The notes under the pieces were generated by a model, which saw nothing but the letters and a program-made list of their open reading frames with translations, made no database searches and was not told where the DNA came from. Made by a program: the position numbers and the translations under genes. A stretch of DNA of 64,000 nt from Qipengyuania psychrotolerans (GTDB taxonomy: Bacteria; Pseudomonadota; Alphaproteobacteria; Sphingomonadales; Sphingomonadaceae), in NCBI RefSeq assembly GCF_019711355.1, contig NZ_CP081297.1, positions 434,001 through 498,000 of the forward strand. The letters run 5' to 3'. Position 1 is the first letter of the stretch; each line of letters starts with the position of its first letter. Of this stretch, positions 1 to 64,000 are shown in pieces.

Positions 1-680
1 AGCGCAAAGATCAGGCTCACTGCCCAGCTTGTCAGAAGAAAGAGCACAAAGGCTGCCACCGCGAGCAACAGGTAGAAGCCGAACAGGCGGAATGAATTGC
101 CTTTCGTAAGGTGCCATGACCGCTGCAGTGCGGACACTGGATTGCGTTCACCCTCAACGCCGATCACCGCCGTGGTAAGCGAGAACTTGACTGTCAGGTA
201 AAAGATCAGTGGGAGCATGAACAGACTTCCGACGGCCGCAATCCCGCCCATCCCTGCCGCAGCGGGGAGCGAAACGAGCACGAAAAACGGCATGAGAATG
301 GCAATGATCTGGAGAACCTGCGCCGCAATGAAGCTGGGTAGCAGGCCAGCCGCTGCGCCGATCGCTTCGCCCACTGTGGGGGAGGCGCGGCGCCGCAACA
401 ATGCAAACATCGCCAATTGCGCAAGGCTTGTAAGCAGGAACACGCCAAGCACCAGCCACCAGTATTCGGCGAACAGAGTGATCAGCGCAGCTTGCAGCAT
501 CTCCATACTCGGCTCTGCAGAACCACCGAGCGATGCCTCGAGGCTGGCGCTGGGGAAAATGATCGCGGCAAAGGTCGCCGGAAGGAATACCAGCACTCCG
601 GCAATGGTCGCCAGCAGCCCGAAGTTGCTGCGGATCATCGCCACAGCCTCGCTCCAGCCCTTGTCGAAGTCGAATTTCAT
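1..680 (-). CDS. Multi-pass membrane protein, partial at left edge
   Basis: This reading frame starts with ATG at 680 and stays open to base 1, so its C-terminus lies outside the window. The product begins [17 protein letters not shown] and shows several long hydrophobic segments separated by short loops. One segment lies near residues 22-45, another follows an EYWW motif near residue 78, and more follow toward the edge. The short charged N-terminus before the first membrane helix and the general look resemble the glycerophosphodiester phosphodiesterase membrane-domain type of uncharacterised protein; I do not know its function. An AGGGGAAA stretch upstream of the ATG is a plausible ribosome site. 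It is divergent from lipB, with about 60 bases between them that must hold both promoters. Confidence 0.8.
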
Positions 681-739
681 CGTGTTTCCCCTATCATTGG
701 CTCTTGATAAGCGCGCCGGGCACCGCCACGCAATCACTG

Positions 740-1411
740 ATGGCCGAAATGCTCACTGATACTGTCGAATGGCGCGTGGAAGCGGGGCAATTGCCCTATC
801 GCAGCGCGCTTGAAAGCATGGAAGATCGCAACCGGGCAATCTTTGAAGGCAAAGCGAACGAACTCGTGTGGATGCTCGAGCACCCGCCGGTTTACACCGC
901 AGGTACGAGCGCGGACGGGGCAGAGCTGCTCGATCCGCGCTTCGAGGTGGTCGAGGCGGGGCGGGGCGGACGCTATACCTATCACGGGCCAGGCCAACGC
1001 ATCGGCTATGTCATGCTTGACCTGACGAAACGCGGGAAGGACGTCCGCTGCTTTGTCCATTCCCTAGAAGGCTGGGTCATCGCCGCACTGGGCGATCTGG
1101 GCGCCGAATGCTGGCGCGCAGAAGGGCGAGTGGGTATCTGGACACGCGATATCGATGGCCGCGAAGCAAAGATCGGCGCGATCGGTGTGCGGGTCAGGCG
1201 CTGGGTGACGATGCATGGCTTCTCGGTCAATCTGTCGCCCGACCTGTCGCATTTTACCGGCATCGTGCCATGCGGGATCGAAGAATTCGGTGTCACCAGC
1301 ATGGCAAAACTCGGCCATGATATTGCGCCTCACACATTCGATGAGGCATTGAAGCTGCGCGCAGGCGATTTTCTCGCCGCGCTGGAAGGAAAAGAGTGTT
1401 CGCTGCCATGA
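740..1411 (+). CDS. lipB: Octanoyl-[acyl-carrier-protein]:protein N-octanoyltransferase LipB
   Basis: LipB transfers octanoate from acyl carrier protein to the lipoyl domains of 2-oxoacid dehydrogenases and the glycine cleavage H protein, the first step of endogenous lipoate synthesis in the cytosol. Family signatures visible are the [11 protein letters not shown] motif, the AKIGAIGVR motif containing the catalytic lysine, and VPCGI with the catalytic cysteine. The length of about 223 residues is normal. The frame is open from 704, but I place the start at the ATG at 740 (MAEML), because the preceding residues look non-homologous; 749 is the next possibility. Its stop overlaps the start of the downstream lipoprotein gene (ATGA), so the two are probably cotranscribed. 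Confidence 0.95.
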
Positions 1412-1737
1412 AACATTTTGCCATTTTGGCTACCGCCAGCCTGCTCCTTGCCGGCTGCAAGGATGAGCCGGCTGCACCCGGTCCCGAAAACGAAGCGCAG
1501 TCCGCCGAGGGAGAAGTGCTTGGCGGCACAATCAGTGACGACATGCTGCCGCTTGGCCATGTGACGTCGCAGGCCCCGCCGCTGCGTGAGAGCGAAACTG
1601 GCTCGAATGGCAGCGAAGATGAGGCCACATCAGCTTCGGAAACGGCCACCCCTGAGGCAGCCGAGCCTGAAGTTGCAGAGGCCGAGGCCGCAGCTGGACC
1701 CCGAGCCGAGCCCGAGCAATCGGCAGAGGAAGATTAA
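1408..1737 (+). CDS. Small acidic lipoprotein
   Basis: The protein begins [17 protein letters not shown], a classical lipoprotein signal peptide with the lipobox LLAGC, so the mature protein would be lipidated at Cys17. The remainder is low-complexity and strongly acidic (Glu, Ala, Ser, Thr, Pro), with runs such as [13 protein letters not shown] recognise no domain. It is probably an envelope lipoprotein of unknown role. The start is fixed by the ATGA overlap with lipB. Its stop overlaps by four bases that of the convergent CitE-like gene. The 3' half is compositionally biased, so any function there is likely structural or disordered. Confidence 0.75.
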
Positions 1738-2609
1738 TCCTCGCCCAGCAAAGCCTTCGCCCGCGAGAGTTCCTTGTATCCCACGTGCCGCCCGCGAAAC
1801 GGCAAGGTTTCCGCGCCGGGATTGAGCGAGAACATCCCGATCAGTTCGCGCGCCTCGGCGATTTCGTCCTGTGACGGTGCGAAGGCGCTGTTGATCGCCT
1901 CGACCTGCGATGGGTGAACGGCCATCATTCCCGTAAACCCGTCGGCCCTTGCGGCCAGGGCCGCGCGCTGGGCACCTTCGGCGTCGCGGGTGTCGCGAAA
2001 CGGGGCCTCGATGACCTGGAGGCCTTGCGCGTGCGCTGCCAGCAAGACCTGTCCCCGGACATAAGCCAGCGCATCGCTCCACAAACCGCCGGGGCCGCGC
2101 ATTCGCTGAGCGCCCATTGAACGCGCGAGCGCTGCGGCATCCCAGCCTAGCCCGACAATGCGCGGGTGCAGTTCTTCCGCGAAGGGCTTGAGGTGCAATG
2201 CCGCTGCGGGATTCCCGCCCAATTCCGGGATGATCTTGGTCGATCCGCTGCGCACTCCGATCCGGTTTTCGCTTTCATACAGGCCGGCCGCGAACTGCTG
2301 GACTTCGTCTGTCCCGGCGCATTCGGCCAGCACTATCCCGTCAGGTGCGCCTTCCATGGCGGCGGCAAGATCATCGCGCCATTGCGGGCTGGAGATCGGC
2401 CCGATCCGCGCCCAGCGCGCAAACCGGCGCGCAGAGACGACCTGTTCACGGTGGGATGACAGCCAATCCCGGGCGGCAAGGCGGGTGTGCTGTTTGGCTT
2501 CATTGCTCGCGGCACGAGCAAGATCGACAACCACCACATCCGCGCCCGAGCCAGCGACCTGGCCCAGAGCCTTTTCCTTGTCCGCCGGGACCAATATCCA
2601 CGAGCGCAT
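1734..2609 (-). CDS. HpcH/HpaI aldolase family CoA ester lyase (CitE-like)
   Basis: A 291-residue member of the citrate-lyase-beta/malyl-CoA-lyase superfamily, a Mg-dependent TIM barrel that cleaves or hydrolyses beta-hydroxyacyl-CoA esters. Visible signatures are the N-terminal RSWILVPAD strand, the VVVDLARA motif, the central IVGLGWDAAALA segment where homologues carry a metal-binding Glu-Asp, and the C-terminal AVHPSQVEAIN motif. In many CitE proteins the central motif reads G-x-E-D-L, so the Trp-Asp-Ala variant may alter metal binding or substrate; substrate assignment is not possible. An AGGGAGGT ribosome site lies six bases before the ATG at 2609. It lies downstream of the Old Yellow Enzyme gene on the same strand, 42 bases away, so the two may be cotranscribed. 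Confidence 0.85.
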   Translation of the reverse strand: MRSWILVPADKEKALGQVAGSGADVVVVDLARAASNEAKQHTRLAARDWLSSHREQVVSARRFARWARIGPISSPQWRDDLAAAMEGAPDGIVLAECAGTDEVQQFAAGLYESENRIGVRSGSTKIIPELGGNPAAALHLKPFAEELHPRIVGLGWDAAALARSMGAQRMRGPGGLWSDALAYVRGQVLLAAHAQGLQVIEAPFRDTRDAEGAQRAALAARADGFTGMMAVHPSQVEAINSAFAPSQDEIAEARELIGMFSLNPGAETLPFRGRHVGYKELSRAKALLGED

Positions 2610-2651
2610 AGAACGACCTCCCTGAGAACGATCCGCGCCGGAATTGGCGAA

Positions 2652-3764
2652 TCATCCCACTTCAGTGTGCTCTGCTTTGGTTAGCATGGGGTAATCAATG
2701 TAACCTTCGGGACCCGGAAGGTACCAACTTTGCGGCACATTTACATTCGGCTGGAGTTCTGCGCCAAGCCGGAAACGCTCCGGCAAGTCGGGGTTGGAGA
2801 TGAAGTCTCTGCCCCAGCTGACCGCGTCGCAGCGTCCCGCTTCGATATCCGCAACCGCCTGTTCGGGGGTGTAGTCGCTGTTGAGGATCAGGGTGCCGGT
2901 ATAGAGCTGACGGATCAGCGGACTTTGCTTGGGCACATCGGTGCTGCCGAATGTGCCATCCGGGCCCGGCTCGCGCAGTTCGAGGAAGGCGAGGCCGAGG
3001 TCTTCCACAACCTTGGCAGCCGCGCCGAAGGTGGCGGCGGGATCGCTATCGTCGCAGCCTTGCGTTTCGCCATTGGGTGAGAGTCTCACGCCGACACGGT
3101 CTGCGCCCCAGACATCGACAAGGGCGGTCAGTACTTCGCGCAGGAAGCGGGTGCGATTTTCCGGGCTGCCGCCATATTCGTCTTCACGCAGATTGGTGCT
3201 GTCGCGCAGGAACTGGTCGACCAGATAGCCATTGGCGCCGTGCAATTGCACTCCGTCAAAACCGGCCCGTTTCGCGTTCTGGGCGGCGTGGCGGTAGTCC
3301 TCGACCACGCGTGCGATTTCCGAAGTCTCCAGCGCGCGGGCAGGCTCGTAATCCTTGCGGCCTTCAAACGTGTGTGCGTGTCCCGGAGCGCAGGTCGCGC
3401 TGGCCGAGACTGGCGGGTTGCCGCCAAGAAAATCGGGATGGACCAACCGGCCCATGTGCCACATTTGCAGGACGATCTTGCCGCCTTCTTCGTGGACCGC
3501 CTCGGTCACAAGCTTCCAGCCTTCTACCTGTTCATCGCTCCAGATTCCCGGGGCCGCTGGCCAGCCGAGTCCTTCCACGCTGATTCCGGTCGCTTCGGAA
3601 ATGATCAGGCCGGCGCTGGCGCGCTGGCGGTAGTAGGTCGCCATCATTTCGTTGGGCACGGATCCTGGCTGGCTCGACCGACCACGGGTGAGGGGAGCCA
3701 TCTGGATACGGTTCTTTGTTTCGATGGCGCCAATTTTGAGCGGTTCGAACAGCTTTTCGTGCAT
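2652..3764 (-). CDS. NADH:flavin oxidoreductase, Old Yellow Enzyme family (NemA-like)
   Basis: A 370-residue FMN-dependent ene-reductase that typically reduces activated C=C bonds or nitro/nitrate ester compounds with NAD(P)H. Evidence is the N-terminal LFEPLKIGAIETKNRI, the QMAPLTRGR segment, the LQMWHMGR motif, the catalytic HGAN motif followed by GYLVDQFLRD, and the C-terminal SWGRDFISNPDLPER phosphate-binding motif. Length is standard for the NemA/XenA class. An AAGGA ribosome site precedes the ATG. It is divergently transcribed from the EamA transporter gene, with only 57 bases between starts. Physiological substrate is unknown; family placement is secure. Confidence 0.93.
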   Translation of the reverse strand: MHEKLFEPLKIGAIETKNRIQMAPLTRGRSSQPGSVPNEMMATYYRQRASAGLIISEATGISVEGLGWPAAPGIWSDEQVEGWKLVTEAVHEEGGKIVLQMWHMGRLVHPDFLGGNPPVSASATCAPGHAHTFEGRKDYEPARALETSEIARVVEDYRHAAQNAKRAGFDGVQLHGANGYLVDQFLRDSTNLREDEYGGSPENRTRFLREVLTALVDVWGADRVGVRLSPNGETQGCDDSDPAATFGAAAKVVEDLGLAFLELREPGPDGTFGSTDVPKQSPLIRQLYTGTLILNSDYTPEQAVADIEAGRCDAVSWGRDFISNPDLPERFRLGAELQPNVNVPQSWYLPGPEGYIDYPMLTKAEHTEVG

Positions 3765-3821
3765 GGAGGTGAAGTCCTTTTTTTACTGACTTGTCTGTGA
3801 GACCGGAGCTAGGGCTCCGCA

Positions 3822-4739
3822 ATGAGCGAAACAAGCGCCTCGGCAGACAAGAATGGCTTTCAGCCCGGCGTCTGGCACTTCATCGCGCTGGTTTCGGGCA
3901 ATTTTGCACTGGCGCTTGGCCCGTGGTTCGTGAGGCTTGCGGACACAGGTCCGGTATCGTCGGCGTTCTGGCGATTGCTGCTTCCCATACCCTTGCTCGC
4001 CTTTTTCGCATGGCGGAGCCGCTCGCCGGGACCGTTGGACAAGCGGCTGGCGCTCCTGGTGATTGCTGGCGGGTGCTTTTTCGCGTTCGACCTTGCCAGT
4101 TGGCACGTCGGTATCGAGCGCACGCGGCTGGGCAATGCGGTGCTGTTTGGCAATTCCGGCAGCGTGATCCTGATGATCTGGGGCCTGATCGCGCTCAGAC
4201 GCGCTCCTTCGGGACGCGAATTTACCGGCGTCGCGATGGCGCTGTCAGGCGCGGCAATCCTGCTGGGCCGCAGCCTCGAGATTTCGCAGCAGAGCTTCAT
4301 CGGTGACCTGTTCTGCCTTGCTGCGGGCCTGTTTTATGCGTTTTACCTGCTTCCAGCTCAGCGTGCCCGGACGCAATTGGGGCAATGGAGCGTATTGCTG
4401 CTGGTCTCTCTGGCTGCCTCGCCAATCCTGCTGGGCATCGCTCTTGCGGCAGGCGAACCTGTTTTGCCGAGCAGCGCAGGATGGCAGCCGCTCGTCATGC
4501 TTGCGCTATCCAGTCAGGTAATCGGACAGGGCTTGATAGTATTTTCGCTGCGTCATTTCTCGCCGCTCATTATCGGCATGGCGCTACTGCTCCAGCCTGC
4601 AATCGGAGCAAGCGTGGGATGGGCGGTCTTCGGAGAGATGCTCGCGCCGCTGGATATACTTGGCATGGTGATGGTCGGTGCAGCCCTGGTGCTGGCACGC
4701 AGCAGTACTGGCGGTGCAAGAGCCCCTAGGCGGGCCTGA
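3822..4739 (+). CDS. EamA/DMT-family transporter
   Basis: A 305-residue inner-membrane protein with about ten hydrophobic helices arranged as two EamA repeats, as in drug/metabolite exporters. The first repeat includes the motif PWFVRLADTGPVSSAFWR and the second ends in a GWAVFGEMLAPLDILGMV segment, both typical of the family. The likely role is export of a small metabolite, but the substrate cannot be read from sequence. The gene is divergent from the Old Yellow Enzyme gene and convergent with the DUF2254 gene, whose stop lies two bases away. Confidence 0.88.
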   Translation: MSETSASADKNGFQPGVWHFIALVSGNFALALGPWFVRLADTGPVSSAFWRLLLPIPLLAFFAWRSRSPGPLDKRLALLVIAGGCFFAFDLASWHVGIERTRLGNAVLFGNSGSVILMIWGLIALRRAPSGREFTGVAMALSGAAILLGRSLEISQQSFIGDLFCLAAGLFYAFYLLPAQRARTQLGQWSVLLLVSLAASPILLGIALAAGEPVLPSSAGWQPLVMLALSSQVIGQGLIVFSLRHFSPLIIGMALLLQPAIGASVGWAVFGEMLAPLDILGMVMVGAALVLARSSTGGARAPRRA

Positions 4740-4741
4740 AA

Positions 4742-6058
4742 TTACCAGAAAGTGCGGTTGAATTCCGCGTGATGCGTGTTGAAGCGGTCTAGGTCGGGGC
4801 CGGTCAGCATCAGCTGCACCTGCTCTGCAAGCTTGTCAGCTTCATTTTTCATCAGCTTCTGGCGCTTCTCGTCCCTCAGAGGTGTTGTGGCATTGGCCAG
4901 CGTATCAAGCATGACCTCGGCGGCAATCGGTGAGGTCGCGACAGCGCTTCTGATCGCGCCGAACCCGCGCTTCACATAATGATCGAAGCCGTCAGGAGCC
5001 GGGATGACCGGGCAGGTATCTATGTCCTCGCCGCAGATATTCTTGCGCAGGTCCCGCCTGCCGATTTCCGCCGTTGCCGCCCCGAGCCAGTGGAGCGCGG
5101 TGATTGCAGTGAAGGGATCATTGATGCCCGGAGATAGCGCGCGCAGGCCAATTTCGACCAGCTCGTCGATCAGGAATTGCGGGTCCTGTTCCGGTGTCCT
5201 TGTGGCGCCGAGCGTGAAACAGGCGCGAACTTTGTCCTCGATGCTTTCCGGCTTGCAGCCTTCGATGTGCATCAGGTGCATATCCCGGTGCACGAAATCA
5301 CCTGTGCGCACGACCAGCGAAAAAGTGCAGCCGCAGTCGTGCGCTATCTTCGCCAAATCCTGGAAATCGATCATCTGGACATAGCCGATGTCCAGCGCGG
5401 TCAGCGGCTCCCCGCCTTTTGGTTGAACCGCGTCTTCAAAATCGTTCTCAACCGGATAGGTCTCGCGGATAGCAGACAGCAGCCGCGCGCCGATGCCCTC
5501 GAGCACCTTGTTGATCCGGATGCTCGAAGGGATGTGGTTGAGAAAGAAAACCAGCACCGCAACGCACAGCGCCAAAAGAACGTAGGCGACCAAGAGCGAC
5601 AATTGCGGAGTGAAACCGGGTAATGCTGTTGCAGCGGCATCTGCACCTGTCGCCGGAGTCTCGTCTTCTGCTCTGACAGCGCGCAGAACGATAAGCGCGT
5701 AGACAAAGCTGCCGATAAAGGTCGCAAGGCTGATCTGGTTGCCGCGATCCTCCATGAAATTGGTCAACAACCGCGGGCCATAGTTGCCGCTGGCGTATGC
5801 GACAGCAGCGATCGTGATCGAAAACACGGTAGAAGCGACCCCGATCATGCTTCCGGCCATGACCGTCAGCATGTCTGCAGCGCCCTTGGGACGGGCAGGG
5901 ACCATCCAGTCTACGTCATTGAGGAACCCTGCAAAGCCCGTTCGATCCAACCACACCAAAGCGAAAGCCAGGATTGCGGCGATCATCGAAAAGACCGCCG
6001 GGAAGAACCAGTAGTTCGCCGTCAGGCGCGCCCAGAAAAAGCGGATTTCAGCTGTCAT
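4742..6058 (-). CDS. DUF2254 membrane protein
   Basis: A 438-residue predicted inner-membrane protein of the DUF2254 family, for which I know no established biochemical function. The N-terminal third carries four hydrophobic segments (near residues 15-38, 60-90, 108-125 and 150-172). The motif VMAGSMIGVASTVFSITIAAV followed by ASGNYGPRLLTNF is diagnostic of the family. The C-terminal half is soluble and contains the conserved RALSPGINDPFTAITAL motif. Length is typical. It lies upstream of nothing obvious in function and is separated from nadA, also on this strand, by 34 bases, so nadA transcription may continue into it. Confidence 0.9.
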   Translation of the reverse strand: MTAEIRFFWARLTANYWFFPAVFSMIAAILAFALVWLDRTGFAGFLNDVDWMVPARPKGAADMLTVMAGSMIGVASTVFSITIAAVAYASGNYGPRLLTNFMEDRGNQISLATFIGSFVYALIVLRAVRAEDETPATGADAAATALPGFTPQLSLLVAYVLLALCVAVLVFFLNHIPSSIRINKVLEGIGARLLSAIRETYPVENDFEDAVQPKGGEPLTALDIGYVQMIDFQDLAKIAHDCGCTFSLVVRTGDFVHRDMHLMHIEGCKPESIEDKVRACFTLGATRTPEQDPQFLIDELVEIGLRALSPGINDPFTAITALHWLGAATAEIGRRDLRKNICGEDIDTCPVIPAPDGFDHYVKRGFGAIRSAVATSPIAAEVMLDTLANATTPLRDEKRQKLMKNEADKLAEQVQLMLTGPDLDRFNTHHAEFNRTFW

Positions 6059-6092
6059 GGAGAGCTAAACGCACATGAGGACCACAGGTGCC

Positions 6093-7079
6093 TCAGACTC
6101 TGCCTAGGTCGCCTTTGCCGATCGTACCGCTCGCCATTTCCAGCATTCGGTCGAGGCTCTGCTTGGCCTTGAGGCGCAAACCTTCCTCGATTTCGATCCG
6201 CGGTTCCAGATCACGCAGGCAGGCGTACATCTTCTCCATGGTATTGAGCGCCATGTACGGGCAGATGTTGCAGCTGCAATTGCCGTCGGCCCCGGGGGCG
6301 CCGATGAAGGTCTTTTCCGGAATCGCCTTTTCCATCTGGTGGATGATGTGCGGCTCTGTCGCTACGATCAGCGTGTCGCCTTCGAATGTCTTGGCGAATT
6401 GCAGGATGCCGCTGGTCGAGCCGACATAGTCTGCATGATCGATGATATTGGGCGGACATTCGGGATGCGCGGCAATGGGTGCGCCGGGATGCTGTGCCTT
6501 GAGTTTGAGCAGCTCTGTCTCACTAAACGCTTCGTGGACGATACACACGCCCGGCCACAGCAGCATTTCGCGGCCAAACTTGCGGCTCATATACCCGCCT
6601 AGGTGCCGGTCGGGGCCGAAGATAATCTTCTGGTCTTCCGGTATCTGGCTGATGATGGTTTCCGCGCTGGAGCTGGTGACGATGACGTCGCTCAGCGCCT
6701 TCACCTCGGTCGAGCAATTGATGTAAGTCAGCGCGATGTGATCCGGATGGGCTTCACGGAAAGCCTTGAACTTTTCCGGCGGGCAGCTGTCTTCCAGGCT
6801 GCAACCGGCATCCATGTCAGGCAGGACGACAATCTTTTCCGGGCTGAGGATTTTTGCCGTGTCGGCCATGAACTTCACGCCACAGAAGACGATAACATCC
6901 GCGTCCGTCTCAGCGGCCTTGCGCGACAATTCCAGACTGTCACCCACGAAGTCGGCCATATCCTGGATATCGGCCGTCTGGTAATAATGCGCCAGGATGA
7001 TCGCGTTCTTCTCCTTGCGGAGGCGATTGATTTCGCTGATCAGGTCTTGACCGGTCGGCAGGCTGGTTTCGGCAGTCAT
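6093..7079 (-). CDS. nadA: Quinolinate synthase NadA
   Basis: NadA condenses iminoaspartate (from NadB) with dihydroxyacetone phosphate to quinolinate in de novo NAD synthesis, using a [4Fe-4S] cluster. The sequence shows the ILAHYYQTADIQDMADFVGDSLELS segment, the cluster cysteines in VFCGVKFMA, near HPECPPN and in NCSCNICPYMALNT, and the conserved AHPECP context. At 328 residues it is the normal A-type length. nadB and nadC are not next to it in this window. It lies on the same strand as, and 82 bases after, the 7-TM protein gene. Confidence 0.97.
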   Translation of the reverse strand: MTAETSLPTGQDLISEINRLRKEKNAIILAHYYQTADIQDMADFVGDSLELSRKAAETDADVIVFCGVKFMADTAKILSPEKIVVLPDMDAGCSLEDSCPPEKFKAFREAHPDHIALTYINCSTEVKALSDVIVTSSSAETIISQIPEDQKIIFGPDRHLGGYMSRKFGREMLLWPGVCIVHEAFSETELLKLKAQHPGAPIAAHPECPPNIIDHADYVGSTSGILQFAKTFEGDTLIVATEPHIIHQMEKAIPEKTFIGAPGADGNCSCNICPYMALNTMEKMYACLRDLEPRIEIEEGLRLKAKQSLDRMLEMASGTIGKGDLGRV

Positions 7080-7161
7080 CGTCTGTCCCGTTGTGTGCGT
7101 TTGTCGCGCTTATATACGGAACGTGCGTGGTGGCGAGGGGGTTCCGCCAATGCATCCGGCG

Positions 7162-7941
7162 TCACATCGAAAAATCGGGCGGGAGGAATGCTTCCATTGG
7201 TCTTTCAGCGCCCGGAGTGCCGGCGATCACGCGCTGGGTCAGATCATAACCGAGCGGCGAATAGGCAAGCATCATCGAGGCGATGAAGGTACCGGCGTAG
7301 ACTCCTAGCCCCCACCAATACGCTGGATGGACGCGGCCCAGGCTGCGTTTGTCCGCTATCATTCCGATGACCGGGAAGATCATCGTGACTGCAGTGGTTA
7401 TGGTCCATGCATTGGGGATCATCAGGGGCAGCGGAAGAAGCCGTCCCACACCCGGGCCCACGAGAATTGCCATGGCGCACAGCATCAAGCGGCGATGCCA
7501 ACCGGTATAGCGCTGACGAAGCAGGGCCCAGAAAGCGAGGAAGCCGAAGCACCACACCAGCGCGAGATTGCTGATGAGAAATTCATTCACGTCGAAGAAA
7601 AACGGCCCGCCGGTCCTCCGCGCGACGACGATCATAATCACGCTTCCCGCAGCCACCATCAGCGGGACGAGCAGATACGCCAGTTTGCCGAGCTTTGCGT
7701 GCAGCGACCAGTTACCGGATGACGCGGTAATGTGCTGCGCAATGTACAACCCGATCCAGCTCATGAAGATGGCTGCGTGAACGTGATAAGCGATCGGCAC
7801 GTCGAAACTCGATCGTCCCATGGCAAGGTTCACCGAAAAGCCCGCGACGATGATCGCAGATATGACGAATGCCATTATGGCGAAAAAGCGCGTGTTGCCG
7901 CGGATTGCATCGGCATGCGGCTGCGTGGCTGCTGTAGCCAT
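7162..7941 (-). CDS. Seven-helix membrane protein with conserved-looking histidines
   Basis: A 259-residue hydrophobic protein with about seven predicted membrane segments (near residues 20-43, 53-73, 85-108, 125-145, 150-172, 180-200 and 210-232). Histidines occur at helix ends in the contexts AYHVHAAIF, AQHIT, LHAKLGK and GWHRRLML. This spacing is reminiscent of haem-binding cytochrome b561-like or DUF2306-type proteins, but I cannot show haem binding, and I name no family. A GGGGGAG ribosome site lies about nine bases before the ATG at 7941. Its neighbours (nadA downstream, the DUF4230 gene upstream) give no clear pathway. Confidence 0.75.
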   Translation of the reverse strand: MATAATQPHADAIRGNTRFFAIMAFVISAIIVAGFSVNLAMGRSSFDVPIAYHVHAAIFMSWIGLYIAQHITASSGNWSLHAKLGKLAYLLVPLMVAAGSVIMIVVARRTGGPFFFDVNEFLISNLALVWCFGFLAFWALLRQRYTGWHRRLMLCAMAILVGPGVGRLLPLPLMIPNAWTITTAVTMIFPVIGMIADKRSLGRVHPAYWWGLGVYAGTFIASMMLAYSPLGYDLTQRVIAGTPGAERPMEAFLPPDFSM

Positions 7942-8015
7942 GGTCGTTCACTCCCCCAAGTTCATGCGACCATTTTTATTGCTTGAGGAATATCGGCGGC
8001 GACCAATGTCGTCAA

Positions 8016-8702
8016 TTATTCGGCGGCACTTTCCCCATCGAAGCGCACATTGACCGAAATGTCTTCATAGCCGGCAACCTGGAGCGGGATTGCAAGGTTC
8101 TGGCGGACCGCTTCCTTGGCCGCATTGCGAGCCATAGCGAGAACTTGCGGGTTCTTGGCGAATAGCGCAGCCTTGCGTTCGGCCTGCTGCGAGTTGTTGC
8201 GCGCCAGATCGGTGCTGGCGTCCCGGCTGACATAGGCACCTTCGGTAAAGGTCGCCTGCGAGCCTTCGTCGAGATTGGGGCGCGAAATCTTCAGTTGCGG
8301 CAGGATCACCGTGAGCGTGTCCGAACCATCGTCCCACTGGAAACGGTCCCGGTCCATCTGCGATAAGTCGAGGCGATATTCCACGGTTGCCGGAATGACC
8401 GCCGCCTGCCTGCTTTCGAGCAGGTCGACACCCAGCACACCGCGCCTGTCGACACTTTCAGCGACCACTTCAAAGCGAGAAGAGAAAACGGTCAGCGAAT
8501 TCTGTTTTTCGAAAGCGAGCATGGCACTTGCCACCGGATCGCCTTCTTCCTGATAAAGAAATGCGCGCCAGCCCAGCCACGCCACCGCGGCAATCAGCAG
8601 GATCACGATAAGCCATGGAACGGCTTGCACGCGGGCCAGCGATTTTTCCTTTTGCGCAGCGGGTTCTGTCTGGGTCGCGGTGGGTTTCAGCTTGTCTGCC
8701 AT
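8016..8702 (-). CDS. DUF4230 domain protein, single membrane anchor
   Basis: A 228-residue protein with one N-terminal membrane helix (about residues 27-46, VPWLIVILLIAAVAWLGW) and a periplasmic or extracytoplasmic C-terminal domain of the DUF4230 family. The family pattern includes the TVFSSRFEVVAES strand, a hydrophobic VEYRLDLSQ strand and the helix with NPQVLAMARNAAKEAV. Function of the family is unknown to me. An AGGAGA ribosome site precedes the ATG at 8702. The start lies inside the 3' end of the metallo-hydrolase gene (16-base overlap), so the two are translationally linked. Confidence 0.85.
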   Translation of the reverse strand: MADKLKPTATQTEPAAQKEKSLARVQAVPWLIVILLIAAVAWLGWRAFLYQEEGDPVASAMLAFEKQNSLTVFSSRFEVVAESVDRRGVLGVDLLESRQAAVIPATVEYRLDLSQMDRDRFQWDDGSDTLTVILPQLKISRPNLDEGSQATFTEGAYVSRDASTDLARNNSQQAERKAALFAKNPQVLAMARNAAKEAVRQNLAIPLQVAGYEDISVNVRFDGESAAE

Positions 8703-9559
8703 ATGTCTCCTGAACGCAGAACCAGTCCGCGGCGTTCCAGATCTATCAAATGGGCCATTACGGACATTTCCGCAGCGCGGTGCAGCCGTTCGTCCAGCCC
8801 CTTGTACATTTTCGGCACGAATTCCGACGCCTCGAGCGGTCCTTCACCCAAGTGGCGCAGGATCTGGTTTTCGCGTTGGCGGCGATGGCCGATCATGCTG
8901 CGGACCAATTGGCGCGGCTTTTCAATCGCCTCGCCGTGGGCGGGATAATAGATGCGATCTTCGCGGGCGTAGAGCTTGTCGAGGCTGGCCATGTAATCGG
9001 CCATGTCGCCATCGGGCGGCACCACGACGCTGGTCGACCAGCCCATCACATGGTCTCCGGTAAACAGCGCGCCGCTTTCTTCAAGCGCGAAGCACAAATG
9101 GTTGGAGACATGGCCGGGCGTGGCCACTGCGCGCAGGGTCCAGCCGGGGCCGGTCATCGCTTCGTCTTCTTCCAATACGCGGTCAGGTTCATAGTCGCGG
9201 TCGAAGGACGCATCTGCACGCGGCCCGCTGTCGTCGAGGACAAGCGGGGCGCAGCCCACGATCGGCGCTCCGGTCCGCGCCGCCAATGGACGCGATGCGG
9301 GCGAATGATCGCGGTGCGTATGCGTACACATGATCGCGCAGACGTGCTCGCCGCCAATAGCGGCATCGAGCGCAAGCAGGTGCTCCGGATCGTCGGGACC
9401 CGGATCGATAATCGCACATCCGTCCCCCAGTCCGACCACGTAACTTTGCGTGCCGGTGTAGGTGTATGGTGAGGGGTTTGGTGCCAGAACGCGCCTGACA
9501 AGCGGCTCAAGTTGCAGCGCCTGGCCAGTCGGCCATGGTTTGGGAGGAGGTCCAGCCAT
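8687..9559 (-). CDS. MBL-fold metallo-hydrolase
   Basis: A 290-residue metallo-beta-lactamase-fold hydrolase of the glyoxalase-II/LACTB2-like group. The metal-binding motif THTHRDHSPASR is present, along with the later VATPGHVSNHLCF, LFTGDHVMGW and YYPAHGEAI motifs that supply remaining His/Asp ligands. A C-terminal winged-helix-like tail, with REnQILRHL and the AHLIDLERRGLV region, matches the LACTB2 (thioesterase/RNase-like) subgroup. Substrate is not deducible. It is divergent from glpK and overlaps the start of the DUF4230 gene downstream. Confidence 0.9.
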   Translation of the reverse strand: MAGPPPKPWPTGQALQLEPLVRRVLAPNPSPYTYTGTQSYVVGLGDGCAIIDPGPDDPEHLLALDAAIGGEHVCAIMCTHTHRDHSPASRPLAARTGAPIVGCAPLVLDDSGPRADASFDRDYEPDRVLEEDEAMTGPGWTLRAVATPGHVSNHLCFALEESGALFTGDHVMGWSTSVVVPPDGDMADYMASLDKLYAREDRIYYPAHGEAIEKPRQLVRSMIGHRRQRENQILRHLGEGPLEASEFVPKMYKGLDERLHRAAEMSVMAHLIDLERRGLVLRSGDIWQTS

Positions 9560-9621
9560 GGGGTTGCATATGGGCGGTGAGGCGGTTCATGTCACCTCCT
9601 GCCGGTGAATATGGAGACTAT

Positions 9622-11085
9622 ATGGCTGATCGAATACTGGTTCTGGATGCGGGAACCACGTCAACGCGGGCGATGGTATTCGGCATTGATGGCGAACTTG
9701 AAGCCGTGTCTCAGGCCGATCTGACCCAGCATTATCCCCGGCCCGGCTGGGTGGAACATGATGCGGCAGAGATCTGGGAGAAAACTCTTTCCTGCATGAT
9801 CGAGGCGGTCGGCGATCAGGCAGACCGAATTGCCGCCATCGGCATTACCAGCCAGCGCGAAACTGTGGTCGCGTGGGACCGCAAAACAGCAGAACCTCTT
9901 GCGCGCGCAATTGTGTGGCAAGACCGGCGCACTGCAGAATTTTGCGCTGCGTTGAAGGAGGGCGGTCACGAGCCAGCGATCCAGCGGCAGACTGGCTTGC
10001 TGCTCGACCCCTATTTCTCCGGCACCAAGATGCGCTGGATGCTCGACAATGACGAACAGGTGCGCAGCGCGGCAGCCAGCGGGCGGCTGGCATTCGGCAC
10101 CGTGGAAAGTTGGCTGGTGTTCAAGCTGTCCGGCGGGGACCATGTCTCCGATGCCAGCAACGCCAGCCGGACAATGCTGCTGGCACTGGACGGTGCGAGG
10201 TTTGACGAGGGGCTTTGCGACTTGCTCGGCGTTCCTCATGCAAGTCTGCCCCAGGTCGTCGATACGCATGGTCAATTGTCGGCCACATCCGCGCAATGGC
10301 TGGGCCGCCCGGTTCCGATAACCGGGCTGGTAGGCGACCAGCAATCGGCCACGATCGGCCAAGGCTGCCTGTCCTTCGGAGAGACCAAGGCGACCTATGG
10401 AACCGGCGCCTTCGTGCTCACGAACAAGGGCAGCGACATCCCTGTTTCGGATCACCGCCTGCTCGGCACAGTGCTGCATCAGGGCGGCGGTCAGCGGATC
10501 TACGCAATCGAGGGATCATGTTTTGTCGCAGGCAGCCTAATCCAGTACCTGCGCGATCAGCTGGGGCTTATCGGGAATGCCGCAGAGACCGAAGAACTCG
10601 CCAGATCAATCGAGGATAGCGGCGAAGTTGTCATTGTGCCGGCGCTCGCAGGGCTGGGCGCCCCTCAGTGGCGGCCCGATGCGCGCGGGGTAATCTCGGG
10701 ACTAAGCTTTGCGAGCGGAAGAGCCCAGATCGCGCGCGCAGCACTGGAGGCGATGGCGCATCAAACGCATGACCTGGCCACGGCTTTTGCCGCCGACGGG
10801 GCGCCTTGGGCGAAGTTGAGAATCGACGGCGGGATGAGCGTGAACAACTGGATGGCGCAGGACCTCGCCAACATCCTCGATATCGAGGTGGAACGCCCGG
10901 AATTCGTCGAGACAACGGCGCTGGGTGCAGCCATTTGCGCCGCTGTGGGGGCAGGCATTTATGCAAGCCTGGAAGCAGCAGCGCACGCTATGCGCGGCAA
11001 TGCAGCGCTGTTCCGTCCCCACATGGCGAAAGATGTACGCGAAGGGCGCCTTGACCGGTATGCAAGGGCGCTGGGAGCCGCCTGA
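9622..11085 (+). CDS. glpK: Glycerol kinase GlpK
   Basis: GlpK phosphorylates glycerol with ATP to sn-glycerol 3-phosphate in the cytosol. The FGGY-family signatures are clear: LDAGTTSTRAMVF at the N-terminus, RPGWVEHDAAEIW, the glycerol-binding ITSQRETVVAWD region, the SATIGQGC and ATYGTGAFVL segments, and the C-terminal RIDGGMSVNNW ATP-binding motif. The frame is open from 9535, but the ATG at 9622 (MADRILVLD) has a GGAG ribosome site six bases upstream and matches the family start, giving 487 residues. No glpF, glpD or glpR lies nearby. Its stop directly abuts the stop of the convergent RcdA-like gene. Confidence 0.96.
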   Translation: MADRILVLDAGTTSTRAMVFGIDGELEAVSQADLTQHYPRPGWVEHDAAEIWEKTLSCMIEAVGDQADRIAAIGITSQRETVVAWDRKTAEPLARAIVWQDRRTAEFCAALKEGGHEPAIQRQTGLLLDPYFSGTKMRWMLDNDEQVRSAAASGRLAFGTVESWLVFKLSGGDHVSDASNASRTMLLALDGARFDEGLCDLLGVPHASLPQVVDTHGQLSATSAQWLGRPVPITGLVGDQQSATIGQGCLSFGETKATYGTGAFVLTNKGSDIPVSDHRLLGTVLHQGGGQRIYAIEGSCFVAGSLIQYLRDQLGLIGNAAETEELARSIEDSGEVVIVPALAGLGAPQWRPDARGVISGLSFASGRAQIARAALEAMAHQTHDLATAFAADGAPWAKLRIDGGMSVNNWMAQDLANILDIEVERPEFVETTALGAAICAAVGAGIYASLEAAAHAMRGNAALFRPHMAKDVREGRLDRYARALGAA

Positions 11086-11544
11086 TCAGACAGCCGTGAA
11101 GGCTTGGGCGATACGGCCCTGAAGCAAGCCGACCGGGTCATCATTGGCCGGAGTTCTTGCGCGCTGCTCGGCATCGATGCGCGCGACGCGTTTCTGCAAT
11201 CGTTCAGAATCGCGGATCAACGAGCGAATGGTGAGGGGCAGGATCGCCAGGTTCTTGGGATCGGACGGACGATCTTCTCCCAGGCTGCCGTGGCGTTCCA
11301 GTTGCTGTGCGCTCAGCTCACCGGAAAAATAGGCGCGCTGGTTCAGCAGCCAGGCCAGAACATGCATGACCCGCGTCGTGGTCCGTAGTCCCTCAATCGA
11401 AAGGGCGATGCGCATTTCATTTGAAGATTTCGAGCCATCGCTTTCCTGATCGCGCATGTCGAAGACCGACCGCGCCTCGTCTGCCAGCATCAGAGCTTCC
11501 GTGTAGAGATCCTCGATGATCTGCTGGGTGATGGTTTTCTGCAT
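11086..11544 (-). CDS. DUF1465 protein, RcdA-like (CtrA degradation adaptor family)
   Basis: A small helical protein of about 152 residues of the DUF1465 family. To my knowledge this family includes Caulobacter RcdA, an adaptor that helps ClpXP degrade the cell-cycle regulator CtrA. Visible features are the QQIIEDLYTEALMLADEAR helix, the TTRVMHVLAWLLNQRAYFSGEL segment and a conserved basic C-terminal helix. Two ATGs are possible. The one at 11544 has AGAGG eight bases upstream, whereas for 11550 that motif is only two bases away, so I prefer 11544. The family call is firm; its function in this lineage is inferred. Confidence 0.82.
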   Translation of the reverse strand: MQKTITQQIIEDLYTEALMLADEARSVFDMRDQESDGSKSSNEMRIALSIEGLRTTTRVMHVLAWLLNQRAYFSGELSAQQLERHGSLGEDRPSDPKNLAILPLTIRSLIRDSERLQKRVARIDAEQRARTPANDDPVGLLQGRIAQAFTAV

Positions 11545-11639
11545 GTCCATGGCCTCTGGCCGGTATATAGCATGGATCGGTCTATCCAGCCCAGCGATTG
11601 CCCATGTCCCGGCCTGAGACGGCGCCCGGCGTTGATAAG

Positions 11640-11849
11640 TCAGGCGATTATGTCGGGGATCAGATTGTCCTCGATCAGCAACATGCGGTCTTTCAGCTGC
11701 AGTTTGCGCTTCTTGAGTCGGGCAACCTGCAACTGGTCGACAAAACCGCCATTGTCGCCGGCATCCGTCAACGCATTGATGGCCACATCAAGGTCGCGAT
11801 GCTCGCTACGCAGCATTTCCAGTCGTTTACGGAGCTCTTGCTCGTTCAC
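11640..11849 (-). CDS. YdcH-family (DUF465) small protein, GTG start
   Basis: A 69-residue basic helical protein. After VNEQELRKRLEMLRSEHRDLD comes the characteristic VARLKKRKLQLKDRM motif of the YdcH/DUF465 family, whose function is unknown. The frame stays open far upstream to 12026, but the family begins about ten residues before RLEMLRSEH. A GTG at 11849 has AAGGA six to eight bases upstream, so that is the start I assign. A second, paralogous ydcH gene is transcribed in the opposite direction 152 bases away, so a shared divergent promoter region lies between. Confidence 0.85.
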   Translation of the reverse strand: MNEQELRKRLEMLRSEHRDLDVAINALTDAGDNGGFVDQLQVARLKKRKLQLKDRMLLIEDNLIPDIIA

Positions 11850-12001
11850 TGTCGTCTTCCTTGAATGTCGCTTCGTCGCATGGCCGTAAGGCAGGGGTTT
11901 GTAAATTCGCAAGAGTATGATTTGATACTTGGTAAGCGGCTCGTTCCGCAATGGCACGAGTCGCTTCTCTGGGGTCACATACCTACGAAGGAGACAACCC
12001 G

Positions 12002-12157
12002 ATGCACTCATCCCATGTCGACGCACTCAAAGCCAAGCACGCTGGGCTCGAAGCTCGCCTGCATGACGAACAAACCCGTCCTGCGCCTGACATCGCGATG
12101 ATCCAGCAGATCAAGAGGAAAAAGCTGAAGATCAAGGAAGAGCTCGCCACAGCCTGA
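12002..12157 (+). CDS. YdcH-family (DUF465) small protein
   Basis: A 51-residue helical protein (MHSSHVDALKAKHAGLEA ...) with the family motif IQQIKRKKLKIKEEL near the C-terminus. A strong AAGGAG ribosome site lies eleven bases before the ATG, and a hairpin terminator follows the stop, so this is probably a monocistronic transcript. It is paralogous to the divergent neighbour at 11640-11849 but 18 residues shorter. Function unknown; the coiled, charged sequence suggests a small oligomeric or partner-binding protein. Confidence 0.88.
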   Translation: MHSSHVDALKAKHAGLEARLHDEQTRPAPDIAMIQQIKRKKLKIKEELATA

Positions 12158-12171
12158 CGGCTCCACGATCA

Positions 12172-12210
12172 AGGCGGGACGGCACCGATATAGGTGAGCG
12201 TCCCGCTTTC
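12172..12210 (+). terminator. Hairpin terminator after ydcH
   Basis: The arms GCGGGACG (12174-12181) and CGTCCCGC (12199-12206) pair perfectly. Inside them CACC and GGTG extend the stem. TTTC follows the second arm. It lies 15 bases after the ydcH stop and before ptsP, so it would end the ydcH transcript. Confidence 0.65.
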
Positions 12211-12242
12211 GCCTTTCATCATATTTGCTATAGCTACTGGCT

Positions 12243-14513
12243 ATGACAGCCGTTGCATCAGCTCGCCAGATCCTCACGCACCTGCACGAGGTCATGGCCA
12301 GCCGCACCCACGCGCAGCACAAGCTCGACCGCGTGGTAGAAATTATCGCCAGCGCTCTCAGCAGCGAAGTCTGTTCGATCTACCTCCTGCGCGAAGGCGA
12401 GCTTGAACTCTACGCCACGCAGGGCCTCAATCCCGAAGCCGTTCACGTCACTCGAATGGCGGTAGGCGAAGGGCTCACCGGCACAATCGCGAAGAACATC
12501 GAAACGCTGAACCTCGCCGAAGCCAAGGCGCATCCCGACTTCCTGTATCGTCCTGAAACCGGAGAGGACAAATTCCATTCTTTCGCCGGTGTTCCGATTG
12601 TCTACCGTGAACGGGCGGTGGGCGTTCTTTGCGTCCAGCACGTTGAGCCGCGGCGGTATGAAGAGGTGGAGATCGAGGCGTTGCAGACCACTGCGATGGT
12701 TCTGTCCGAACTCATCGCACACAAGGAACTCGTCGACGAAGAAAACCACCTCGATCTGGACGAGGCGCCGACCGAAACCGAGGTCCTCGACGGACTGACC
12801 CTGGCCAAGGGCCTCGCCACCGGTGCCGCGGTATTCCACCAGCCACGGATCGAAATCGATCAGGTCATGGCGGAAGACGTCGAGGCAGAGCGCCAGCGGG
12901 TCTACCGCGCCTTCGACAAGATGCGCGACCAGATCGATGCGATGGGAAAGGAACCCGAATTCGGCAAGGGCGGTGAGCACGACGAAGTGCTCAATACCTA
13001 CAAGATGTTCGCTTACGACGAAGGCTGGAGCAGGCGGATCAATGAAGCCATCGACAGCGGACTGACCGCAGAAGCGGCGATCGAACGCGTCCAGCAGCGC
13101 ACGCGGATGCGAATGCGTGAGATTGACGATCCGCTGCTGGCGGACCGGATGCACGATCTGGAAGACCTCTCCAACCGGTTGCTGCGGATCGTTTCCGGCC
13201 AATTGGGCACGGCCGCCACACAGGGGCTGCGGCGCGATACGATATTGATTGCGCGCAATCTGGGACCGGCTGAACTGCTCGAATACGACCGACGGCGGCT
13301 CAAGGGCGTGGTGCTCGAAGAAGGCTCGCTTACTGCGCATGTCGTGATCGTTGCGCGCGCAATGGGCATTCCGGTGCTCGGCCGGGTGAAGGGCGTTCGG
13401 GCCAAGGTTTCCGAAGGTGATGAAATCCTGGTCGATGCGGACAAGGGCGTGGTCACACTGCGCCCGTCGCAGCCTATGCTCGAGGCCTTCGACACCCGTT
13501 TCGCGCGAACTCGCGAGAAGCAGGCGACGTATGCCGAACTGCGCGATGTCGAACCTTTCACGCGCGATGGCACCCGTATCACGGTGATGATCAACGCTGG
13601 CCTGCGCGACGATGTGAGCGCGCTTCAGCTGACCGGGGCGGATGGCATCGGCCTTTTTCGAACCGAGTTCCAGTTCCTCGTTTCATCGACTTTGCCCCAG
13701 CGCGAACGGCAAATGCGTCTATACCGCGATGTTCTCGACGCTGCGGACGGGAAGCGCGTGATTTTCCGCACCGTCGACATCGGCGGCGACAAGGCGGTGC
13801 CTTATCTCGACAACGGGACGGCGGAGAAGGACGAGAACCCGGCCATGGGCTGGCGTGCCATTCGCCTGTCGCTCGAACGCGAAGGGTTGCTCAAGGCGCA
13901 GGCGCGCGCTCTTCTGGAGGCTGCTGCAGGCCGTCAGCTCTCGGTCATGTTCCCGATGGTGTCGGAACCGTGGGAATTCGATGCCGCCAAGGCGATCTTC
14001 GAGAACCAGGCCGAATTCCTGCGCAATCGGCGCCGCCACATGCCCGAAAGCGTCGAATATGGCTGCATGCTCGAAGTGCCGTCGCTGGCGGACATGCTGG
14101 ATATCCTGCTGCCCAAAGTGTCGTTTGTCTCTGTTGGCACGAACGACCTGACCCAGTTTCTCTTTGCTGCCGACCGGGCTAACCCCAAGCTCGCGGAACG
14201 TTATGACTGGCTAAGCCCCGCCATTCTGAGGTTCATGGACCGCATCGTGAAAAACATGGTCGGCAGCCAGGTTCGGCTTGCGGTGTGCGGCGAAATGGGC
14301 GGAAGGCGGCTGGAGGCGTTGGCTCTCATGGGACTGGGCTATACGCGCTTCTCCATCTCTCCCACCGCTGTGGGGCCGATCAAGGAACTGGTTCGCAAGG
14401 TCGACCTCCCTGAACTCAAGGCGAAAATGCAGGTATGGTTGTCGAGCCCCCCGCCTGACATACGGGCCGAATTGACGGCTTGGGCGCAAGCCAACGATAT
14501 TGAGCTGGATTAA
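12243..14513 (+). CDS. ptsP: Phosphoenolpyruvate-protein phosphotransferase PtsP (EI-Ntr)
   Basis: A 756-residue nitrogen-PTS enzyme I that autophosphorylates from PEP and passes phosphate to NPr, a regulatory rather than sugar-transport phosphorelay. The N-terminal GAF domain spans about residues 18-160 (VCSIYLLREGELEL, FAGVPIVYRERAVGVLCVQ). Then follow the EI N-domain and the swivelling domain with the phosphorylatable histidine at about residue 366 in GSLTAHVVIVARAMGIPVLG. The PEP-binding barrel contains GIGLFRTEFQF, RTVDIGGDK and SVGTNDLTQF. Length is that of GAF-type EI-Ntr. The partner genes are not in this window. I see no strong ribosome site before the ATG at 12243. Confidence 0.95.
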   Translation: MTAVASARQILTHLHEVMASRTHAQHKLDRVVEIIASALSSEVCSIYLLREGELELYATQGLNPEAVHVTRMAVGEGLTGTIAKNIETLNLAEAKAHPDFLYRPETGEDKFHSFAGVPIVYRERAVGVLCVQHVEPRRYEEVEIEALQTTAMVLSELIAHKELVDEENHLDLDEAPTETEVLDGLTLAKGLATGAAVFHQPRIEIDQVMAEDVEAERQRVYRAFDKMRDQIDAMGKEPEFGKGGEHDEVLNTYKMFAYDEGWSRRINEAIDSGLTAEAAIERVQQRTRMRMREIDDPLLADRMHDLEDLSNRLLRIVSGQLGTAATQGLRRDTILIARNLGPAELLEYDRRRLKGVVLEEGSLTAHVVIVARAMGIPVLGRVKGVRAKVSEGDEILVDADKGVVTLRPSQPMLEAFDTRFARTREKQATYAELRDVEPFTRDGTRITVMINAGLRDDVSALQLTGADGIGLFRTEFQFLVSSTLPQRERQMRLYRDVLDAADGKRVIFRTVDIGGDKAVPYLDNGTAEKDENPAMGWRAIRLSLEREGLLKAQARALLEAAAGRQLSVMFPMVSEPWEFDAAKAIFENQAEFLRNRRRHMPESVEYGCMLEVPSLADMLDILLPKVSFVSVGTNDLTQFLFAADRANPKLAERYDWLSPAILRFMDRIVKNMVGSQVRLAVCGEMGGRRLEALALMGLGYTRFSISPTAVGPIKELVRKVDLPELKAKMQVWLSSPPPDIRAELTAWAQANDIELD

Positions 14514-14571
14514 ATTCGTCGCTTGCACAGAGCGCCTCGTCCCTGAGGTGTATGTGTGATACGTTCATCGC

Positions 14572-14600
14572 TTGACAGGCTGGGTCGGACCGCCATTCAT
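14572..14600 (+). promoter_or_regulatory. Candidate sigma-70 type promoter for the RodZ-like gene
   Basis: TTGACA at 14572-14577 is a consensus -35 element. After a 17-base spacer comes ATTCAT at 14595-14600, a weak -10. It lies in the 137-base gap after ptsP and about 50 bases before the ATG at 14651. It is based only on motif and spacing. Confidence 0.35.
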
Positions 14601-14650
14601 GCCGGGATTGAGCGGGAACGCCCGCCGGGCTCTGGACATTCGGGATACGC

Positions 14651-15487
14651 ATGGAACAAGACGACATCGTCGAAGATACCGCCGCGCACGCTGATCGCGT
14701 GGGTGACCGTCTGCGCAAGGCGCGCGAAGCCAAAGGCCTCGAGCTGGAGCAGGTTGCGGCGGAAACGCGCATCCCTCATCGCCATCTTCAGGCGATCGAA
14801 GACGGCGATTTTGCCAGCTTGCCCTCGCGCACTTACGCGGTTGGATTCAGTCGTACTTATGCTCGGACACTCGAGCTGGACGAACGCGAGATCCTCGACC
14901 AGGTACGAGCGGAGCTTGCAGAGGGGCAGCCAGCAACGGCTGCTTCGTCGGCCAAGTTCGAACCGGGTGATCCGGCGCGCGTACCCGGACGCGGACTTGC
15001 CTGGTTTGCCGTATTTGCAGCGGTTCTGCTGCTTGGCGGTATCTATGCTTTTTACTCAAGCTATTTCGCGCCGGGCCTTGGCCCTGCACCTCTGCAGGAC
15101 CCCGCCACACAGGTCGCGGCGAACGAGCCTGCCCAACAGGCGCGGCCGGCCGAAGCCGTTCAGCCAACCGGCGGACCAGTCGTTTTCACCAGCGAAATGG
15201 ATGGGACCTGGGTAAAGTTCTACGACGCTGCCGGGGAGCGCTTGTACGAAGCGCAGATGGCCAAGGGTGACAGCTACACAATTCCTGCCGACGCGGAAGG
15301 TGCACAAATCTGGACCGGACGCCCCTATGCGTTGGCCATCACCGTCGGCGGTAAAAGCGTGCCGAAATTGTCAGAAGAAGACGAGGTCATACGCGATGTG
15401 CCGGTGACTGCAGAAGCGCTGCTTTCGCGTGATACGGAACCGGCTTCTGCGCCCGAGGCAAACGAGGCGGATCCGGCGACTACCTGA
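14651..15487 (+). CDS. RodZ-like protein (HTH_25 + TM + DUF4115)
   Basis: A 278-residue bitopic protein. An N-terminal Cro-type helix-turn-helix (residues about 16-80: VGDRLRKAREAKGLELEQVA ... SFCRTY-like region YAVGFSRTYAR) is followed by a membrane helix at about 118-137 (LAWFAVFAAVLLLGGIYAF). The rest is a periplasmic DUF4115 beta domain containing DGTWVKFYDAAGERLYEAQM. This layout is that of RodZ, the MreB-binding morphogenesis factor, and its relatives. In sphingomonads such proteins may or may not act with MreB. Downstream genes on the same strand are the CpoB-like gene and tilS. Confidence 0.85.
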   Translation: MEQDDIVEDTAAHADRVGDRLRKAREAKGLELEQVAAETRIPHRHLQAIEDGDFASLPSRTYAVGFSRTYARTLELDEREILDQVRAELAEGQPATAASSAKFEPGDPARVPGRGLAWFAVFAAVLLLGGIYAFYSSYFAPGLGPAPLQDPATQVAANEPAQQARPAEAVQPTGGPVVFTSEMDGTWVKFYDAAGERLYEAQMAKGDSYTIPADAEGAQIWTGRPYALAITVGGKSVPKLSEEDEVIRDVPVTAEALLSRDTEPASAPEANEADPATT

Positions 15488-15576
15488 CCACGGCGGAAAA
15501 CCGGCTTCATCCCCTCGACAGTTTCGTGGGGGTAGGTCTAGATTCACATTCAATTCGGACGAGGAGAACGGGCGTT

Positions 15577-16488
15577 ATGATGACCCGCATCGCACGTGGT
15601 ATCGGTTTTGGCGGTATTGCTATCGCATTGGTGGCGACTTCGGTGCCAGCAATTGCCCAGGATAATTCGGATAGCCGCATCAGGAAGCTGGAAGCGGAAG
15701 TTCGCGCACTCCAGCGCCAGGTGTTCCCCGGCGGTGATGGCCGCTATTTCGAGCCGGAAATTACCGGTCAGCCGGCAGCTCGGCCCAGCGTCAGCACAAC
15801 GAATTCGACCACTGCGGTCACCGATATTCTGGCCCGGCTGGATGCGCTCGAGACGCAGCTGCAGCGCCTGACTGCGCAATACGAAGTTGGCGGCAACGCC
15901 ATGCGTTTGCTCGACGAGCGCATCGAAGCGCTTGAAGCAGCGAACGCGCCTGCACCGGCACCCGCATCGACTCCGTCAGCGACAGCAACGCCAACGCCGA
16001 CTTCGGCCGTGACCGCAACGCCGACGCCTTCGCCAGCCGCGCAGCCCAGTCCCGAACGTGTCGCCGCAGTTCAGGCGATCGCGAAACCGCAAACGGACGA
16101 TCCGGCTGACGACGAATATTCCTACGGCTTCCGCCTGTGGGAAGCAGGCTTTCATCCTGAAGCTCAGCAGCAACTGACGATGTTCGTCGAGAAATATTCG
16201 GATCACTGGCGCGCGACCTATGGCCGCAACCTGCTTGGCCGCGCCTATCTCGATGATGGTAAGCCCAATGACGCGGCGCCCTGGTTCCTGCAGAATTACC
16301 AAGCAGACAAGAGCGGGGCCCGGGCCGGAGACAGCCTGCTGTTTCTTGCTGAAGCCATGATCGCGCTCAAAGACACCAACCGGGCTTGCATCGCATTGGC
16401 TGAATTCGGTGACACCTATCCGGCGCTTGCCGCAGGCCGCCTGCAGAGCCAGTACGAGCGCAATCTCGGCAAGGTTACGTGTAACTGA
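15577..16488 (+). CDS. CpoB/YbgF-like periplasmic TPR protein
   Basis: A 303-residue exported protein. A signal peptide with the cleavage region VPAIAQ|DN is followed by a coiled coil (SRIRKLEAEVRALQRQVF ...). Then come a long Ala/Pro/Thr linker (about residues 130-180) and a C-terminal tetratricopeptide-type domain starting near DDEYSYGFRLWEAGFH, with YGRNLLGRAYLDDGKPNDAAPWF. This is the layout of YbgF/CpoB, which coordinates the Tol-Pal system with peptidoglycan synthesis. The tol-pal genes are not adjacent in this window. GAGGAG lies ten bases before ATG 15577; 15580 is an equal alternative. Only one base separates the stop from the tilS start. Confidence 0.85.
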   Translation: MMTRIARGIGFGGIAIALVATSVPAIAQDNSDSRIRKLEAEVRALQRQVFPGGDGRYFEPEITGQPAARPSVSTTNSTTAVTDILARLDALETQLQRLTAQYEVGGNAMRLLDERIEALEAANAPAPAPASTPSATATPTPTSAVTATPTPSPAAQPSPERVAAVQAIAKPQTDDPADDEYSYGFRLWEAGFHPEAQQQLTMFVEKYSDHWRATYGRNLLGRAYLDDGKPNDAAPWFLQNYQADKSGARAGDSLLFLAEAMIALKDTNRACIALAEFGDTYPALAAGRLQSQYERNLGKVTCN

Positions 16489-16489
16489 C

Positions 16490-17476
16490 GTGGATATCGC
16501 GCCGGAGCTGACCGAGCGGTTCAAGACCGATCTTGCGCAGCTCTGGCCGTCAATCGCCAACGTCGATGCCAAGCTGGGACTAGCCGTCTCCGGAGGCGGC
16601 GATAGCCTGGCGCTCTTGCGGCTGGCCAATGCCGCGCTGCCGGGCCGTGTCGAGGCCGCCACGGTTGACCACCAGTTGCGGCCCGAAAGCGCTCACGAGG
16701 CGTTGCAGGTAGCCGAATTTTGCCGTTCGATCGGCGTTCCCCACCAGACATTCGAGGTCCTTGTCGAGCAGGGCAATCTGCAAGACCGTGCGCGTGCCGC
16801 CCGCTATGAAGCGTTGGCGAAGTGGTGCGAGAGCAGGGGCCTCGGTGCCCTGGTCACCGCGCATCAGATGGACGATCAGGCAGAGACGCTGCTGATGCGC
16901 CTCAATCGCGGAAGCGGGTTGGCGGGCCTTGCCTCCATTCGGGCCTCCGGCGCAGTGCCCGGGTCGGCGGTCCTCTTGCTGCGTCCACTTCTGAGCTGGC
17001 GGCGTGCAGAGCTGGCGCATCTCGTGGAACGGGCCGGATGGAAGGCAGTGTCCGACCCATCGAACGAAGATCTCGCCTTTGACAGGATCCGGATCCGCAA
17101 GCAGCTTGAAGGCGCAGACTGGCTGGACGTCGAAAATATCGCACGCAGCGCGCGGCTTCTAGCGGAAGCGAATGATTTCGTAGAAGAACAACTGTCCGCT
17201 TGCTGGAATGCCAACGTCGATGTGCGTGATGGCAAGCTGCGGTATTATCCGGGCAAATCGCGGTTCATGAACATCGAAATGCTCAAGCAGATCTTCATGC
17301 GGATGGGGGCGGTGGGCAGTCGAACCGAATTGGCGCGTCTCGCAGACCGCTTGTGGGCTGGAGAAAATGGATCGCTGGGCGGTGTGCTCGCAAAACCCGC
17401 GCGCGATGATCGCGGCCCGGGGTTTGAGGGAAGATGCTGGACTTTCGCGGCAGAACCTGCGCGCCGGACAAATTAG
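16490..17476 (+). CDS. tilS: tRNA(Ile)-lysidine synthetase TilS, GTG start
   Basis: TilS converts cytidine 34 of the tRNA-Ile CAU anticodon to lysidine using ATP and lysine. The N-type ATP pyrophosphatase P-loop SGGGDSLALLRL is present, followed by the VDHQLRPES, RAARYEAL and TAHQMDDQAETLLMRL motifs, all diagnostic. The frame is open from 16409, but residues before VDIAPELTE overlap the CpoB-like gene, and the GTG at 16490 sits one base after that stop. The product has 328 residues. The C-terminal domain is short, as in other alphaproteobacteria. Its stop overlaps that of the convergent L,D-transpeptidase gene by four bases. Confidence 0.94.
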   Translation: MDIAPELTERFKTDLAQLWPSIANVDAKLGLAVSGGGDSLALLRLANAALPGRVEAATVDHQLRPESAHEALQVAEFCRSIGVPHQTFEVLVEQGNLQDRARAARYEALAKWCESRGLGALVTAHQMDDQAETLLMRLNRGSGLAGLASIRASGAVPGSAVLLLRPLLSWRRAELAHLVERAGWKAVSDPSNEDLAFDRIRIRKQLEGADWLDVENIARSARLLAEANDFVEEQLSACWNANVDVRDGKLRYYPGKSRFMNIEMLKQIFMRMGAVGSRTELARLADRLWAGENGSLGGVLAKPARDDRGPGFEGRCWTFAAEPARRTN

Positions 17477-18114
17477 CCGATTATCGGGTCGCCCAAGCCG
17501 ATGCGCTTGCCGTCGGTGATGATGACCTTGTCGCCCTTCTTGGCGATCTCGAAAATCCGCGCGGCCAAGGGATCGGGAATCGCCACACAGCCGTGGCTCG
17601 CGTATCCGTTTTGCACTTCCGAACCGCCGTGGATCGCAATGCCGTCCCACGTCAGGCGCAAGGTCCACGGCATCGGAGCGTTGCCGTACTTCTCCGACAC
17701 ATTGTGCCGTTCCTTGGTCAGTATCGGGAAGGTGCCAGTGGGCGTGGGATGTTCATCCGTGCCCAGCATCACGGCGGCGGCGCCGATTTCATAGCCATCA
17801 CGGAACACGGAAATCGTGCGTGCCTGCAAGTCGACCGTGATCAATAGCGGACCTTCGGGTACGCCTTCATCATCCCAGTGCCATTCACCGTATTTGATCG
17901 GCCCCTCGATCGGGAGGACGCGGCGGATGGTGAAGGGGCGTTTCGCATCAGCTTCCAGCTTCGCGAGAATTGCCGCCTCTGGTGCGATTTCGACTTTTTC
18001 AGGAGCTTGTGCGAGTTCTGGCCCGGCGGAAACCGAACCGCCATAGGCGAGCATCGCCAGGCCGAGGACGACCACGAGGCTGGTTCCGCCAATCCATTTG
18101 AGAATCGCATCCAT
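17473..18114 (-). CDS. L,D-transpeptidase (YkuD fold)
   Basis: A 213-residue exported or membrane-anchored enzyme with an N-terminal hydrophobic segment (about residues 8-28). The YkuD domain covers about residues 90-210. The catalytic motif appears as IHGGSEV followed by ASHGCVAI, giving the His and the nucleophilic Cys. The PTPTGTFPI substrate-loop motif precedes it. Such enzymes form 3-3 crosslinks in peptidoglycan or attach lipoproteins to it. It stands alone on this strand, before the Entner-Doudoroff operon. Confidence 0.92.
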   Translation of the reverse strand: MDAILKWIGGTSLVVVLGLAMLAYGGSVSAGPELAQAPEKVEIAPEAAILAKLEADAKRPFTIRRVLPIEGPIKYGEWHWDDEGVPEGPLLITVDLQARTISVFRDGYEIGAAAVMLGTDEHPTPTGTFPILTKERHNVSEKYGNAPMPWTLRLTWDGIAIHGGSEVQNGYASHGCVAIPDPLAARIFEIAKKGDKVIITDGKRIGLGDPIIG

Positions 18115-18198
18115 GACAGAGAATATAGGTGGTTTACCCGCCGTTTACCAAGGCTCTCGCGGTAAAGTCCCGTAACGAAACGGCACAGATGTTGATTC

Positions 18199-18813
18199 TT
18201 ACTGCCCCAGTTGCACTGCCTTGCGCGCTATTTCTTCAACTGCGGCTTCGTCGATCGGGCCGCGCGAAGCGACCCAGCTGCCGCCGACGCAAAGTACGGG
18301 ATCGAAAGCCAGCCATTCGGCTGCATTGCTCTCCGAAATCCCGCCGGTCGGGCAAAAGCGGCATTGGCTGAAGGGCGCTGCCAGCGCCTTGAGCGCCGGC
18401 AATCCGCCTGCAGCCATCGCCGGGAAGAACTTGAAATGCGTGAGGCCAAGATCCAGCCCGCGCATGATGTCGCTGGCATTGGCGATGCCCGGAAGAAAGG
18501 GGATGCCTTCGCGGATAGCCGCCTTGCCGAGCGGTTCGGTCAGGCCGGGTGAAACGATAAATTCGCTACCCGCAGCGATGGCGTCAGCCAGTTCCTGCTG
18601 GTTGGTCACGGTACCGGCACCGACAATGGCGCCTTCGACCTTGCGCATTTCGCGGATCGCCTCGAGCGCGGCGGGAGTGCGCAATGTGACTTCCAGTACG
18701 CGCAGGCCGCCCGCAACCAGCGCACGGGCCAGCGGCTGTGCATGAGCAACCTCGTCGACCACGATGACCGGAATGACCGGCGCGGTCTGCATGATGTCGG
18801 ATATCTGGCTCAC
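18199..18813 (-). CDS. eda: 2-dehydro-3-deoxy-phosphogluconate aldolase (Eda)
   Basis: Eda cleaves 2-keto-3-deoxy-6-phosphogluconate to pyruvate and glyceraldehyde 3-phosphate, the last step of the Entner-Doudoroff route. The Schiff-base lysine lies in LTHFKFFPA, the general-base Glu in RVLEVTLRT, and FCPTGGIS is the phosphate-binding motif. At 204 residues it is a normal class I aldolase of the KDPG/KHG family. It is the last gene of the zwf-edd-glk-eda operon; its ATG overlaps the glk stop by four bases. Confidence 0.96.
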   Translation of the reverse strand: MSQISDIMQTAPVIPVIVVDEVAHAQPLARALVAGGLRVLEVTLRTPAALEAIREMRKVEGAIVGAGTVTNQQELADAIAAGSEFIVSPGLTEPLGKAAIREGIPFLPGIANASDIMRGLDLGLTHFKFFPAMAAGGLPALKALAAPFSQCRFCPTGGISESNAAEWLAFDPVLCVGGSWVASRGPIDEAAVEEIARKAVQLGQ

Positions 18814-19790
18814 TTGGCGTCTTTCCCGTGTTCGGAGGAGAAGGCTGCAGCCGCGCCGAACAGGCCCGGCTGAGGATGGACGATGAGCTTGACCGGAAGG
18901 CCCGCCATCATGCTTTCAAAACGGCCCTTGGCGCGGAAACGTTCGGCAAAGCCGGATTTCAGCAGCGTGTCGCGCAGCCGGTATCCAAGGCCGCCCGCAA
19001 TCACGACGCCCTTGGCACCGTGCGCCAGCGCCATGTCGCCTGCAACGCTGCCTAGCGACAGGCAGAACCGGTCGACCGCAGCAGCGGCAAGGCTGTCTTC
19101 GCCGCTCATGCCCTTGGTCCAGATTTCGATATCGTCCACTTCTGGAACGGCTTTCTGCTCCATGGCAGCCAGCGTCTGGTAGATGTCGGAAATTGCCGGC
19201 CCGGCAACGACGCGTTCGACCGATACGCGGTTATGCCGTTTACGCAGCCGGGCAAGGATAGCGTCTTCAATGCTGTCGAGCGGAGCAAAGTCGATATGGC
19301 CGCCCTCTGTGGCAGAGACGCGGTATGTGCCATCAGGTTCGCGGTAGAGGTGCGCCACGCCCAGGCCTGTGCCAGGGCCGAGGACGGTCAACCGGCCGGT
19401 TGCAGGAAGCGGACCTTCGGGGCCCGTCATGTGGAGGAACTGGTCCTCGCTGGCGCGTGCAACGGCATGGGCCACAGCTTCGAAATCATTGACGATCGTA
19501 TAGGCATCGACGCCAAGCTTCTCACGCACCATCGCAGGACGGATGATCCAGGGGTTATTGGTGAAGCGGATGACATCCCCGCCGACTGGACCTGCAATGG
19601 CCATCGAAACGCGGGGAGGCAGGCTCCCGCCCATGCGTTTGCGGTAATCTTCCCACGCGGTTTGAAAGCTTACATGATCTTCCGTGTGCAGGGTTTCCGG
19701 TTCGCTCAGGGTGATGCTGCCGTCATCGGCGATGGTCGCGATGGCAAAGCGGGCGTGCGTACCCCCAATATCGACGCTGACGAGTTCCAT
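18810..19790 (-). CDS. glk: Glucokinase
   Basis: Phosphorylates glucose to glucose 6-phosphate with ATP and so feeds the zwf step of the same operon. The bacterial Glk family pattern is visible: VSVDIGGTHARFAIA at the N-terminus, AIAGPVGGDVIRFTNNPW, the VLGPGTGLGVAHL motif and VVIAGGLGYRL near the C-terminus. At 326 residues its length is typical. It is three bases downstream of edd and overlaps eda by four bases. Confidence 0.95.
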   Translation of the reverse strand: MELVSVDIGGTHARFAIATIADDGSITLSEPETLHTEDHVSFQTAWEDYRKRMGGSLPPRVSMAIAGPVGGDVIRFTNNPWIIRPAMVREKLGVDAYTIVNDFEAVAHAVARASEDQFLHMTGPEGPLPATGRLTVLGPGTGLGVAHLYREPDGTYRVSATEGGHIDFAPLDSIEDAILARLRKRHNRVSVERVVAGPAISDIYQTLAAMEQKAVPEVDDIEIWTKGMSGEDSLAAAAVDRFCLSLGSVAGDMALAHGAKGVVIAGGLGYRLRDTLLKSGFAERFRAKGRFESMMAGLPVKLIVHPQPGLFGAAAAFSSEHGKDAK

Positions 19791-19793
19791 GTC

Positions 19794-21608
19794 TTACAAT
19801 CCTGCCATTGCGAGCATTGAGGAGGCGCCCTGTTCGGCCCCGTCGGCATTCGCGCGGAACATGGCATAGAATTCGCGGCCCATACCGGCATCGGGTGCGG
19901 GGTTGGGGGCTGCCTCGCGGCTATCCAGATCGGCCGTAGTCGACAGCGTGCCGGTCTGTGCGCAGACCCTCACGATATCCCCATCGCGCAAATGCGCCAG
20001 AGGGCCTCCGCCGAGCGCCTCGGGGGTGCAATGAATAGCTGCGGGCACTTTGCCGCTCGCTCCGCTCATGCGGCCATCGGTAACAAGAGCAACCCGGTAT
20101 CCGCGATCCTGCAATACGCCGAGCGCGGGGGTGAGCTTGTGCAGTTCGGGCATACCGTTCGCTCGCGGGCCTTGGAACCGGACAACAACGACGACATCGC
20201 GGTCGAGTTCGCCCTTGGAGAACGCTTCATTCACCGAATGCTGGTCCTCGAAGACCCGGCAAGGTGCCTCGATCGTCCAGCGTTCAGGCTCTACCGCAGA
20301 TGACTTGAAGCAGGCGCGGCCAAGGTTGCCCTCGACCAGGCGCATACCACCGTCCTCCTGGAAGGGCTGCGATGCGGGACGCAGCATTTCTGTATCGCCG
20401 CTTGGACCCGGATCACGCCAGGTGAGGGTATCTCCGTCCATGCCCGGTTCGCGGGAATAGGCTTCGAATCCGCCTTCCCAAATCGTCAGAATATCGCCGT
20501 GGGCCAATCCTTCGTCGAGAAGCGTTCCGATCACGTAGCCCATGCCGCCGGCATCGTGGAAATGGTTCACATCGCCCGAGCCATTGGGGTAGACGCGCGC
20601 GACGAGCGGCACCGCGCTCGACAGTTCGGCAAGGTCGGTCCAGTCGAAGCGGATGCCTGCGGCACGCGCCATCGCCGGGATATGGATGGCGTGATTTGTG
20701 GAACCGCCGGTCGCCAAAAGGCCGATCGCCGCGTTGATGATCGCTTTTTCATCGATCACTTGCGCGAGCGGGCGGAAGTCGCCGCCTTCCTTGCCAATCG
20801 CAGCGAGACGGTGAGTGGCAGCGCGGGTAATTTCCTGACGCAGCTTCACGCCGGGCGGCACGAATGCCGCACCGGGAACATGGAGCCCCATCATCTCCAT
20901 CATCATCTGGTTGGAATTTGCCGTGCCGTAAAAAGTGCAAGTGCCCGGCGAATGGTAGCTCGCGCTTTCGCTTTCGAGCAATTCGTCACGGCCAACCTTG
21001 CCTTCTGCGTACAGCTGGCGGGTCTTTTGCTTTTCCTTGTTGGAAATGCCTGTCCCCATCGGTCCCGAGGGGATGAAGATCGACGGCAGATGCCCGAACC
21101 GCAGCGCCCCCATGAGCAATCCCGGGACGATCTTGTCGCAAATGCCGAGCAGGGCGACACCGTCGTACATGGCATGGCTCAGCGCGACGATTGTTGACAG
21201 CGCTATCGTATCGCGGCTGAACAGCGACAGCTCCATCCCGTCCTGACCTTGCGTCACACCGTCGCACATGGCCGGTGTGGCACCTGCAACCTGCGCAGTG
21301 GCGCCGACTTCGCGGGCCCAGATCTTCATCCGTTCCGGGTAACGGTGATAAGGCTGATGGGCCGACAGCATATCGTTATAAGAGGTAACGATCCCCAGGT
21401 TCGGGCCCTTGGCAACCTTGATCGCCTGCTGATCTTCCTCGGCTCCGGCAAAAGCGTGGGCCAGGTTGGAACAGGACAAAGAATCCCGGTTAACCTGACG
21501 GTCGCCTTCGCGGTTCATCAGGTCGAGATAATCCGCGCGGCTGGCCTTGGAATTTTCGATGACGCGCTGCGTCACCTTGTGGATCGTATCGTTCAGCGGT
21601 CTAGTCAT
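19794..21608 (-). CDS. edd: Phosphogluconate dehydratase (Edd)
   Basis: Edd dehydrates 6-phosphogluconate to KDPG and is the Fe-S dehydratase of the Entner-Doudoroff pathway (IlvD/Edd family). Cluster and family motifs include [63 protein letters not shown] and [15 protein letters not shown]. The frame runs open to 21845, but the family start [16 protein letters not shown] is at 21608. There the ATG overlaps the zwf stop by eight bases, giving 604 residues. Translational coupling to zwf is likely. Confidence 0.96.
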
Positions 21609-23049
21609 CGTGCCAGGTAACCCCATCGCGTTCGGCCAGCGCGATCGCTGCGCTCGGCCCCCAGGTGCCTGCGGAATAGGTCTTGGGTTTGGTTTCGTTG
21701 TCGGACCACAGCTGCCGGATCTGGTCGATCCATTCCCACTGAGCCTCGACCTCGTCGCGCCGCACGAACAACGTCTGGTCGCCTTCAATAAGGTCGAGCA
21801 AAAGTCGTTCGTAAGCGATCCGGCGAACCGTGTCGGAAAAAGCATCCGGCATTGCGATGTCGAGGGGCACAGGACGCAGGCGCAGACCTTCGCGGCCCAA
21901 GCCCGGCACCTTGGCCATCATCGTCAGCTGGATATTTTCCTTGGGCTGGATTTCAATGACCAGCCGGTTGGGCTGGGTCGTGGCTCCGCGGCCCTCGAAG
22001 ATCGAGTGCGGGATGCAGCGAAACTGGATGACGATTTCGGTCACACGCTCGGGCAGGCGTTTGCCGTGCCGCAAGTAAAATGGCACCCCGCGCCAGCGCC
22101 AATTGTCGACATGCGCCTTCACTGCGACAAAGGTCTCGGTATCGCTTTCCTTGCCCAGTTCGTCGTCGTAGCCGGGAACGCTGGCACCATCGACAGCACC
22201 GGCCCGGTATTGACCAGTGACTACTTCGTCGGCCTGAACCTCGCGCAGGGCACGCAGGACTTTTACTTTCTCATCGCGGACGGCAGTGGAATCAAAGCTG
22301 GTAGGCGGCTCCATCGCCACCAGTGCGAGCAGCTGGAGCATATGGTTCTGCACCATGTCACGCAGGGCGCCGCTATCGTCGTAATAGGCAACGCGCGATT
22401 CCAGGCCGACCGTTTCCGCGACCGTTATCTGGACATGCTCGACGTAATTCGAATTCCACACCGGTTCGAGAAGGATGTTGGCGAAACGTAAAGCCAACAG
22501 GTTCTGTACCGTTTCCTTGCCAAGATAATGATCGATCCGGAAAATTCGCCCCTCCGGGAAGGCTGCGGCGACGGCATCGTTGATTTCCTCGCTGCTCGCC
22601 AGATCTGTGCCGAGCGGCTTTTCCAGGCCAATGCGGACGTTGCCCTTGGTGAGGCCGGACTTTTCCAGCCCGCGGATGGTCGTTTCGAACAGGCTCGGTG
22701 CGGTGGAGAGGAAGATCGCCAGGCCGCTGTAGTCGCCGACTTCGCGGGCCAGTTCTTCATAGCCCTCGGGGGTGGTCGCATCGACTGGTACATAACTGAG
22801 CCGGTTGAGGAAATTGGCAAGCCCGCCGCGGCGTTGAGCGGGAAGGAATTTCTCCAGAGCCTCCCGCGCAAAGTTGCGGAATTCTTGCTTGGTCATCTCT
22901 GAGCGGGCCGTGCAGATGATGCGTAATTTCGCATCGAGCAGGCCATCTGCGTCGAGAGCACATAGCGATGGCAACAACATGCGCTGTGACAAATCGCCGG
23001 TCGCTCCGAACAAGAGCAGGCGATCGGCGGTGAAGCTTAGCTCGTGCAT
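21601..23049 (-). CDS. zwf: Glucose-6-phosphate 1-dehydrogenase (Zwf)
   Basis: Oxidises glucose 6-phosphate to 6-phosphogluconolactone with NAD(P)+. Diagnostic motifs are the nucleotide-binding LLFGATGDLSQRMLLP and the catalytic RIDHYLGKETVQNLLALRFAN, which contains the active-site His-Lys pair. The substrate-binding PFYLRHGKRLPERVTE segment is also present. At 482 residues the length is standard. It heads the operon zwf-edd-glk-eda. A separate pgl gene for the lactonase step is not in the cluster. The promoter should lie in the 90 bases before 23049. Confidence 0.97.
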   Translation of the reverse strand: MHELSFTADRLLLFGATGDLSQRMLLPSLCALDADGLLDAKLRIICTARSEMTKQEFRNFAREALEKFLPAQRRGGLANFLNRLSYVPVDATTPEGYEELAREVGDYSGLAIFLSTAPSLFETTIRGLEKSGLTKGNVRIGLEKPLGTDLASSEEINDAVAAAFPEGRIFRIDHYLGKETVQNLLALRFANILLEPVWNSNYVEHVQITVAETVGLESRVAYYDDSGALRDMVQNHMLQLLALVAMEPPTSFDSTAVRDEKVKVLRALREVQADEVVTGQYRAGAVDGASVPGYDDELGKESDTETFVAVKAHVDNWRWRGVPFYLRHGKRLPERVTEIVIQFRCIPHSIFEGRGATTQPNRLVIEIQPKENIQLTMMAKVPGLGREGLRLRPVPLDIAMPDAFSDTVRRIAYERLLLDLIEGDQTLFVRRDEVEAQWEWIDQIRQLWSDNETKPKTYSAGTWGPSAAIALAERDGVTWHDD

Positions 23050-23139
23050 ATACCGTCCATTGGCGGCTTTCTCCCCATTTCGGATGCTGGCCTACCAGCG
23101 CTGCGGGTCAGGCGCCAGTTAGCTGCATTCCTATTCTTT

Positions 23140-23937
23140 TCAGATTTCCTCGACCGATACGGAACTGCGCAGGAACTGGCTTGCACCGAAAGTGGTCATG
23201 AAGCTGACGTCAGCCGCGTCTCGGCCGACACCGATTTTAACGATCTGGGCAGGGTCGGCCATGCCAGTGGCGTCAACGAGCTGCCACGCGCCGCCGCCTT
23301 CAATATTCGGATCGTTCAGGAAGACCTCGGCGACAGCATGGAAGTCCTGCGGTTCAACTCCCGGCGCGTAACACGCCACGTAGCGGGCAGGGATCGTGCT
23401 GGCTCGCGCCATCGCGACGACGGTGTGGGCATAGTCACGGCAAATACCGCGCCGCTCGACGAAGCTGTCCAGGGCATTAGTCTGTGGTCCGGATGCGCCG
23501 GGCACATATGAATATTTGCGCGAGATCCAATCCTGTATTGCAGCGATACGGGCGCCGCCACTGGTCCCGGAAAACTCGTCCTCGACGAAGGTCTGGAACC
23601 GGTCTGCCGCGCAATAACGGCTGTCGAACAGATACTCGACTGCACCGCCTGGCATTTCGTGCGGAGACAGTGCCGACAGGTCGGACAAATTGGCCAATTC
23701 TCGGCGGATTTCGACTTCAGCCGTGTAGCTGACTTCAAATTCACCCACGGCACGCAGCCAGATCCGCTCGCCGATGGCGTCTTGGGCTGGGACATGGGCG
23801 CAGTGCTGAGCTTCGGACAGGTCAGTCTGCATACTCAGAATGTCTTGTTCGGGGATCGCCGCTGCTTCGAATTGCAGCAAAACGTCGGTCTCGCGTTCAA
23901 GGGAAAAGGCGAAGCTGCTTTTGATGGCTATGGGCAT
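23140..23937 (-). CDS. Transglutaminase-like (cysteine peptidase fold) protein
   Basis: A protein of about 265 residues with a C-terminal transglutaminase core (about residues 150-240). The catalytic triad is visible as Cys in RGICRDYAH, His in DFHAVAE and Asp in QLVDATGM. The N-terminal half is a beta-rich domain usual in bacterial members of this family, many of which are thought to be peptidases or amidases. The frame is open to 23964. I choose the ATG at 23937 (MPIAIKSS), because the preceding residues look random, but the longer start is possible. No signal peptide is seen. Upstream lie the terminator and tiny ORF described separately. Confidence 0.85.
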   Translation of the reverse strand: MPIAIKSSFAFSLERETDVLLQFEAAAIPEQDILSMQTDLSEAQHCAHVPAQDAIGERIWLRAVGEFEVSYTAEVEIRRELANLSDLSALSPHEMPGGAVEYLFDSRYCAADRFQTFVEDEFSGTSGGARIAAIQDWISRKYSYVPGASGPQTNALDSFVERRGICRDYAHTVVAMARASTIPARYVACYAPGVEPQDFHAVAEVFLNDPNIEGGGAWQLVDATGMADPAQIVKIGVGRDAADVSFMTTFGASQFLRSSVSVEEI

Positions 23938-24009
23938 GACCGGACAACGCGGCTGAGCCGACAATGTTTCGTATCCCCGAGAAGACTGGAAAACACACAG
24001 GCCCTAGAC

Positions 24010-24039
24010 GAGAAAAGGGCCCCGCGATGGGGGCCCTTT
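24010..24039 (-). terminator. Strong intrinsic terminator after the 10-codon ORF
   Basis: The arms 24014-24023 (AAAGGGCCCC) and 24030-24039 (GGGGCCCTTT) form a perfect ten-pair stem with a six-base loop. Read on the minus strand the stem is followed by TTTTCTCG. It lies 34 bases after the tiny ORF stop and about 75 bases before the transglutaminase start, so it could be a plain terminator or an attenuator. Confidence 0.75.
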
Positions 24040-24073
24040 GAACTATTTTATTTTGGTCCTGGACTGAACTAAT

Positions 24074-24106
24074 TCAGCCGAGAAGCCATCTCCAGAAACT
24101 CCACAT
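24074..24106 (-). CDS. Ten-codon Trp-rich ORF (MWSFWRWLLG) with strong ribosome site
   Basis: An AGGAGGT Shine-Dalgarno (complement of 24112-24118) lies five bases before the ATG. The ORF encodes ten residues, three of them Trp. Directly after the stop an imperfect hairpin can form (CTGAA/TTCAG, extended outward by CTGGA/TCCAG), and a strong terminator follows. Tiny ORFs of this layout are typical of leader peptides or of stand-alone micropeptides. It lies 66 bases after the stop of the EAL gene on the same strand, and before the transglutaminase gene. I do not recognise the peptide. The perfect ribosome site makes translation plausible, but length alone gives little proof. Confidence 0.5.
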   Translation of the reverse strand: MWSFWRWLLG

Positions 24107-24143
24107 GGGTTACCTCCTGTTGTGGTTCAACAGAAAGCAATCC

Positions 24144-24177
24144 ATTAACTATGCTTGTTTGTAAAGTATTAACTATG
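24144..24177. repeat. Ten-base direct repeat at the EAL gene 3' end
   Basis: ATTAACTATG occurs at 24144-24153 and again at 24168-24177, 24 bases apart. The second copy contains the stop codon of the EAL gene; the first lies upstream of the tiny ORF. The spacing is close to two helical turns, so a binding site is possible, but chance duplication cannot be excluded. Confidence 0.3.
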
Positions 24178-26518
24178 TCCCGGTTTTGCTCTCCGCAAGA
24201 GAAACCTTGTATGTCAATAGGTTAGTTAAAGAGAGCGGCCGCGCTAAAGCGTAGCCCTGGACGTACCGGCAGCCGATTTCGTTAAGGATTTGAAGGGTTT
24301 TCTCGTCTTCGGCCCCTTCAGCGATCACGGTGATTCGCGAGGCTGCTCCCATTGCGACCATGCTGGAAGCTATTGCACGCGCCTTGGCGCTTGTACTGAT
24401 GCTGTCGACGAACAGACGATCGATTTTCAGTTCGTCGAACGGCAGTTCGTAAAGCGCTTCGAAATTGGCAGCACCAACACCAAAGTCATCGATGGAAATA
24501 CGCAGGCCGAGCGACTTCAATTCATTCAGGATCGCAGCCGCAGTCTCGAGATTTCCGATCCGCGAGGTCTCGGTGATTTCAAGCACCAGATAACGGGGAT
24601 CGTATCCGGTGGCTTGGATAGTATCGCGTACAAGCCCCACGATACGCATGTCTCCCAGCAAGGTCGCAGAGATATTCACTGCCATCGAAAGCTGGCTTCC
24701 GCGGAAATGCAGTAGCCGTCCGGCGTTGCATGCAGTCTGGAGCACGTACCGGGTCAGGTGTTCCATGCGCCCGGCTTTTTCGCATTGGGCAATGAATTTC
24801 ATCGGCGAGATGAAGCCACGATCTGGATCGTGCCAGCGCACCAGTGCTTCTACACCTGTCATCTCGCCCGCGATCATGTCGACCTTTGGTTGGTAAACGC
24901 AGTAGATCTCGCCGGCTTCCATCGCGTCATCAATCCGCGCACGAAGGGAAATATCCCACAGTTCATCGTGGCGATCCGCAACCTTTGCAAAATGGATTGG
25001 GTCGTGCGCTTCGGAGGTATCTTCAGCAGCGGCCGCCGCGGCGGCCACAGCGTCGCGCCCGGCATCAACCAGGCTTGCGACACCGAAGGTAATGCCAACG
25101 TCCACACTCTCGTCGCCGATCTGGATGGGGGCCGCAAAAATGGCGCGCAGGCCTGCGAGATGTTCGATCAAAACATCTGCGCGGTTTTCATCTGTTTCCC
25201 ACGCGAGGTTGTGCCCATCGATGTATATCGTCAACTCGCTGTCGGCGGCGCGCAGTCGATCGACCAGCCTGTGCACGTACTTTGCGCGTTGGGCCGAACC
25301 GAGTGTTTTCAGGACACGCTCGAAGCCGTGAAGCCGAGCGACGATGATGTGGCCTCGAGGAATATCTGCCTTGGCAATCAACTGCTCAAGTAGTCGGAGT
25401 TTGGGCAGGCCGGTCTCGCTATCAACATTGGCTAGGCGCATTCTCCAACGCGCCCGCGAGCGAAGAATGCCGTATGTAATCAGGAGCACACCGACATATG
25501 ACAGCTCGACCCGTACGCCGAGTTTCGCTCCCGCGTACAGAATTATAGGCAAAGCCAGAACGACGCCGAGATACGCCGCTCTGCGCACTGGGCGGGAGGG
25601 ATTGCTCAATATGAGAATTGCAAGAGCCGTCATGAAGAACAGGAAAATCGGCATGGCGCCAACAAAACCATTACGGCCCGATTTTAGCGTTTCCGCCGCG
25701 TAGATCGCGATGTAGCTGGGAGGTGCACTGTAGCGACCAGGGACTTTCATGCTCAAATCGGTGAGCGATGCGCCAGGGCCTATAACCACCGTCTTGCCGC
25801 TGATATCGGTGTCCAATGGCTTGTTCTGTGCAAAGTCATCGAGGTCGGCAGTAGGGATCAGATCTGGGTGGAAGCCATAATCGACAATAAGCTTGCTGTT
25901 TGCCGTCGTCCGCGTGCCAGCTAGTGAGGCAGGAAAGAATGATGTGTTACCGAGTGCGTAATGATCAAGATTGTACTGCCATGTATATCCGAACCAGCTA
26001 TCCGTGCGGTCGCTTACGACGCGGCCACCGGTGCTCACGAAAGCAGCATCAGAACGTTCGTAGGTTTCTCCGGAGCCGTCGATATTAAGTTCGATCTGGT
26101 CCACAAGGGCGATGCGCGGACCGAGTGACTGGATTGCTTTGGCTAGATCCTGGTCTGCAGCAGAATTCTCGCCTTCCTTTAAAACGAAATCCAGATAGAT
26201 CTTCCCAACGCCGCGGGCTTCCATCGAACGTAGCGCTGCTGCGAGCTTTTCACGTTCGGAAGACCTTGAGGTGTTCTCAACTCCGCCTGCGCCAACGAAA
26301 ACGATATCCCCAGAGGGGTGCTTGTCTGCGATACGGGACTGAAGCAGCCAGGAGAACTGGTCAATTGGTTCGAGCAGCATCACCGCCAGCATGACGAACG
26401 CGATCGCACCGCCCCAAAGGAGGTGTTGTATGCGCTTCAGCATTCCAGTCGATCGCGGCCGCAGGGCCTGCGATTTCTTGGCGCTGTGCGCTGGAGCGAG
26501 GGCGGTTTTCTCGACCAT
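24173..26518 (-). CDS. CHASE2 - degenerate GGDEF - EAL phosphodiesterase-type protein
   Basis: A 781-residue membrane protein. An N-terminal cytoplasmic tail and membrane helix (about residues 35-50) precede a CHASE2-type extracytoplasmic sensor domain (about 55-285), then three C-terminal membrane helices of that module. A degenerate GGDEF domain follows (about 365-510), in which the signature loop reads YIDGHNLAWE instead of GGDEF, so cyclase activity is unlikely. The C-terminal EAL domain (about 530-770) retains GVEALVRW, the LEITETS motif, SIDDFGVG and AEGAE, consistent with active c-di-GMP hydrolysis. The ATG at 26518 has AGGGG seven bases upstream; a GTG at 26521 is the alternative. Confidence 0.9.
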   Translation of the reverse strand: MVEKTALAPAHSAKKSQALRPRSTGMLKRIQHLLWGGAIAFVMLAVMLLEPIDQFSWLLQSRIADKHPSGDIVFVGAGGVENTSRSSEREKLAAALRSMEARGVGKIYLDFVLKEGENSAADQDLAKAIQSLGPRIALVDQIELNIDGSGETYERSDAAFVSTGGRVVSDRTDSWFGYTWQYNLDHYALGNTSFFPASLAGTRTTANSKLIVDYGFHPDLIPTADLDDFAQNKPLDTDISGKTVVIGPGASLTDLSMKVPGRYSAPPSYIAIYAAETLKSGRNGFVGAMPIFLFFMTALAILILSNPSRPVRRAAYLGVVLALPIILYAGAKLGVRVELSYVGVLLITYGILRSRARWRMRLANVDSETGLPKLRLLEQLIAKADIPRGHIIVARLHGFERVLKTLGSAQRAKYVHRLVDRLRAADSELTIYIDGHNLAWETDENRADVLIEHLAGLRAIFAAPIQIGDESVDVGITFGVASLVDAGRDAVAAAAAAAEDTSEAHDPIHFAKVADRHDELWDISLRARIDDAMEAGEIYCVYQPKVDMIAGEMTGVEALVRWHDPDRGFISPMKFIAQCEKAGRMEHLTRYVLQTACNAGRLLHFRGSQLSMAVNISATLLGDMRIVGLVRDTIQATGYDPRYLVLEITETSRIGNLETAAAILNELKSLGLRISIDDFGVGAANFEALYELPFDELKIDRLFVDSISTSAKARAIASSMVAMGAASRITVIAEGAEDEKTLQILNEIGCRYVQGYALARPLSLTNLLTYKVSLAESKTGT

Positions 26519-26767
26519 CACCCGCCCCTATGCGGCGGTTAATGTTAAGAATGTTTCAACGCGGCGCGAGATTTATATGACCGACGTCGCAAAACTGCGG
26601 GTTTCGATGGTTAAAACCGATTAAGGGGCTTGAGTTAACGAAATTGTCCCGTTCGGCCAGCACTCGGCCGTCTGACGGGTCGAAAACTCCGTATTTCAGC
26701 GGGAGTTAGGGGTTCTCAAAGACTTCCAGAATATCTTAACAAGCCGGCGATTTTGCAGGTGCCGTTT

Positions 26768-28141
26768 TTATACAATTACGCCAAAAAGGTCGTGATCGTC
26801 GGCTTCTTCAATCTCAACCTCGACGAAGTCCCCTGGCGAAACCGCCTGAGGGACGTTGCGCAGATAGACCGCACCATCGATTTCCGGAGCATCGGCCTGA
26901 CTGCGGCCAGTTGCCCCGACGTCGCCGTCCTCGTCTGCCTCGCCTACTTCGTCGATGATGACTTTCATGGTCCTGCCGACCTTGGCCGACAATTTTGCCG
27001 CGCTGATCCGCGCGGTTACTTCCATGATGCGCGAGAAGCGTTCTTCCTTGAGCTCTTCCGGAACAGGGTCGGGAAGGGCATTTGCCCGCGCGCCTTCGAC
27101 GGGTTCGAAACGGAATGCGCCGACGCGGTCAAGCTGCGCTTCCTCTAGCCAATCAAGCAAATATTGGAAATCTTCCTCGGTTTCACCGGGGAAGCCGACC
27201 ACGAAGCTGGAACGAACCGCAATGTCCGGGCAAATTGAGCGCCAGACTTTCAGGCGTTCCAACACCTTCGCCTCGTTGGCAGGGCGCCGCATGGCGCGCA
27301 GCACCTTGGGGCTGGCATGCTGGAACGGGATATCGAGATAAGGCGTCAGCAGTCCTTCCGCCATCAGCGGGATAACCGCGTCAACATGCGGGTAGGGGTA
27401 AACATAGTGCAGGCGGACCCATGGCGGCACGCCGCCTCCGGTGTCCAATTGGCCCAATTCGCGCGCAAGATCCGTCATGTGCGCACGAACGGAATTGCCT
27501 TTCCACATCCGCTCTTCATGGCGGGTATCGACACCGTATGCCGAGGTGTCCTGACTGATAACCAGCAGTTCCTTCGTGCCAGCAGCGACCAGCTTTTCGG
27601 CTTCGCGCAGCACCGCATCGATCCGGCGGCTGGCAAGTTTGCCCCGCAGGTCAGGAATGATGCAGAAGGCGCAGGAGTGATTGCAGCCCTCGGAAATCTT
27701 GAGATAGCTGTAATGGCGCGGCGTCAGCTTGACGTCCGGCTGCGGGATCAGGTCGATGTAGGGGCCTTGGCTCGGCGGGGCGTGCGTGTGCACCGCTTCG
27801 ACCACCTGCTCGTACTGGTGTGCGCCGGTTACCGCGAGAACGCTGGGGTGAGCAGCGCGGATTGCGTCAGCCTCTTCGCCCATGCAGCCCGTAACAATGA
27901 CGCGTCCGTTTTCCTGGATCGCTTCGCCGATGGCCTGAAGGCTCTCTTCCTTGGCGGAATCGAGAAAGCCGCAGGTGTTGACCAGAACGATATCAGCCCC
28001 GGCATAGTCAGGGCTCATGGCATAGCCATCAGCGCGCAGGCGCGTGAGGATGCGTTCGCTGTCGACGAGCGCCTTGGGGCAGCCGAGAGAAACCATGCCG
28101 ACCTTCTTCTGGTCGGGGATCGATGATGTTGCGGTGTTCAT
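26768..28141 (-). CDS. rimO: Ribosomal protein S12 methylthiotransferase RimO
   Basis: A radical-SAM methylthiotransferase that modifies Asp88 of ribosomal protein S12. Architecture is the UPF0004 N-terminal domain ([16 protein letters not shown] ... [14 protein letters not shown]), then the radical SAM core with the cluster motif [14 protein letters not shown], and a C-terminal TRAM domain ([10 protein letters not shown] ...). The [12 protein letters not shown] sequence distinguishes RimO from MiaB. At 457 residues the length is normal. The gene stands alone on this strand. Confidence 0.97.
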
Positions 28142-28232
28142 GCCAATGTCCGTAGATTGCGCGCGCCTCTACACGCCTTTACGGCTTTACGCTAGCATCC
28201 GCGCAGGTCGCGCGCGAACGGGGAGGGGAACC

Positions 28233-28643
28233 ATGGATATTTTCGCAGTAAACTGGCTGGCGGTGGTGCTGGCAGCGCTGGCAGGATTCTTGGTGGGCGG
28301 TATCTGGTACGGCCCGTTGATGGGCAAGAGCTGGATGGTCGCCATGGGCAAGACCGAAGACGATCTCAAAAACATCAATCCGGCCAAGCTCTACGGTTTC
28401 ACCTTCCTCCTCGCCATCTTGGCAAGCTGGACGCTGGCACACACTTTCGCCAGCTATGCGAAGGACCTGTCGACGGTTGTGAAGGTCATGACGGCCTTCG
28501 GCGTCGCACTCGGATTTATCGTGCCTGCACTCTGGACCAACTATCTGTTTCAGGACGCGAAAAAGCCGCTGTTCTGGATTGATGCGGGTTACTGGCTGCT
28601 ATTTTATATCGCGATGGGTTTGGTGCACGCGCTGATGAGCTGA
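28233..28643 (+). CDS. DUF1761 membrane protein
   Basis: A 136-residue protein with four predicted membrane helices that begins MDIFAVNWLAVVLAALAGFL. It contains the GGIWYGPLMGKSWM motif typical of DUF1761 proteins, whose function is unknown. The frame extends upstream to 28044, but a GGGGAGGGG ribosome site sits just before the ATG at 28233, and the family starts there. Its stop directly abuts the stop of the convergent potassium channel gene. Confidence 0.85.
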   Translation: MDIFAVNWLAVVLAALAGFLVGGIWYGPLMGKSWMVAMGKTEDDLKNINPAKLYGFTFLLAILASWTLAHTFASYAKDLSTVVKVMTAFGVALGFIVPALWTNYLFQDAKKPLFWIDAGYWLLFYIAMGLVHALMS

Positions 28644-29768
28644 TCAGGCTCCCGTCTTTTTCCGGTCGTCCCGAACATGGCCGTCGCCGTGATTTTCGCC
28701 ATTGGGTGTAGCGACGATTTCGACGATGATATCGCCTTTCTGGAGGTTTTGGCATTCGTCTTCCCAGAAGCCGATCGCGCGCCCGTTGCGGTAGATGCGA
28801 AGTCCGCGGCCCCCGGTGCGAAGGTCATCGATTGCGCAGCCGCACTCGTCTTCGGTAACCTCGCGTTCCACCAGCTGGACGCGGCCTGATACCGAAGCAA
28901 GATCGGCCAGATAATCCGCGATGTGTTCGCCTTTGGCGGAACCTGCAAGCAGCAGGCCGGTGAAGCGCACCGGGTTGATGACATTGTTGGCGCCTGCTTG
29001 CCGGGCGAGCGATTCGTTGTCGTCGGCCCGCACAACCACGCTGATTGGTACCTTGGGCGCCATTGCGCGGACCGTCAGGACGATCAGTATCGAAGTGTCG
29101 TCACGTCCAGCGGAAACGAGCACGTTCTGCGCTTCTGAAATACGAACCGCCCTCAAAGTCTGGTCGCGCGTCGCATCTGCCGCCATGACATTGCAACCCA
29201 GCGCCTCGGCATCGGCAAGGCGCTCCTCGCTCGGATCGATAACGACGATAGATGAGGGATTGGTCCCGCGATCGATCAATTCGCCGACTGACTCGGAGCC
29301 GGAAATACCATAGCCGAGCACCACGATGTGGTTCGACAGCTGCTCCTGAATGCGGGCCATGCGCCATTTCTCCCAGCTGCGCTTGATGATGAAATTGTAG
29401 GCGGTGCCTACGAAGATAAAGAACACTGCAAATCGGATTGGGGTCACGATCACCGCTTCCACCAACCGCGCCCTGTCCGAAATCGGCGCGATATCCCCGA
29501 AACCTGTCGTGGTGATCGAAATCATCGTGAAATAGATCACGTCGAGAAAGCTGACTTCGCCATCCAGATTGTCGACCAGCCCTTCACGGTCCCACCAGTG
29601 GATCATCACGACAATGGTGATCAGCAATAAGGCCAGGCCCAGCCGGATGCCCAGGTCGCCCCACACCGGTATTCTGACCGCACGCCGCAACGGCTTGAAG
29701 CGCGGGCCGCGATAGGCCCTTGGCTGTTTGTCCGGTACAAGCCGGTCGATCTGCTTCTGGCTGCTCAT
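28644..29768 (-). CDS. Potassium channel with RCK (TrkA-N/TrkA-C) domain
   Basis: A 374-residue ion channel of the two-helix K+ channel family. The first membrane helix is near residues 38-60, the pore loop carries the selectivity filter TTTGFGD, and the second helix follows (about 105-128). The cytosolic TrkA-N/RCK nucleotide-binding domain begins with HIVVLGYGISGSESV and is followed by a TrkA-C region (about 280-360). The histidine- and charge-rich C-terminal tail is variable. It probably conducts K+ under ligand gating by the RCK domain. It lies downstream of surE on the same strand, with 44 bases between. Confidence 0.93.
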   Translation of the reverse strand: MSSQKQIDRLVPDKQPRAYRGPRFKPLRRAVRIPVWGDLGIRLGLALLLITIVVMIHWWDREGLVDNLDGEVSFLDVIYFTMISITTTGFGDIAPISDRARLVEAVIVTPIRFAVFFIFVGTAYNFIIKRSWEKWRMARIQEQLSNHIVVLGYGISGSESVGELIDRGTNPSSIVVIDPSEERLADAEALGCNVMAADATRDQTLRAVRISEAQNVLVSAGRDDTSILIVLTVRAMAPKVPISVVVRADDNESLARQAGANNVINPVRFTGLLLAGSAKGEHIADYLADLASVSGRVQLVEREVTEDECGCAIDDLRTGGRGLRIYRNGRAIGFWEDECQNLQKGDIIVEIVATPNGENHGDGHVRDDRKKTGA

Positions 29769-29812
29769 CCAATACCTTAGGTGGGCGAGGGCGGGGAAGT
29801 GGTCAAGTGGAC

Positions 29813-30577
29813 TTAGCTTTCATACCGCTGGCCCAGCGCACCAAGCGAGGCATGATGCGTGAGGTCGAGGTGGAGCGGGGTGACCGAGACAAAGCCCTCT
29901 TCGATCGCTTCAAGGTCGGTTCCGTGATCGAGCGTGTGTTCGATCGGTTCGAGACCGAACCAGAAATATTCGAACCCGCGCGGATCGCGTCCTTCGACCA
30001 CGGTTCCGCGTGAATAGTCGTGAAAGCCCTGCCGCGTCACCCTGATGCCGCTGACTTCACTGGCCGGGCGCGGTGGGAAATTCACATTCACCAGCGTGCG
30101 CTTTGGAAGCGGTGTCTCGAGCAGCGGGGCGAGCACTTTGGCGCCCCATTCGATCGCTGCCCCAAACTGAACGCCGTCGCCGACAGTTTCGCTGGAATAG
30201 ACCTGGCTCATGGCAATCGAGCGAATGCCTGCCAGCGCGCCTTCGATGGCGGCCGAGACTGTGCCAGAATAGGTTATGTCGTCACCAAGGTTCGCACCGC
30301 GATTGACGCCGGACAGGATCAGGTCGGGCGGGCCGTCCATGACTTTGCGCAGGCCCATGGTGACGGAATCGGTTGGCGTACCGGTCACCGAGAACCGCCG
30401 ATTTCCATGTTCGCGCAATCTTACGGGGCGCGTCAGGGTCAGGGCGTGGCCCATGCCGGACTGTTCTTCATCGGGCGCACAGATCCAGATGTCGTCGGAA
30501 AACTGCCTCGCTATGCCTTCGAGAACTTCGAGGCCCTTGGCGCGGATGCCGTCGTCATTCGTGAGCAGGATCCTCAC
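29813..30577 (-). CDS. surE: 5'-nucleotidase SurE, GTG start
   Basis: A stationary-phase survival nucleotidase of the SurE family that dephosphorylates nucleoside monophosphates. Signatures are [16 protein letters not shown] at the N-terminus (metal-binding Asp pair), [27 protein letters not shown] and [22 protein letters not shown]. The frame is open to 30802, but the GTG at 30577 overlaps the serS stop as GTGA and begins exactly at the family start, giving 254 residues. Operon with serS is clear. Confidence 0.95.
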
Positions 30578-31854
30578 GCGGCAGGTTCCAGCCGCGTCAC
30601 GCCGCCCATGTAGGGCGCCAGTGCTTCCGGCACGCTGACGCTGCCGTCCTCGTTCTGGTAATTCTCGATCACCGCGACAAGCGTGCGGCCGACGGCGAGG
30701 CCGGAACCGTTGAGCGTGTGAACGAACCGGGTCTTTTTCTCGCCTTCCGGGCGGTAGCGTGCGTTCATGCGGCGCGCCTGGAATTCCCCGGTGTTCGAAC
30801 AAGAAGAGATTTCGCGGTAGGCATCTTGCCCGGGCAACCAGACTTCCAGGTCAAACGTCTTGCGCGCTCCAAAGCCCATATCGCCCACGCACAGCAGCAT
30901 GCGGCGGTACGGCAGGTTTAGTGCTTCGAGGATACCCTCGGCGCACCTGACCATGCGTTCGTGTTCTGCTTCGCTGTCTTCGGGCCGGCATATGCTCACC
31001 AGCTCGACCTTTTCGAACTGGTGCTGGCGAATGAGCCCGCGCGTGTCGCGTCCGGCTGAACCGGCTTCGCTGCGGAAGCACAAGGTGTGAGCAGTGAGCC
31101 GTGTCGGTTCGGCAAGGTCGCCCAGGATATGACCTGCGACAGACGCTGTCAGGCTGACTTCGGAAGTGGGGATCAACCAGCGGCCATCGGTCGTGCGGAA
31201 GCTGTCTTCGGCGAACTTGGGCAGCTTGTCCGTGCCGTACATGGCATCATCATTGACCAGTACGGGCGGATTGCACTCGGTGTAGCCGTTCTCACGCGTC
31301 TGCTGGTCCAACATGAACTGGGCGAGCGCGCGGTGGAGGCGTGCCATGTCGCCGCGAAGGAATGTAAAACGCGCGCCGGAAAGCTGCGTGCCGGTTTCGA
31401 AATCCATGCCCAAGGCAGGGCCGATGTCGGCATGCTCTTGCGGTTCGAAAGCGAAGTCGCGCTTTTCGCCCCACTGCGACACTTCGACATTCTCGTTTTC
31501 GTCGCTTCCCGGAGGGACGTCAGCGGCCGGAATGTTCGGTAGGCTGGCGAGCAGCTCGGATAACTCGGCAGACGCTTCGCGCTCTGCCTCTTCCCATTCG
31601 GGCATCGCTGCCTTGATCTGGGCGACTTCCGCTTTGAGAGCTTCGGCCTTGTCCTTGTCGCCTTGGCCCATAGCTTGGCCGATCGCCTTCGACGCATCGT
31701 TGCGGCGACTTTGCGCTTCCTGCACTTTGGTGGTGGCTTCACGCCGCTTCAGGTCGAGAGCAATGATACTGTCGGAAACCGCCTCGCCGCCGCGCATCTT
31801 CATGGCGGCGTCGAATTCGGTCGGGTGGCTGCGGATATAGGCGATGTCGTGCAT
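30574..31854 (-). CDS. serS: Serine-tRNA ligase
   Basis: Charges tRNA-Ser with serine (class II synthetase). The N-terminal long antiparallel coiled-coil arm lies at about residues 30-100 ([20 protein letters not shown] and following). The catalytic core shows class II motif 2 ([28 protein letters not shown]) and motif 3 ([24 protein letters not shown]). At 426 residues the length is standard. It is translationally coupled to surE through a GTGA overlap. Confidence 0.97.
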
Positions 31855-31973
31855 GGCCGCGCTATGCCGTTTGGACGCGCGCTTGGCCAGTGGGGAAACA
31901 CTTATCGCGCTCGGTCATTGTGGACGGTGAGAAGGCATGACGCCGTGCGAAGCTGGATGAAGGACGACTAGAC

Positions 31974-33278
31974 TTGCAAAGCCCCCCGCTTACGCCGCCG
32001 CGCCGGACCCGCTTCATCGATTTTATGGACGCCGCGATCAGGGCTGGGCGCAAGGTCGGCCTGGTGGACCCAGCATGTTTGCAGGCAGACTTTCTCCGTG
32101 AACAAGTCAGCGAAACCTATGGGCTCGATGACTTTGGCGACCCGTGGTTCGCCGCTGCGCTCGAAGTCATGCTGGGCTCGGTAAAGGAAGAAGCCCGGCT
32201 GAATGCGGCAGGTGATTTTTCCGCTGTGAAACAGTTCCATCACCTCTTGCGCGACAGGCTGTATGCCCAGCAATGGTTCGCCCGCCATCCCGAGATCCTG
32301 TCCCGCCCGATCCGCCGGCCCGTCATCATCGTGGGGCCCATGCGTTCGGGAACTACCCGGATGCACCGCCTGCTCGCCAGCGACCGGCGCTTTGCCCATC
32401 TACGCAGCTTCGAAACGATCAGCCCTGTGCCGCGCCCCGATTTCGGAGAAGTCATGGCAGGCAAGCAGGAGGATTTCAGGCCCAAGCTGGCATCGCGGAT
32501 CATGAAGGTCGCCCGGCTGGCCAATCCGCGCACCCTATCGATCCATCCGACCGGTCCATTCGAACCGGAGGAAGAGCTCGGGCTCATTGCGTCCAGCATG
32601 TACGGCATGAAGTTCGAAGCGCAGTGGCAGGTCCCGACCTACGCCCGTTGGTGCGAGGGGCAGAGCGCGGTGCCGGCATATCGCCATATGGCAAACCTCC
32701 TCCGACTGATCGGTTGGTCACAGCAGGAAAGCTCGCTCAGGCCGTGGATATTGAAAACACCTCAGCACATGCTGGACCTGCCCGCCTTGCTCGAAGTGTT
32801 TCCTGACGCGCGGCTGATTTTCACGCACCGCGACCCGCAATCGGTGGTGGGCAGCGCGGCATCGCTCGCATGGAACCAGACGATCATCTACTCGGACGAT
32901 GTCTCGCCGCAGGCAGTGGGACGGGAATGGCTCCGCAAGACAGAACTGATGATCAATCGAATGCGTTCGGCCCGGGATTCCATTCCGAAAGACCGGATGA
33001 TCGACGTTCAATTCGATGCGATGGACCGCGATTGGCGCGGCACGATGGAGCGGGTCTACGAATTCCTCGATTTCGACATCGAGCCTGCCGTGCCGGGAAT
33101 GGAAGCATTCCTTGCCAGGTCAGCTGCGCAGAAGCGCACACCGCACCAATACTCGCTGGCGGAGTTCGGTCTGAGCAAGGGTGAGGTGAGCGAGCGGCTC
33201 GGCGACTATGTCCGCACCTATGATATCCCGGTCGATAATGCGATGGTGGCGAACGATACGGCCCTGGCTGCGGTTTGA
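31974..33278 (+). CDS. Sulfotransferase family protein, probable TTG start
   Basis: A protein of about 434 residues with the PAPS 5'-phosphosulfate-binding motif VGPMRSGTTRMHRLLA and the later 3'-phosphate-binding region ARLIFTHRDPQSVVGS typical of sulfotransferase-3-like proteins. An acceptor cannot be assigned. Erythrobacter species make a sulfated carotenoid, so a pigment acceptor is possible, but this is an inference. The TTG at 31974 has AAGGA about nine bases upstream; the first ATG in frame (32025) has none. It is divergent from serS and convergent with the TonB receptor gene. Confidence 0.85.
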   Translation: MQSPPLTPPRRTRFIDFMDAAIRAGRKVGLVDPACLQADFLREQVSETYGLDDFGDPWFAAALEVMLGSVKEEARLNAAGDFSAVKQFHHLLRDRLYAQQWFARHPEILSRPIRRPVIIVGPMRSGTTRMHRLLASDRRFAHLRSFETISPVPRPDFGEVMAGKQEDFRPKLASRIMKVARLANPRTLSIHPTGPFEPEEELGLIASSMYGMKFEAQWQVPTYARWCEGQSAVPAYRHMANLLRLIGWSQQESSLRPWILKTPQHMLDLPALLEVFPDARLIFTHRDPQSVVGSAASLAWNQTIIYSDDVSPQAVGREWLRKTELMINRMRSARDSIPKDRMIDVQFDAMDRDWRGTMERVYEFLDFDIEPAVPGMEAFLARSAAQKRTPHQYSLAEFGLSKGEVSERLGDYVRTYDIPVDNAMVANDTALAAV

Positions 33279-33292
33279 GCTGACGCAGAAGA

Positions 33293-33321
33293 GGCGGCGA
33301 ACCGTGGTCACGGTCGCCGCC
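33293..33321. terminator. Hairpin between convergent genes
   Basis: GGCGGCG (33293-33299) pairs with CGCCGCC (33315-33321), and inside it ACCGTG pairs with CACGGT. The long GC stem lies between the sulfotransferase stop and the TonB receptor stop. A T-rich run is weak on both sides, so it could act in either direction. Confidence 0.45.
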
Positions 33322-33341
33322 CCTCATGCAAATGTTCTGGC

Positions 33342-35678
33342 TCAGTATTCGAAGGTAATCGTCGCGAAAACCTGGCGAGGATTGCCATAGAATGCCGTGA
33401 GCGTGCCTTCAGGCCCCAAGGTAGGGATGGGGAAACCATTGGTGCCGTTCTGGATTTCGCCGGTTACCGGGTCGGTCAAGATGAAGGTATAGCCGCTCGT
33501 CTTGTATTCCTTGTCCAGCAGGTTCTTGCCGTAAACACCGAAGCTCCAGCGGCCGCCAGGTGCAGTCCACTTGGCGCTTGCATCGAGCAGTGGGTATCCG
33601 TCCTGATCGATGTAGGGGTTCGGGATTTCGAACTGCGCAGTCTTGCTGCGATAGGAGAGTGTCGCTCCAAGATAGAGATCACCGTTGCCCAGATCCGCAT
33701 CGTAGCTCGCAGTCACGCTACCGGTGAATTCCGGCGTGTTCTGGACGACACGAAAGTCTGCCACGTCTGTTGGCGTGTTGCCGATGTTGGTGATGTATTC
33801 CTCGTATTGCGCATCGATGTAGCCGAGCGATCCTGACAGACCGAAACCGCCGTCGAAGCGGGCGTTTGCTTCCAGCTCCAGGCCTTTGAATGTCGCTTTA
33901 CCGGCATTTGAGACGACGCCGCAGAAGGTCGGCAGCCCGCCAACTTCGCAAGCAACCGAGCCCGGGATCTGAACGTCGGTATAGTCGGCATAGAACGCCG
34001 CGGCGGCGATGTTCAGGATGCCAAGGCTTCCCTTGTAGCCGACTTCGTAGCTGTCCACCTCTTCAGGCGCGAAGCTGAGGAAGGAGGCAACTTCATCGTT
34101 CGTAGGTGCACCGGGCACTGCTGCCGGAGCATTTACGCCGACGCCGCGCGGATCGAAGCCGCCGCCCTTGAAGCCCTTGGAATAGCTGGCGTACAGATTG
34201 TGATCCGGTGTCGGCATGAAGCTGATCGACGCGCGCGGCGTGAACTTCTTGAACTCGCGGGTGCCGTCGAAATCGGTCGACGGACCTCCGAAGGGTACGC
34301 CCGCACCGCCGAAAATGGGTGAGCCGCCGCCAAGGTAGTTCTGGCGCAGGATATCTGCGCTGCGTTCGTCCCAGGTATACCGGCCGCCCACGGAAAGACT
34401 GATCTGCTCGCTGAGGTCGAACGTGAAATCGCCGAATACGGCGTAGGTTTCGGTTTCGACGTCTGCCCGCGTGAAGGCCGTAAGGCCAGGGAAAGTCGTG
34501 AAGATCCGGACATCGAACAGCGTATCTGCCTTGGCATCAAGGTAGTAGAAGCCAAGCAGGCCGGTAAGCGCGCCGCCATCGTCCCACAGCAGCTGGAATT
34601 CTTGGCTGATCTGTTCGTTGAGGTAAGCGCCGGGCACGTCGAGATCGACCGCTGGCAAGGCGTCGAAGTCGATTGGCGTATAGCTGTCATCCTTGCGCCA
34701 TGCCGAGATCGAGCGAACCGTCAGTGCATCCGACAACTCCATTTCTGCATGGAGCGATACGCCGTAGCTTTCGACCTCCTGCTCTGGATCGTTGAGCGCC
34801 CCGCGGGTGTCGAACACGTTGTCGAGGATGGGCGCACCGGAAGAGAGGCCAGGGATCAGGCGCGTGCCGCCGCGCGGATCGGACGTGTCCTTGGTGTAAT
34901 CGCCCTGTAGCCTGATGAAGCCAGGTTCGTCATATCCGCCGACCTCCAGGCTCAGACGGCCGGCCCAGATATCCTTGTTGTAGTTTTCCAGACCCGTCGT
35001 GAGATTGTCACCGAAGCCCCCGCGCGAAAGCCGCGCCACGGATCCACCCATCCGGACGAGGTCGCTCACCGGAAGTGAAGCCGATACCACCCCTTCGGCC
35101 TGGTTATATGTTCCGTATGTCGCCCGCGCCTTGAACGATGGCTCGAGCGGAAGGCGCTTGGTCACGTATTTGACCGCGCCGCCAATGGTGTTGCGGCCAT
35201 AGAGCGTGCCTTGCGGGCCTCGCAAAACTTCGATCCGTTCGACTTCGTAGATATCGAGCACGGCAGCTTGCGGGCGGTTGAGGTAGACATCATCGAGATA
35301 AATGCCGACCCCTTGTTCGAAGCCCGAAACTGGATCCTGCTGGCCAACGCCGCGGATAAAGGCCGACAGGGTGGAGTTCGTTGCGCGGCTGGCTTCGAGG
35401 GTCACATTGGGAACCGAAGCGGCGATATCTGTAATATCAAGCGCGCCGCGCTCTTCGAGATCTTCGCCGGAAAACGCCGAAACGGCGAGAGGAACATCGA
35501 GCAGCCGTTCAACACGGCGCCGGGCGGTCACGACAATGACTTCGTCCTCATCAACGGCGGCCTGCGTTTCGTCAACGGACGGAGCATCGCTGGATTGCGC
35601 GGCCGCAGGCAGCGCCCACGCCATCGCAGATGTGCCGACCAGAAACGCTGCGCTCAGCCGTTTTGAACCAATTTTCAT
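33342..35678 (-). CDS. TonB-dependent receptor
   Basis: An outer-membrane receptor of 778 residues. After a signal peptide (MKIGSKRLSAAFLVG ... AAAQ) a TonB-box-like DEVIVVTARRR is visible. A plug domain follows (VPLAVSAFSGEDLEERG, RGVGQQ, ERIEVLRGPQGTLYGRNTIGGAVKYVT), and then a 22-strand barrel ending in the C-terminal aromatic FEY. Overall it resembles the CirA/FecA-like receptors that are abundant in sphingomonads, but no ligand can be named. The frame reads from 35696; the ATG at 35678 matches the signal peptide. It is divergent from a TetR gene, a likely local regulator. Confidence 0.92.
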   Translation of the reverse strand: MKIGSKRLSAAFLVGTSAMAWALPAAAQSSDAPSVDETQAAVDEDEVIVVTARRRVERLLDVPLAVSAFSGEDLEERGALDITDIAASVPNVTLEASRATNSTLSAFIRGVGQQDPVSGFEQGVGIYLDDVYLNRPQAAVLDIYEVERIEVLRGPQGTLYGRNTIGGAVKYVTKRLPLEPSFKARATYGTYNQAEGVVSASLPVSDLVRMGGSVARLSRGGFGDNLTTGLENYNKDIWAGRLSLEVGGYDEPGFIRLQGDYTKDTSDPRGGTRLIPGLSSGAPILDNVFDTRGALNDPEQEVESYGVSLHAEMELSDALTVRSISAWRKDDSYTPIDFDALPAVDLDVPGAYLNEQISQEFQLLWDDGGALTGLLGFYYLDAKADTLFDVRIFTTFPGLTAFTRADVETETYAVFGDFTFDLSEQISLSVGGRYTWDERSADILRQNYLGGGSPIFGGAGVPFGGPSTDFDGTREFKKFTPRASISFMPTPDHNLYASYSKGFKGGGFDPRGVGVNAPAAVPGAPTNDEVASFLSFAPEEVDSYEVGYKGSLGILNIAAAAFYADYTDVQIPGSVACEVGGLPTFCGVVSNAGKATFKGLELEANARFDGGFGLSGSLGYIDAQYEEYITNIGNTPTDVADFRVVQNTPEFTGSVTASYDADLGNGDLYLGATLSYRSKTAQFEIPNPYIDQDGYPLLDASAKWTAPGGRWSFGVYGKNLLDKEYKTSGYTFILTDPVTGEIQNGTNGFPIPTLGPEGTLTAFYGNPRQVFATITFEY

Positions 35679-35717
35679 TGAAATTCCCTCCCTCAAGTTC
35701 TCTCAATGGGTGGGATA

Positions 35718-35751
35718 TTGAAAACTGAACCACCTTTCAAGTTTAATCTTG
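35718..35751. promoter_or_regulatory. Inverted repeats in the TetR/TonB receptor divergent region
   Basis: TTGAAA (35718-35723) and TTTCAA (35735-35740) form an inverted repeat with an eleven-base gap. Overlapping it, CAAG (35738-35741) and CTTG (35748-35751) form a second one with a six-base gap. Both lie between the divergent receptor and TetR genes, where a TetR operator is expected. Confidence 0.4.
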
Positions 35752-35798
35752 CGCGGCTATGTGTGTTGGGGTTAGCCATTGGGCCTGAGGGGACTGAA

Positions 35799-36410
35799 AT
35801 GGGAAGCGACACGAGTGAAGCATCGAAGGTGCCGCGGACGGAGCGAGGGCGCCGAACGCAGCGCAAATTGCTCGATGCGGCAGCGATAGAGTTCGGTGAT
35901 CGGGGCTTTCACGACGCATCCATCAGCTCGATCACGCGCCGTGCGGGCGTGGCGCTCGGCTCGTTTTACACCTATTTCGACAGCAAGGATGCCATCTTCC
36001 GGGCGCTGGTCCTCGACATGAGCGAAGCGGTAAAGGTTGCTGCACGCGATGCGATTGACGACACCATGTCACCGCTCACGATCGAACGCGCCGCACTGGA
36101 AAGTTTTTTGCGTTTCGCTGGCGAACACAAGGAGATCTACCGAATTATCGATGAGGCGGAGTTCGTCGATCCCGAAAGTTACCGTGCGCATTATGAAACC
36201 ATCGGCGAACGCATTGCCTTGCGCCTCGAGGAAGGAGGGAAAGCAGGCGAATTACGCGCTAACCTCGGCGAGGTGGAAGCTTGGGCGCTCATGGGAATGA
36301 ATGTTTTCCTCGGCCTTCGTTATGCGATCTGGTCACGCGAAGGAGATCCCGCTGCGGACGAGGTCGCAAGGATTGCCAACTCGTTGCTTGCAAAGGGCAT
36401 TCGCGCCTGA
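35799..36410 (+). CDS. TetR/AcrR family transcriptional regulator
   Basis: A 203-residue regulator. The N-terminal helix-turn-helix is typical: RGRRTQRKLLDAAAIEFGDRG, followed by DASISSITRRAGVALGSFYTYFDSKDAIFRAL. The ligand-binding half (about residues 75-200) is family-variable. The ATG at 35799 has GAGGGG nearby; the frame extends upstream, but the extension is not regulator-like. Its most likely target is the divergent TonB receptor gene and itself. Confidence 0.93.
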   Translation: MGSDTSEASKVPRTERGRRTQRKLLDAAAIEFGDRGFHDASISSITRRAGVALGSFYTYFDSKDAIFRALVLDMSEAVKVAARDAIDDTMSPLTIERAALESFLRFAGEHKEIYRIIDEAEFVDPESYRAHYETIGERIALRLEEGGKAGELRANLGEVEAWALMGMNVFLGLRYAIWSREGDPAADEVARIANSLLAKGIRA

Positions 36411-36463
36411 TCCTTTGGAACACTGGGGCGCTTGGTCCGTTGGTGATGCAAAGGAGATTACGA

Positions 36464-36721
36464 ATGATTGGCAAGATTATTGGCGCCTACATGGGCGACC
36501 GTCTCGCAAAGAAGACATCGACTGGCATCGGCGGCGCTGGCGGCGCTGCTCTTGGCGTTATCGCAGCAACCGCGCTGCGCCGCGTGAGCCTTCCGGCCAT
36601 GCTGGCGATCGGTGCAGGTGGCTATCTTGCGAAGAAGCTGACCGAGAAGAACACCAAGACGGCAAGCGAAACCACCGTAGATGCCAAGCCGGTACAGAAG
36701 AAGTCGGCAAAGGCCGCCTGA
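36464..36721 (+). CDS. Small membrane protein, hypothetical
   Basis: A protein of 85 residues (MIGKIIGAYMGDRLAKKT ...). A glycine-rich hydrophobic stretch lies near residues 25-60, and the C-terminal tail is lysine- and threonine-rich, ending in KKSAKAA. AAGGAG lies eight bases before the ATG. A terminator follows the stop. No domain is recognised. It lies 53 bases after the TetR gene on the same strand, so it may be cotranscribed. Confidence 0.75.
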   Translation: MIGKIIGAYMGDRLAKKTSTGIGGAGGAALGVIAATALRRVSLPAMLAIGAGGYLAKKLTEKNTKTASETTVDAKPVQKKSAKAA

Positions 36722-36748
36722 TTTTCTCACCGACGCGAATGAATTACG

Positions 36749-36778
36749 AAAGCCGCTCCCTCACGGGGGCGGCTTTTT
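36749..36778 (+). terminator. Intrinsic terminator after the small membrane protein gene
   Basis: The arms of AAGCCGC and GCGGCTT with an inner CCC/GGG pairing form a hairpin, followed by TTTTT on the plus strand. It marks the end of the TetR-small-protein transcript and faces the convergent SLOG-like gene, which ends at 36787. Confidence 0.8.
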
Positions 36779-36786
36779 CATGTGCG

Positions 36787-38589
36787 CTAACCGGGCAGCG
36801 TAATCGGCCGCGTTTCATATTGCTGCTGCCATTGGTGCACATCAGACAGCATGATCTCGCTTAGACGGCGCAGACGGTCGACCAGGCGGTTATAGCTCAA
36901 ATCATCGCGCGCGAAGGATGATTTGAGCTTGCGAAGGCGCTTGGCAATTGCCGCCGATCGTTCTGCGGTGGCGGCAAAATCACCTTGCATTCGGATGCCG
37001 TACAAAGCTGCGGCCAGTACCGGGAAGAACGCGGTCGCAAAGGTCGTTACTGCTGTCAGGCTGACACCGAACAGATACCCTGTCTTGCCGGGCAGAACGA
37101 CAGTCGAGAGGAACACCAGGCAGAACAGGATCGTGCCGACGAACAGTCCATCGCCAAGCTTGTGCAACCGGTGATTGGTATGCTCCATCATCTTGGCGTT
37201 GTTTTCGTGATAGCCGATCTGGTCGTCGATCAGATGGAGCGCTGTATCACGAACACGGCTCAGGTAATCCCGATCGAGCTGTCCCGGTGGCAGTTCAAGT
37301 TCTCTTGCAGTGGCACGGGCATACCACGTGACCCACCCGGGATGTGTCGTGCCGTCTTCCACATCGCGCAGCTCGAGGCGGCCAAGGGTCGATGACATGG
37401 CCAACAGGCGCAATCTTTCGGCCAAGTGCCTGCGGTCGATCCACATCTGGTGGAAGTCCGATTTGCGCGCGCTGCGGGTGTTGAGGATGATTAGCGAAAT
37501 CACCAGCAGTTCTGCGGCGATCAGGACCACCTTGCCTTCAGGCCAGAACAGTCCGGAAAGGGCGAGCAAGACGGCGACAGCAGCCAAGGCGAAGTTCGTG
37601 ACAAAACTGCTTCTGAAACGCAGCGCGAAATAGCTGGCGGCCATGTCCGCGCGGGCGAACCTGTCGGCGACTTCTTCGTTCAGCCGTTTGCCGAATACGC
37701 CCAGCTCTTTGAAGGGGCGCACCATGGGCATGAAATATTCGCGCATTTCCTCAATCGTAGGAATGCTGAACCGCGTTTTCTTCAGACTGCGGGTGCCGGC
37801 GGCCAGCAGGAGGAGCGGCCACGCAATGCTGTATTGGCGCCGCGTTGGAGCGGGGGAGTAGAATACCTTGAGCGATTCAGCGCCGTTACCGCCCGGGGGT
37901 GCACAGAGCGCTTCGAGCAGCTGCGGCAGTGCCTTGCTGAATTCTACGCGTTCCACACCGTCGATGGATGGCCGGTCGGGGATGTCCGTGTGCAGACCGC
38001 TCCACAGCAACTGCGGCGGGTGGATCTCGTCTGGCCAGACATGAAGCACCGGCACATGACTGGCGACAGCCTGCGCGACAACTTCCGTCGTGCCGCCGCG
38101 CCCGCGCGATGCATCTCCGTCCCACACCGCGATCAGGATATCCGACTGCGCCAGAACAAGTCGGCCGATCGCCTCATAAGCGGCAGTATCGCTGGGAGGG
38201 TGATCGACCAGGGCGACGGTACTGTCGGCGGCTTCGATCAGTGCGCTGGCGCGTGCCCATTCTGCTTCATCGAAATCGAGTGCGTAGTTTTCCGGTGAGA
38301 ATGGCAAGCAAGCTGACAGTGCCAAGCCTTGTTCGATCGCGGCTTCTGCCGCCACTGTGTCCGCACCAGTCGCCATCGCCGAGACCAACCGGATAAGGGG
38401 TTCCTCGTCGGAGAAGACTTCGTGATGCCGTGCGAACAACTCGTCCAACGCTCCCTTGCTCTGAGCAAAGATGTTGGCGCAGCCGTGGCGAACCGCGTCA
38501 TATCGATCCCTGGGGAGTCGGGGAGGGCGATGCCCTGTCACACCGAAGCGCAGTGTGAGGCGCGGTTTCAAATCGAGTATTTCGCGCAT
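36787..38589 (-). CDS. SLOG-like Rossmann protein with four membrane helices (SLATT/DUF4231-like)
   Basis: A 600-residue protein. The N-terminal part (about residues 10-190) is a Rossmann-like domain with FGVTGHRPP (15-23), SAMATGADTVAAEAA and GRGGTTEVV (163-171). These signatures recall the SLOG superfamily of nucleotide-sensing domains described in conflict systems. Then come a helical stretch and two membrane helix pairs (about 330-370 and 481-530), with a long charged helix between them and one after, which recalls SLATT-type 2TM effectors. It directly follows the TIR-TPR gene (TAG immediately followed by ATG), so the two are one operon. The SLOG and SLATT assignments are by eye and tentative; no enzyme function is claimed. 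Confidence 0.7.
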   Translation of the reverse strand: MREILDLKPRLTLRFGVTGHRPPRLPRDRYDAVRHGCANIFAQSKGALDELFARHHEVFSDEEPLIRLVSAMATGADTVAAEAAIEQGLALSACLPFSPENYALDFDEAEWARASALIEAADSTVALVDHPPSDTAAYEAIGRLVLAQSDILIAVWDGDASRGRGGTTEVVAQAVASHVPVLHVWPDEIHPPQLLWSGLHTDIPDRPSIDGVERVEFSKALPQLLEALCAPPGGNGAESLKVFYSPAPTRRQYSIAWPLLLLAAGTRSLKKTRFSIPTIEEMREYFMPMVRPFKELGVFGKRLNEEVADRFARADMAASYFALRFRSSFVTNFALAAVAVLLALSGLFWPEGKVVLIAAELLVISLIILNTRSARKSDFHQMWIDRRHLAERLRLLAMSSTLGRLELRDVEDGTTHPGWVTWYARATARELELPPGQLDRDYLSRVRDTALHLIDDQIGYHENNAKMMEHTNHRLHKLGDGLFVGTILFCLVFLSTVVLPGKTGYLFGVSLTAVTTFATAFFPVLAAALYGIRMQGDFAATAERSAAIAKRLRKLKSSFARDDLSYNRLVDRLRRLSEIMLSDVHQWQQQYETRPITLPG

Positions 38590-40281
38590 CTAGCTGGTCA
38601 CGCTCTCAGTTACCCAATGCTGATCTGACCACTCGCAGAATTCATCGCATTGATCCAGTTGTCCGAACCAGCGCCTGAGGCGAAACTTCAATGTTTCCTG
38701 GGTCGCCTGGGTGTCATGTTCGCGCATTCTTTGCAGGTTCTGCCGCGCCGCGTGCGGATCACCTTGCAGCATATCCACAAGGAACAATCCCAAATAGGCT
38801 GCCCCGTTGATGTGATTGAGGCCGATTGAATATTCGTACTCTTCGCGCGCCTTGTCATAATCGCCCCGGCGCAGATGTACGCTGCCGCGCCAGGTACGGG
38901 TGGCGAATTGCGTGTGCGCTCCGGGTGCGCCGATCATCTCCAGCTCGAACTGTTCGAGAGCTTCATCGTGATTGCCGAGCAAGGCATAGGCGATGCCTGC
39001 ATTGTAATGAGCCAGGCCGAAATTCGGGCTTCGCTGGAGTGCGCGTTCTGCGTAAATCAGCGCGTCTTTGGGCTGGCCAATGTAATTATAGGCTTCGGCA
39101 ACGTGCGCCAGAACCATGGGGTTATCCGGGTCCAAGGCAAGTGCGCGTCCGATCTCGCCGTTTATCTTTGCCACGGTTTCCGGATCGTCGGGCATGACAT
39201 GCATGTAAATCGTCGCGTTAGCGTCGGCCAGCATCGCATGGGCGAGCCCGTAGGAAGGCGCGATTTCGACCGCTTGCTGTGCGTCCTGCAAGGCCAGCAT
39301 CAGCGTTTCACCAGTAATCTGGCGGTAATTGGCGACTGCCCGGGTCACCATTTCCCAGGCCGTAAGATTGTCCGGCTTCTTGAGCGCGTGTTCCATTTCC
39401 AGACGATTGACCTGGGAATTGAGATGCGCGGCCACTTCGATGACCAGGTCTTCTTCCAGCTCGGCCAGTTCTTCGAGCGGTCGTTCGAACTTCTGTGTCC
39501 AGAGGATCGTGCCGGTGCCGGCATCCAGCAATTGTGCGGTCACGCGGAGCGTTTTCATACGTCGCCGGACGTTGCCTTCGAGAATGTATCGCACGCCCAG
39601 GCTGCGGGCCATTGATTCGATGTCGGCGATTTCGCCATCGCGGAAGCGAGCGATGGCACTGCTTGAAATGACCCGCAATTCCGCGGCCTGCGACAATGCG
39701 TCGATAACGTCTTCGACAAGTCCAATGGCGAAGACTTCGTCGTCTTCGATGCCGGACCTGTTCTTGAATGGCAGAACTGCCAGCGATGGCAATTCGCCTT
39801 CCCGTTCGGCCGGTGGTGTCGGCGCAGCCATGGCTGGCGACGGCGGAGGGGGCGAAGCTTGCTCGGGTTCCGGTGAAGCCTGGTTCTTGCGGCGTTCGAC
39901 AACCTGACGAATGTCCGCAACGAAGCCGCGCCAACGCGTGTTTGCCGTGTCGCCGTCCCAATTGGTCAGGTCGGCTGTTTGCGTCAGCTCGAACATGATC
40001 GGGCGTTCGCACTGCGATATCATCGCCGGGACCAGCGCTCCGTGCCGGTCACCGATCGTGGCCTCGGACCTTACCCAGCGTGACTGGACCGATGTCGCCG
40101 ACCATAACACCACGACAGCAGGAGCTTGCCTCAGCGCCTTTTCGATAACCTCGTCGTAGGTGTCGCCGGAACGCAGCGTTTCATCCCACCAAACCTCAAA
40201 GCCTTCGCTCTTGAGGCTGGCGGCCATATGGCGGGCAATGTCTTCGTCCGCTCGGCCGTAGGATATGAACAGGTCGTGCAA
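38590..40281 (-). CDS. TIR domain - TolB-like - TPR protein, probable TTG start
   Basis: A 563-residue protein. TIR domain at about residues 1-110 (DLFISYGRADED, EVWWDE, VVVLWSATSVQSRWVRSE). Glu73 lies where active TIR NADases carry their catalytic glutamate. After a proline-rich linker (about 137-160) follows a TolB/FlgO-like domain (LAVLPFKNRSG ... RYILEGNVRR, about 165-290) of the kind found in adenylate-cyclase-type TPR proteins. Several tetratricopeptide repeats follow (about 300-520). The only usable start is TTG at 40281, with a GGGGAAG site nearby; no ATG precedes it in frame. The SLOG-like gene follows with no gap. Cytosolic, no signal peptide. Confidence 0.85.
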   Translation of the reverse strand: MHDLFISYGRADEDIARHMAASLKSEGFEVWWDETLRSGDTYDEVIEKALRQAPAVVVLWSATSVQSRWVRSEATIGDRHGALVPAMISQCERPIMFELTQTADLTNWDGDTANTRWRGFVADIRQVVERRKNQASPEPEQASPPPPSPAMAAPTPPAEREGELPSLAVLPFKNRSGIEDDEVFAIGLVEDVIDALSQAAELRVISSSAIARFRDGEIADIESMARSLGVRYILEGNVRRRMKTLRVTAQLLDAGTGTILWTQKFERPLEELAELEEDLVIEVAAHLNSQVNRLEMEHALKKPDNLTAWEMVTRAVANYRQITGETLMLALQDAQQAVEIAPSYGLAHAMLADANATIYMHVMPDDPETVAKINGEIGRALALDPDNPMVLAHVAEAYNYIGQPKDALIYAERALQRSPNFGLAHYNAGIAYALLGNHDEALEQFELEMIGAPGAHTQFATRTWRGSVHLRRGDYDKAREEYEYSIGLNHINGAAYLGLFLVDMLQGDPHAARQNLQRMREHDTQATQETLKFRLRRWFGQLDQCDEFCEWSDQHWVTESVTS

Positions 40282-40369
40282 AACTTCCCCGATCCACTGC
40301 TGTCCCTGCCGTTGGCAGGAAACGTTCTCAATAGCGCGAAAGTGCGCTGTTTACCATCATATGCGCCGC

Positions 40370-43300
40370 CTACGCCTGCCAGAGGACCTTCCCGGGGTAG
40401 ATCGTCATATCGTAAGCCAGTTTGACGCCGTGCACCTTTTGCTCCGGAGCAATCCCGAAATCTGCGGCGACCGGAGAACTGTCGAGGTGATCCAGCACCA
40501 TGTCGAATGTGACCAGTTTCGGGAAAGCGTCGAACTTGGTGACTTCGCCAACCGCCTCCGTGATGGCCTGATAACAGGCAAGATTGCCGTCATGGACATC
40601 CCGGAACTGTTTCAGGAACAGCTGCGGCACCTTGCGGTGGAACGCGTCGCCGAGGATTTCCAGATCCAGGCCAAGGCTACCATGCCAACCCTTATGGCGG
40701 CTTCCCATGTGATGATGGAGCGCCTTCACCGCGTCACCGAAGCCGCCGATCTTGCTGAGAACGCTGCTGTCCTTTTCGCCCGGATTGCTCAGGGTGAGAA
40801 TTCTGTGCCGTTCCTGCCGCGCATCTTCGCCGAACGACTTGGTCGCGAACAAATCGACCGAAAGCGTGCCAGCGGCGTTGCCCTCGTCAGTGGGGAGGGT
40901 GATCCAGCCCTTCTGCTTCTGGTAACCGAAGATCTCACGTCCCGACGCAATGGCCACGGGATTGTCGAGCACGAGATAGGGCATGACCATGTCGAAATGG
41001 GTGGCCACTTCCTTGCCGCCGCGCTCTTCGATACGCACAGCCGGGATCCAGAAGGTCAATTCGCGCTCTGGCGACCAGCCCATCTTGGGTTCATCGACAA
41101 ACCGGCCTGTGTGGATGTCGACGATGGTCATCATCATCATGGATGACATGGGCCGCACGCGGACTTGCCCCCCGCTGGGTTCATCGAACATGCGGCGGCA
41201 ATAGGATTCCATCAGGGCGTAATCCGCCTCCAGCAAGAATGCCCACATGGTGGTATTGTCGAGTGTAATATTCCCCGGAAAGGTCGACATGCCCGGATGC
41301 ACCACAAACTTGCCCGGACCATCCGACGAACGGGATGGATATTCTGCCTTGGTCAACGCCTCTGCGTCGACCCCGCGAATGTCGGTCGGGAATTTCGAGA
41401 TTGCATGGCTGGCGAGCATTCCGGAAATTGTGCTTGCCTCGAACGAGCCGAGGTTTTGCCCGTTCTGGATCCAGTCGCCGGTAAGGTAGAGGTTTGAATA
41501 GGTCGAACCGCTTGCCGTCATCCGGTGCTTGGTCGAATTGCGAACCGTCAGAGTGTAGCGTTCGCTCGGATCGATATTGGCGCGGTTGTACTGACTGCGC
41601 AGTGTCCCGCGATGGGGGCCGCCGGGACCAAAGCCGTTGCCCCAGAAGTATGAGCCTTCATCGTCAAGAAATTTCTTGGCAATTTCCTCCACACGTTTGA
41701 GTTCGCGGGCAGGAAATTCATAATCCGATGATGGCGGTAGCGTATCCTTGCAGGGCAGCGGACCGCACATGATCTGTTCGGATACGACCTTTGCTTCGGG
41801 CGGCCATTCTTCGGTGGCAACCACCTCGGTGATATCACACCACGTATTGAGGTTTACCTTGTCATAGGCACCGACGAGAGAGGGTCTGCACCAGCCAAGG
41901 CCGTGTTCCTTCTTGTCCATCCATGTCTGGAGGTTTTGCGTCGCCGTGCTTTTGATCGTGTTGTTGAACCTGCGCCACTCCGGCTTCTGGGCGATAAGGT
42001 CACGGCAGATGATCGGATGCGCAGCTGGCGGGATGGCCAGCACGAGAGCATCGTAATCGTCACCGCTGCGCAAGGTGAGAGGGGGAAGGGCGTCCTTCCA
42101 CTGGGTCCAATGGGATTCCAGGTCTGCTCCCGATGCCTCAAGCGCGGCGCCGTCCTCGATTTGTTTATAGAGCGGGCGATCCGGCCAGACATATTGGCCG
42201 CTTTTAAGCTGCTTGAGGGGTTTGTAGCTATTGCCGGTAAGCTTTACCTGGCGGCCCAATTCGACCGCTTCGATTTCCCCGCCGTCAGCGGATGGCACAA
42301 GGCGGTCGACGCGGTGAAAGAATTCCACTTTCACCCCGCGCTGCTTGAGCACTTCGTAGATCGGCTGAACGATGGCATCGCCCGTGGCGCTGTTGAACTT
42401 CCAGATGATCGAACCCTGGTAGGTGGCCGTATTCATCAGGGAGACGACCATCGTCCCCGCCTCAACTTCGCCGTGACGCGTCCAGTCGCCCTGGGGATAA
42501 GCGAAGATCAGATCATAAAGGCTGCGGATTATCGCTGAATTGACCGTGAGTTCGTCTGCACCATGAGATGTCAGCCATTCGCGATAGTCGAGCTGGTTGA
42601 CGCGTTCCAGATTTCCTTCCGGGTCGAACAAGAGCCCGTCGCGCAGCGATCCTATCAAGCTGGACAGGCCCAGGTCCGCGCAGACCCAGAAGTGGCGCAG
42701 CTGGTCATCGGTCTCAAGCAATGGACGCGCACGGCGCTGGATCCAGCTTCGCAATCCACCAAGGATTTCTGCCAGCATATTGTGATGGTGTGCGCCGTGC
42801 TTGCGCGGATCATCGATCAGGGTCTGCGCCACTTCCAGCGCCTCCTTGACCAAAACCGTGACCGCCTCGGCGACGAGATGCTCGATCCCCAGCAATAGCC
42901 GGGTAAGCATCCTGCGCCACCATGACAGTCCGGAAAGGTCAGGGTGGTTCGAGAAGGTCTCGCCGTGGGTGCCCAGAACCTCGCTCTCAATCCATTCGAG
43001 CACTTGCACGACCCGGCCCCAAAGGTCAGGCGCCTGGTCGATCCCAGGTGTGCCGGGCATGACGGGCACAGAGAACTCCCAAGGCGACTGATAGTCCTTT
43101 TCGCGGTCCATCAGGGTGAGCCGGTCCACCTTGGTGAAGGCCTTGTCCCATGTCTTGAAGTGCAGGTTTTTGGCCTCGCCATAGGCTTCCTGAACCATCT
43201 TGAAGGCATTCTGGTAGGCGCCCATGAATACGTGCAGCCCGTGTTCCTGAATCCTCTCCCCATGATCAGGATTGCGGCCCGTCGCGCATTTCCCGCCCAG

Positions 43301-43423
43301 CCGCCACCCAAGCTGGTAGATCGTGATGTCATATTTGCCGCGCTGCTCCGGCGCGCTCAGGTAAAAGGCGGCAACGACGCCCGACAGGCCGCCTCCCAGA
43401 ATTGCGATGCGTGTTTTGGTCAT
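40370..43423 (-). CDS. FAD-dependent desaturase-like protein fused to an acetoacetate decarboxylase-like domain
   Basis: A 1017-residue fusion. The N-terminal part (about residues 1-640) is a FAD/NAD(P) amine-oxidase/phytoene-desaturase-like domain: ILGGGLSGVVAAFYLS, GWRLGGKCATGR, EHGLHVFMGAYQNAF, and near its end LYLTGDWIQNGQNLGSFEASTISG. The C-terminal part (about 690-1017) resembles acetoacetate decarboxylases, with YLVLDNPVAIASGREIFGYQKQKG around the family's Schiff-base lysine region. The upstream neighbour is a CruF-like carotenoid gene, with an ATGA overlap, so carotenoid modification is the likely context. The joining of these domains is unusual, and the reaction cannot be named from sequence. 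Confidence 0.8.
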   Translation of the reverse strand: MTKTRIAILGGGLSGVVAAFYLSAPEQRGKYDITIYQLGWRLGGKCATGRNPDHGERIQEHGLHVFMGAYQNAFKMVQEAYGEAKNLHFKTWDKAFTKVDRLTLMDREKDYQSPWEFSVPVMPGTPGIDQAPDLWGRVVQVLEWIESEVLGTHGETFSNHPDLSGLSWWRRMLTRLLLGIEHLVAEAVTVLVKEALEVAQTLIDDPRKHGAHHHNMLAEILGGLRSWIQRRARPLLETDDQLRHFWVCADLGLSSLIGSLRDGLLFDPEGNLERVNQLDYREWLTSHGADELTVNSAIIRSLYDLIFAYPQGDWTRHGEVEAGTMVVSLMNTATYQGSIIWKFNSATGDAIVQPIYEVLKQRGVKVEFFHRVDRLVPSADGGEIEAVELGRQVKLTGNSYKPLKQLKSGQYVWPDRPLYKQIEDGAALEASGADLESHWTQWKDALPPLTLRSGDDYDALVLAIPPAAHPIICRDLIAQKPEWRRFNNTIKSTATQNLQTWMDKKEHGLGWCRPSLVGAYDKVNLNTWCDITEVVATEEWPPEAKVVSEQIMCGPLPCKDTLPPSSDYEFPARELKRVEEIAKKFLDDEGSYFWGNGFGPGGPHRGTLRSQYNRANIDPSERYTLTVRNSTKHRMTASGSTYSNLYLTGDWIQNGQNLGSFEASTISGMLASHAISKFPTDIRGVDAEALTKAEYPSRSSDGPGKFVVHPGMSTFPGNITLDNTTMWAFLLEADYALMESYCRRMFDEPSGGQVRVRPMSSMMMMTIVDIHTGRFVDEPKMGWSPERELTFWIPAVRIEERGGKEVATHFDMVMPYLVLDNPVAIASGREIFGYQKQKGWITLPTDEGNAAGTLSVDLFATKSFGEDARQERHRILTLSNPGEKDSSVLSKIGGFGDAVKALHHHMGSRHKGWHGSLGLDLEILGDAFHRKVPQLFLKQFRDVHDGNLACYQAITEAVGEVTKFDAFPKLVTFDMVLDHLDSSPVAADFGIAPEQKVHGVKLAYDMTIYPGKVLWQA

Positions 43424-44385
43424 GCGAGTTCACCTTCGGGCAGGTGCAGTTCGCTGCTTTCGACATCTCCCTTGGAAGGCCAAAGCGGCAAGTCTGTTCG
43501 GTTCGAGAAAAGGTGGAATGCTGCGAAAAATGCAGGAATGCCCATCACGAAAGGCGAGATGAGGTGTACATCCTCGATTTCCGGATAGCCGAGCCAGGTG
43601 TCGATGATTGCCATGCTTGCGTAAATGCCAACCGGGATCGAGATCATGAGCCGCGAATTCATGCCGGCTGCAGGCTCCAGCGGCAGTTTTCGCTCGACCA
43701 GTCGGTAAGCGAAAAACACCGTGAAACTGGCAATCAACCAGCCGCGGAAATTGAGCAAGGGTACGCCGAAGTGCGGCCCTGGCTGGGTCCACACCCAGGC
43801 GGGATGACCCACTTCGCCTGGGTCAAGCTGCGGCGTAAGGCACTTGAGCTCAGAGTTCTGGCAGGGGTGGTAGCTCATCACGGGATCCATGGTCAGGTCC
43901 CAGGCCGTCATCACCATAGCGCTCAGGATCGACAGCCAGATGATTGGCACGATGCCGGTCCGGCGAGATACGGGGCCACCTTCGGCAATAAGGTTCGTGA
44001 TGATGTAGCTGGGGTAGAACATCATGTACCAGGCCAGCGGGATCAAATAGGGGATGCGTCCGAAGGCCTTGTAGCCAAGCACGTGAGTGTAGAAATAGTC
44101 GCCGAAGATCAGGCCGGTGCTTTCTCCGACATACTCGAAGCAAAATGAAATCAAGACGGCCATGCCGAACAGGGTGAGCGCACGCTTGCGGCCAAGCAGG
44201 AGTATCGAATGTCCCAGGCAGACTGCGGCAGCACTCGGGACCAGGATATCCCAGGGGATGCGTTCGAGCGGCATGTTGAAGCCGCCGGTACGTATGCCGA
44301 CGTAAAAGACGACAATCGTCAGTATTGTCAGGATAAGCCAGACCGCGGCGGGGATTCGCCCGACCCTACTGGATACTTCCCCCAT
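43420..44385 (-). CDS. Carotenoid biosynthesis protein (CruF/DUF422-like)
   Basis: A protein of 321 residues with about eight membrane helices. The DUF422/CruF family pattern FEYVGESTGLIFGDYFY is present, followed by PYLIPLAWYMMFYP and AWDLTMDPVM. CruF-type enzymes hydrate terminal psi end groups of carotenoids. The frame runs open to 44472, but GGAGGG lies five bases before the ATG at 44385 (MGEVSSRVG). It overlaps the start of the FAD fusion gene by four bases, so the two form one operon. Substrate is not established here. Confidence 0.85.
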   Translation of the reverse strand: MGEVSSRVGRIPAAVWLILTILTIVVFYVGIRTGGFNMPLERIPWDILVPSAAAVCLGHSILLLGRKRALTLFGMAVLISFCFEYVGESTGLIFGDYFYTHVLGYKAFGRIPYLIPLAWYMMFYPSYIITNLIAEGGPVSRRTGIVPIIWLSILSAMVMTAWDLTMDPVMSYHPCQNSELKCLTPQLDPGEVGHPAWVWTQPGPHFGVPLLNFRGWLIASFTVFFAYRLVERKLPLEPAAGMNSRLMISIPVGIYASMAIIDTWLGYPEIEDVHLISPFVMGIPAFFAAFHLFSNRTDLPLWPSKGDVESSELHLPEGELA

Positions 44386-44548
44386 AAAATCCCTCCGCAT
44401 GAACCGGCGAATTTCGCCAAATGTCCTTGCGACCCAAGTGCGACATCGTAGGTCCATGCATTTGAAAAGCAAGCAACAGCCGGTTCTCCGTTAAACCGAG
44501 GCGACGCATTCGCTTGCTGATCATGGGAAAGGCTGGTTAGACCGTTAT

Positions 44549-46510
44549 ATGGTTGACGATATCAGCCCTGCTCCAAGGCCGGATGTTTTCGTAAGCTATG
44601 CGCGAGGCGATGAGCCGCGCGCGCGCCAATTGATAGCCATCCTCGAAAAAGATGGTTTTTCCGTCTGGTGGGACGGGAAGCTGGAAGCCGGCGCCGAATA
44701 TTCCAACAAGATCCAAGAGGCGCTCGAAACAGCCAAGGCTGTGGTGGTCTTGTGGAGCAACACGTCCCTGGCTTCGAATTGGGTTCGCGACGAAGCCGAA
44801 GCTGGACGTGACCGGTCAACATTGGTGCCAGTGTCTCTTGATGGCTGCCTGCCGCCGCTCGGTTTCCGCCAGTTCCAGGCGGTCGACATGTCGCAGTGGA
44901 AGGGCAAGGCAAACGCTCCCGCAGTTAAGGAGGTGCTTGCTGCGGTTCGGCACCTGACCGAGCGTGACGATGCCGAAAGCGCTCCTGCTTCGCCTGCATT
45001 CCTCGCCAGGTCGGACGTCCAACCGCCGGTCGGCTTCAGGGCCAGATTATTCGGCCTGATCGCTGCCGCAACGCTGGTTTCGGCGGGGGCCTGGGCATGG
45101 CTGGGCGCCGACGATGATGCGGAAGCAAACAGCCTTGCAATCCTGCCCTTCGAAAACCTCAGCGGTGATGAAAATCAGGACTATTTTTCGACCGGACTTG
45201 GCGAAGAAGTCCGCCAGGTCCTGAGCCAGAGCGCCGAGATGCGCATCGCGGCGCAATCATCGACCCAGACTGCAGCAGATGAAGACAAGTCACCCTCGGA
45301 AATTGCTGATCACCTAGGGGTCAGGTATTTGCTGGACGGCAGCGTGCGCCGCGATGGCAACATGGTCCGCGTGTCGGTCAGTCTGATAAATGGCGCCGAT
45401 GGATTCGATATCTGGTCGCAATCATACGACCGTGACCTCGACGACATCTTTGCGGTGCAGTTGGAAATCGCAGAGCAGGTTGCGCAGGCCCTCAAGGTGC
45501 AGATCGTTGCAGATGGCGACGGCACTGCATCGCGTATTGGCGGTACCACAAACACAGTTGCTTTCGACGCCTATCTTCGCGGCAAGTCGCTCTACGAACT
45601 TGCGCTCAATGAGGAAACCGATCGCAATGCGGCTTCGCAATTGAAATCGGCTGTGGCTGCCGACCCGGAATATGGTGCTGCCTGGGCCGCCTTGTCGACT
45701 GTCCAGACCACGCTGGCCAACATCTATACCAGCGATCGGCCGCGTTCAGAACTTTATGGCGAGGCCATCGCATCAGCCCGCAAGGCCATCGAAGTTGCAC
45801 CGCAACTGGCGGAAGGGCACGCTGCGCTCGGCTATGTCCTGCTCAACGGAAGCCTCGATGCAAAAGCTGCCAGCGGACCATACCGTCAAGCTTACGCACT
45901 TGGGCAGAATGACAGCGGTGTCCTGCAATCATATGCATCCTACACATTGCGCACCGGCGATACCGAGCAGGCTCTTCAGGCGATAGATCGGGCGATTGCC
46001 CTTGATCCGCTCAGCGCGATCCTTTTCCGAATCAAGGCGCAGATCTTGGTGATCCGCGGCGATTTCGATGGAGCGCGGAAAGCGATCAGGAAAACGTTCG
46101 AGCTGAATCCGGACATCAGCGTAGCGTACCGCGTTCTGGGCAATATCGCCTATCTGGAAGGTGACTACCGAAAGGCGCTTGCTGCTTTTCAGAAGGAGGG
46201 CAGCGCGCTCAGCAGGCTACCCGGACTGGCGGTAAGTCATGCGAAGCTGGGCAATGACGTTGAGGCTGCTGCCGCCATGGCAGAGCTGCAGGCCGAGTAC
46301 GGCGACAATGGCCTCTACCAGCAGGCCCAGGTTCTGGCACAGACCGGCGAAACGCAGCGTGCCCTGGATATGCTGGAGCGAGCATTTGCTGTCGGAGATT
46401 CCGGACTGGTCCTGGCGCGCGGCGATCCGATGCTGAAACCGCTGCGCGGCGATGCACGGTTCAAAGCCCTGTTGAAGAGAATGGGCTTTACCGCTCCGCC
46501 TTCGGAATAA
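44549..46510 (+). CDS. Membrane-anchored TIR - TolB-like - TPR protein
   Basis: A 653-residue protein. TIR domain about residues 11-130 (PDVFVSYARGDE, SVWWDGK, VVVLWSNTSLASNWVRDE, with Glu82 at the probable catalytic position). A single membrane helix follows at about 170-190 (LFGLIAAATLVSAGAWAWLG). Then come a TolB/FlgO-like domain (LAILPFENLSGDENQDYFSTGL ... RYLLDGSVRR, about 200-320) and tetratricopeptide repeats (about 340-640). It is a paralogue of the TIR protein at 38590-40281, but that one lacks the membrane helix. Its 3' end overlaps the convergent CHAT gene by 23 bases. With the TIR inside, the TPR part would be periplasmic. Confidence 0.88.
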   Translation: MVDDISPAPRPDVFVSYARGDEPRARQLIAILEKDGFSVWWDGKLEAGAEYSNKIQEALETAKAVVVLWSNTSLASNWVRDEAEAGRDRSTLVPVSLDGCLPPLGFRQFQAVDMSQWKGKANAPAVKEVLAAVRHLTERDDAESAPASPAFLARSDVQPPVGFRARLFGLIAAATLVSAGAWAWLGADDDAEANSLAILPFENLSGDENQDYFSTGLGEEVRQVLSQSAEMRIAAQSSTQTAADEDKSPSEIADHLGVRYLLDGSVRRDGNMVRVSVSLINGADGFDIWSQSYDRDLDDIFAVQLEIAEQVAQALKVQIVADGDGTASRIGGTTNTVAFDAYLRGKSLYELALNEETDRNAASQLKSAVAADPEYGAAWAALSTVQTTLANIYTSDRPRSELYGEAIASARKAIEVAPQLAEGHAALGYVLLNGSLDAKAASGPYRQAYALGQNDSGVLQSYASYTLRTGDTEQALQAIDRAIALDPLSAILFRIKAQILVIRGDFDGARKAIRKTFELNPDISVAYRVLGNIAYLEGDYRKALAAFQKEGSALSRLPGLAVSHAKLGNDVEAAAAMAELQAEYGDNGLYQQAQVLAQTGETQRALDMLERAFAVGDSGLVLARGDPMLKPLRGDARFKALLKRMGFTAPPSE

Positions 46511-49127
46511 TCCCGTCAATATCGATGCGGCTGGTCTCACCGGGGGCGAGGCATTTGTCACCGAGATCATATGTTGCGATCGATCCGTACGGGATTCCCA
46601 GATTATCTGCCAAATCTCGCGAGAATTCTTGAAGGTCCAGCGTCGACCCTTCTTGCGAGACGGAGTGCGAAATTGTGACAGGGCCCTGACCTTGGTATTC
46701 ATACCCTTCGAGCGCCCCAACTGCGCTGGCGTCCGTGATTGAAAGGTCGGCGGGGTAATCGTAACAGTACGGTTCGAGGATCACCTCAACGCGCCTGTTC
46801 GCCTCTTCGACCATGCCGTCAGCAGTGGGGATCAAGGGCGCGCTTTCGCCCATGCCGACAAGCTGGACGGGGCCAAGATAACCTCCCGAATGCACCTGGA
46901 AATCATCGGCAACACTTCGTGCCCGTTCGAGCGAGAGTCGTTCGTTGTAGTCGCTTGCTCCCGCAGTGTCGGTGTAGCCGACAAAGGTCACTGCGCTAAT
47001 GCCTGCACAGTCATCGGAAAGCTGCCTGGCCTCGGTGTAAGCCGATCGCGCGGCATCCGGAACAGCGGTTTCGTCAAAGCCAAAGTTGGTTTCAAACAGC
47101 ACTTTTGCGCAGGGGACGGGAGCGGGTAACTCATCGGTGACCGGGGTATAGGCTGGCTCCGGTACGGCCGTGTCGGCTTCCCGCGCGGCATCGCTCACAT
47201 AATATTTCGTATTGGTCGTGGTCACTCCGCCAACGGTGTATGGCTGGCTGGCAAAACCGCCGCCACCGCCAATGATTTGCGGCTGACCTGCATAGCCTCC
47301 GCCACCTCCGGCCGGATATGCCTGGCTCGGATCGCCTGCAGAGTACGTGTATGATCGGCTTGCGACACGAGTGGGCGCGTCATTATCGCCGCCGATAACG
47401 ACAGCACCCTGATCGGAGAAAAACCTGCTCGTGCCATCTTCGTAGGTGAGTATGAAGCCGTTGACACCATCTCGCGTCGCTGGTTCCTGACTGACGATCC
47501 TGGGGCCTGCAAGAATGCCGCCACCAATCACACCTTCGCCGATCAGGGTTCCTGCCGTCCGAGGCGGCGGAGGTGCAGGTGGCGGTGAGGCAGAAACGGG
47601 TCTCTGTATTTCGGGCGGCACATCACGATTACGCGGCGCGACATTTGCCAGCACTTCGCGAGGAGACTGGTTGACCGGTGTAGTGACCTGCGGGGTTTCT
47701 TCAGCGAGGGAATCTGCTGCCTCGTCTACCGGTTCGGCAGCTTGCGCGACTGGATTGTTGGCGCCGTTAGCAGTTGGCTCGGACCCATTACTAGCGCCGC
47801 TAGCGATTTCTCTGGCTTCGTTGAAATTGCGGAAAATGTTCAGCAAATCGTCGGAGGTCGCAGACACTGTGCCGATAATCCCGACGATCGATGCGCCGAT
47901 CAATCCGCGTTGTATGCCTTTTCGCTTGAGCAGGCCGCCTTCTTGCGCCTCGGCTTCACCGGCTCCGGCCACTGCCGGGGCGGCTTGGCTTTCCACAAAG
48001 GCGATGCGATCGGTCTCGCCAGAGGTGTAGAGCGCGGGGGTGATCAGCTCGACCTGCGTGCGTTCGTCGTCATCGCTGGCAATTGCGCAGCGGCCCAAGG
48101 TCACAGCGCTGGCGATAGTCTCACCGCGTATGAGAGCGGTGTAGAATTCCTGGCTGAAATTGATGGCCGCATCGTCGGAAACCGGCTGCTGCATTCCGAC
48201 AACGAACGGGACATTCAGGCGCTGGAGCAGGTTCTGCGCCACACCGGCCATCGGTTCATCGGCTGAAGTCTGCCCACTCTGGCAGGAATTGAGCACCACC
48301 AGCCACGGCCGGTAATTGAGCAGCATATTGCGCAGCGTTTCCGCACTGAGCTTGTCGCCGACGCCTTCTTCGCCGGTTTCGAAAGCGAGATAGCCGGCGC
48401 CATCCTTGAACCCGCTATGACCGATGTAATGGATGACATGGGGCTGCCATTCGCTCAACGTCTGGCGGAAGTCCTCTCGGTTGACCGCGGGCAACGACCG
48501 GATTTCGAATTCGCCGTCCTTGGCCGCGACGAGATTGTCGATGCGCTTGCTGATGTTGCCAAGCTCGACATCGGTTTCGAGATCACGCCACGGGTTCGCA
48601 GCGGCCACGAGAATCCTGATCGGCTTGCTGGCGGGCGGTGGCAGCTCGCTTTGCGCGTCGAGTTTCCTGACAATATTCGACGTGGTGCCGATCGCCAGAA
48701 AACGGTCGTGCGATTTCAGATACAGTGCTTCCCACGGGACGCCTGAAAGTTCGGACGCTTGGGAGAGATCAATCTCGATCTCGACACCGTCATTGTCCGC
48801 AATCCGGTCTTCAAGCGCGCCAAGGATTTTTGGGCCCTCGGCGGAATTGTTCAAGTCGAACACGCTTTCCAGAACGCGTTCGCCGATGTCTTTTAGGGTC
48901 GGCAGATTGCCAGCCTGGAAAAACCGGGCCTCGGGCGTCAGTTCGGCGGCATTGCTGCGGAAACTGCGCGTCGTGCCGGCGGTTTGATCGCTGGCTTCCC
49001 ACAAATCGGAAATATCAGGCGGCAATCTCGTGCGGAACCGGTGCACTGCACCAGAACGCCTGACGGTGACATCATACTCACCATCACCAAAGGGCACGAA
49101 TGCGATGTTCCAACGCTTCTTGCTCAC
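46488..49127 (-). CDS. CHAT caspase-like protease fused to an OmpA-like peptidoglycan-binding domain, GTG start
   Basis: An 879-residue protein. The CHAT domain covers about residues 70-380. The catalytic pair is visible as His237 in HYIGHSG and Cys282 in VVLNSCQSG, followed by VPFVVGMQQPVSDDAA. A probable membrane segment is at about 408-425 (GLIGASIVGIIGTVSA). A long Ala/Pro/Gly/Ser-rich linker (about 440-680) follows, including PPPAPPPP and Gly-rich runs. An OmpA-like domain (about 680-820) follows, with VGYTDTAGASDYNERLSLERA and NRRVEV, and then a tail. This would place protease inside and peptidoglycan binding outside. GTG at 49127 is the start. The short repeat-protein gene lies just upstream on this strand. 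Confidence 0.88.
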   Translation of the reverse strand: MSKKRWNIAFVPFGDGEYDVTVRRSGAVHRFRTRLPPDISDLWEASDQTAGTTRSFRSNAAELTPEARFFQAGNLPTLKDIGERVLESVFDLNNSAEGPKILGALEDRIADNDGVEIEIDLSQASELSGVPWEALYLKSHDRFLAIGTTSNIVRKLDAQSELPPPASKPIRILVAAANPWRDLETDVELGNISKRIDNLVAAKDGEFEIRSLPAVNREDFRQTLSEWQPHVIHYIGHSGFKDGAGYLAFETGEEGVGDKLSAETLRNMLLNYRPWLVVLNSCQSGQTSADEPMAGVAQNLLQRLNVPFVVGMQQPVSDDAAINFSQEFYTALIRGETIASAVTLGRCAIASDDDERTQVELITPALYTSGETDRIAFVESQAAPAVAGAGEAEAQEGGLLKRKGIQRGLIGASIVGIIGTVSATSDDLLNIFRNFNEAREIASGASNGSEPTANGANNPVAQAAEPVDEAADSLAEETPQVTTPVNQSPREVLANVAPRNRDVPPEIQRPVSASPPPAPPPPRTAGTLIGEGVIGGGILAGPRIVSQEPATRDGVNGFILTYEDGTSRFFSDQGAVVIGGDNDAPTRVASRSYTYSAGDPSQAYPAGGGGGYAGQPQIIGGGGGFASQPYTVGGVTTTNTKYYVSDAAREADTAVPEPAYTPVTDELPAPVPCAKVLFETNFGFDETAVPDAARSAYTEARQLSDDCAGISAVTFVGYTDTAGASDYNERLSLERARSVADDFQVHSGGYLGPVQLVGMGESAPLIPTADGMVEEANRRVEVILEPYCYDYPADLSITDASAVGALEGYEYQGQGPVTISHSVSQEGSTLDLQEFSRDLADNLGIPYGSIATYDLGDKCLAPGETSRIDIDGIIPKAER

Positions 49128-49175
49128 GGCAGATTTCCAAGTGGCAGAAGAGAAGCTCTGCTGCGCATGGCAACG

Positions 49176-49382
49176 CTACCTGTCGGAATCGTTGCCGCGG
49201 AAGTTCCTGTCGCCGTCGTTACCTCTGAAATTCCTGTCGCCGTCATTTCCGCGAAAGTTACGATCGCCGTCATTGCCGCGAAACTGGCGGTCGCCGTCGT
49301 TTCCGCGCTTTGCACGATCATCAGCGGGTTTGTCGGAATTATCCTTGGCGCCATCTCCGCCAACAGGCTTCTTATCTGTCAT
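49176..49382 (-). CDS. Nonapeptide-repeat protein GNDGDRxFR, upstream of the CHAT gene
   Basis: A 68-residue hydrophilic protein. Residues 1-26 are Lys/Asp/Gly-rich, then GNDGDRxFR occurs four times, followed by GNDSDR. It has no signal peptide or membrane helix and is probably disordered. GGAGG lies about eight bases before the ATG at 49382. Frame extension to 49433 is possible but lacks a ribosome site. It is 48 bases before the CHAT start on the same strand, so cotranscription is likely. The arginine-rich repeats make it a possible CHAT protease substrate, but there is no direct evidence. Confidence 0.7.
   Translation of the reverse strand: MTDKKPVGGDGAKDNSDKPADDRAKRGNDGDRQFRGNDGDRNFRGNDGDRNFRGNDGDRNFRGNDSDR
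49179..49304. repeat. 27-base tandem repeats inside the nonapeptide-repeat gene
   Basis: About 4.7 copies of a 27-base unit encode GNDGDRxFR in the minus-strand gene. The copies differ by synonymous and a few amino-acid changes, so the array is not a very recent perfect duplication. Confidence 0.8.
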
Positions 49383-49463
49383 TATTTCTGCCTCCACCGA
49401 AATGATGTTAGCCGATAAGCAATATCCCAGCAAGCAATTGCACCCGTTTCGCGCTTGAGCCGG

Positions 49464-50672
49464 TTATTCGTGTCTCAGCGCATCGATCGGGTCCAGCTTG
49501 CTTGCGCGGTGTGCGGGGTAATAGCCGAAGATAATTCCCATCACGGCGCTGAACAGGAAGCTGAAGATATTCACCACCGGATCGAAAATGAACGGCAAGT
49601 CGATCGCACTGGCGAGCGCTACGGACAATCCGAAGGCCAGTAGAATGCCGATCAGGCCGCCGAAACAACACAGCACGACCGCCTCTGTCAGGAATTGCAT
49701 CCGCACTTCCTTCGCCAGCGCGCCGATCGCCAGGCGGATGCCAATTTCGCGGGTTCGCTCTGTCACGCTGACCAGCATGATGTTCATGATGCCGATGCCG
49801 CCGACAAGGAGACTGATACCGGCGATCACGGTGACCACTGCGGTCATTGTGCCGGTTACGGTATTGACCGTTTCATTAATGTCGGCGGTGTCGATGATGT
49901 TGAAATCATTCGCTTCGCCTTTCTGGATAACGCGGCGTTCGCGCAGCAGGTCGATCAGTTGCTGCTGGATCGAAGCGCTGGTGTAGGCATCGTCATACTT
50001 GACCACGAAGAACTGGACATTCGTGCTGCCGGTGAAGCGCCGCTGCACGGTCTTGAGCGGCATGAACACGACATCGTTGGCATCCTGGCCGCCGCCCACG
50101 GCGCTTGATCGTTCATCGATCACACCGACTACCTGGCAGCTAACATTGCCCACGCGCATCTGTTCGCCAAGCACTTCGCCTTCGACGAAGATTTCCTCCA
50201 CCACCTTGGGACCAAGGATGCACACGGCCTCGCCGCGGGCGCTTTCTTCTGCGGTGAAGCCGCGCCCGTCGACGACATCAATCGACTGGGCAGTGAAGAA
50301 ATCGGTATCGCCGCCTTGGACGCTGGTCGACCAATCCTGACCATTGTGAAACGCTGTGGTGCTGATCTGGGCCGATCCCGCCGCATTGGTGACACCGGGT
50401 ATCTGCATCTGGACGGCGGCGATATCCGCGTCGTCGAATGGTGCCGGTTGGCGATCACCGACCCGGCTGGGGAAGACGATGAAGACATTGGAGCCAAGCC
50501 CGGCAATGTCTTCCTGAACATTGGCAGTCAAACCTCTGCCCAGCGTTACCATCGTGATGACGGCAGCCACCCCGATAATGATGCCCAGCGTTGTCAGGAA
50601 GCTGCGCAGCAGGTGGCGCCTGATCTCGCGCAGCGCGAGCAGGAACGTGGCGCCCAGCATCCGCAGCTTCAT
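49464..50672 (-). CDS. ABC transporter permease, MacB/FtsX type
   Basis: A 402-residue permease with the N-terminal helix near residues 12-40 (LREIRRHLLRSFLTTLGIIIGVAAVI). A large periplasmic MacB-PCD domain (about 45-270) follows, then three C-terminal helices (about 280-390, ISLLVGGIGIMNIMLVSVTERTREIGIRLAIGA). Homologous to the membrane half of MacB, which here is encoded apart from its ATPase. It acts with the ATPase gene, the MacA-like adaptor and the outer-membrane factor in the same operon. Its ATG overlaps the ATPase stop by four bases. Confidence 0.95.
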   Translation of the reverse strand: MKLRMLGATFLLALREIRRHLLRSFLTTLGIIIGVAAVITMVTLGRGLTANVQEDIAGLGSNVFIVFPSRVGDRQPAPFDDADIAAVQMQIPGVTNAAGSAQISTTAFHNGQDWSTSVQGGDTDFFTAQSIDVVDGRGFTAEESARGEAVCILGPKVVEEIFVEGEVLGEQMRVGNVSCQVVGVIDERSSAVGGGQDANDVVFMPLKTVQRRFTGSTNVQFFVVKYDDAYTSASIQQQLIDLLRERRVIQKGEANDFNIIDTADINETVNTVTGTMTAVVTVIAGISLLVGGIGIMNIMLVSVTERTREIGIRLAIGALAKEVRMQFLTEAVVLCCFGGLIGILLAFGLSVALASAIDLPFIFDPVVNIFSFLFSAVMGIIFGYYPAHRASKLDPIDALRHE

Positions 50673-51379
50673 GCGCTTGCTCCCTTTCGAGTGCCCTGAG
50701 TGACATGCTCAACCAGACCATCGCGGAATTGCACGATCGTCCGCGCAAACTCGGCCATCTCCTGTTCGTGGGTTACCATCAGAACGGTAATGCCGGTTTC
50801 GCTCAAATTGCTGAGCAGTTCCATGATCTCGATTGAGCGTTCGGTGTCGAGATTTCCGGTCGGTTCATCTGCAAGCAGGACATCCGGGTCCGAAACAAGC
50901 GCGCGGGCGATGGCAACGCGCTGCTGCTGGCCGCCCGACAGTTCTGCCGGAGTGTGCGACGCCCAGGGCAGCAAACCGACCTTGTCGAGCGAGCGTTCTG
51001 CCGCCTCGCGGCGCGCCTTCTTGGTTTCACCGCGGTAGAGCAATGGCAATTCGACATTTTCCAGCGCGGTTGTGCGGGAAAGCAGGTTGAAGCCTTGGAA
51101 CACGAAGCCGAGATAGCGGCGGCGCAGCAAGCTTCGCTGGTCGCGCGTAAGCGACTGCACTTCCACGCCGCGAAATTTGAACGTGCCGCTGGTCGGCGTG
51201 TCGAGGCAGCCTAGGATATTCATGGTCGTCGACTTGCCCGAACCTGATGGGCCCATGATGGCAACGAAATCGCTGCGCTCAATGGAAAGATCGACACCTT
51301 TGAGGGCCTGGAACGCAGCGGGTCCAGTGCCGAAGGTCTTGGTGATCCCTTCAAGTTCGATCAGGATTTCATTGCTCAC
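50669..51379 (-). CDS. ABC transporter ATP-binding protein (MacB/LolD type)
   Basis: A 236-residue ATPase. Walker A is MGPSGSGKST, the signature motif is LSGGQQQRVAIARAL, Walker B is VLLADEPTGNLD and the switch histidine is in VTHEQ. The sequence is typical of MacB/LolD/FtsE-like exporters. It partners with the adjacent permease gene, translated by overlap. Operon order is outer-membrane factor, adaptor, ATPase, permease. Confidence 0.95.
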   Translation of the reverse strand: MSNEILIELEGITKTFGTGPAAFQALKGVDLSIERSDFVAIMGPSGSGKSTTMNILGCLDTPTSGTFKFRGVEVQSLTRDQRSLLRRRYLGFVFQGFNLLSRTTALENVELPLLYRGETKKARREAAERSLDKVGLLPWASHTPAELSGGQQQRVAIARALVSDPDVLLADEPTGNLDTERSIEIMELLSNLSETGITVLMVTHEQEMAEFARTIVQFRDGLVEHVTQGTRKGASA

Positions 51380-51386
51380 GTGCTTT

Positions 51387-52682
51387 TCACTGCCGATCCG
51401 CGCCGATACCTGTGACGACCTTCATACCGTTCTCAAGTTCGTCCGATGTCACGACAGTAAAGCGGCCGTCGCTCTGGCCCGTGGTCACTTCGATCGCACG
51501 AAGATCGCCATCTTCCTCGACGACATAAACCGTCTGGCGGCTGCCGACGCCGATTGTGGATGTCTCTTCCTGATTTAGGCCGATATCGGGTTCGCCGAAC
51601 AGTCCGCCCTTGTCGTCCTTCTCTTCCGGATCGAAACGCAGCGCCGCGTTGGGCACCAGCATCTTCTCGCCTGTGCTTTGGGTCGCAATAGTTGCAGTGG
51701 CGGTCATCCCGGGCCGCAGGAGTCCCCTCGGATTGTCGACGATCAGCCGCGCTTCATAGCTGACCACTTGCTGCCCCTGCTGCGGTTGCTGCTGGGACTG
51801 CGCGATGTTGTTCGATGCCAGATCGACCCGTTCCACCCGGGCGGGGAAGCGGCGGCCGGGATAGGCATCGACGGTGAAGCTGGCTGTCTGACCGACTTTG
51901 ACCTGTCCCACATCGGCCTCGTCGAGATCGACGCGCAATTGCATCGTTGCGAGGTTTTCGGCGAGCACGAACAGGGTCGGAGTGTTGAAGCTGGCGGCCA
52001 CTGTCTGGCCGGGTTCAACCTGACGGGCCAGCACCACGCCCGAAACGGGCGCGCGGATAACCGCGCGCTGCGACTGGGTCCGGGCGGTCGAAAGCTGGGC
52101 CTGGACTGCAGTAACATTGGCACGCGCAGAGGCTACGGCGGCCTGTCCGCGGCGGACAGCCGCAACTGCCAGTTCCATCTCCGCATCGGACGGCACCCTG
52201 CCTCCCGAAAGGCGCTCTACCTCGCGAAGCCGCTTGAGCTGGGCCTGATCCGCATCCAGCGTTGCCTGTGCCTGGGCGACCTGCGCCGTGGCGGCATTGA
52301 GGTTGGCGCGGCTCTGGTTGATCTGGTCTTCGATCACATCTGTATTGATCACGGCAAGCACCTGACCGCGGCTGACGGAATCGTTCACATCGACCAACAC
52401 GCGGTCGATACGGCCGGAAACTTCCGAGCCGACTTCCACTTGATTGGTGGGCCGAAGATTGCCCGTGGCCGTCACCGACAAATCAAGCGAGCGGGTCTGC
52501 ACTTCAGCGTCGATATAGTTTTGCTTGGGCTCTTCGCCCGTGCACCGCGAAATCGCGAAAACCAACAGAAGCACCAGGAGTACCGCGACCCAGACACGCT
52601 TGCGCTTGTACCATTTCTTCGGCTTGCCAAGGTCGAGATAGCTCTCGATATCCTGTTCGCTAGCAGCTTCGGCGTCGGTCAT
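51387..52682 (-). CDS. Periplasmic adaptor (MacA-like membrane fusion protein)
   Basis: A 431-residue adaptor with an N-terminal membrane helix (about residues 27-44, VWVAVLLVLLLVFAISRC). The lipoyl halves follow (VEVGSEVSGRIDRVLVDVNDSVSRGQVLAVINTD), then an alpha-hairpin coiled coil (about 110-200) and a beta-barrel domain (RVDLDEADVGQVKVGQ...). It links the inner-membrane ABC exporter to the outer-membrane channel. It overlaps the outer-membrane factor gene by four bases and is seven bases before the ATPase gene. Confidence 0.94.
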   Translation of the reverse strand: MTDAEAASEQDIESYLDLGKPKKWYKRKRVWVAVLLVLLLVFAISRCTGEEPKQNYIDAEVQTRSLDLSVTATGNLRPTNQVEVGSEVSGRIDRVLVDVNDSVSRGQVLAVINTDVIEDQINQSRANLNAATAQVAQAQATLDADQAQLKRLREVERLSGGRVPSDAEMELAVAAVRRGQAAVASARANVTAVQAQLSTARTQSQRAVIRAPVSGVVLARQVEPGQTVAASFNTPTLFVLAENLATMQLRVDLDEADVGQVKVGQTASFTVDAYPGRRFPARVERVDLASNNIAQSQQQPQQGQQVVSYEARLIVDNPRGLLRPGMTATATIATQSTGEKMLVPNAALRFDPEEKDDKGGLFGEPDIGLNQEETSTIGVGSRQTVYVVEEDGDLRAIEVTTGQSDGRFTVVTSDELENGMKVVTGIGADRQ

Positions 52683-54109
52683 TCGGCTATCCTGTCATCT
52701 TGCCGGACATCGGTTCCGGGCAGAGGGTAATCGTAATCGGCAGCGCTCCAGCCTCCGCCCAGCGCCTGCGTCAGCCGGACGAATGCCGTGGCCCGATCGG
52801 ACTGTGCGCCGACAAGCTGGTTGCGGGCCGACAGCAGCTGGTTCTCGACGAGCAGCAGCGTCTGGAAATCGATCAGTCCGGCTTCATACTGGGTGCGCGC
52901 GAGGAACGCTGAATTTTGCGCCGCGTCGAGCGCCTCTTCGTTGATTGTCGCGCGGTCCGCAGCAGCGCGTTGATCGACCGCCGCGCTTTCGACATCCTGG
53001 AGAGCCCCGAGGATTGCTTGCTCATATGCGGCAAGCGAGGCGCGGGCATCGGCTTCTGCACCATCGACCCGCGATGCAGTGCGTCCGCCGTCGAAGATTA
53101 ACTGGGTAAGGCCGGCAAACAGATTGCCCGTGAGAATATCGAACAGTGTGCCGGCAGTGCCCGCGGTTCCGATTGAACCGGTAATACGAGCTGCTGGGAG
53201 CAGGTCCGCGCGCGCGACGCCAATGCGCGCGGCGCTGGCGAAGAGGTCGGCTTCGGCCGCGCGTACATCGGGGCGGCGCTGCAACACCTGGGCAGGGGCC
53301 TCGTATCGGGTCAGCAGCGGCGGGCTGGGGACAGGCTCAGGCTCTGTAGCCTGAATTGTATCGAGCACGCGGCCCGGAGGCTCCCCGATCAGGACGGAAA
53401 TAGCATTGGCAGTGGCCGCCAGATTGCTTTCCAGCAATGGGATCGACGCGGCGGTCTGCGCTCGCTGTGTCCGAGCCTGTTCGACATCAAGACTGGACAC
53501 CAGGCCGGCCTGATTGCGCCAGCGTGCAAGCTGGAGATTGTCCTCCTGGAATGCGAGCGTTGAGCGCGCGATGGCCAGCTGCTCTGCGATGGCCCGGGCC
53601 GTGATGGTCTGAACGGCAACCTGGCCGACGATGAGGCGCTGCAAATCGGCAAGCGAATATCCTGCAGAGGCAAGGTCTGCACGGCTCGCGGCGACATTGT
53701 TCGAAATCTGTCCGAACAGGTCAATTTCCCAGGACGCATCGGCGCCCACCGTGAAGCCTATTTCGTCATCGGCAAAGTCGCCGACATCACGGCTAGCGCC
53801 TGCGCTCAGCCCGGCGCTTGGCAGATAGCTGGCCCGGGCGATGCGCAATCCGGCGCGCGCGCGGTCGAGGCGGGCGATGCCAATTGCGAGATCGCGATTT
53901 TCGACGATAGCCTGTTCGACAAAACTGCTGAGCACCGGGTCGCCGAGCAGAGTCCAGTATTGCGTCAGGTCAGTGGAGAGCGGAGCCACCTCGCTCTGCG
54001 CCCAGTCCGCAGGCACAGGTATCTGTGAAGCGGGCGGTTCCACGCCGTTCAATGCGCACCCAGCCAACATCAAAACCGCGCCGGCGCCAAGCACCGCACG
54101 GCCATTCAT
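52679..54109 (-). CDS. Outer-membrane efflux lipoprotein (NodT/TolC family)
   Basis: A protein of about 476 residues. The lipoprotein signal MNGRAVLGAGAVLMLAGC supports the ATG at 54109; the frame runs to 54187. Two outer-membrane-factor repeats are present, with the motifs DPVLSSFVEQAIVENRDLAIGIARLDRAR and RYEAPAQVLQRRPDVRAAEADLFA in the standard NodT pattern. It forms the outer-membrane duct of the exporter encoded by the downstream genes. Transported substrate unknown; the MacAB family exports macrolides, peptides or siderophores. Confidence 0.92.
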   Translation of the reverse strand: MNGRAVLGAGAVLMLAGCALNGVEPPASQIPVPADWAQSEVAPLSTDLTQYWTLLGDPVLSSFVEQAIVENRDLAIGIARLDRARAGLRIARASYLPSAGLSAGASRDVGDFADDEIGFTVGADASWEIDLFGQISNNVAASRADLASAGYSLADLQRLIVGQVAVQTITARAIAEQLAIARSTLAFQEDNLQLARWRNQAGLVSSLDVEQARTQRAQTAASIPLLESNLAATANAISVLIGEPPGRVLDTIQATEPEPVPSPPLLTRYEAPAQVLQRRPDVRAAEADLFASAARIGVARADLLPAARITGSIGTAGTAGTLFDILTGNLFAGLTQLIFDGGRTASRVDGAEADARASLAAYEQAILGALQDVESAAVDQRAAADRATINEEALDAAQNSAFLARTQYEAGLIDFQTLLLVENQLLSARNQLVGAQSDRATAFVRLTQALGGGWSAADYDYPLPGTDVRQDDRIAE

Positions 54110-54332
54110 TCGGAACCGCTCAGTCGAAATAGCTAGACCCCCTGATCCTATTTCCATGGCTCTTTTAACGTTACTCGGTCCGTTCACAATCCCCGGCGCT
54201 GCCTAAATAGGTGAAATGGATGAATTTACATTTGGGTCTGAAGAGCCCGGCTGGGGTTATTGAGTAACATGACTTGCCAACCTCGGGGTTAGGCGGCACC
54301 CCTTGCGCCCTCGCATTTGGGTCGGAGGGCAA

Positions 54333-56036
54333 ATGCCGCCAAGCAGCATTCTATTCACGCTCGCATCCTGCGTGTTTTTCATGGGACTGGTGGGCTGGAT
54401 CAGCTGGTTCAAGACCCGCGGGACCGTGGACGACAAGGACGGCTATTTCCTCGCCGGGCGGGGGTTAGGGGCGACGTTTATTGCAGGGTCGCTGCTGCTG
54501 ACCAACCTGTCGGCCGAACAGCTGATCGGCCTGAACGGGTCTGCTTATGGACACAATATGTCCAGCATGGCCTGGGAGGTTACCGCTGCAGTGGCGACCA
54601 TCGCCATGGCACTGATTTTCCTTCCTAAATACCTGGCAGGGGCATTTACCACGCTGCCGCAATTCCTTGCCGACAGGTTCGATGAAGGGGTCAGGCGATT
54701 ATCGGTGATCCTGTTCATGCTCGGCTATGGCCTCGTGACGATCCCGTCTGTCCTTTATTCCGGCTCAATAGCCGTGATGCAGCTGTTCGACGTGCCGGCA
54801 CTGACCGGGCTCGATTATGTGCCCGCCCTGATTGCGACCGTTGTCATCATCGGCGTGACGGGTGCGATCTATGCAGTTCTTGGCGGTCTGAGAGCGGTTG
54901 CGATTTCGGACACGATCAACGGGATTGGCCTGTTGATCATCGGGATTCTTATCCCGGTACTTGGCCTGATCGCGCTTGGCGGCGGTGACTTTGCCGAAGG
55001 TCTCGGGCGGCTCACCAGCGATCATCCGGAAAAACTCGATGCCATCGGGTCCAGCACGGACCCGACGCCGTTCGGTACCCTCTTCACCGGCATGATCTTC
55101 GCCAATCTGTTTTATTGGTGCACCAACCAATATGTAATCCAGCGCACTCTGGGCGCGCGTTCTTTGGCGGAAGGACAGAAGGGCGTTCTCGCGTCCGGGT
55201 TTTTCAAGATCATGGTGCCCTTCATGATGATGATCCCGGGCGTCATCGCATATCACCTTTACGGTCCGGACTTTGCGACCATCGACCAGGCCTATCCGCG
55301 GCTCGTGAACGATCTGCTACCTGTCTACCTGTCTGGCTTCTTTCTCGCAGTGCTGCTGGGAGCCGTATTCAGCTCGTTCAATTCACTGCTCAACAGCGCG
55401 GCGACCTTGTTTGCGCTCGATGTCTACGCACCGACGCGCAAAGGTCCCGTCGATGACAAGACGCTGGTCCGTGTTGCCAAGATTGCCAGTGTCGCGATCG
55501 CCCTGTTCTCCTTCGCCGTCGCGCCGCTGTTGCATTTCGCCGAGGCCGGTTTGTGGCAGGTGATCCGTATCTTCACGGGCTTCTACAACATCCCGACGAT
55601 TGCCATCGTGATCGTGGGCCTTTTCACGCGGCGGGTGCCTGCCTTGGGCGCGAAGATCGCAATCCTTTTCCACGTCATCACATACGGCTTGCTACGCTTC
55701 GTGTTCGACGATGCGGTGACACTGCATTTCATCCATCAATACGCGCTGTTGTTCGCGGCAGAGATCGCGATCATGCTCGGCGTAGGATACTGGAAGCCGC
55801 TGAAGCAGGCATGGACTTTCACGGCCCGCGAGGAAGTGGATCTGACGGAATGGCGCTTTGCCAAGCCGCTGGCGATCACTCTCTTCTCCTGCGTGATCGC
55901 GCTTTACCTCTTGTTTTCGCCCTTGGCGCTGGCTTCGAGCGGCGGTTTCAGCGCGGTATTTTATTCGCTCTTGGCGGTGCTGGTCGCCGCAAACATCGCA
56001 ATGTGGGGCTTCGTGAGGATGCGCGCCTTCAGCTGA
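54333..56036 (+). CDS. Sodium/solute symporter (SSS/SLC5 family)
   Basis: A 567-residue membrane protein with about fourteen helices. Motifs include DGYFLAGRGLGATFIAGSLLLTNLSAEQLIGLNGSAY at the N-terminus, YVIQRTLGARSLAEGQKG and AVFSSFNSLLNSAATLFALDVY, typical of sodium-coupled sugar and related symporters (SglT-like). GGAGGG lies three bases before the ATG at 54333. Its stop overlaps by eight bases the convergent TauD-type gene, so substrate uptake and the oxidoreductase group are probably functionally linked. Substrate is probably a sugar or polyol, by context only. Confidence 0.93.
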   Translation: MPPSSILFTLASCVFFMGLVGWISWFKTRGTVDDKDGYFLAGRGLGATFIAGSLLLTNLSAEQLIGLNGSAYGHNMSSMAWEVTAAVATIAMALIFLPKYLAGAFTTLPQFLADRFDEGVRRLSVILFMLGYGLVTIPSVLYSGSIAVMQLFDVPALTGLDYVPALIATVVIIGVTGAIYAVLGGLRAVAISDTINGIGLLIIGILIPVLGLIALGGGDFAEGLGRLTSDHPEKLDAIGSSTDPTPFGTLFTGMIFANLFYWCTNQYVIQRTLGARSLAEGQKGVLASGFFKIMVPFMMMIPGVIAYHLYGPDFATIDQAYPRLVNDLLPVYLSGFFLAVLLGAVFSSFNSLLNSAATLFALDVYAPTRKGPVDDKTLVRVAKIASVAIALFSFAVAPLLHFAEAGLWQVIRIFTGFYNIPTIAIVIVGLFTRRVPALGAKIAILFHVITYGLLRFVFDDAVTLHFIHQYALLFAAEIAIMLGVGYWKPLKQAWTFTAREEVDLTEWRFAKPLAITLFSCVIALYLLFSPLALASSGGFSAVFYSLLAVLVAANIAMWGFVRMRAFS

Positions 56037-56937
56037 TGAGCGATGCAAGCACGCGGCGCTTTCCTTCGAAAGGGCGGCGCCCGTGCATGGCCAGGTAATT
56101 GTCGACCAAAGCCACGTCGCCTGCCTGCCAGGCCAGATCGCGGGTAAGTTCCTCGGCTGCGGCTATGGCCGGGGTCATGTCAGCCTGCGTTATGAGCGAG
56201 CCATCCCCGAAGACGACCGACTTGTCGGCTTCATTGCGCTCATCCGACCAGCCCCGAAATGCAGCGATAAGCTGATTGAAGAAGGTCTTGCGCCCGTCAG
56301 GAAGCTCGCGGATCGCCGGTAGAACCGGAGTCGTTGCGCGAAGGCTGTCGTCCTCTCGCCAATCCCATTCGTACCCCAGGTCACTCAGCCTTCTTTCCGC
56401 GCCGGCGCGATCCTTCACGCCCAGCGTGCTTCGCCAGCTTCGCCCCTGACCGGATGCAGCGTCGTCGTTGCCCGGCATGACATTGGTGTAGCGTACGCCG
56501 TGCTCGGCAAACCGCGCGACGATTTCGGGATGCTGCCGCGTCATACTCTCCAGCAACCAATCAGAACGGCACACGGGCGTTGCGCCTCCCTTCTCAGGAG
56601 CAATCTCGCAATAGAAGAACAATTTGGAGGGGTAGAGCGGTGTCTGCGCCATTTCGTGATGGAGGTGAATTTCGGTAGTCGGCGGCGCTTCATTGGCCGT
56701 GAAAACCCGTTCGGTTACGTTCACACGGACCGCATTCGAGAGGGACTCTTCGTAAGTGAAGCCCGGCTCGCCGTACCCCCTGACTGCCGCGTCAAACGCC
56801 TGCGCATCAGGTACATCGAACCCGCGAAACAACAGTGTTCCAGCGTCGGCCAAAGCCGCGTCGACTGCGGACTTGTTGGTGGACAGAAATTGCGCAAGAT
56901 CTCCGCCGCCTTCAATGATTGCCGGAAAGTCGCTCAT
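56029..56937 (-). CDS. TauD/TfdA-type Fe(II)/2-oxoglutarate dioxygenase
   Basis: A 302-residue dioxygenase. The metal-binding pattern H-x-(D/E)...H is visible as IHLHHEMAQTP (His and Glu) and the C-terminal AMHGRRPFEGKRR (His, then 2-oxoglutarate-binding Arg). The family is that of TauD/clavaminate synthase-like proteins. The frame runs to 57024, but ATG 56937 fits the family start. It is ten bases after the aldo/keto reductase stop and belongs to the same transcript. Substrate unknown. Confidence 0.88.
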   Translation of the reverse strand: MSDFPAIIEGGGDLAQFLSTNKSAVDAALADAGTLLFRGFDVPDAQAFDAAVRGYGEPGFTYEESLSNAVRVNVTERVFTANEAPPTTEIHLHHEMAQTPLYPSKLFFYCEIAPEKGGATPVCRSDWLLESMTRQHPEIVARFAEHGVRYTNVMPGNDDAASGQGRSWRSTLGVKDRAGAERRLSDLGYEWDWREDDSLRATTPVLPAIRELPDGRKTFFNQLIAAFRGWSDERNEADKSVVFGDGSLITQADMTPAIAAAEELTRDLAWQAGDVALVDNYLAMHGRRPFEGKRRVLASLIS

Positions 56938-56947
56938 ACGCTGGTAC

Positions 56948-57907
56948 TCAATCGTAGATGGGGTGGAACGTGTTGAAGGCCGCCTGTGCGAAGACGCCTG
57001 GGTCGTTGAAACGTCGCCCTGCATCGAGCGCGCTGATCGCTTCCATCTCGCCGCCGGTCAGCTCGAAATCCATGATGTCGAGATTCTCGCGCATCCTTTC
57101 AGGCTTCGACGTTTTGGGAATGATGGAGGTTCCGCGCTGGACTCCCCAGCGGAGCACGACCTGGGCAGGCGATTTGCCGTGTGCTTGCGCCGCCGTCTGG
57201 ACGACAGTTTCTGTCAGTACGCTATCGCCTGAACCAGCCATATCCAGCTCCACATAGGATAGTGCGCCCAGCGGAGAGAACGCTGTCACGTGTATCGCGT
57301 AATCATGTGCAAGCCGGACCAGCTTGTCCTGAATCAGATAGGGATGCGCCTCGATCTGCAACGTATGCGGTGCAATGCGCGCGTAGCTCATCAGGTCATG
57401 GACAAGCGCGGAATTGTAATTGCACACCCCGATGTGCCGGCAGAGGCCCTTGTCGGCCAGCGCTTCCATCGCGGCCCATGTCTCGTGAAGCGGCACCTTG
57501 GCACGGTGCATGCGCGGATTGTCTGCCGCCGGATCGTGGACCCACTCCGGCGGATAACGGGTTTCTATCGGCACGAATTCGAGCGCGATCGGGAAGTGGA
57601 TCAGATACAGATCTAAATAGTCGAGGCCCAGATCTTGCAGCGATTTGCGTATCCCAAGCTCGACATGCTGCGGAGCGTGGAAGGTGTTCCACAGCTTCGA
57701 CGTAATCCACAGATCTTCGCGGGTGACAATTCCATCAGCAATGGCGCGGACAACACCTTGGCCGATCTCTGCCTCGTTGCCGTAATCGCACGCGCAGTCG
57801 AGATGGCGATAGCCGGCCTTGATCGCTTCGTATGCGGTCTGCGCTGCGTCCTCACGCGCGACTTTCCAAAATCCGAAGCCGATCGGCGGAATGGCATTTA
57901 CTGTCAT
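56948..57907 (-). CDS. Aldo/keto reductase resembling eukaryotic xylose reductase (AKR2-like)
   Basis: A 319-residue NAD(P)H-dependent reductase. The catalytic tetrad is present (Asp37, Tyr42, Lys71 and His104 in HLDCACDYGNE, SKLW and YLIHFP). The sequence is close to yeast-type xylose reductases in the IHFPIALEFVPIETRYPP region, IEAHPYLIQDKLVRLAH, the cofactor motif IIPKTSKPERMREN, and the RFNDPG C-terminal region. Likely substrates are aldoses or their derivatives. The frame is open to 58036, but ATG 57907 overlaps the upstream dehydrogenase stop (ATGA). It may act with the Gfo/Idh and dioxygenase genes on one sugar-like substrate. Confidence 0.9.
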   Translation of the reverse strand: MTVNAIPPIGFGFWKVAREDAAQTAYEAIKAGYRHLDCACDYGNEAEIGQGVVRAIADGIVTREDLWITSKLWNTFHAPQHVELGIRKSLQDLGLDYLDLYLIHFPIALEFVPIETRYPPEWVHDPAADNPRMHRAKVPLHETWAAMEALADKGLCRHIGVCNYNSALVHDLMSYARIAPHTLQIEAHPYLIQDKLVRLAHDYAIHVTAFSPLGALSYVELDMAGSGDSVLTETVVQTAAQAHGKSPAQVVLRWGVQRGTSIIPKTSKPERMRENLDIMDFELTGGEMEAISALDAGRRFNDPGVFAQAAFNTFHPIYD

Positions 57908-58983
57908 TGATAGTCCTCGAAATCGAGCGAAACGGGCATGCCTGAAGCAATACTTTCCTGCGCGGCCAAGCCCATCTGCACCGATCGCAGTCCGTCGAGC
58001 GTACCGATAATCGGGTCGGTGCCCTGGACAAGGCATCGGTGAAATTCATGGAGCTGGAAATAGGTCGCGCCCCAATGATCGCCCGCTTGCAGTGCGGCGG
58101 GCGGAGTTGCGACTGGCTCTTCCACAGGCGCGCTGCTGCCTCGCGGAGACCAGATGACGCTGGCCCTCGGAATCGCGACCTCCAGCTTTCCCCGGGCGCC
58201 AAGCGCATAGATGTCTTCCTGCTGCTGGGACCCTTCGGCAAACATGCAAAGGTCGAGCATGGCCCGTGCGCCTCCCCTGAAGTCGGCAATGACAAATGCG
58301 TTGTCGAGGATGTCCGGGGTCTGACCATCGTAGCGTTCATCAAGGTGATTCACGTCCTGAGCGCCGCTGGCGAAAATCCGGACCGGTTCATCCTGCAAGA
58401 TCACTCTCATCAGGTCGAAGAAATGGCAGCATTTCTCGACCAGCGTTCCGCCGCTGTTGCGGTTGAACCGGTTCCAATCGCCGACTTTCTCCAGAAAGGG
58501 GAAGCGGTGCTCGCGGATGGCAACCATTTTTACCGGTCCGGTCTCACCACCATGCACGCGCTCGATAAAGCGGGCGACGGGAGGCATGTAGCGGTATTCG
58601 AGGCCGACCCAGATCGGAGCCGCATAGGATTGCGCCGCCTCATGCAGCGCACGGGCATCGCCAAGCTGAGTGCACATCGGCTTTTCGAGCAGAATTGCCG
58701 GGCCGCTTTCCATCACTTGCTGCACGACTTCGAAATGGGTGAAATTGGGGGAGGCGATGATCACCGCATCAGGCTTGGCCTCAGCCAGCATCTTGCCGGC
58801 GTCGGCAAAAAATGCAGGTTTCTGGCCCAGCTCCGCCGCAAGATTTTTCGCAGCCGCCCGAGAACCTTCGTCAGGATCGGCAATCGCCACCAGCTCGGCA
58901 CCGCCGATCAGAGCAATATTGCGCATGTGTTCGCGGCCCATCATCCCGCAGCCGAGAATCGCATATGTTTTTTTCGCGCTCAT
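57904..58983 (-). CDS. Gfo/Idh/MocA family oxidoreductase
   Basis: A 359-residue NAD(P)-dependent dehydrogenase of the glucose-fructose oxidoreductase/inositol dehydrogenase family. The Rossmann motif is YAILGCGMMGREHMRNIA; the catalytic lysine is in LLEKPMCT; and the dimer-forming domain contains GGTLVEKCCHFFDLMR. The frame is open to 59028, but the ATG at 58983 (MSAKKTYA) has AAAGGCAG upstream. It is the first gene of the three-gene operon, with an ATGA overlap to the aldo/keto reductase. Substrate is a sugar or cyclitol by family only. Confidence 0.93.
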   Translation of the reverse strand: MSAKKTYAILGCGMMGREHMRNIALIGGAELVAIADPDEGSRAAAKNLAAELGQKPAFFADAGKMLAEAKPDAVIIASPNFTHFEVVQQVMESGPAILLEKPMCTQLGDARALHEAAQSYAAPIWVGLEYRYMPPVARFIERVHGGETGPVKMVAIREHRFPFLEKVGDWNRFNRNSGGTLVEKCCHFFDLMRVILQDEPVRIFASGAQDVNHLDERYDGQTPDILDNAFVIADFRGGARAMLDLCMFAEGSQQQEDIYALGARGKLEVAIPRASVIWSPRGSSAPVEEPVATPPAALQAGDHWGATYFQLHEFHRCLVQGTDPIIGTLDGLRSVQMGLAAQESIASGMPVSLDFEDYQ

Positions 58984-59092
58984 CAACTGCCTTTGCCGCC
59001 GCTGCCATTGCTCTTCAACACAGAACACAGGCGTACGGAACCGTGCATCAGCAAGATTGCCGGCATAGGCGAGGCAGCGAAATCGGAAAAGA

Positions 59093-59167
59093 TGGTGGGC
59101 GCGGCAAGGATTGAACTTGCGACCCCACCCGTGTGAAGGGTGTGCTCTACCACTGAGCTACGCGCCC
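59093..59167 (-). tRNA. tRNA-Val (anticodon CAC), CCA encoded
   Basis: The minus strand folds into a full cloverleaf. The acceptor stem is GGGCGCG/CGCGCCC (59161-59167 with 59097-59103). The anticodon loop is TTCACAC, giving CAC between stems CACCC and GGGTG. The T arm contains GTTCAATCC. The 3' end reads ACCA, so CCA is encoded (59093-59095). It lies between the Gfo/Idh gene and sppA. Confidence 0.95.
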
Positions 59168-59254
59168 GTCCTGAGCGATTTCGATCGATAACCGAATGCT
59201 GGACAGGCGCGAGCCTCTACGCGGCTCATCATGCGTTTGCAAGCGAGCCGGGCG

Positions 59255-61132
59255 TCAGTTTGCGATCACCGCAGGTAGCCTTGCAAACCAGCCTTCGGCC
59301 AATGGCGAACTCTTCGAAGAAGTTTCCTGACGGGGGCAAGTGAGGCAGTATGCCTGAACGCCCTTGGCCGCCAGAAGACGCTGCGCGTCTGCAGCTACCG
59401 CCTCGAATGCATTCACTTCATTTTGAGCGAAAAGTGCGAAGACATCACGGCCCTGCGCCTCTTCCTCGCTGGCCAGCATCTGGCGAAGCAAGGTGTCGGC
59501 AGTGCTGGGCTTGGACCCCAGATAAGCGGCATGCCAGCCGCCGCTTTCAAGTTCGGCCTGCGCCGCGACCCACGCCAGCGCCTCTTCGATCCCGCCGTAC
59601 TCATCCACCAGCTGGAGCTGGCGAGCGGTGCCGCCATCCCATACCCGGCCCTGACCAACGGTATCGGCCTGCTCCATGGTCATGTTGCGGGCATTGGAAA
59701 CGCGGTTAAGAAAGTCCCGGTAGCCATCTTCGATCGAGGCTTGCAGGATCCGGTCAACCTCGGGCGTCAGGCCGCCGATCACATCAGGTTGTCCGGAAAG
59801 CGGACCGGTGCGCACTCCATCGCTGGTCACGCCGATGCCGGCGGCTGCGTCTTCGAATGTCGGCAGGACAGCGAAGATGCCGATTGAACCTGTAATCGTA
59901 TCTGGTTCTGCGAAGATGCGGTCGGCCGGCGTGGCAACCCAATAGCCGCCGCTTGCGGCCACATTGGCCATCGATACCGCGATGGGGATGCCGCGCGCCT
60001 TGTGCCGCAGGATCGCGTCACGGATTTCCTCGCTCGCCAAAACCGATCCGCCCGGGGAATCGACGCGAACCACCAACCCGGCAAAATCACTCTCCAGCGC
60101 TTCGTCGAGCAGGCCCGCGATGCGGGCACCGCCTGCAGTGCCCGGACCTGCTTCGCCATCGACGATTTCGCCGGCGATGGTCACCACGCCGATTGGCTTG
60201 CCGCCCGAAGGTGCCGGATTGTCTTTCAGCCAGGCGTTGTAATCGGTTGCGGGGAAGGCATTGGGCAGGGTGCTCCACTTGTCCTCCCCAACGAGTTCGA
60301 CAAGGCGCGCGTTGAATTCGTCACGCGTTCCCAGCTTGTCGACGAGACCGGCATCGAGCGCGGCCTTCGACAAGTCGCCTTGCGCTGCCTCGACCCAGGC
60401 TGCCGGGCTTTTTGTGACGAGATCGAGATCGGCGGACGGCCGTGCCTTCTTGACGTTGGCCTGCCACTCTTCCCAGAGCGCGCCGTAAAGTGCCTGAGCA
60501 TTTTCGCGTGCGGCATCGGACATGCCCGTTTCGGTATAGGGTTCGACCGCGCTCTTGTACTGGCCCACCTTGTAAACACGGGCGTTGACGTTCAGCTTTT
60601 CCAGCAGGCCCTTGTAATACAGGCGGTTTCCGCCCGGGCCGGTCACGATTGCACCGCCCAACGGGTTCAGCCAGACTTCGCTGGCGTGGGAGGCGAGAAA
60701 CACGCCGTCGTCGGCATAGGCTATGGCATAGGTGAGCACCGGCTTGTCCGCTGCACGGACCCGGTCCATCGCCTCGCCAATGTCCTGCAAGTGGACTTGT
60801 CCGGCACCGACAAATTTCTCGAGATCAAGGACAACCGCATCGATGCGCTCGTCACCGGCAGCAGCGTCGAGTGCCCGGACGACATCGCGGACCTGGTATT
60901 CACCCACCGGGGCCTGAGATGCGAGCAAGGCTTGGAGTGGGTCGATCCGGGAGCGTTCTTCGACAACGACACCGTCGAGTTCGAGGACGAGCGCTCCTTC
61001 ACGCACTTGTGCAGGGCTTGGCCGGGCGGTCAGAACCGCGAACAGCAATCCGAAGAACAGCAGCATGAACAGAAGGACGAGCCCGTCCTTCACGCCAACC
61101 AACAGTCGCCAAACCTTGCCCGCAAAATGCAT
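59255..61132 (-). CDS. sppA: Signal peptide peptidase SppA, 67 kDa type
   Basis: A 625-residue membrane-anchored serine protease with an N-terminal helix at about residues 17-37 (LVLLFMLLFFGLLFAVLTA). It has two S49 repeats. The catalytic lysine is in VGQYKSAVEPYTETGM and the nucleophilic Ser in ASGGYWVATPADRIFAEPDTITGSIGIF. It cleaves signal peptide remnants in the membrane. The 67 kDa length matches the double-repeat form. A tRNA-Val follows at its 3' side, on the same strand. The sequence starts MHFAGKVWR. Confidence 0.96.
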   Translation of the reverse strand: MHFAGKVWRLLVGVKDGLVLLFMLLFFGLLFAVLTARPSPAQVREGALVLELDGVVVEERSRIDPLQALLASQAPVGEYQVRDVVRALDAAAGDERIDAVVLDLEKFVGAGQVHLQDIGEAMDRVRAADKPVLTYAIAYADDGVFLASHASEVWLNPLGGAIVTGPGGNRLYYKGLLEKLNVNARVYKVGQYKSAVEPYTETGMSDAARENAQALYGALWEEWQANVKKARPSADLDLVTKSPAAWVEAAQGDLSKAALDAGLVDKLGTRDEFNARLVELVGEDKWSTLPNAFPATDYNAWLKDNPAPSGGKPIGVVTIAGEIVDGEAGPGTAGGARIAGLLDEALESDFAGLVVRVDSPGGSVLASEEIRDAILRHKARGIPIAVSMANVAASGGYWVATPADRIFAEPDTITGSIGIFAVLPTFEDAAAGIGVTSDGVRTGPLSGQPDVIGGLTPEVDRILQASIEDGYRDFLNRVSNARNMTMEQADTVGQGRVWDGGTARQLQLVDEYGGIEEALAWVAAQAELESGGWHAAYLGSKPSTADTLLRQMLASEEEAQGRDVFALFAQNEVNAFEAVAADAQRLLAAKGVQAYCLTCPRQETSSKSSPLAEGWFARLPAVIAN

Positions 61133-61246
61133 CGGAAAAAATCGCCTTCGAATATGAACTTTCCAGTGGTTTAGGCTAGGGATCGGCGGTGCGCCACCCG
61201 AATGTGCTTGAGGGTAGGATAGCTCTCGACTAAGGGCGTGGCTTTA

Positions 61247-62272
61247 ATGACATCTTCGCAAACAACGCCGCACGCAAGCCGCTATCCAGCGGGTGCGCAG
61301 GCCTTTCCGCATCGCGACTTGCTTGGCATTGGCCAGCTTGAGCGCCACGAGATCCTGTTCCTGCTCGACGAAGCGGAACAATGGGTTTCCCTGAACCGCC
61401 AGCCCAACAAGCATAGCGACCAACTGGCCGGCCTGACGATCATCAACGCCTTCTTCGAAAATTCGACGCGGACGCTGCTGAGTTTCGAAATTGCGGGCAA
61501 GCGGCTGGGCGCCGACGTAGTCAATATGCATGCCGCCCAGTCGAGCGTGAAGAAGGGCGAAACGCTCATCGACACTGCGATTACGCTCAATGCCATGCGC
61601 GCCGATGCGATTGTCATCCGCCATGGGTCGAGCGGGGCGACAGGACTGATCGCCGACAAGGTCGATTGCCCAGTCCTCAACGCAGGTGACGGCCAGCACG
61701 AACATCCCACTCAGGCACTGCTCGATGCATTGGCTCTGCGGCACGCCTTGCGTGAGCGTGGCGAGGCCGGGGACGACTTTACCGGCCTCACGATCACGAT
61801 TTGCGGAGACATCCTGCACAGCCGCGTCGCACGTTCGAACTTGCTGTGTCTTCAAGCGCTGGGCGCCACGATCCGCCTGTGTGCGCCGCCGGCATTGATG
61901 CCAGCGGGTATCGAAGGGATGGGCGCGCAAGTATTCAACGACTTCGACGCCGCGCTCGACGGGGCGGACGTGGTCATGATGTTGCGCCTCCAGAGCGAGC
62001 GGATGAGCGGACAGTTCATTCCATCGGCGCGCGAATATCACTACCTCTACGGGCTCACCAGCGCACGCCTTGAAAAGGCTCAGGAAGGGGCGCTGGTCAT
62101 GCACCCCGGACCAATGAATCGCGGGGTGGAAATCGATAGCGAAGTGGCCGATCTTCTCGACCGTTCAATCATAACCCAGCAGGTCGAGATGGGCGTTGCG
62201 ATCCGCATGGCCTGCCTCGATGTACTGACCCGCCGCGCTCGCGGAGTTGAAGGCTGGGGAGACACCGTATGA
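61247..62272 (+). CDS. pyrB: Aspartate carbamoyltransferase catalytic subunit
   Basis: Catalyses carbamoyl phosphate + aspartate to carbamoyl aspartate, the first committed pyrimidine step. Signatures are [13 protein letters not shown] (carbamoyl-phosphate site), [20 protein letters not shown] and [11 protein letters not shown]. No PyrI regulatory subunit is present; the following gene is a dihydroorotase-like protein. The ATG at 61247 has AAGGG about ten bases upstream. A GTG at 61238 is a possible alternative. It overlaps the next gene by ATGA. Confidence 0.95.
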
Positions 62273-63501
62273 TCCAGTCCCGACCACTTACAATCATCGG
62301 CGGCAAGCTGGTCACTCCCGAGGGCATTACCGACGGCGGATTGCGGGCCGAAGGCGGCAAGATCACTGCTGTCGGCACAGTTGCACCGCAGGATGGCGAC
62401 GAAACACTCGATGCAAAAGGCAAGGTCATCGCGCCTGGTCTGGTGGACTTCGGAGTCTTCTCTGTCGACAAGCCAGCGTTCCATTTCGGCGGAATTACCC
62501 GCGCAGCATTGATGCCGGACCAATCGCCTCCGCTCGACCTGCCAAGCAGGGTGTCCTACATCGCGAAAAGCGGAAAGCCCGATCTGTGGGTGCATCCACT
62601 GGCTGCGGCGACGTGCGGGCTTGCTGGCGAAGAAATCGCGGAAATCGCTCTCATGCAGGAAGCTGGCGCACGCGGAATTGCCACCGGGCGTGGCTGGATT
62701 CCCAATTCCGGCGTCATGCTGCGGATGCTCCAATACGCAGCGATGCTCGGCTTGCCAGTTGTCGCCCATGCAGAAGACGCTGCATTGGTCGCGGGTGCAG
62801 TTGCGACTGCCGGCGAATATGCAACGCGCCGCGGGTTGCCGAGCGCTCCTGCTGAGGCGGAAGCCATCGCAATCGCGCGCGATCTGGCACTGGCCGAGAT
62901 GGCCGGTGCACACATCCATTTCAGGCAGGTGACAACGCGGGCAGGGCTGGAGCTGGTTCGACGCGCTAAACGGGATGGGCAGAAGGTCACTGCCGGGGTC
63001 ACGCCTGCGCACTTCACCTTGTCGGACCTCGCTACGGTGGATTTCCGCACATTCGCCAAGCTCTCACCCCCGCTTCGCAGTGAAGAGGACAGGGGAGCCG
63101 TGCGCGAAGCCATTGCCGACGGCACGATCGACATTATCGCCAGCGGTCATGATCCTCGGGGGCCAGAAGGCAAGCGTCTGCCTTTTTCCGATGCGGAACC
63201 GGGCATGTCGGGTGCGGAAACGCTGCTCGCCATGGTGCTGTCGCTCGTTCGCGACGAAGTGATCGACCTGGCGCGAGCTTTCGAACTGGTTGCGGCCAAT
63301 CCGGCTCGCTTGCTTGGGGTCGAGGCGGGACAACTCGCGCCGGGCTTTGAAGCGGACATCGCCTTGGTTGATGCCGAGCGGCCCTGGATTGTCCAGAGCG
63401 CCCGCATGGCAGCCAGCGCAGGCAACACGCCGTTCGACGGCCAACCGACACAGGGGCGTGTCACCGCACTGTGGAAGGGCGGAATCGCGATCGATCTCTG
63501 A
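62269..63501 (+). CDS. Dihydroorotase-like protein PyrC', probably inactive
   Basis: A 410-residue amidohydrolase-fold protein of the dihydroorotase family. The HxH metal motif expected after GLVD is replaced by [11 protein letters not shown]. The second metal His position reads HIHFRQVTT. The late Asp motif, TDHAPH in active enzymes, is [16 protein letters not shown] is kept. So most metal ligands are missing. Such paralogues (PyrC', as in Pseudomonas) are inactive and help PyrB assemble. The ATGA overlap with pyrB supports this. A true pyrC should lie elsewhere in the genome. Confidence 0.9.
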
Positions 63502-63503
63502 CA

Positions 63504-63538
63504 AGAAAAACCCCTCCCGGATCAACTCCGGAAGGGGT
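63504..63538. terminator. Intrinsic terminator between pyrC' and the SPOR gene
   Basis: ACCCCT (63510-63515) pairs with AGGGGT (63533-63538), and CCGGA with TCCGG inside. On the minus strand the hairpin is followed by TTTTTCTTGT (63501-63510), a strong signal for the SPOR gene. It may also stop the pyrBC' transcript. Confidence 0.8.
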
Positions 63539-63567
63539 CTCAAGTCTTTGGTTTAGACCTTCGCGTC

Positions 63568-64000
63568 TTAGCGCGATGCGACCATTATTGCTGCGTTGCC
63601 CATGTGCCCGGGCAGCGGATTGGTTGAGGCGTAGGCGATGCAACCACCACCTTTGCCCTTGACCGAAGAGCACAGACCCTGCGCCGAATTCCTTGCGTAA
63701 CCTGCCGCGGCAACACGGTAGTAGATCTTGCCGTTCACGCGTGCCTTGGTGATGACCTTCTCGGCATCGGCCAGTTCGGGATACATGGTCTGGAACTTGC
63801 GCCAGCCTTCCTGCGCATCGGACATCGAGAAGTACGAGCCGAGCTGGATGTTGTAATCACCCTTTGCCAGGGCAATGCTGGGGGCAGGGGCGAAAGCGGA
63901 CTGCGAAGGCGCTGCTGCGGCAGTGCGCCGAGCCGGGGCTGCTGCCACCGGAGCGGGCTGGGACACTTCTTGAAGAGCAAACTTCTTGCGCGGTTCGGCG
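63568..64000 (-). CDS. SPOR-domain protein, partial at right edge
   Basis: The frame is open to base 64000, so only the C-terminal 143 residues are seen. After an Ala/Pro-rich linker (PAPVAAAPARRTAAAAP) comes a SPOR domain with YNIQLGSYFSMSDAQEGWRKF and KIYYRVAAAGYA. SPOR domains bind denuded peptidoglycan glycans, often at the division septum. A GTG at 63966 would be an internal codon, not a start. The N-terminus lies beyond the window. Confidence 0.88.
   Translation of the reverse strand, partial: AEPRKKFALQEVSQPAPVAAAPARRTAAAAPSQSAFAPAPSIALAKGDYNIQLGSYFSMSDAQEGWRKFQTMYPELADAEKVITKARVNGKIYYRVAAAGYARNSAQGLCSSVKGKGGGCIAYASTNPLPGHMGNAAIMVASR

Follow-up and report, generated by a model that had tools for sequence, protein, structure and literature searches.

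A CHAT-OmpA fusion protein, a tandem-repeat gene and a TIR-TPR gene found in the same order in two genera

The window, a stretch of 64,000 nucleotides from Qipengyuania psychrotolerans, carries a gene whose product combines a CHAT caspase-like domain with an OmpA-like domain. This gene lies between a small gene encoding tandem RGNDGDR units and a convergent gene encoding a TIR-TPR protein, and the three genes occur in the same order in two genera. We consider it possible, at somewhat below an even chance, that they form a module of the suicide or defence type, in which a CHAT protease of the inner membrane, anchored to the wall, would have the repeat protein as its dedicated substrate or ligand and would act alongside the TIR protein, a partner effector. 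The original prediction dealt with the CHAT-OmpA protein and overlooked both the upstream repeat gene and the conserved TIR-TPR gene downstream; these two genes are stronger clues to function than its own reading, a cytoplasmic protease controlled by the state of the cell wall. The repeat protein as partner would be the new element of the system. Many bacterial CHAT and caspase-like proteases have no known trigger or substrate; here the sequence suggests both, with the wall-binding domain as input and the co-encoded repeat protein as target.

Domains and topology of the CHAT-OmpA protein

The gene and the parts of its product are as follows.

46488..49127, minus strand: gene for the CHAT - membrane segment - linker - OmpA-like protein (879 codons, GTG start)
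48066..48776, minus strand: CHAT domain, residues 118-354 by Pfam, the fold spanning about 1-380 (Pfam, model, fold comparison)
48417..48419, minus strand: codon of catalytic His237 (conservation in the alignment)
48282..48284, minus strand: codon of catalytic Cys282 (conservation in the alignment)
47859..47915, minus strand: predicted membrane segment, residues 405-423 (Kyte-Doolittle; basic flank on the CHAT side)
47148..47858, minus strand: Pro/Gly-rich linker, mostly of low confidence in the model, with a small beta element at 544-571
46794..47084, minus strand: OmpA-like domain, residues 682-778 (Pfam)
46491..46769, minus strand: further C-terminal segment, residues 787-879, with Cys788 and Cys859 (alignment; conserved in close relatives)

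Residues 118-354 matched the CHAT family PF12770 with an E-value of 6.2e-27 (95.2 bits against a curated cut-off of 24) and residues 682-778 matched the OmpA family PF00691 with an E-value of 5.1e-7 (30.4 bits against a curated cut-off of 27.2). The proposed catalytic residues, His237 in HYIGHSG and Cys282 in LNSCQSG, were found at these positions, and all 23 aligned sequences, one of which is that of the window, retain them. An AlphaFold2 model of the protein was confident for residues of about 1-380 and for 670-879, with pLDDT under 50 at 381-541 and 574-628. In fold comparison, the confident CHAT-side part matched SAVED-CHAT, Csx29 and separase folds, separase being among the closest; the confident C-terminal part matched OmpA-like domains, one of them from a crystal structure with a diaminopimelate peptide. 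The CHAT and OmpA domains in gene 46488-49127 are real and not due to chance, and HMM search and structure prediction, each of which recovered both folds, bore out the original prediction on these two points. The CHAT domain, the only CHAT match in the window's genome, is predicted to be an active cysteine protease. Peptidoglycan binding is likewise predicted for the OmpA-like domain, in which D720 and R735, the Asp/Arg pair that we take to hold diaminopimelate, are present (18 of 23 aligned sequences retain the Asp and 22 of 23 the Arg).

The 93 residues that follow the OmpA-like domain are conserved and confidently modelled and contain two conserved cysteines (Cys788 kept in 11/23 and Cys859 in 12/23 aligned sequences); they gave no Pfam match at E 0.01.

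The two domains had been proposed to lie on opposite sides of a membrane. The best 19-residue Kyte-Doolittle mean of the window protein is 1.39, at 405-423, a marginal value, whereas a hydrophobic segment scoring at least 1.6 is found just after the CHAT domain in all 22 homologues. The basic flank KRKGIQR of the membrane segment is on the CHAT side and no signal peptide was recognised by eye. Cys673 directly precedes the OmpA match and Cys707 lies within it; 14/14 close sequences and 17/23 overall retain both, a conservation that fits a periplasmic disulfide. From the segment in the homologues, the CHAT-side flank and the conserved cysteine pair, it is likely that the CHAT domain is cytoplasmic and the OmpA domain periplasmic, on either side of the inner membrane. 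The proposed two-sided arrangement is thus the likely one, and its weak point is the marginal segment of the window protein itself.

The tandem-repeat gene and the TIR-TPR gene

The two neighbours of the CHAT-OmpA gene have the following features.

49176..49382, minus strand: small gene for an RGNDGDR tandem-repeat protein (68 codons), 48 nt upstream of the CHAT gene on the same strand
49179..49307, minus strand: five tandem units RGND[GS]DR with a 27-nt period, up to the stop codon
49391..49395, minus strand: GGAGG, likely ribosome-binding site of the small gene, at the right distance
44549..46510, plus strand: gene for a TIR - membrane segment - TPR protein (653 codons), convergent with the CHAT gene and overlapping its end by 23 bp
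44585..44905, plus strand: TIR domain, in which Glu82 aligns with a Glu of the solved TIR 7uxr_A

The small gene seems to have been missed by annotation. Its product starts with MTDK, continues with a polar stretch and ends in five RGNDGDR units (the last is RGNDSDR) with a spacing of two residues. The counterpart in Altererythrobacter xiamenensis (7759-7965 of locus L039) also has 68 codons, an MTDK start and an end on the motif; it carries six RGNDGDR units, lies 35 nt before the CHAT-OmpA gene (8001..10664 of the same locus) and has the purine-rich AAAAGGGGGAAG where the window has GGAGG. The spacer between units is [QN]F in one array and [QKR]M in the other, indicating that the RGNDGDR core is constrained and the spacer less so. 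All 11 in-register units of the two arrays fit the motif. Among 77 core codons, 31 differ from the consensus and 30 of these differ synonymously, where random single changes would give 24% synonymous. This bias reflects coding constraint and its direction is clear; the binomial value of 4e-18 is overstated, since the units arose as related copies and the peptide motif served to select them. A scan for sigma-70 promoters and terminators gave nothing above shuffles. Two family assignments of the small protein were rejected: collagen matches (E 0.0036 and 2.5e-4, below the Pfam cut-off) as an effect of composition, and an RTX-type calcium repeat, considered for the 9-residue period, by eye, Pfam at E 1 giving no such match.

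In the genomes searched, the motif is rare as a tandem array. Encoded by any codons, RGNDGDR was present in 43 of 397 genomes of the family, and tandem copies in two of them, the window's genome and G377, whose array is identical in protein, letter for letter, to that of A. xiamenensis. Thirty motif loci from this search were inspected, the single matches of 13 further genomes being left out; two were the arrays and 28 were single matches in other frames. The single match at L053 lies in a 249-codon frame rich in R, N and D and that at L047 is of the dispersed-repeat type. In a sample of the class, the motif occurred in 15 of 385 genomes, as an array only in the window's genome and as single matches in other frames in the other 14. 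The window's genome has no copy of the GNDGDR coding motif outside the array. The peptide [FM]RGNDG is also the translation of a common dispersed bacterial repeat, a palindrome, so that look-alikes need care; no inverted repeat was found within the array and the one dispersed-repeat core tested was absent from the window.

Protein searches at E up to 10 did not return the products of the window and A. xiamenensis small genes. A profile search retrieved P0083 (E 7.8e-10) and P0084 (E 4.4e-8), of 57-58 residues each, which have an acidic start, a basic stretch and two FRGNDGDR units at the C-terminus. P0080 and P0082 share this layout; both belonged to the searched profile, which makes their E-values circular. 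P0087, at E 6.6, was retained by eye for the three tandem RGNDRDQ units at its end. P0081, P0085 and P0086 are probably translated dispersed repeats and were set aside. All seven small proteins, counting the two from the genomic loci, terminate on the motif. F, M or V stands before the Arg in 22 of the 23 units, and the units finish with Arg (18) or Gln (5); the regular expression that counts these units fixes R, G and the last D, whose invariance is therefore partly by construction. P0084 had no credible match in plasmids or phages, and P0087 none in plasmids. RGNDGDR also stands within the linker of two closely related proteins among the 22 CHAT homologues, P0008 and P0009, some 30 residues beyond the membrane segment; only 1 of 200,000 shuffles of the P0009 linker contained it.

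On the other side of the CHAT-OmpA gene, the TIR-TPR protein matched TIR_2 (E 1.3e-22) and TPR in Pfam. Glu82 aligns with the residue of 7uxr_A that is presumably catalytic, and the protein probably hydrolyses NAD+. Matches to ThsB, the TIR component of Thoeris, in PADLOC were weak (E 4.7e-4 and 3.5e-3), and a single-sequence model of the protein was poor (mean pLDDT 46.8) and was left unused. The A. xiamenensis orthologue (55% identity over 643 aa) is encoded in the same place, convergent with the CHAT-OmpA gene and 20 bp away; the other TIR-TPR protein of the window (38590..40281, minus strand) has 31% identity to it. The outer neighbours differ. In the window they are a gene for a MacB-type permease (Pfam) and, by eye, ATPase, HlyD-like and TolC-like genes, and in A. 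xiamenensis, again by eye, an autotransporter-like and a cytochrome-oxidase-like ORF, so that the three genes stay together amid changing surroundings. As the MacB-type exporter genes upstream are absent at the A. xiamenensis locus, they were dropped as part of the module. The repeat gene is adjacent in 2/2 readable close CHAT-OmpA loci, those of the window and A. xiamenensis.

Distribution of the fusion and other CHAT loci

In a search of 5.8 billion proteins, with 7992 candidates scored, the window protein gave at least 79 matches at E up to 0.001. Among the matches listed, the first 23, the window's own included, form a group with the order CHAT - membrane segment - C-terminal domain. PF00691 accompanies PF12770 in the precomputed Pfam matches of 16 of the 22 others and is missing from those of P0006, P0010, P0012, P0013, P0014 and P0019. 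P0003 of Qipengyuania zhejiangensis and P0006 of Aurantiacibacter hainanensis are close orthologues. Both domains also scored above cut-off at three genomic loci (L080 in G005, L082 in G532 and L083 in G453), giving at least 19 relatives with PF12770 and PF00691. The survey of homologues that the original prediction had called for thus shows a fusion that recurs and is not unique to the window. At L084 (G487) the OmpA match is just below cut-off and at L081, L085 and L086 no OmpA match was obtained. The CHAT ORFs with an OmpA region at L083 and L084 are longer, with 1228 and 1276 codons. In the alignment, the diaminopimelate Asp is lost in P0010 and P0012-P0014, which indicates that the C-terminal part is variable.

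With the full-length protein as query, 227 of 249 genomes matched, mostly through other OmpA-domain proteins, and the only close match listed was the window's own; as this search was swamped by OmpA proteins, later ones used the CHAT part only. These 249 genomes (G000-G248) belong to the 397 searched for the motif, and G377 was searched for CHAT separately. At E up to 0.001, CHAT matches were found in 1/60 genomes of the window's own genus, 6/114 of the genus of G377 and 13/397 of the order: CHAT is rare and patchy in these samples. The search of the order (397 genomes) and of three further genera (1, 11 and 40 genomes) disclosed no third close locus. Viral contigs contained no close relative of the CHAT-OmpA protein, 75 plasmid records matched, all under 60% identity, and phage records gave three partial matches, two of them through the OmpA domain. 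A contig scan with the single protein sequence returned nothing; with the alignment, it returned A. xiamenensis twice and one distant CHAT protein.

Nine CHAT loci (L039, L040 and L080-L086) were compared over roughly 2-8 kb per side. The TIR-TPR and repeat genes are together only at L039, the A. xiamenensis locus described above; within these flanks, both are absent from the other eight, namely the locus of the other A. xiamenensis CHAT gene and seven that are more distantly related. Neighbouring genes were scanned for domains in G005, G003 and G532 and listed in G453, G487, G057 and G094. In G005 (L080, 7486..17001), CHAT-OmpA heads a compact series of genes that overlap or have short gaps between them; the others encode a C14 caspase joined to a DUF7379/hydrolase-like part, another CHAT protein and an nSTAND1 ATPase. 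In G003, a CHAT protein with no OmpA match is followed by an nSTAND1 ATPase, and in G532 CHAT-OmpA is followed by a DUF7379 protein. Of the four other CHAT-OmpA loci (G005, G532, G453 and G487), only that of G005 has clear conflict genes beside it. On these few loci, the gene content points to conflict-type systems with changing partners. The second CHAT protein of A. xiamenensis (L040, about 8040..10019) has a membrane segment by eye, and Pfam gave no OmpA domain in it; its C-terminal part is a different one, which looks like an exchange of the outer domain.

Proposed module, rival readings and known systems

In the module that we propose, a cytoplasmic CHAT cysteine protease at the inner membrane would be moored to peptidoglycan by one membrane segment, a long flexible linker and the OmpA-like domain. 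The 68-residue cytoplasmic protein of RGNDGDR units would be its dedicated substrate or ligand: the protease would bind the repeated motif and probably cut at Arg in or after it, consuming the repeat protein or releasing several short peptides per chain. The membrane-spanning TIR-TPR protein would be the partner effector, probably an NAD+-degrading suicide enzyme, and the likely trigger would be displacement of the wall anchor by envelope damage, phage entry or lysis. The role of the repeat protein is suggested by its adjacency in both readable loci, by the motif in the CHAT linkers and by the coding constraint. Separase and gingipain R (1cvr, by its PDB title) prefer Arg, a preference that a cut at Arg would fit; with 5 of the 23 units in the wider set of small proteins ending in Gln, cleavage behind the final Arg cannot apply to all of them. 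Against the module, the triplet was seen in two genomes only, eight other CHAT loci have neither partner gene within the flanks compared, clear conflict genes adjoin only one of four other CHAT-OmpA loci, the motif of P0008 and P0009 would be periplasmic, away from the cytoplasmic CHAT domain, and the membrane segment is weak in the window protein. A more specific form, in which loss of peptidoglycan tension or integrity activates CHAT, the five- or six-unit repeat protein is cut and either a peptide signal or the loss of the repeat protein unleashes TIR in a three-part suicide system, is doubtful. If true, a caspase-like switch and a TIR effector would be coupled to the integrity of the wall, and further members could be sought with RGNDGDR as a tag.

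The motif might serve for docking. The repeat protein would then be an inhibitor or a multivalent scaffold that docks several CHAT domains and keeps them inactive or clustered, much as securin holds separase inactive, and the linker motif of P0008 and P0009 would be a built-in version. That near-identical tandem units suit avidity, that seven of seven small proteins end exactly on the motif, that it occurs inside two CHAT-OmpA chains and that separase is among the closest folds all agree with such a role, which we nevertheless regard as unlikely: with the topology as predicted, a linker motif in the periplasm could not reach a cytoplasmic active site. The observations fit binding and cleavage alike. 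Alternatively, the protein could be a house-keeping regulator of the envelope or of division, with an OmpA domain that follows wall synthesis and a CHAT protein that adjusts division or repair, without suicide or defence. This would parallel HetF, a CHAT protein with one membrane segment that is located at the divisome and needs FtsI (PMC8406250), and the HetF model does match the CHAT part (E 2.8e-10). The 39.2 bits obtained are far from the HetF equivalog cut-off of 1200 in NCBIfam, however, and both the patchy distribution (CHAT in 1/60 genomes of the genus) and the TIR, nSTAND1 and C14 caspase genes that neighbour the few loci read make this parallel quite unlikely to hold.

Two further readings concern the small gene. 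It could be incidental, derived from a dispersed repeat or untranslated, with the TIR gene a frequent bystander and CHAT-OmpA acting alone; [FM]RGNDG being encoded by a common dispersed palindrome, and P0081, P0085, P0086 and the single family match L047 resembling the dispersed-repeat type, would agree with this. The array, in contrast, has no inverted repeat, the tested repeat core is absent from the window, the genome holds no other GNDGDR coding copy, the synonymous bias is strong, the gene has the same place and length in two genera and it has profile relatives at E 7.8e-10 and 4.4e-8, all of which render an incidental origin improbable. We consider it very improbable that the gene encodes a multi-copy peptide precursor, signal or RiPP-like, with a polar leader and C-terminal core repeats that CHAT would release and that would be exported. 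A leader with C-terminal repeats is the layout of the seven small proteins, and the ORFs at 49464-54187, directly upstream, include the MacB-type permease (Pfam) and the ATPase, HlyD-like and TolC-like genes (by eye); yet these exporter genes are absent at the A. xiamenensis locus, which has a 732-codon repeat-rich autotransporter-like ORF (by eye) there, Pfam gave no modifying enzyme among eight window proteins scanned, and the units are very hydrophilic.

Parts of the proposed module have counterparts. Zorya ZorB and MotB-type anchors are inner-membrane proteins moored to the wall by an OmpA-like domain; the window protein shares this mooring with ZorB, to which its match is weak (E 8e-5), and differs in that no ion-driven motor partner was identified and its cytoplasmic part is a protease domain. 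DdvA (8rw5, 8rot), a transmembrane anti-sigma factor, is a membrane CHAT protein, known here from PDB titles alone. The statement of the original prediction that no described system tethers such a protease to peptidoglycan was too strong in view of HetF (PMC8406250) and of wall-binding C14 metacaspases (PMC3501461). The CHAT protein HetF of cyanobacteria is membrane-bound, sits at the divisome and has the septal wall synthase FtsI as an interaction partner (PMC8406250); like the window protein it has CHAT and one membrane segment, and it is tied to wall synthesis through FtsI, but it carries TPR where the window protein carries OmpA, and the 39.2 bits against 1200 set the two apart. C14 metacaspases with peptidoglycan-binding, amidase or CHASE2 domains similarly join a caspase-fold protease to a wall or extracellular sensor, 11 prokaryotic ones with a putative peptidoglycan-binding domain having been counted in 2012; they belong to family C14, not CHAT, and for OmpA the study reports 14 operons and not a fusion (PMC3501461).

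CHAT proteases with dedicated substrates are exemplified by Csx29/Csx30 (PMC10028731). Unlike Csx29 (TPR-CHAT) of the Csx29/Csx30 Craspase, the window protein has no TPR match, CHAT and OmpA being the sole Pfam domains at E 0.01; it adds a membrane segment and the OmpA domain, and its partner is a short tandem-repeat protein. SAVED-CHAT, of type III CRISPR and CBASS, takes part in a cascade of proteolytic activity (PMC11229360), whereas Pfam at E 0.01 found no SAVED in the window protein and the PADLOC match concerns the CHAT part, model positions 102-255 of 498 only. CHAT also occurs together with TIR in putative conflict systems (PMC10907252). Membrane CHAT proteins, CHAT with dedicated substrates, wall-binding C14 metacaspases and CHAT with TIR are therefore already known. 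A full-text literature search, with most subscription journals outside it, yielded no paper combining CHAT domain, OmpA and peptidoglycan, and none with RGNDGD.

Two further regions of the window may be mentioned. The other TIR-TPR gene (38590..40281) abuts a gene with a weak SLATT_1 match (E 1.2e-6, below cut-off), and the region 36787..40281 on the minus strand is possibly a separate TIR and SLATT pair. Carotenoid-type genes occupy 40370..44472, also on the minus strand, and encode a CruF-like protein and a desaturase-like protein, the C-terminal part of the latter weakly resembling acetoacetate decarboxylase.
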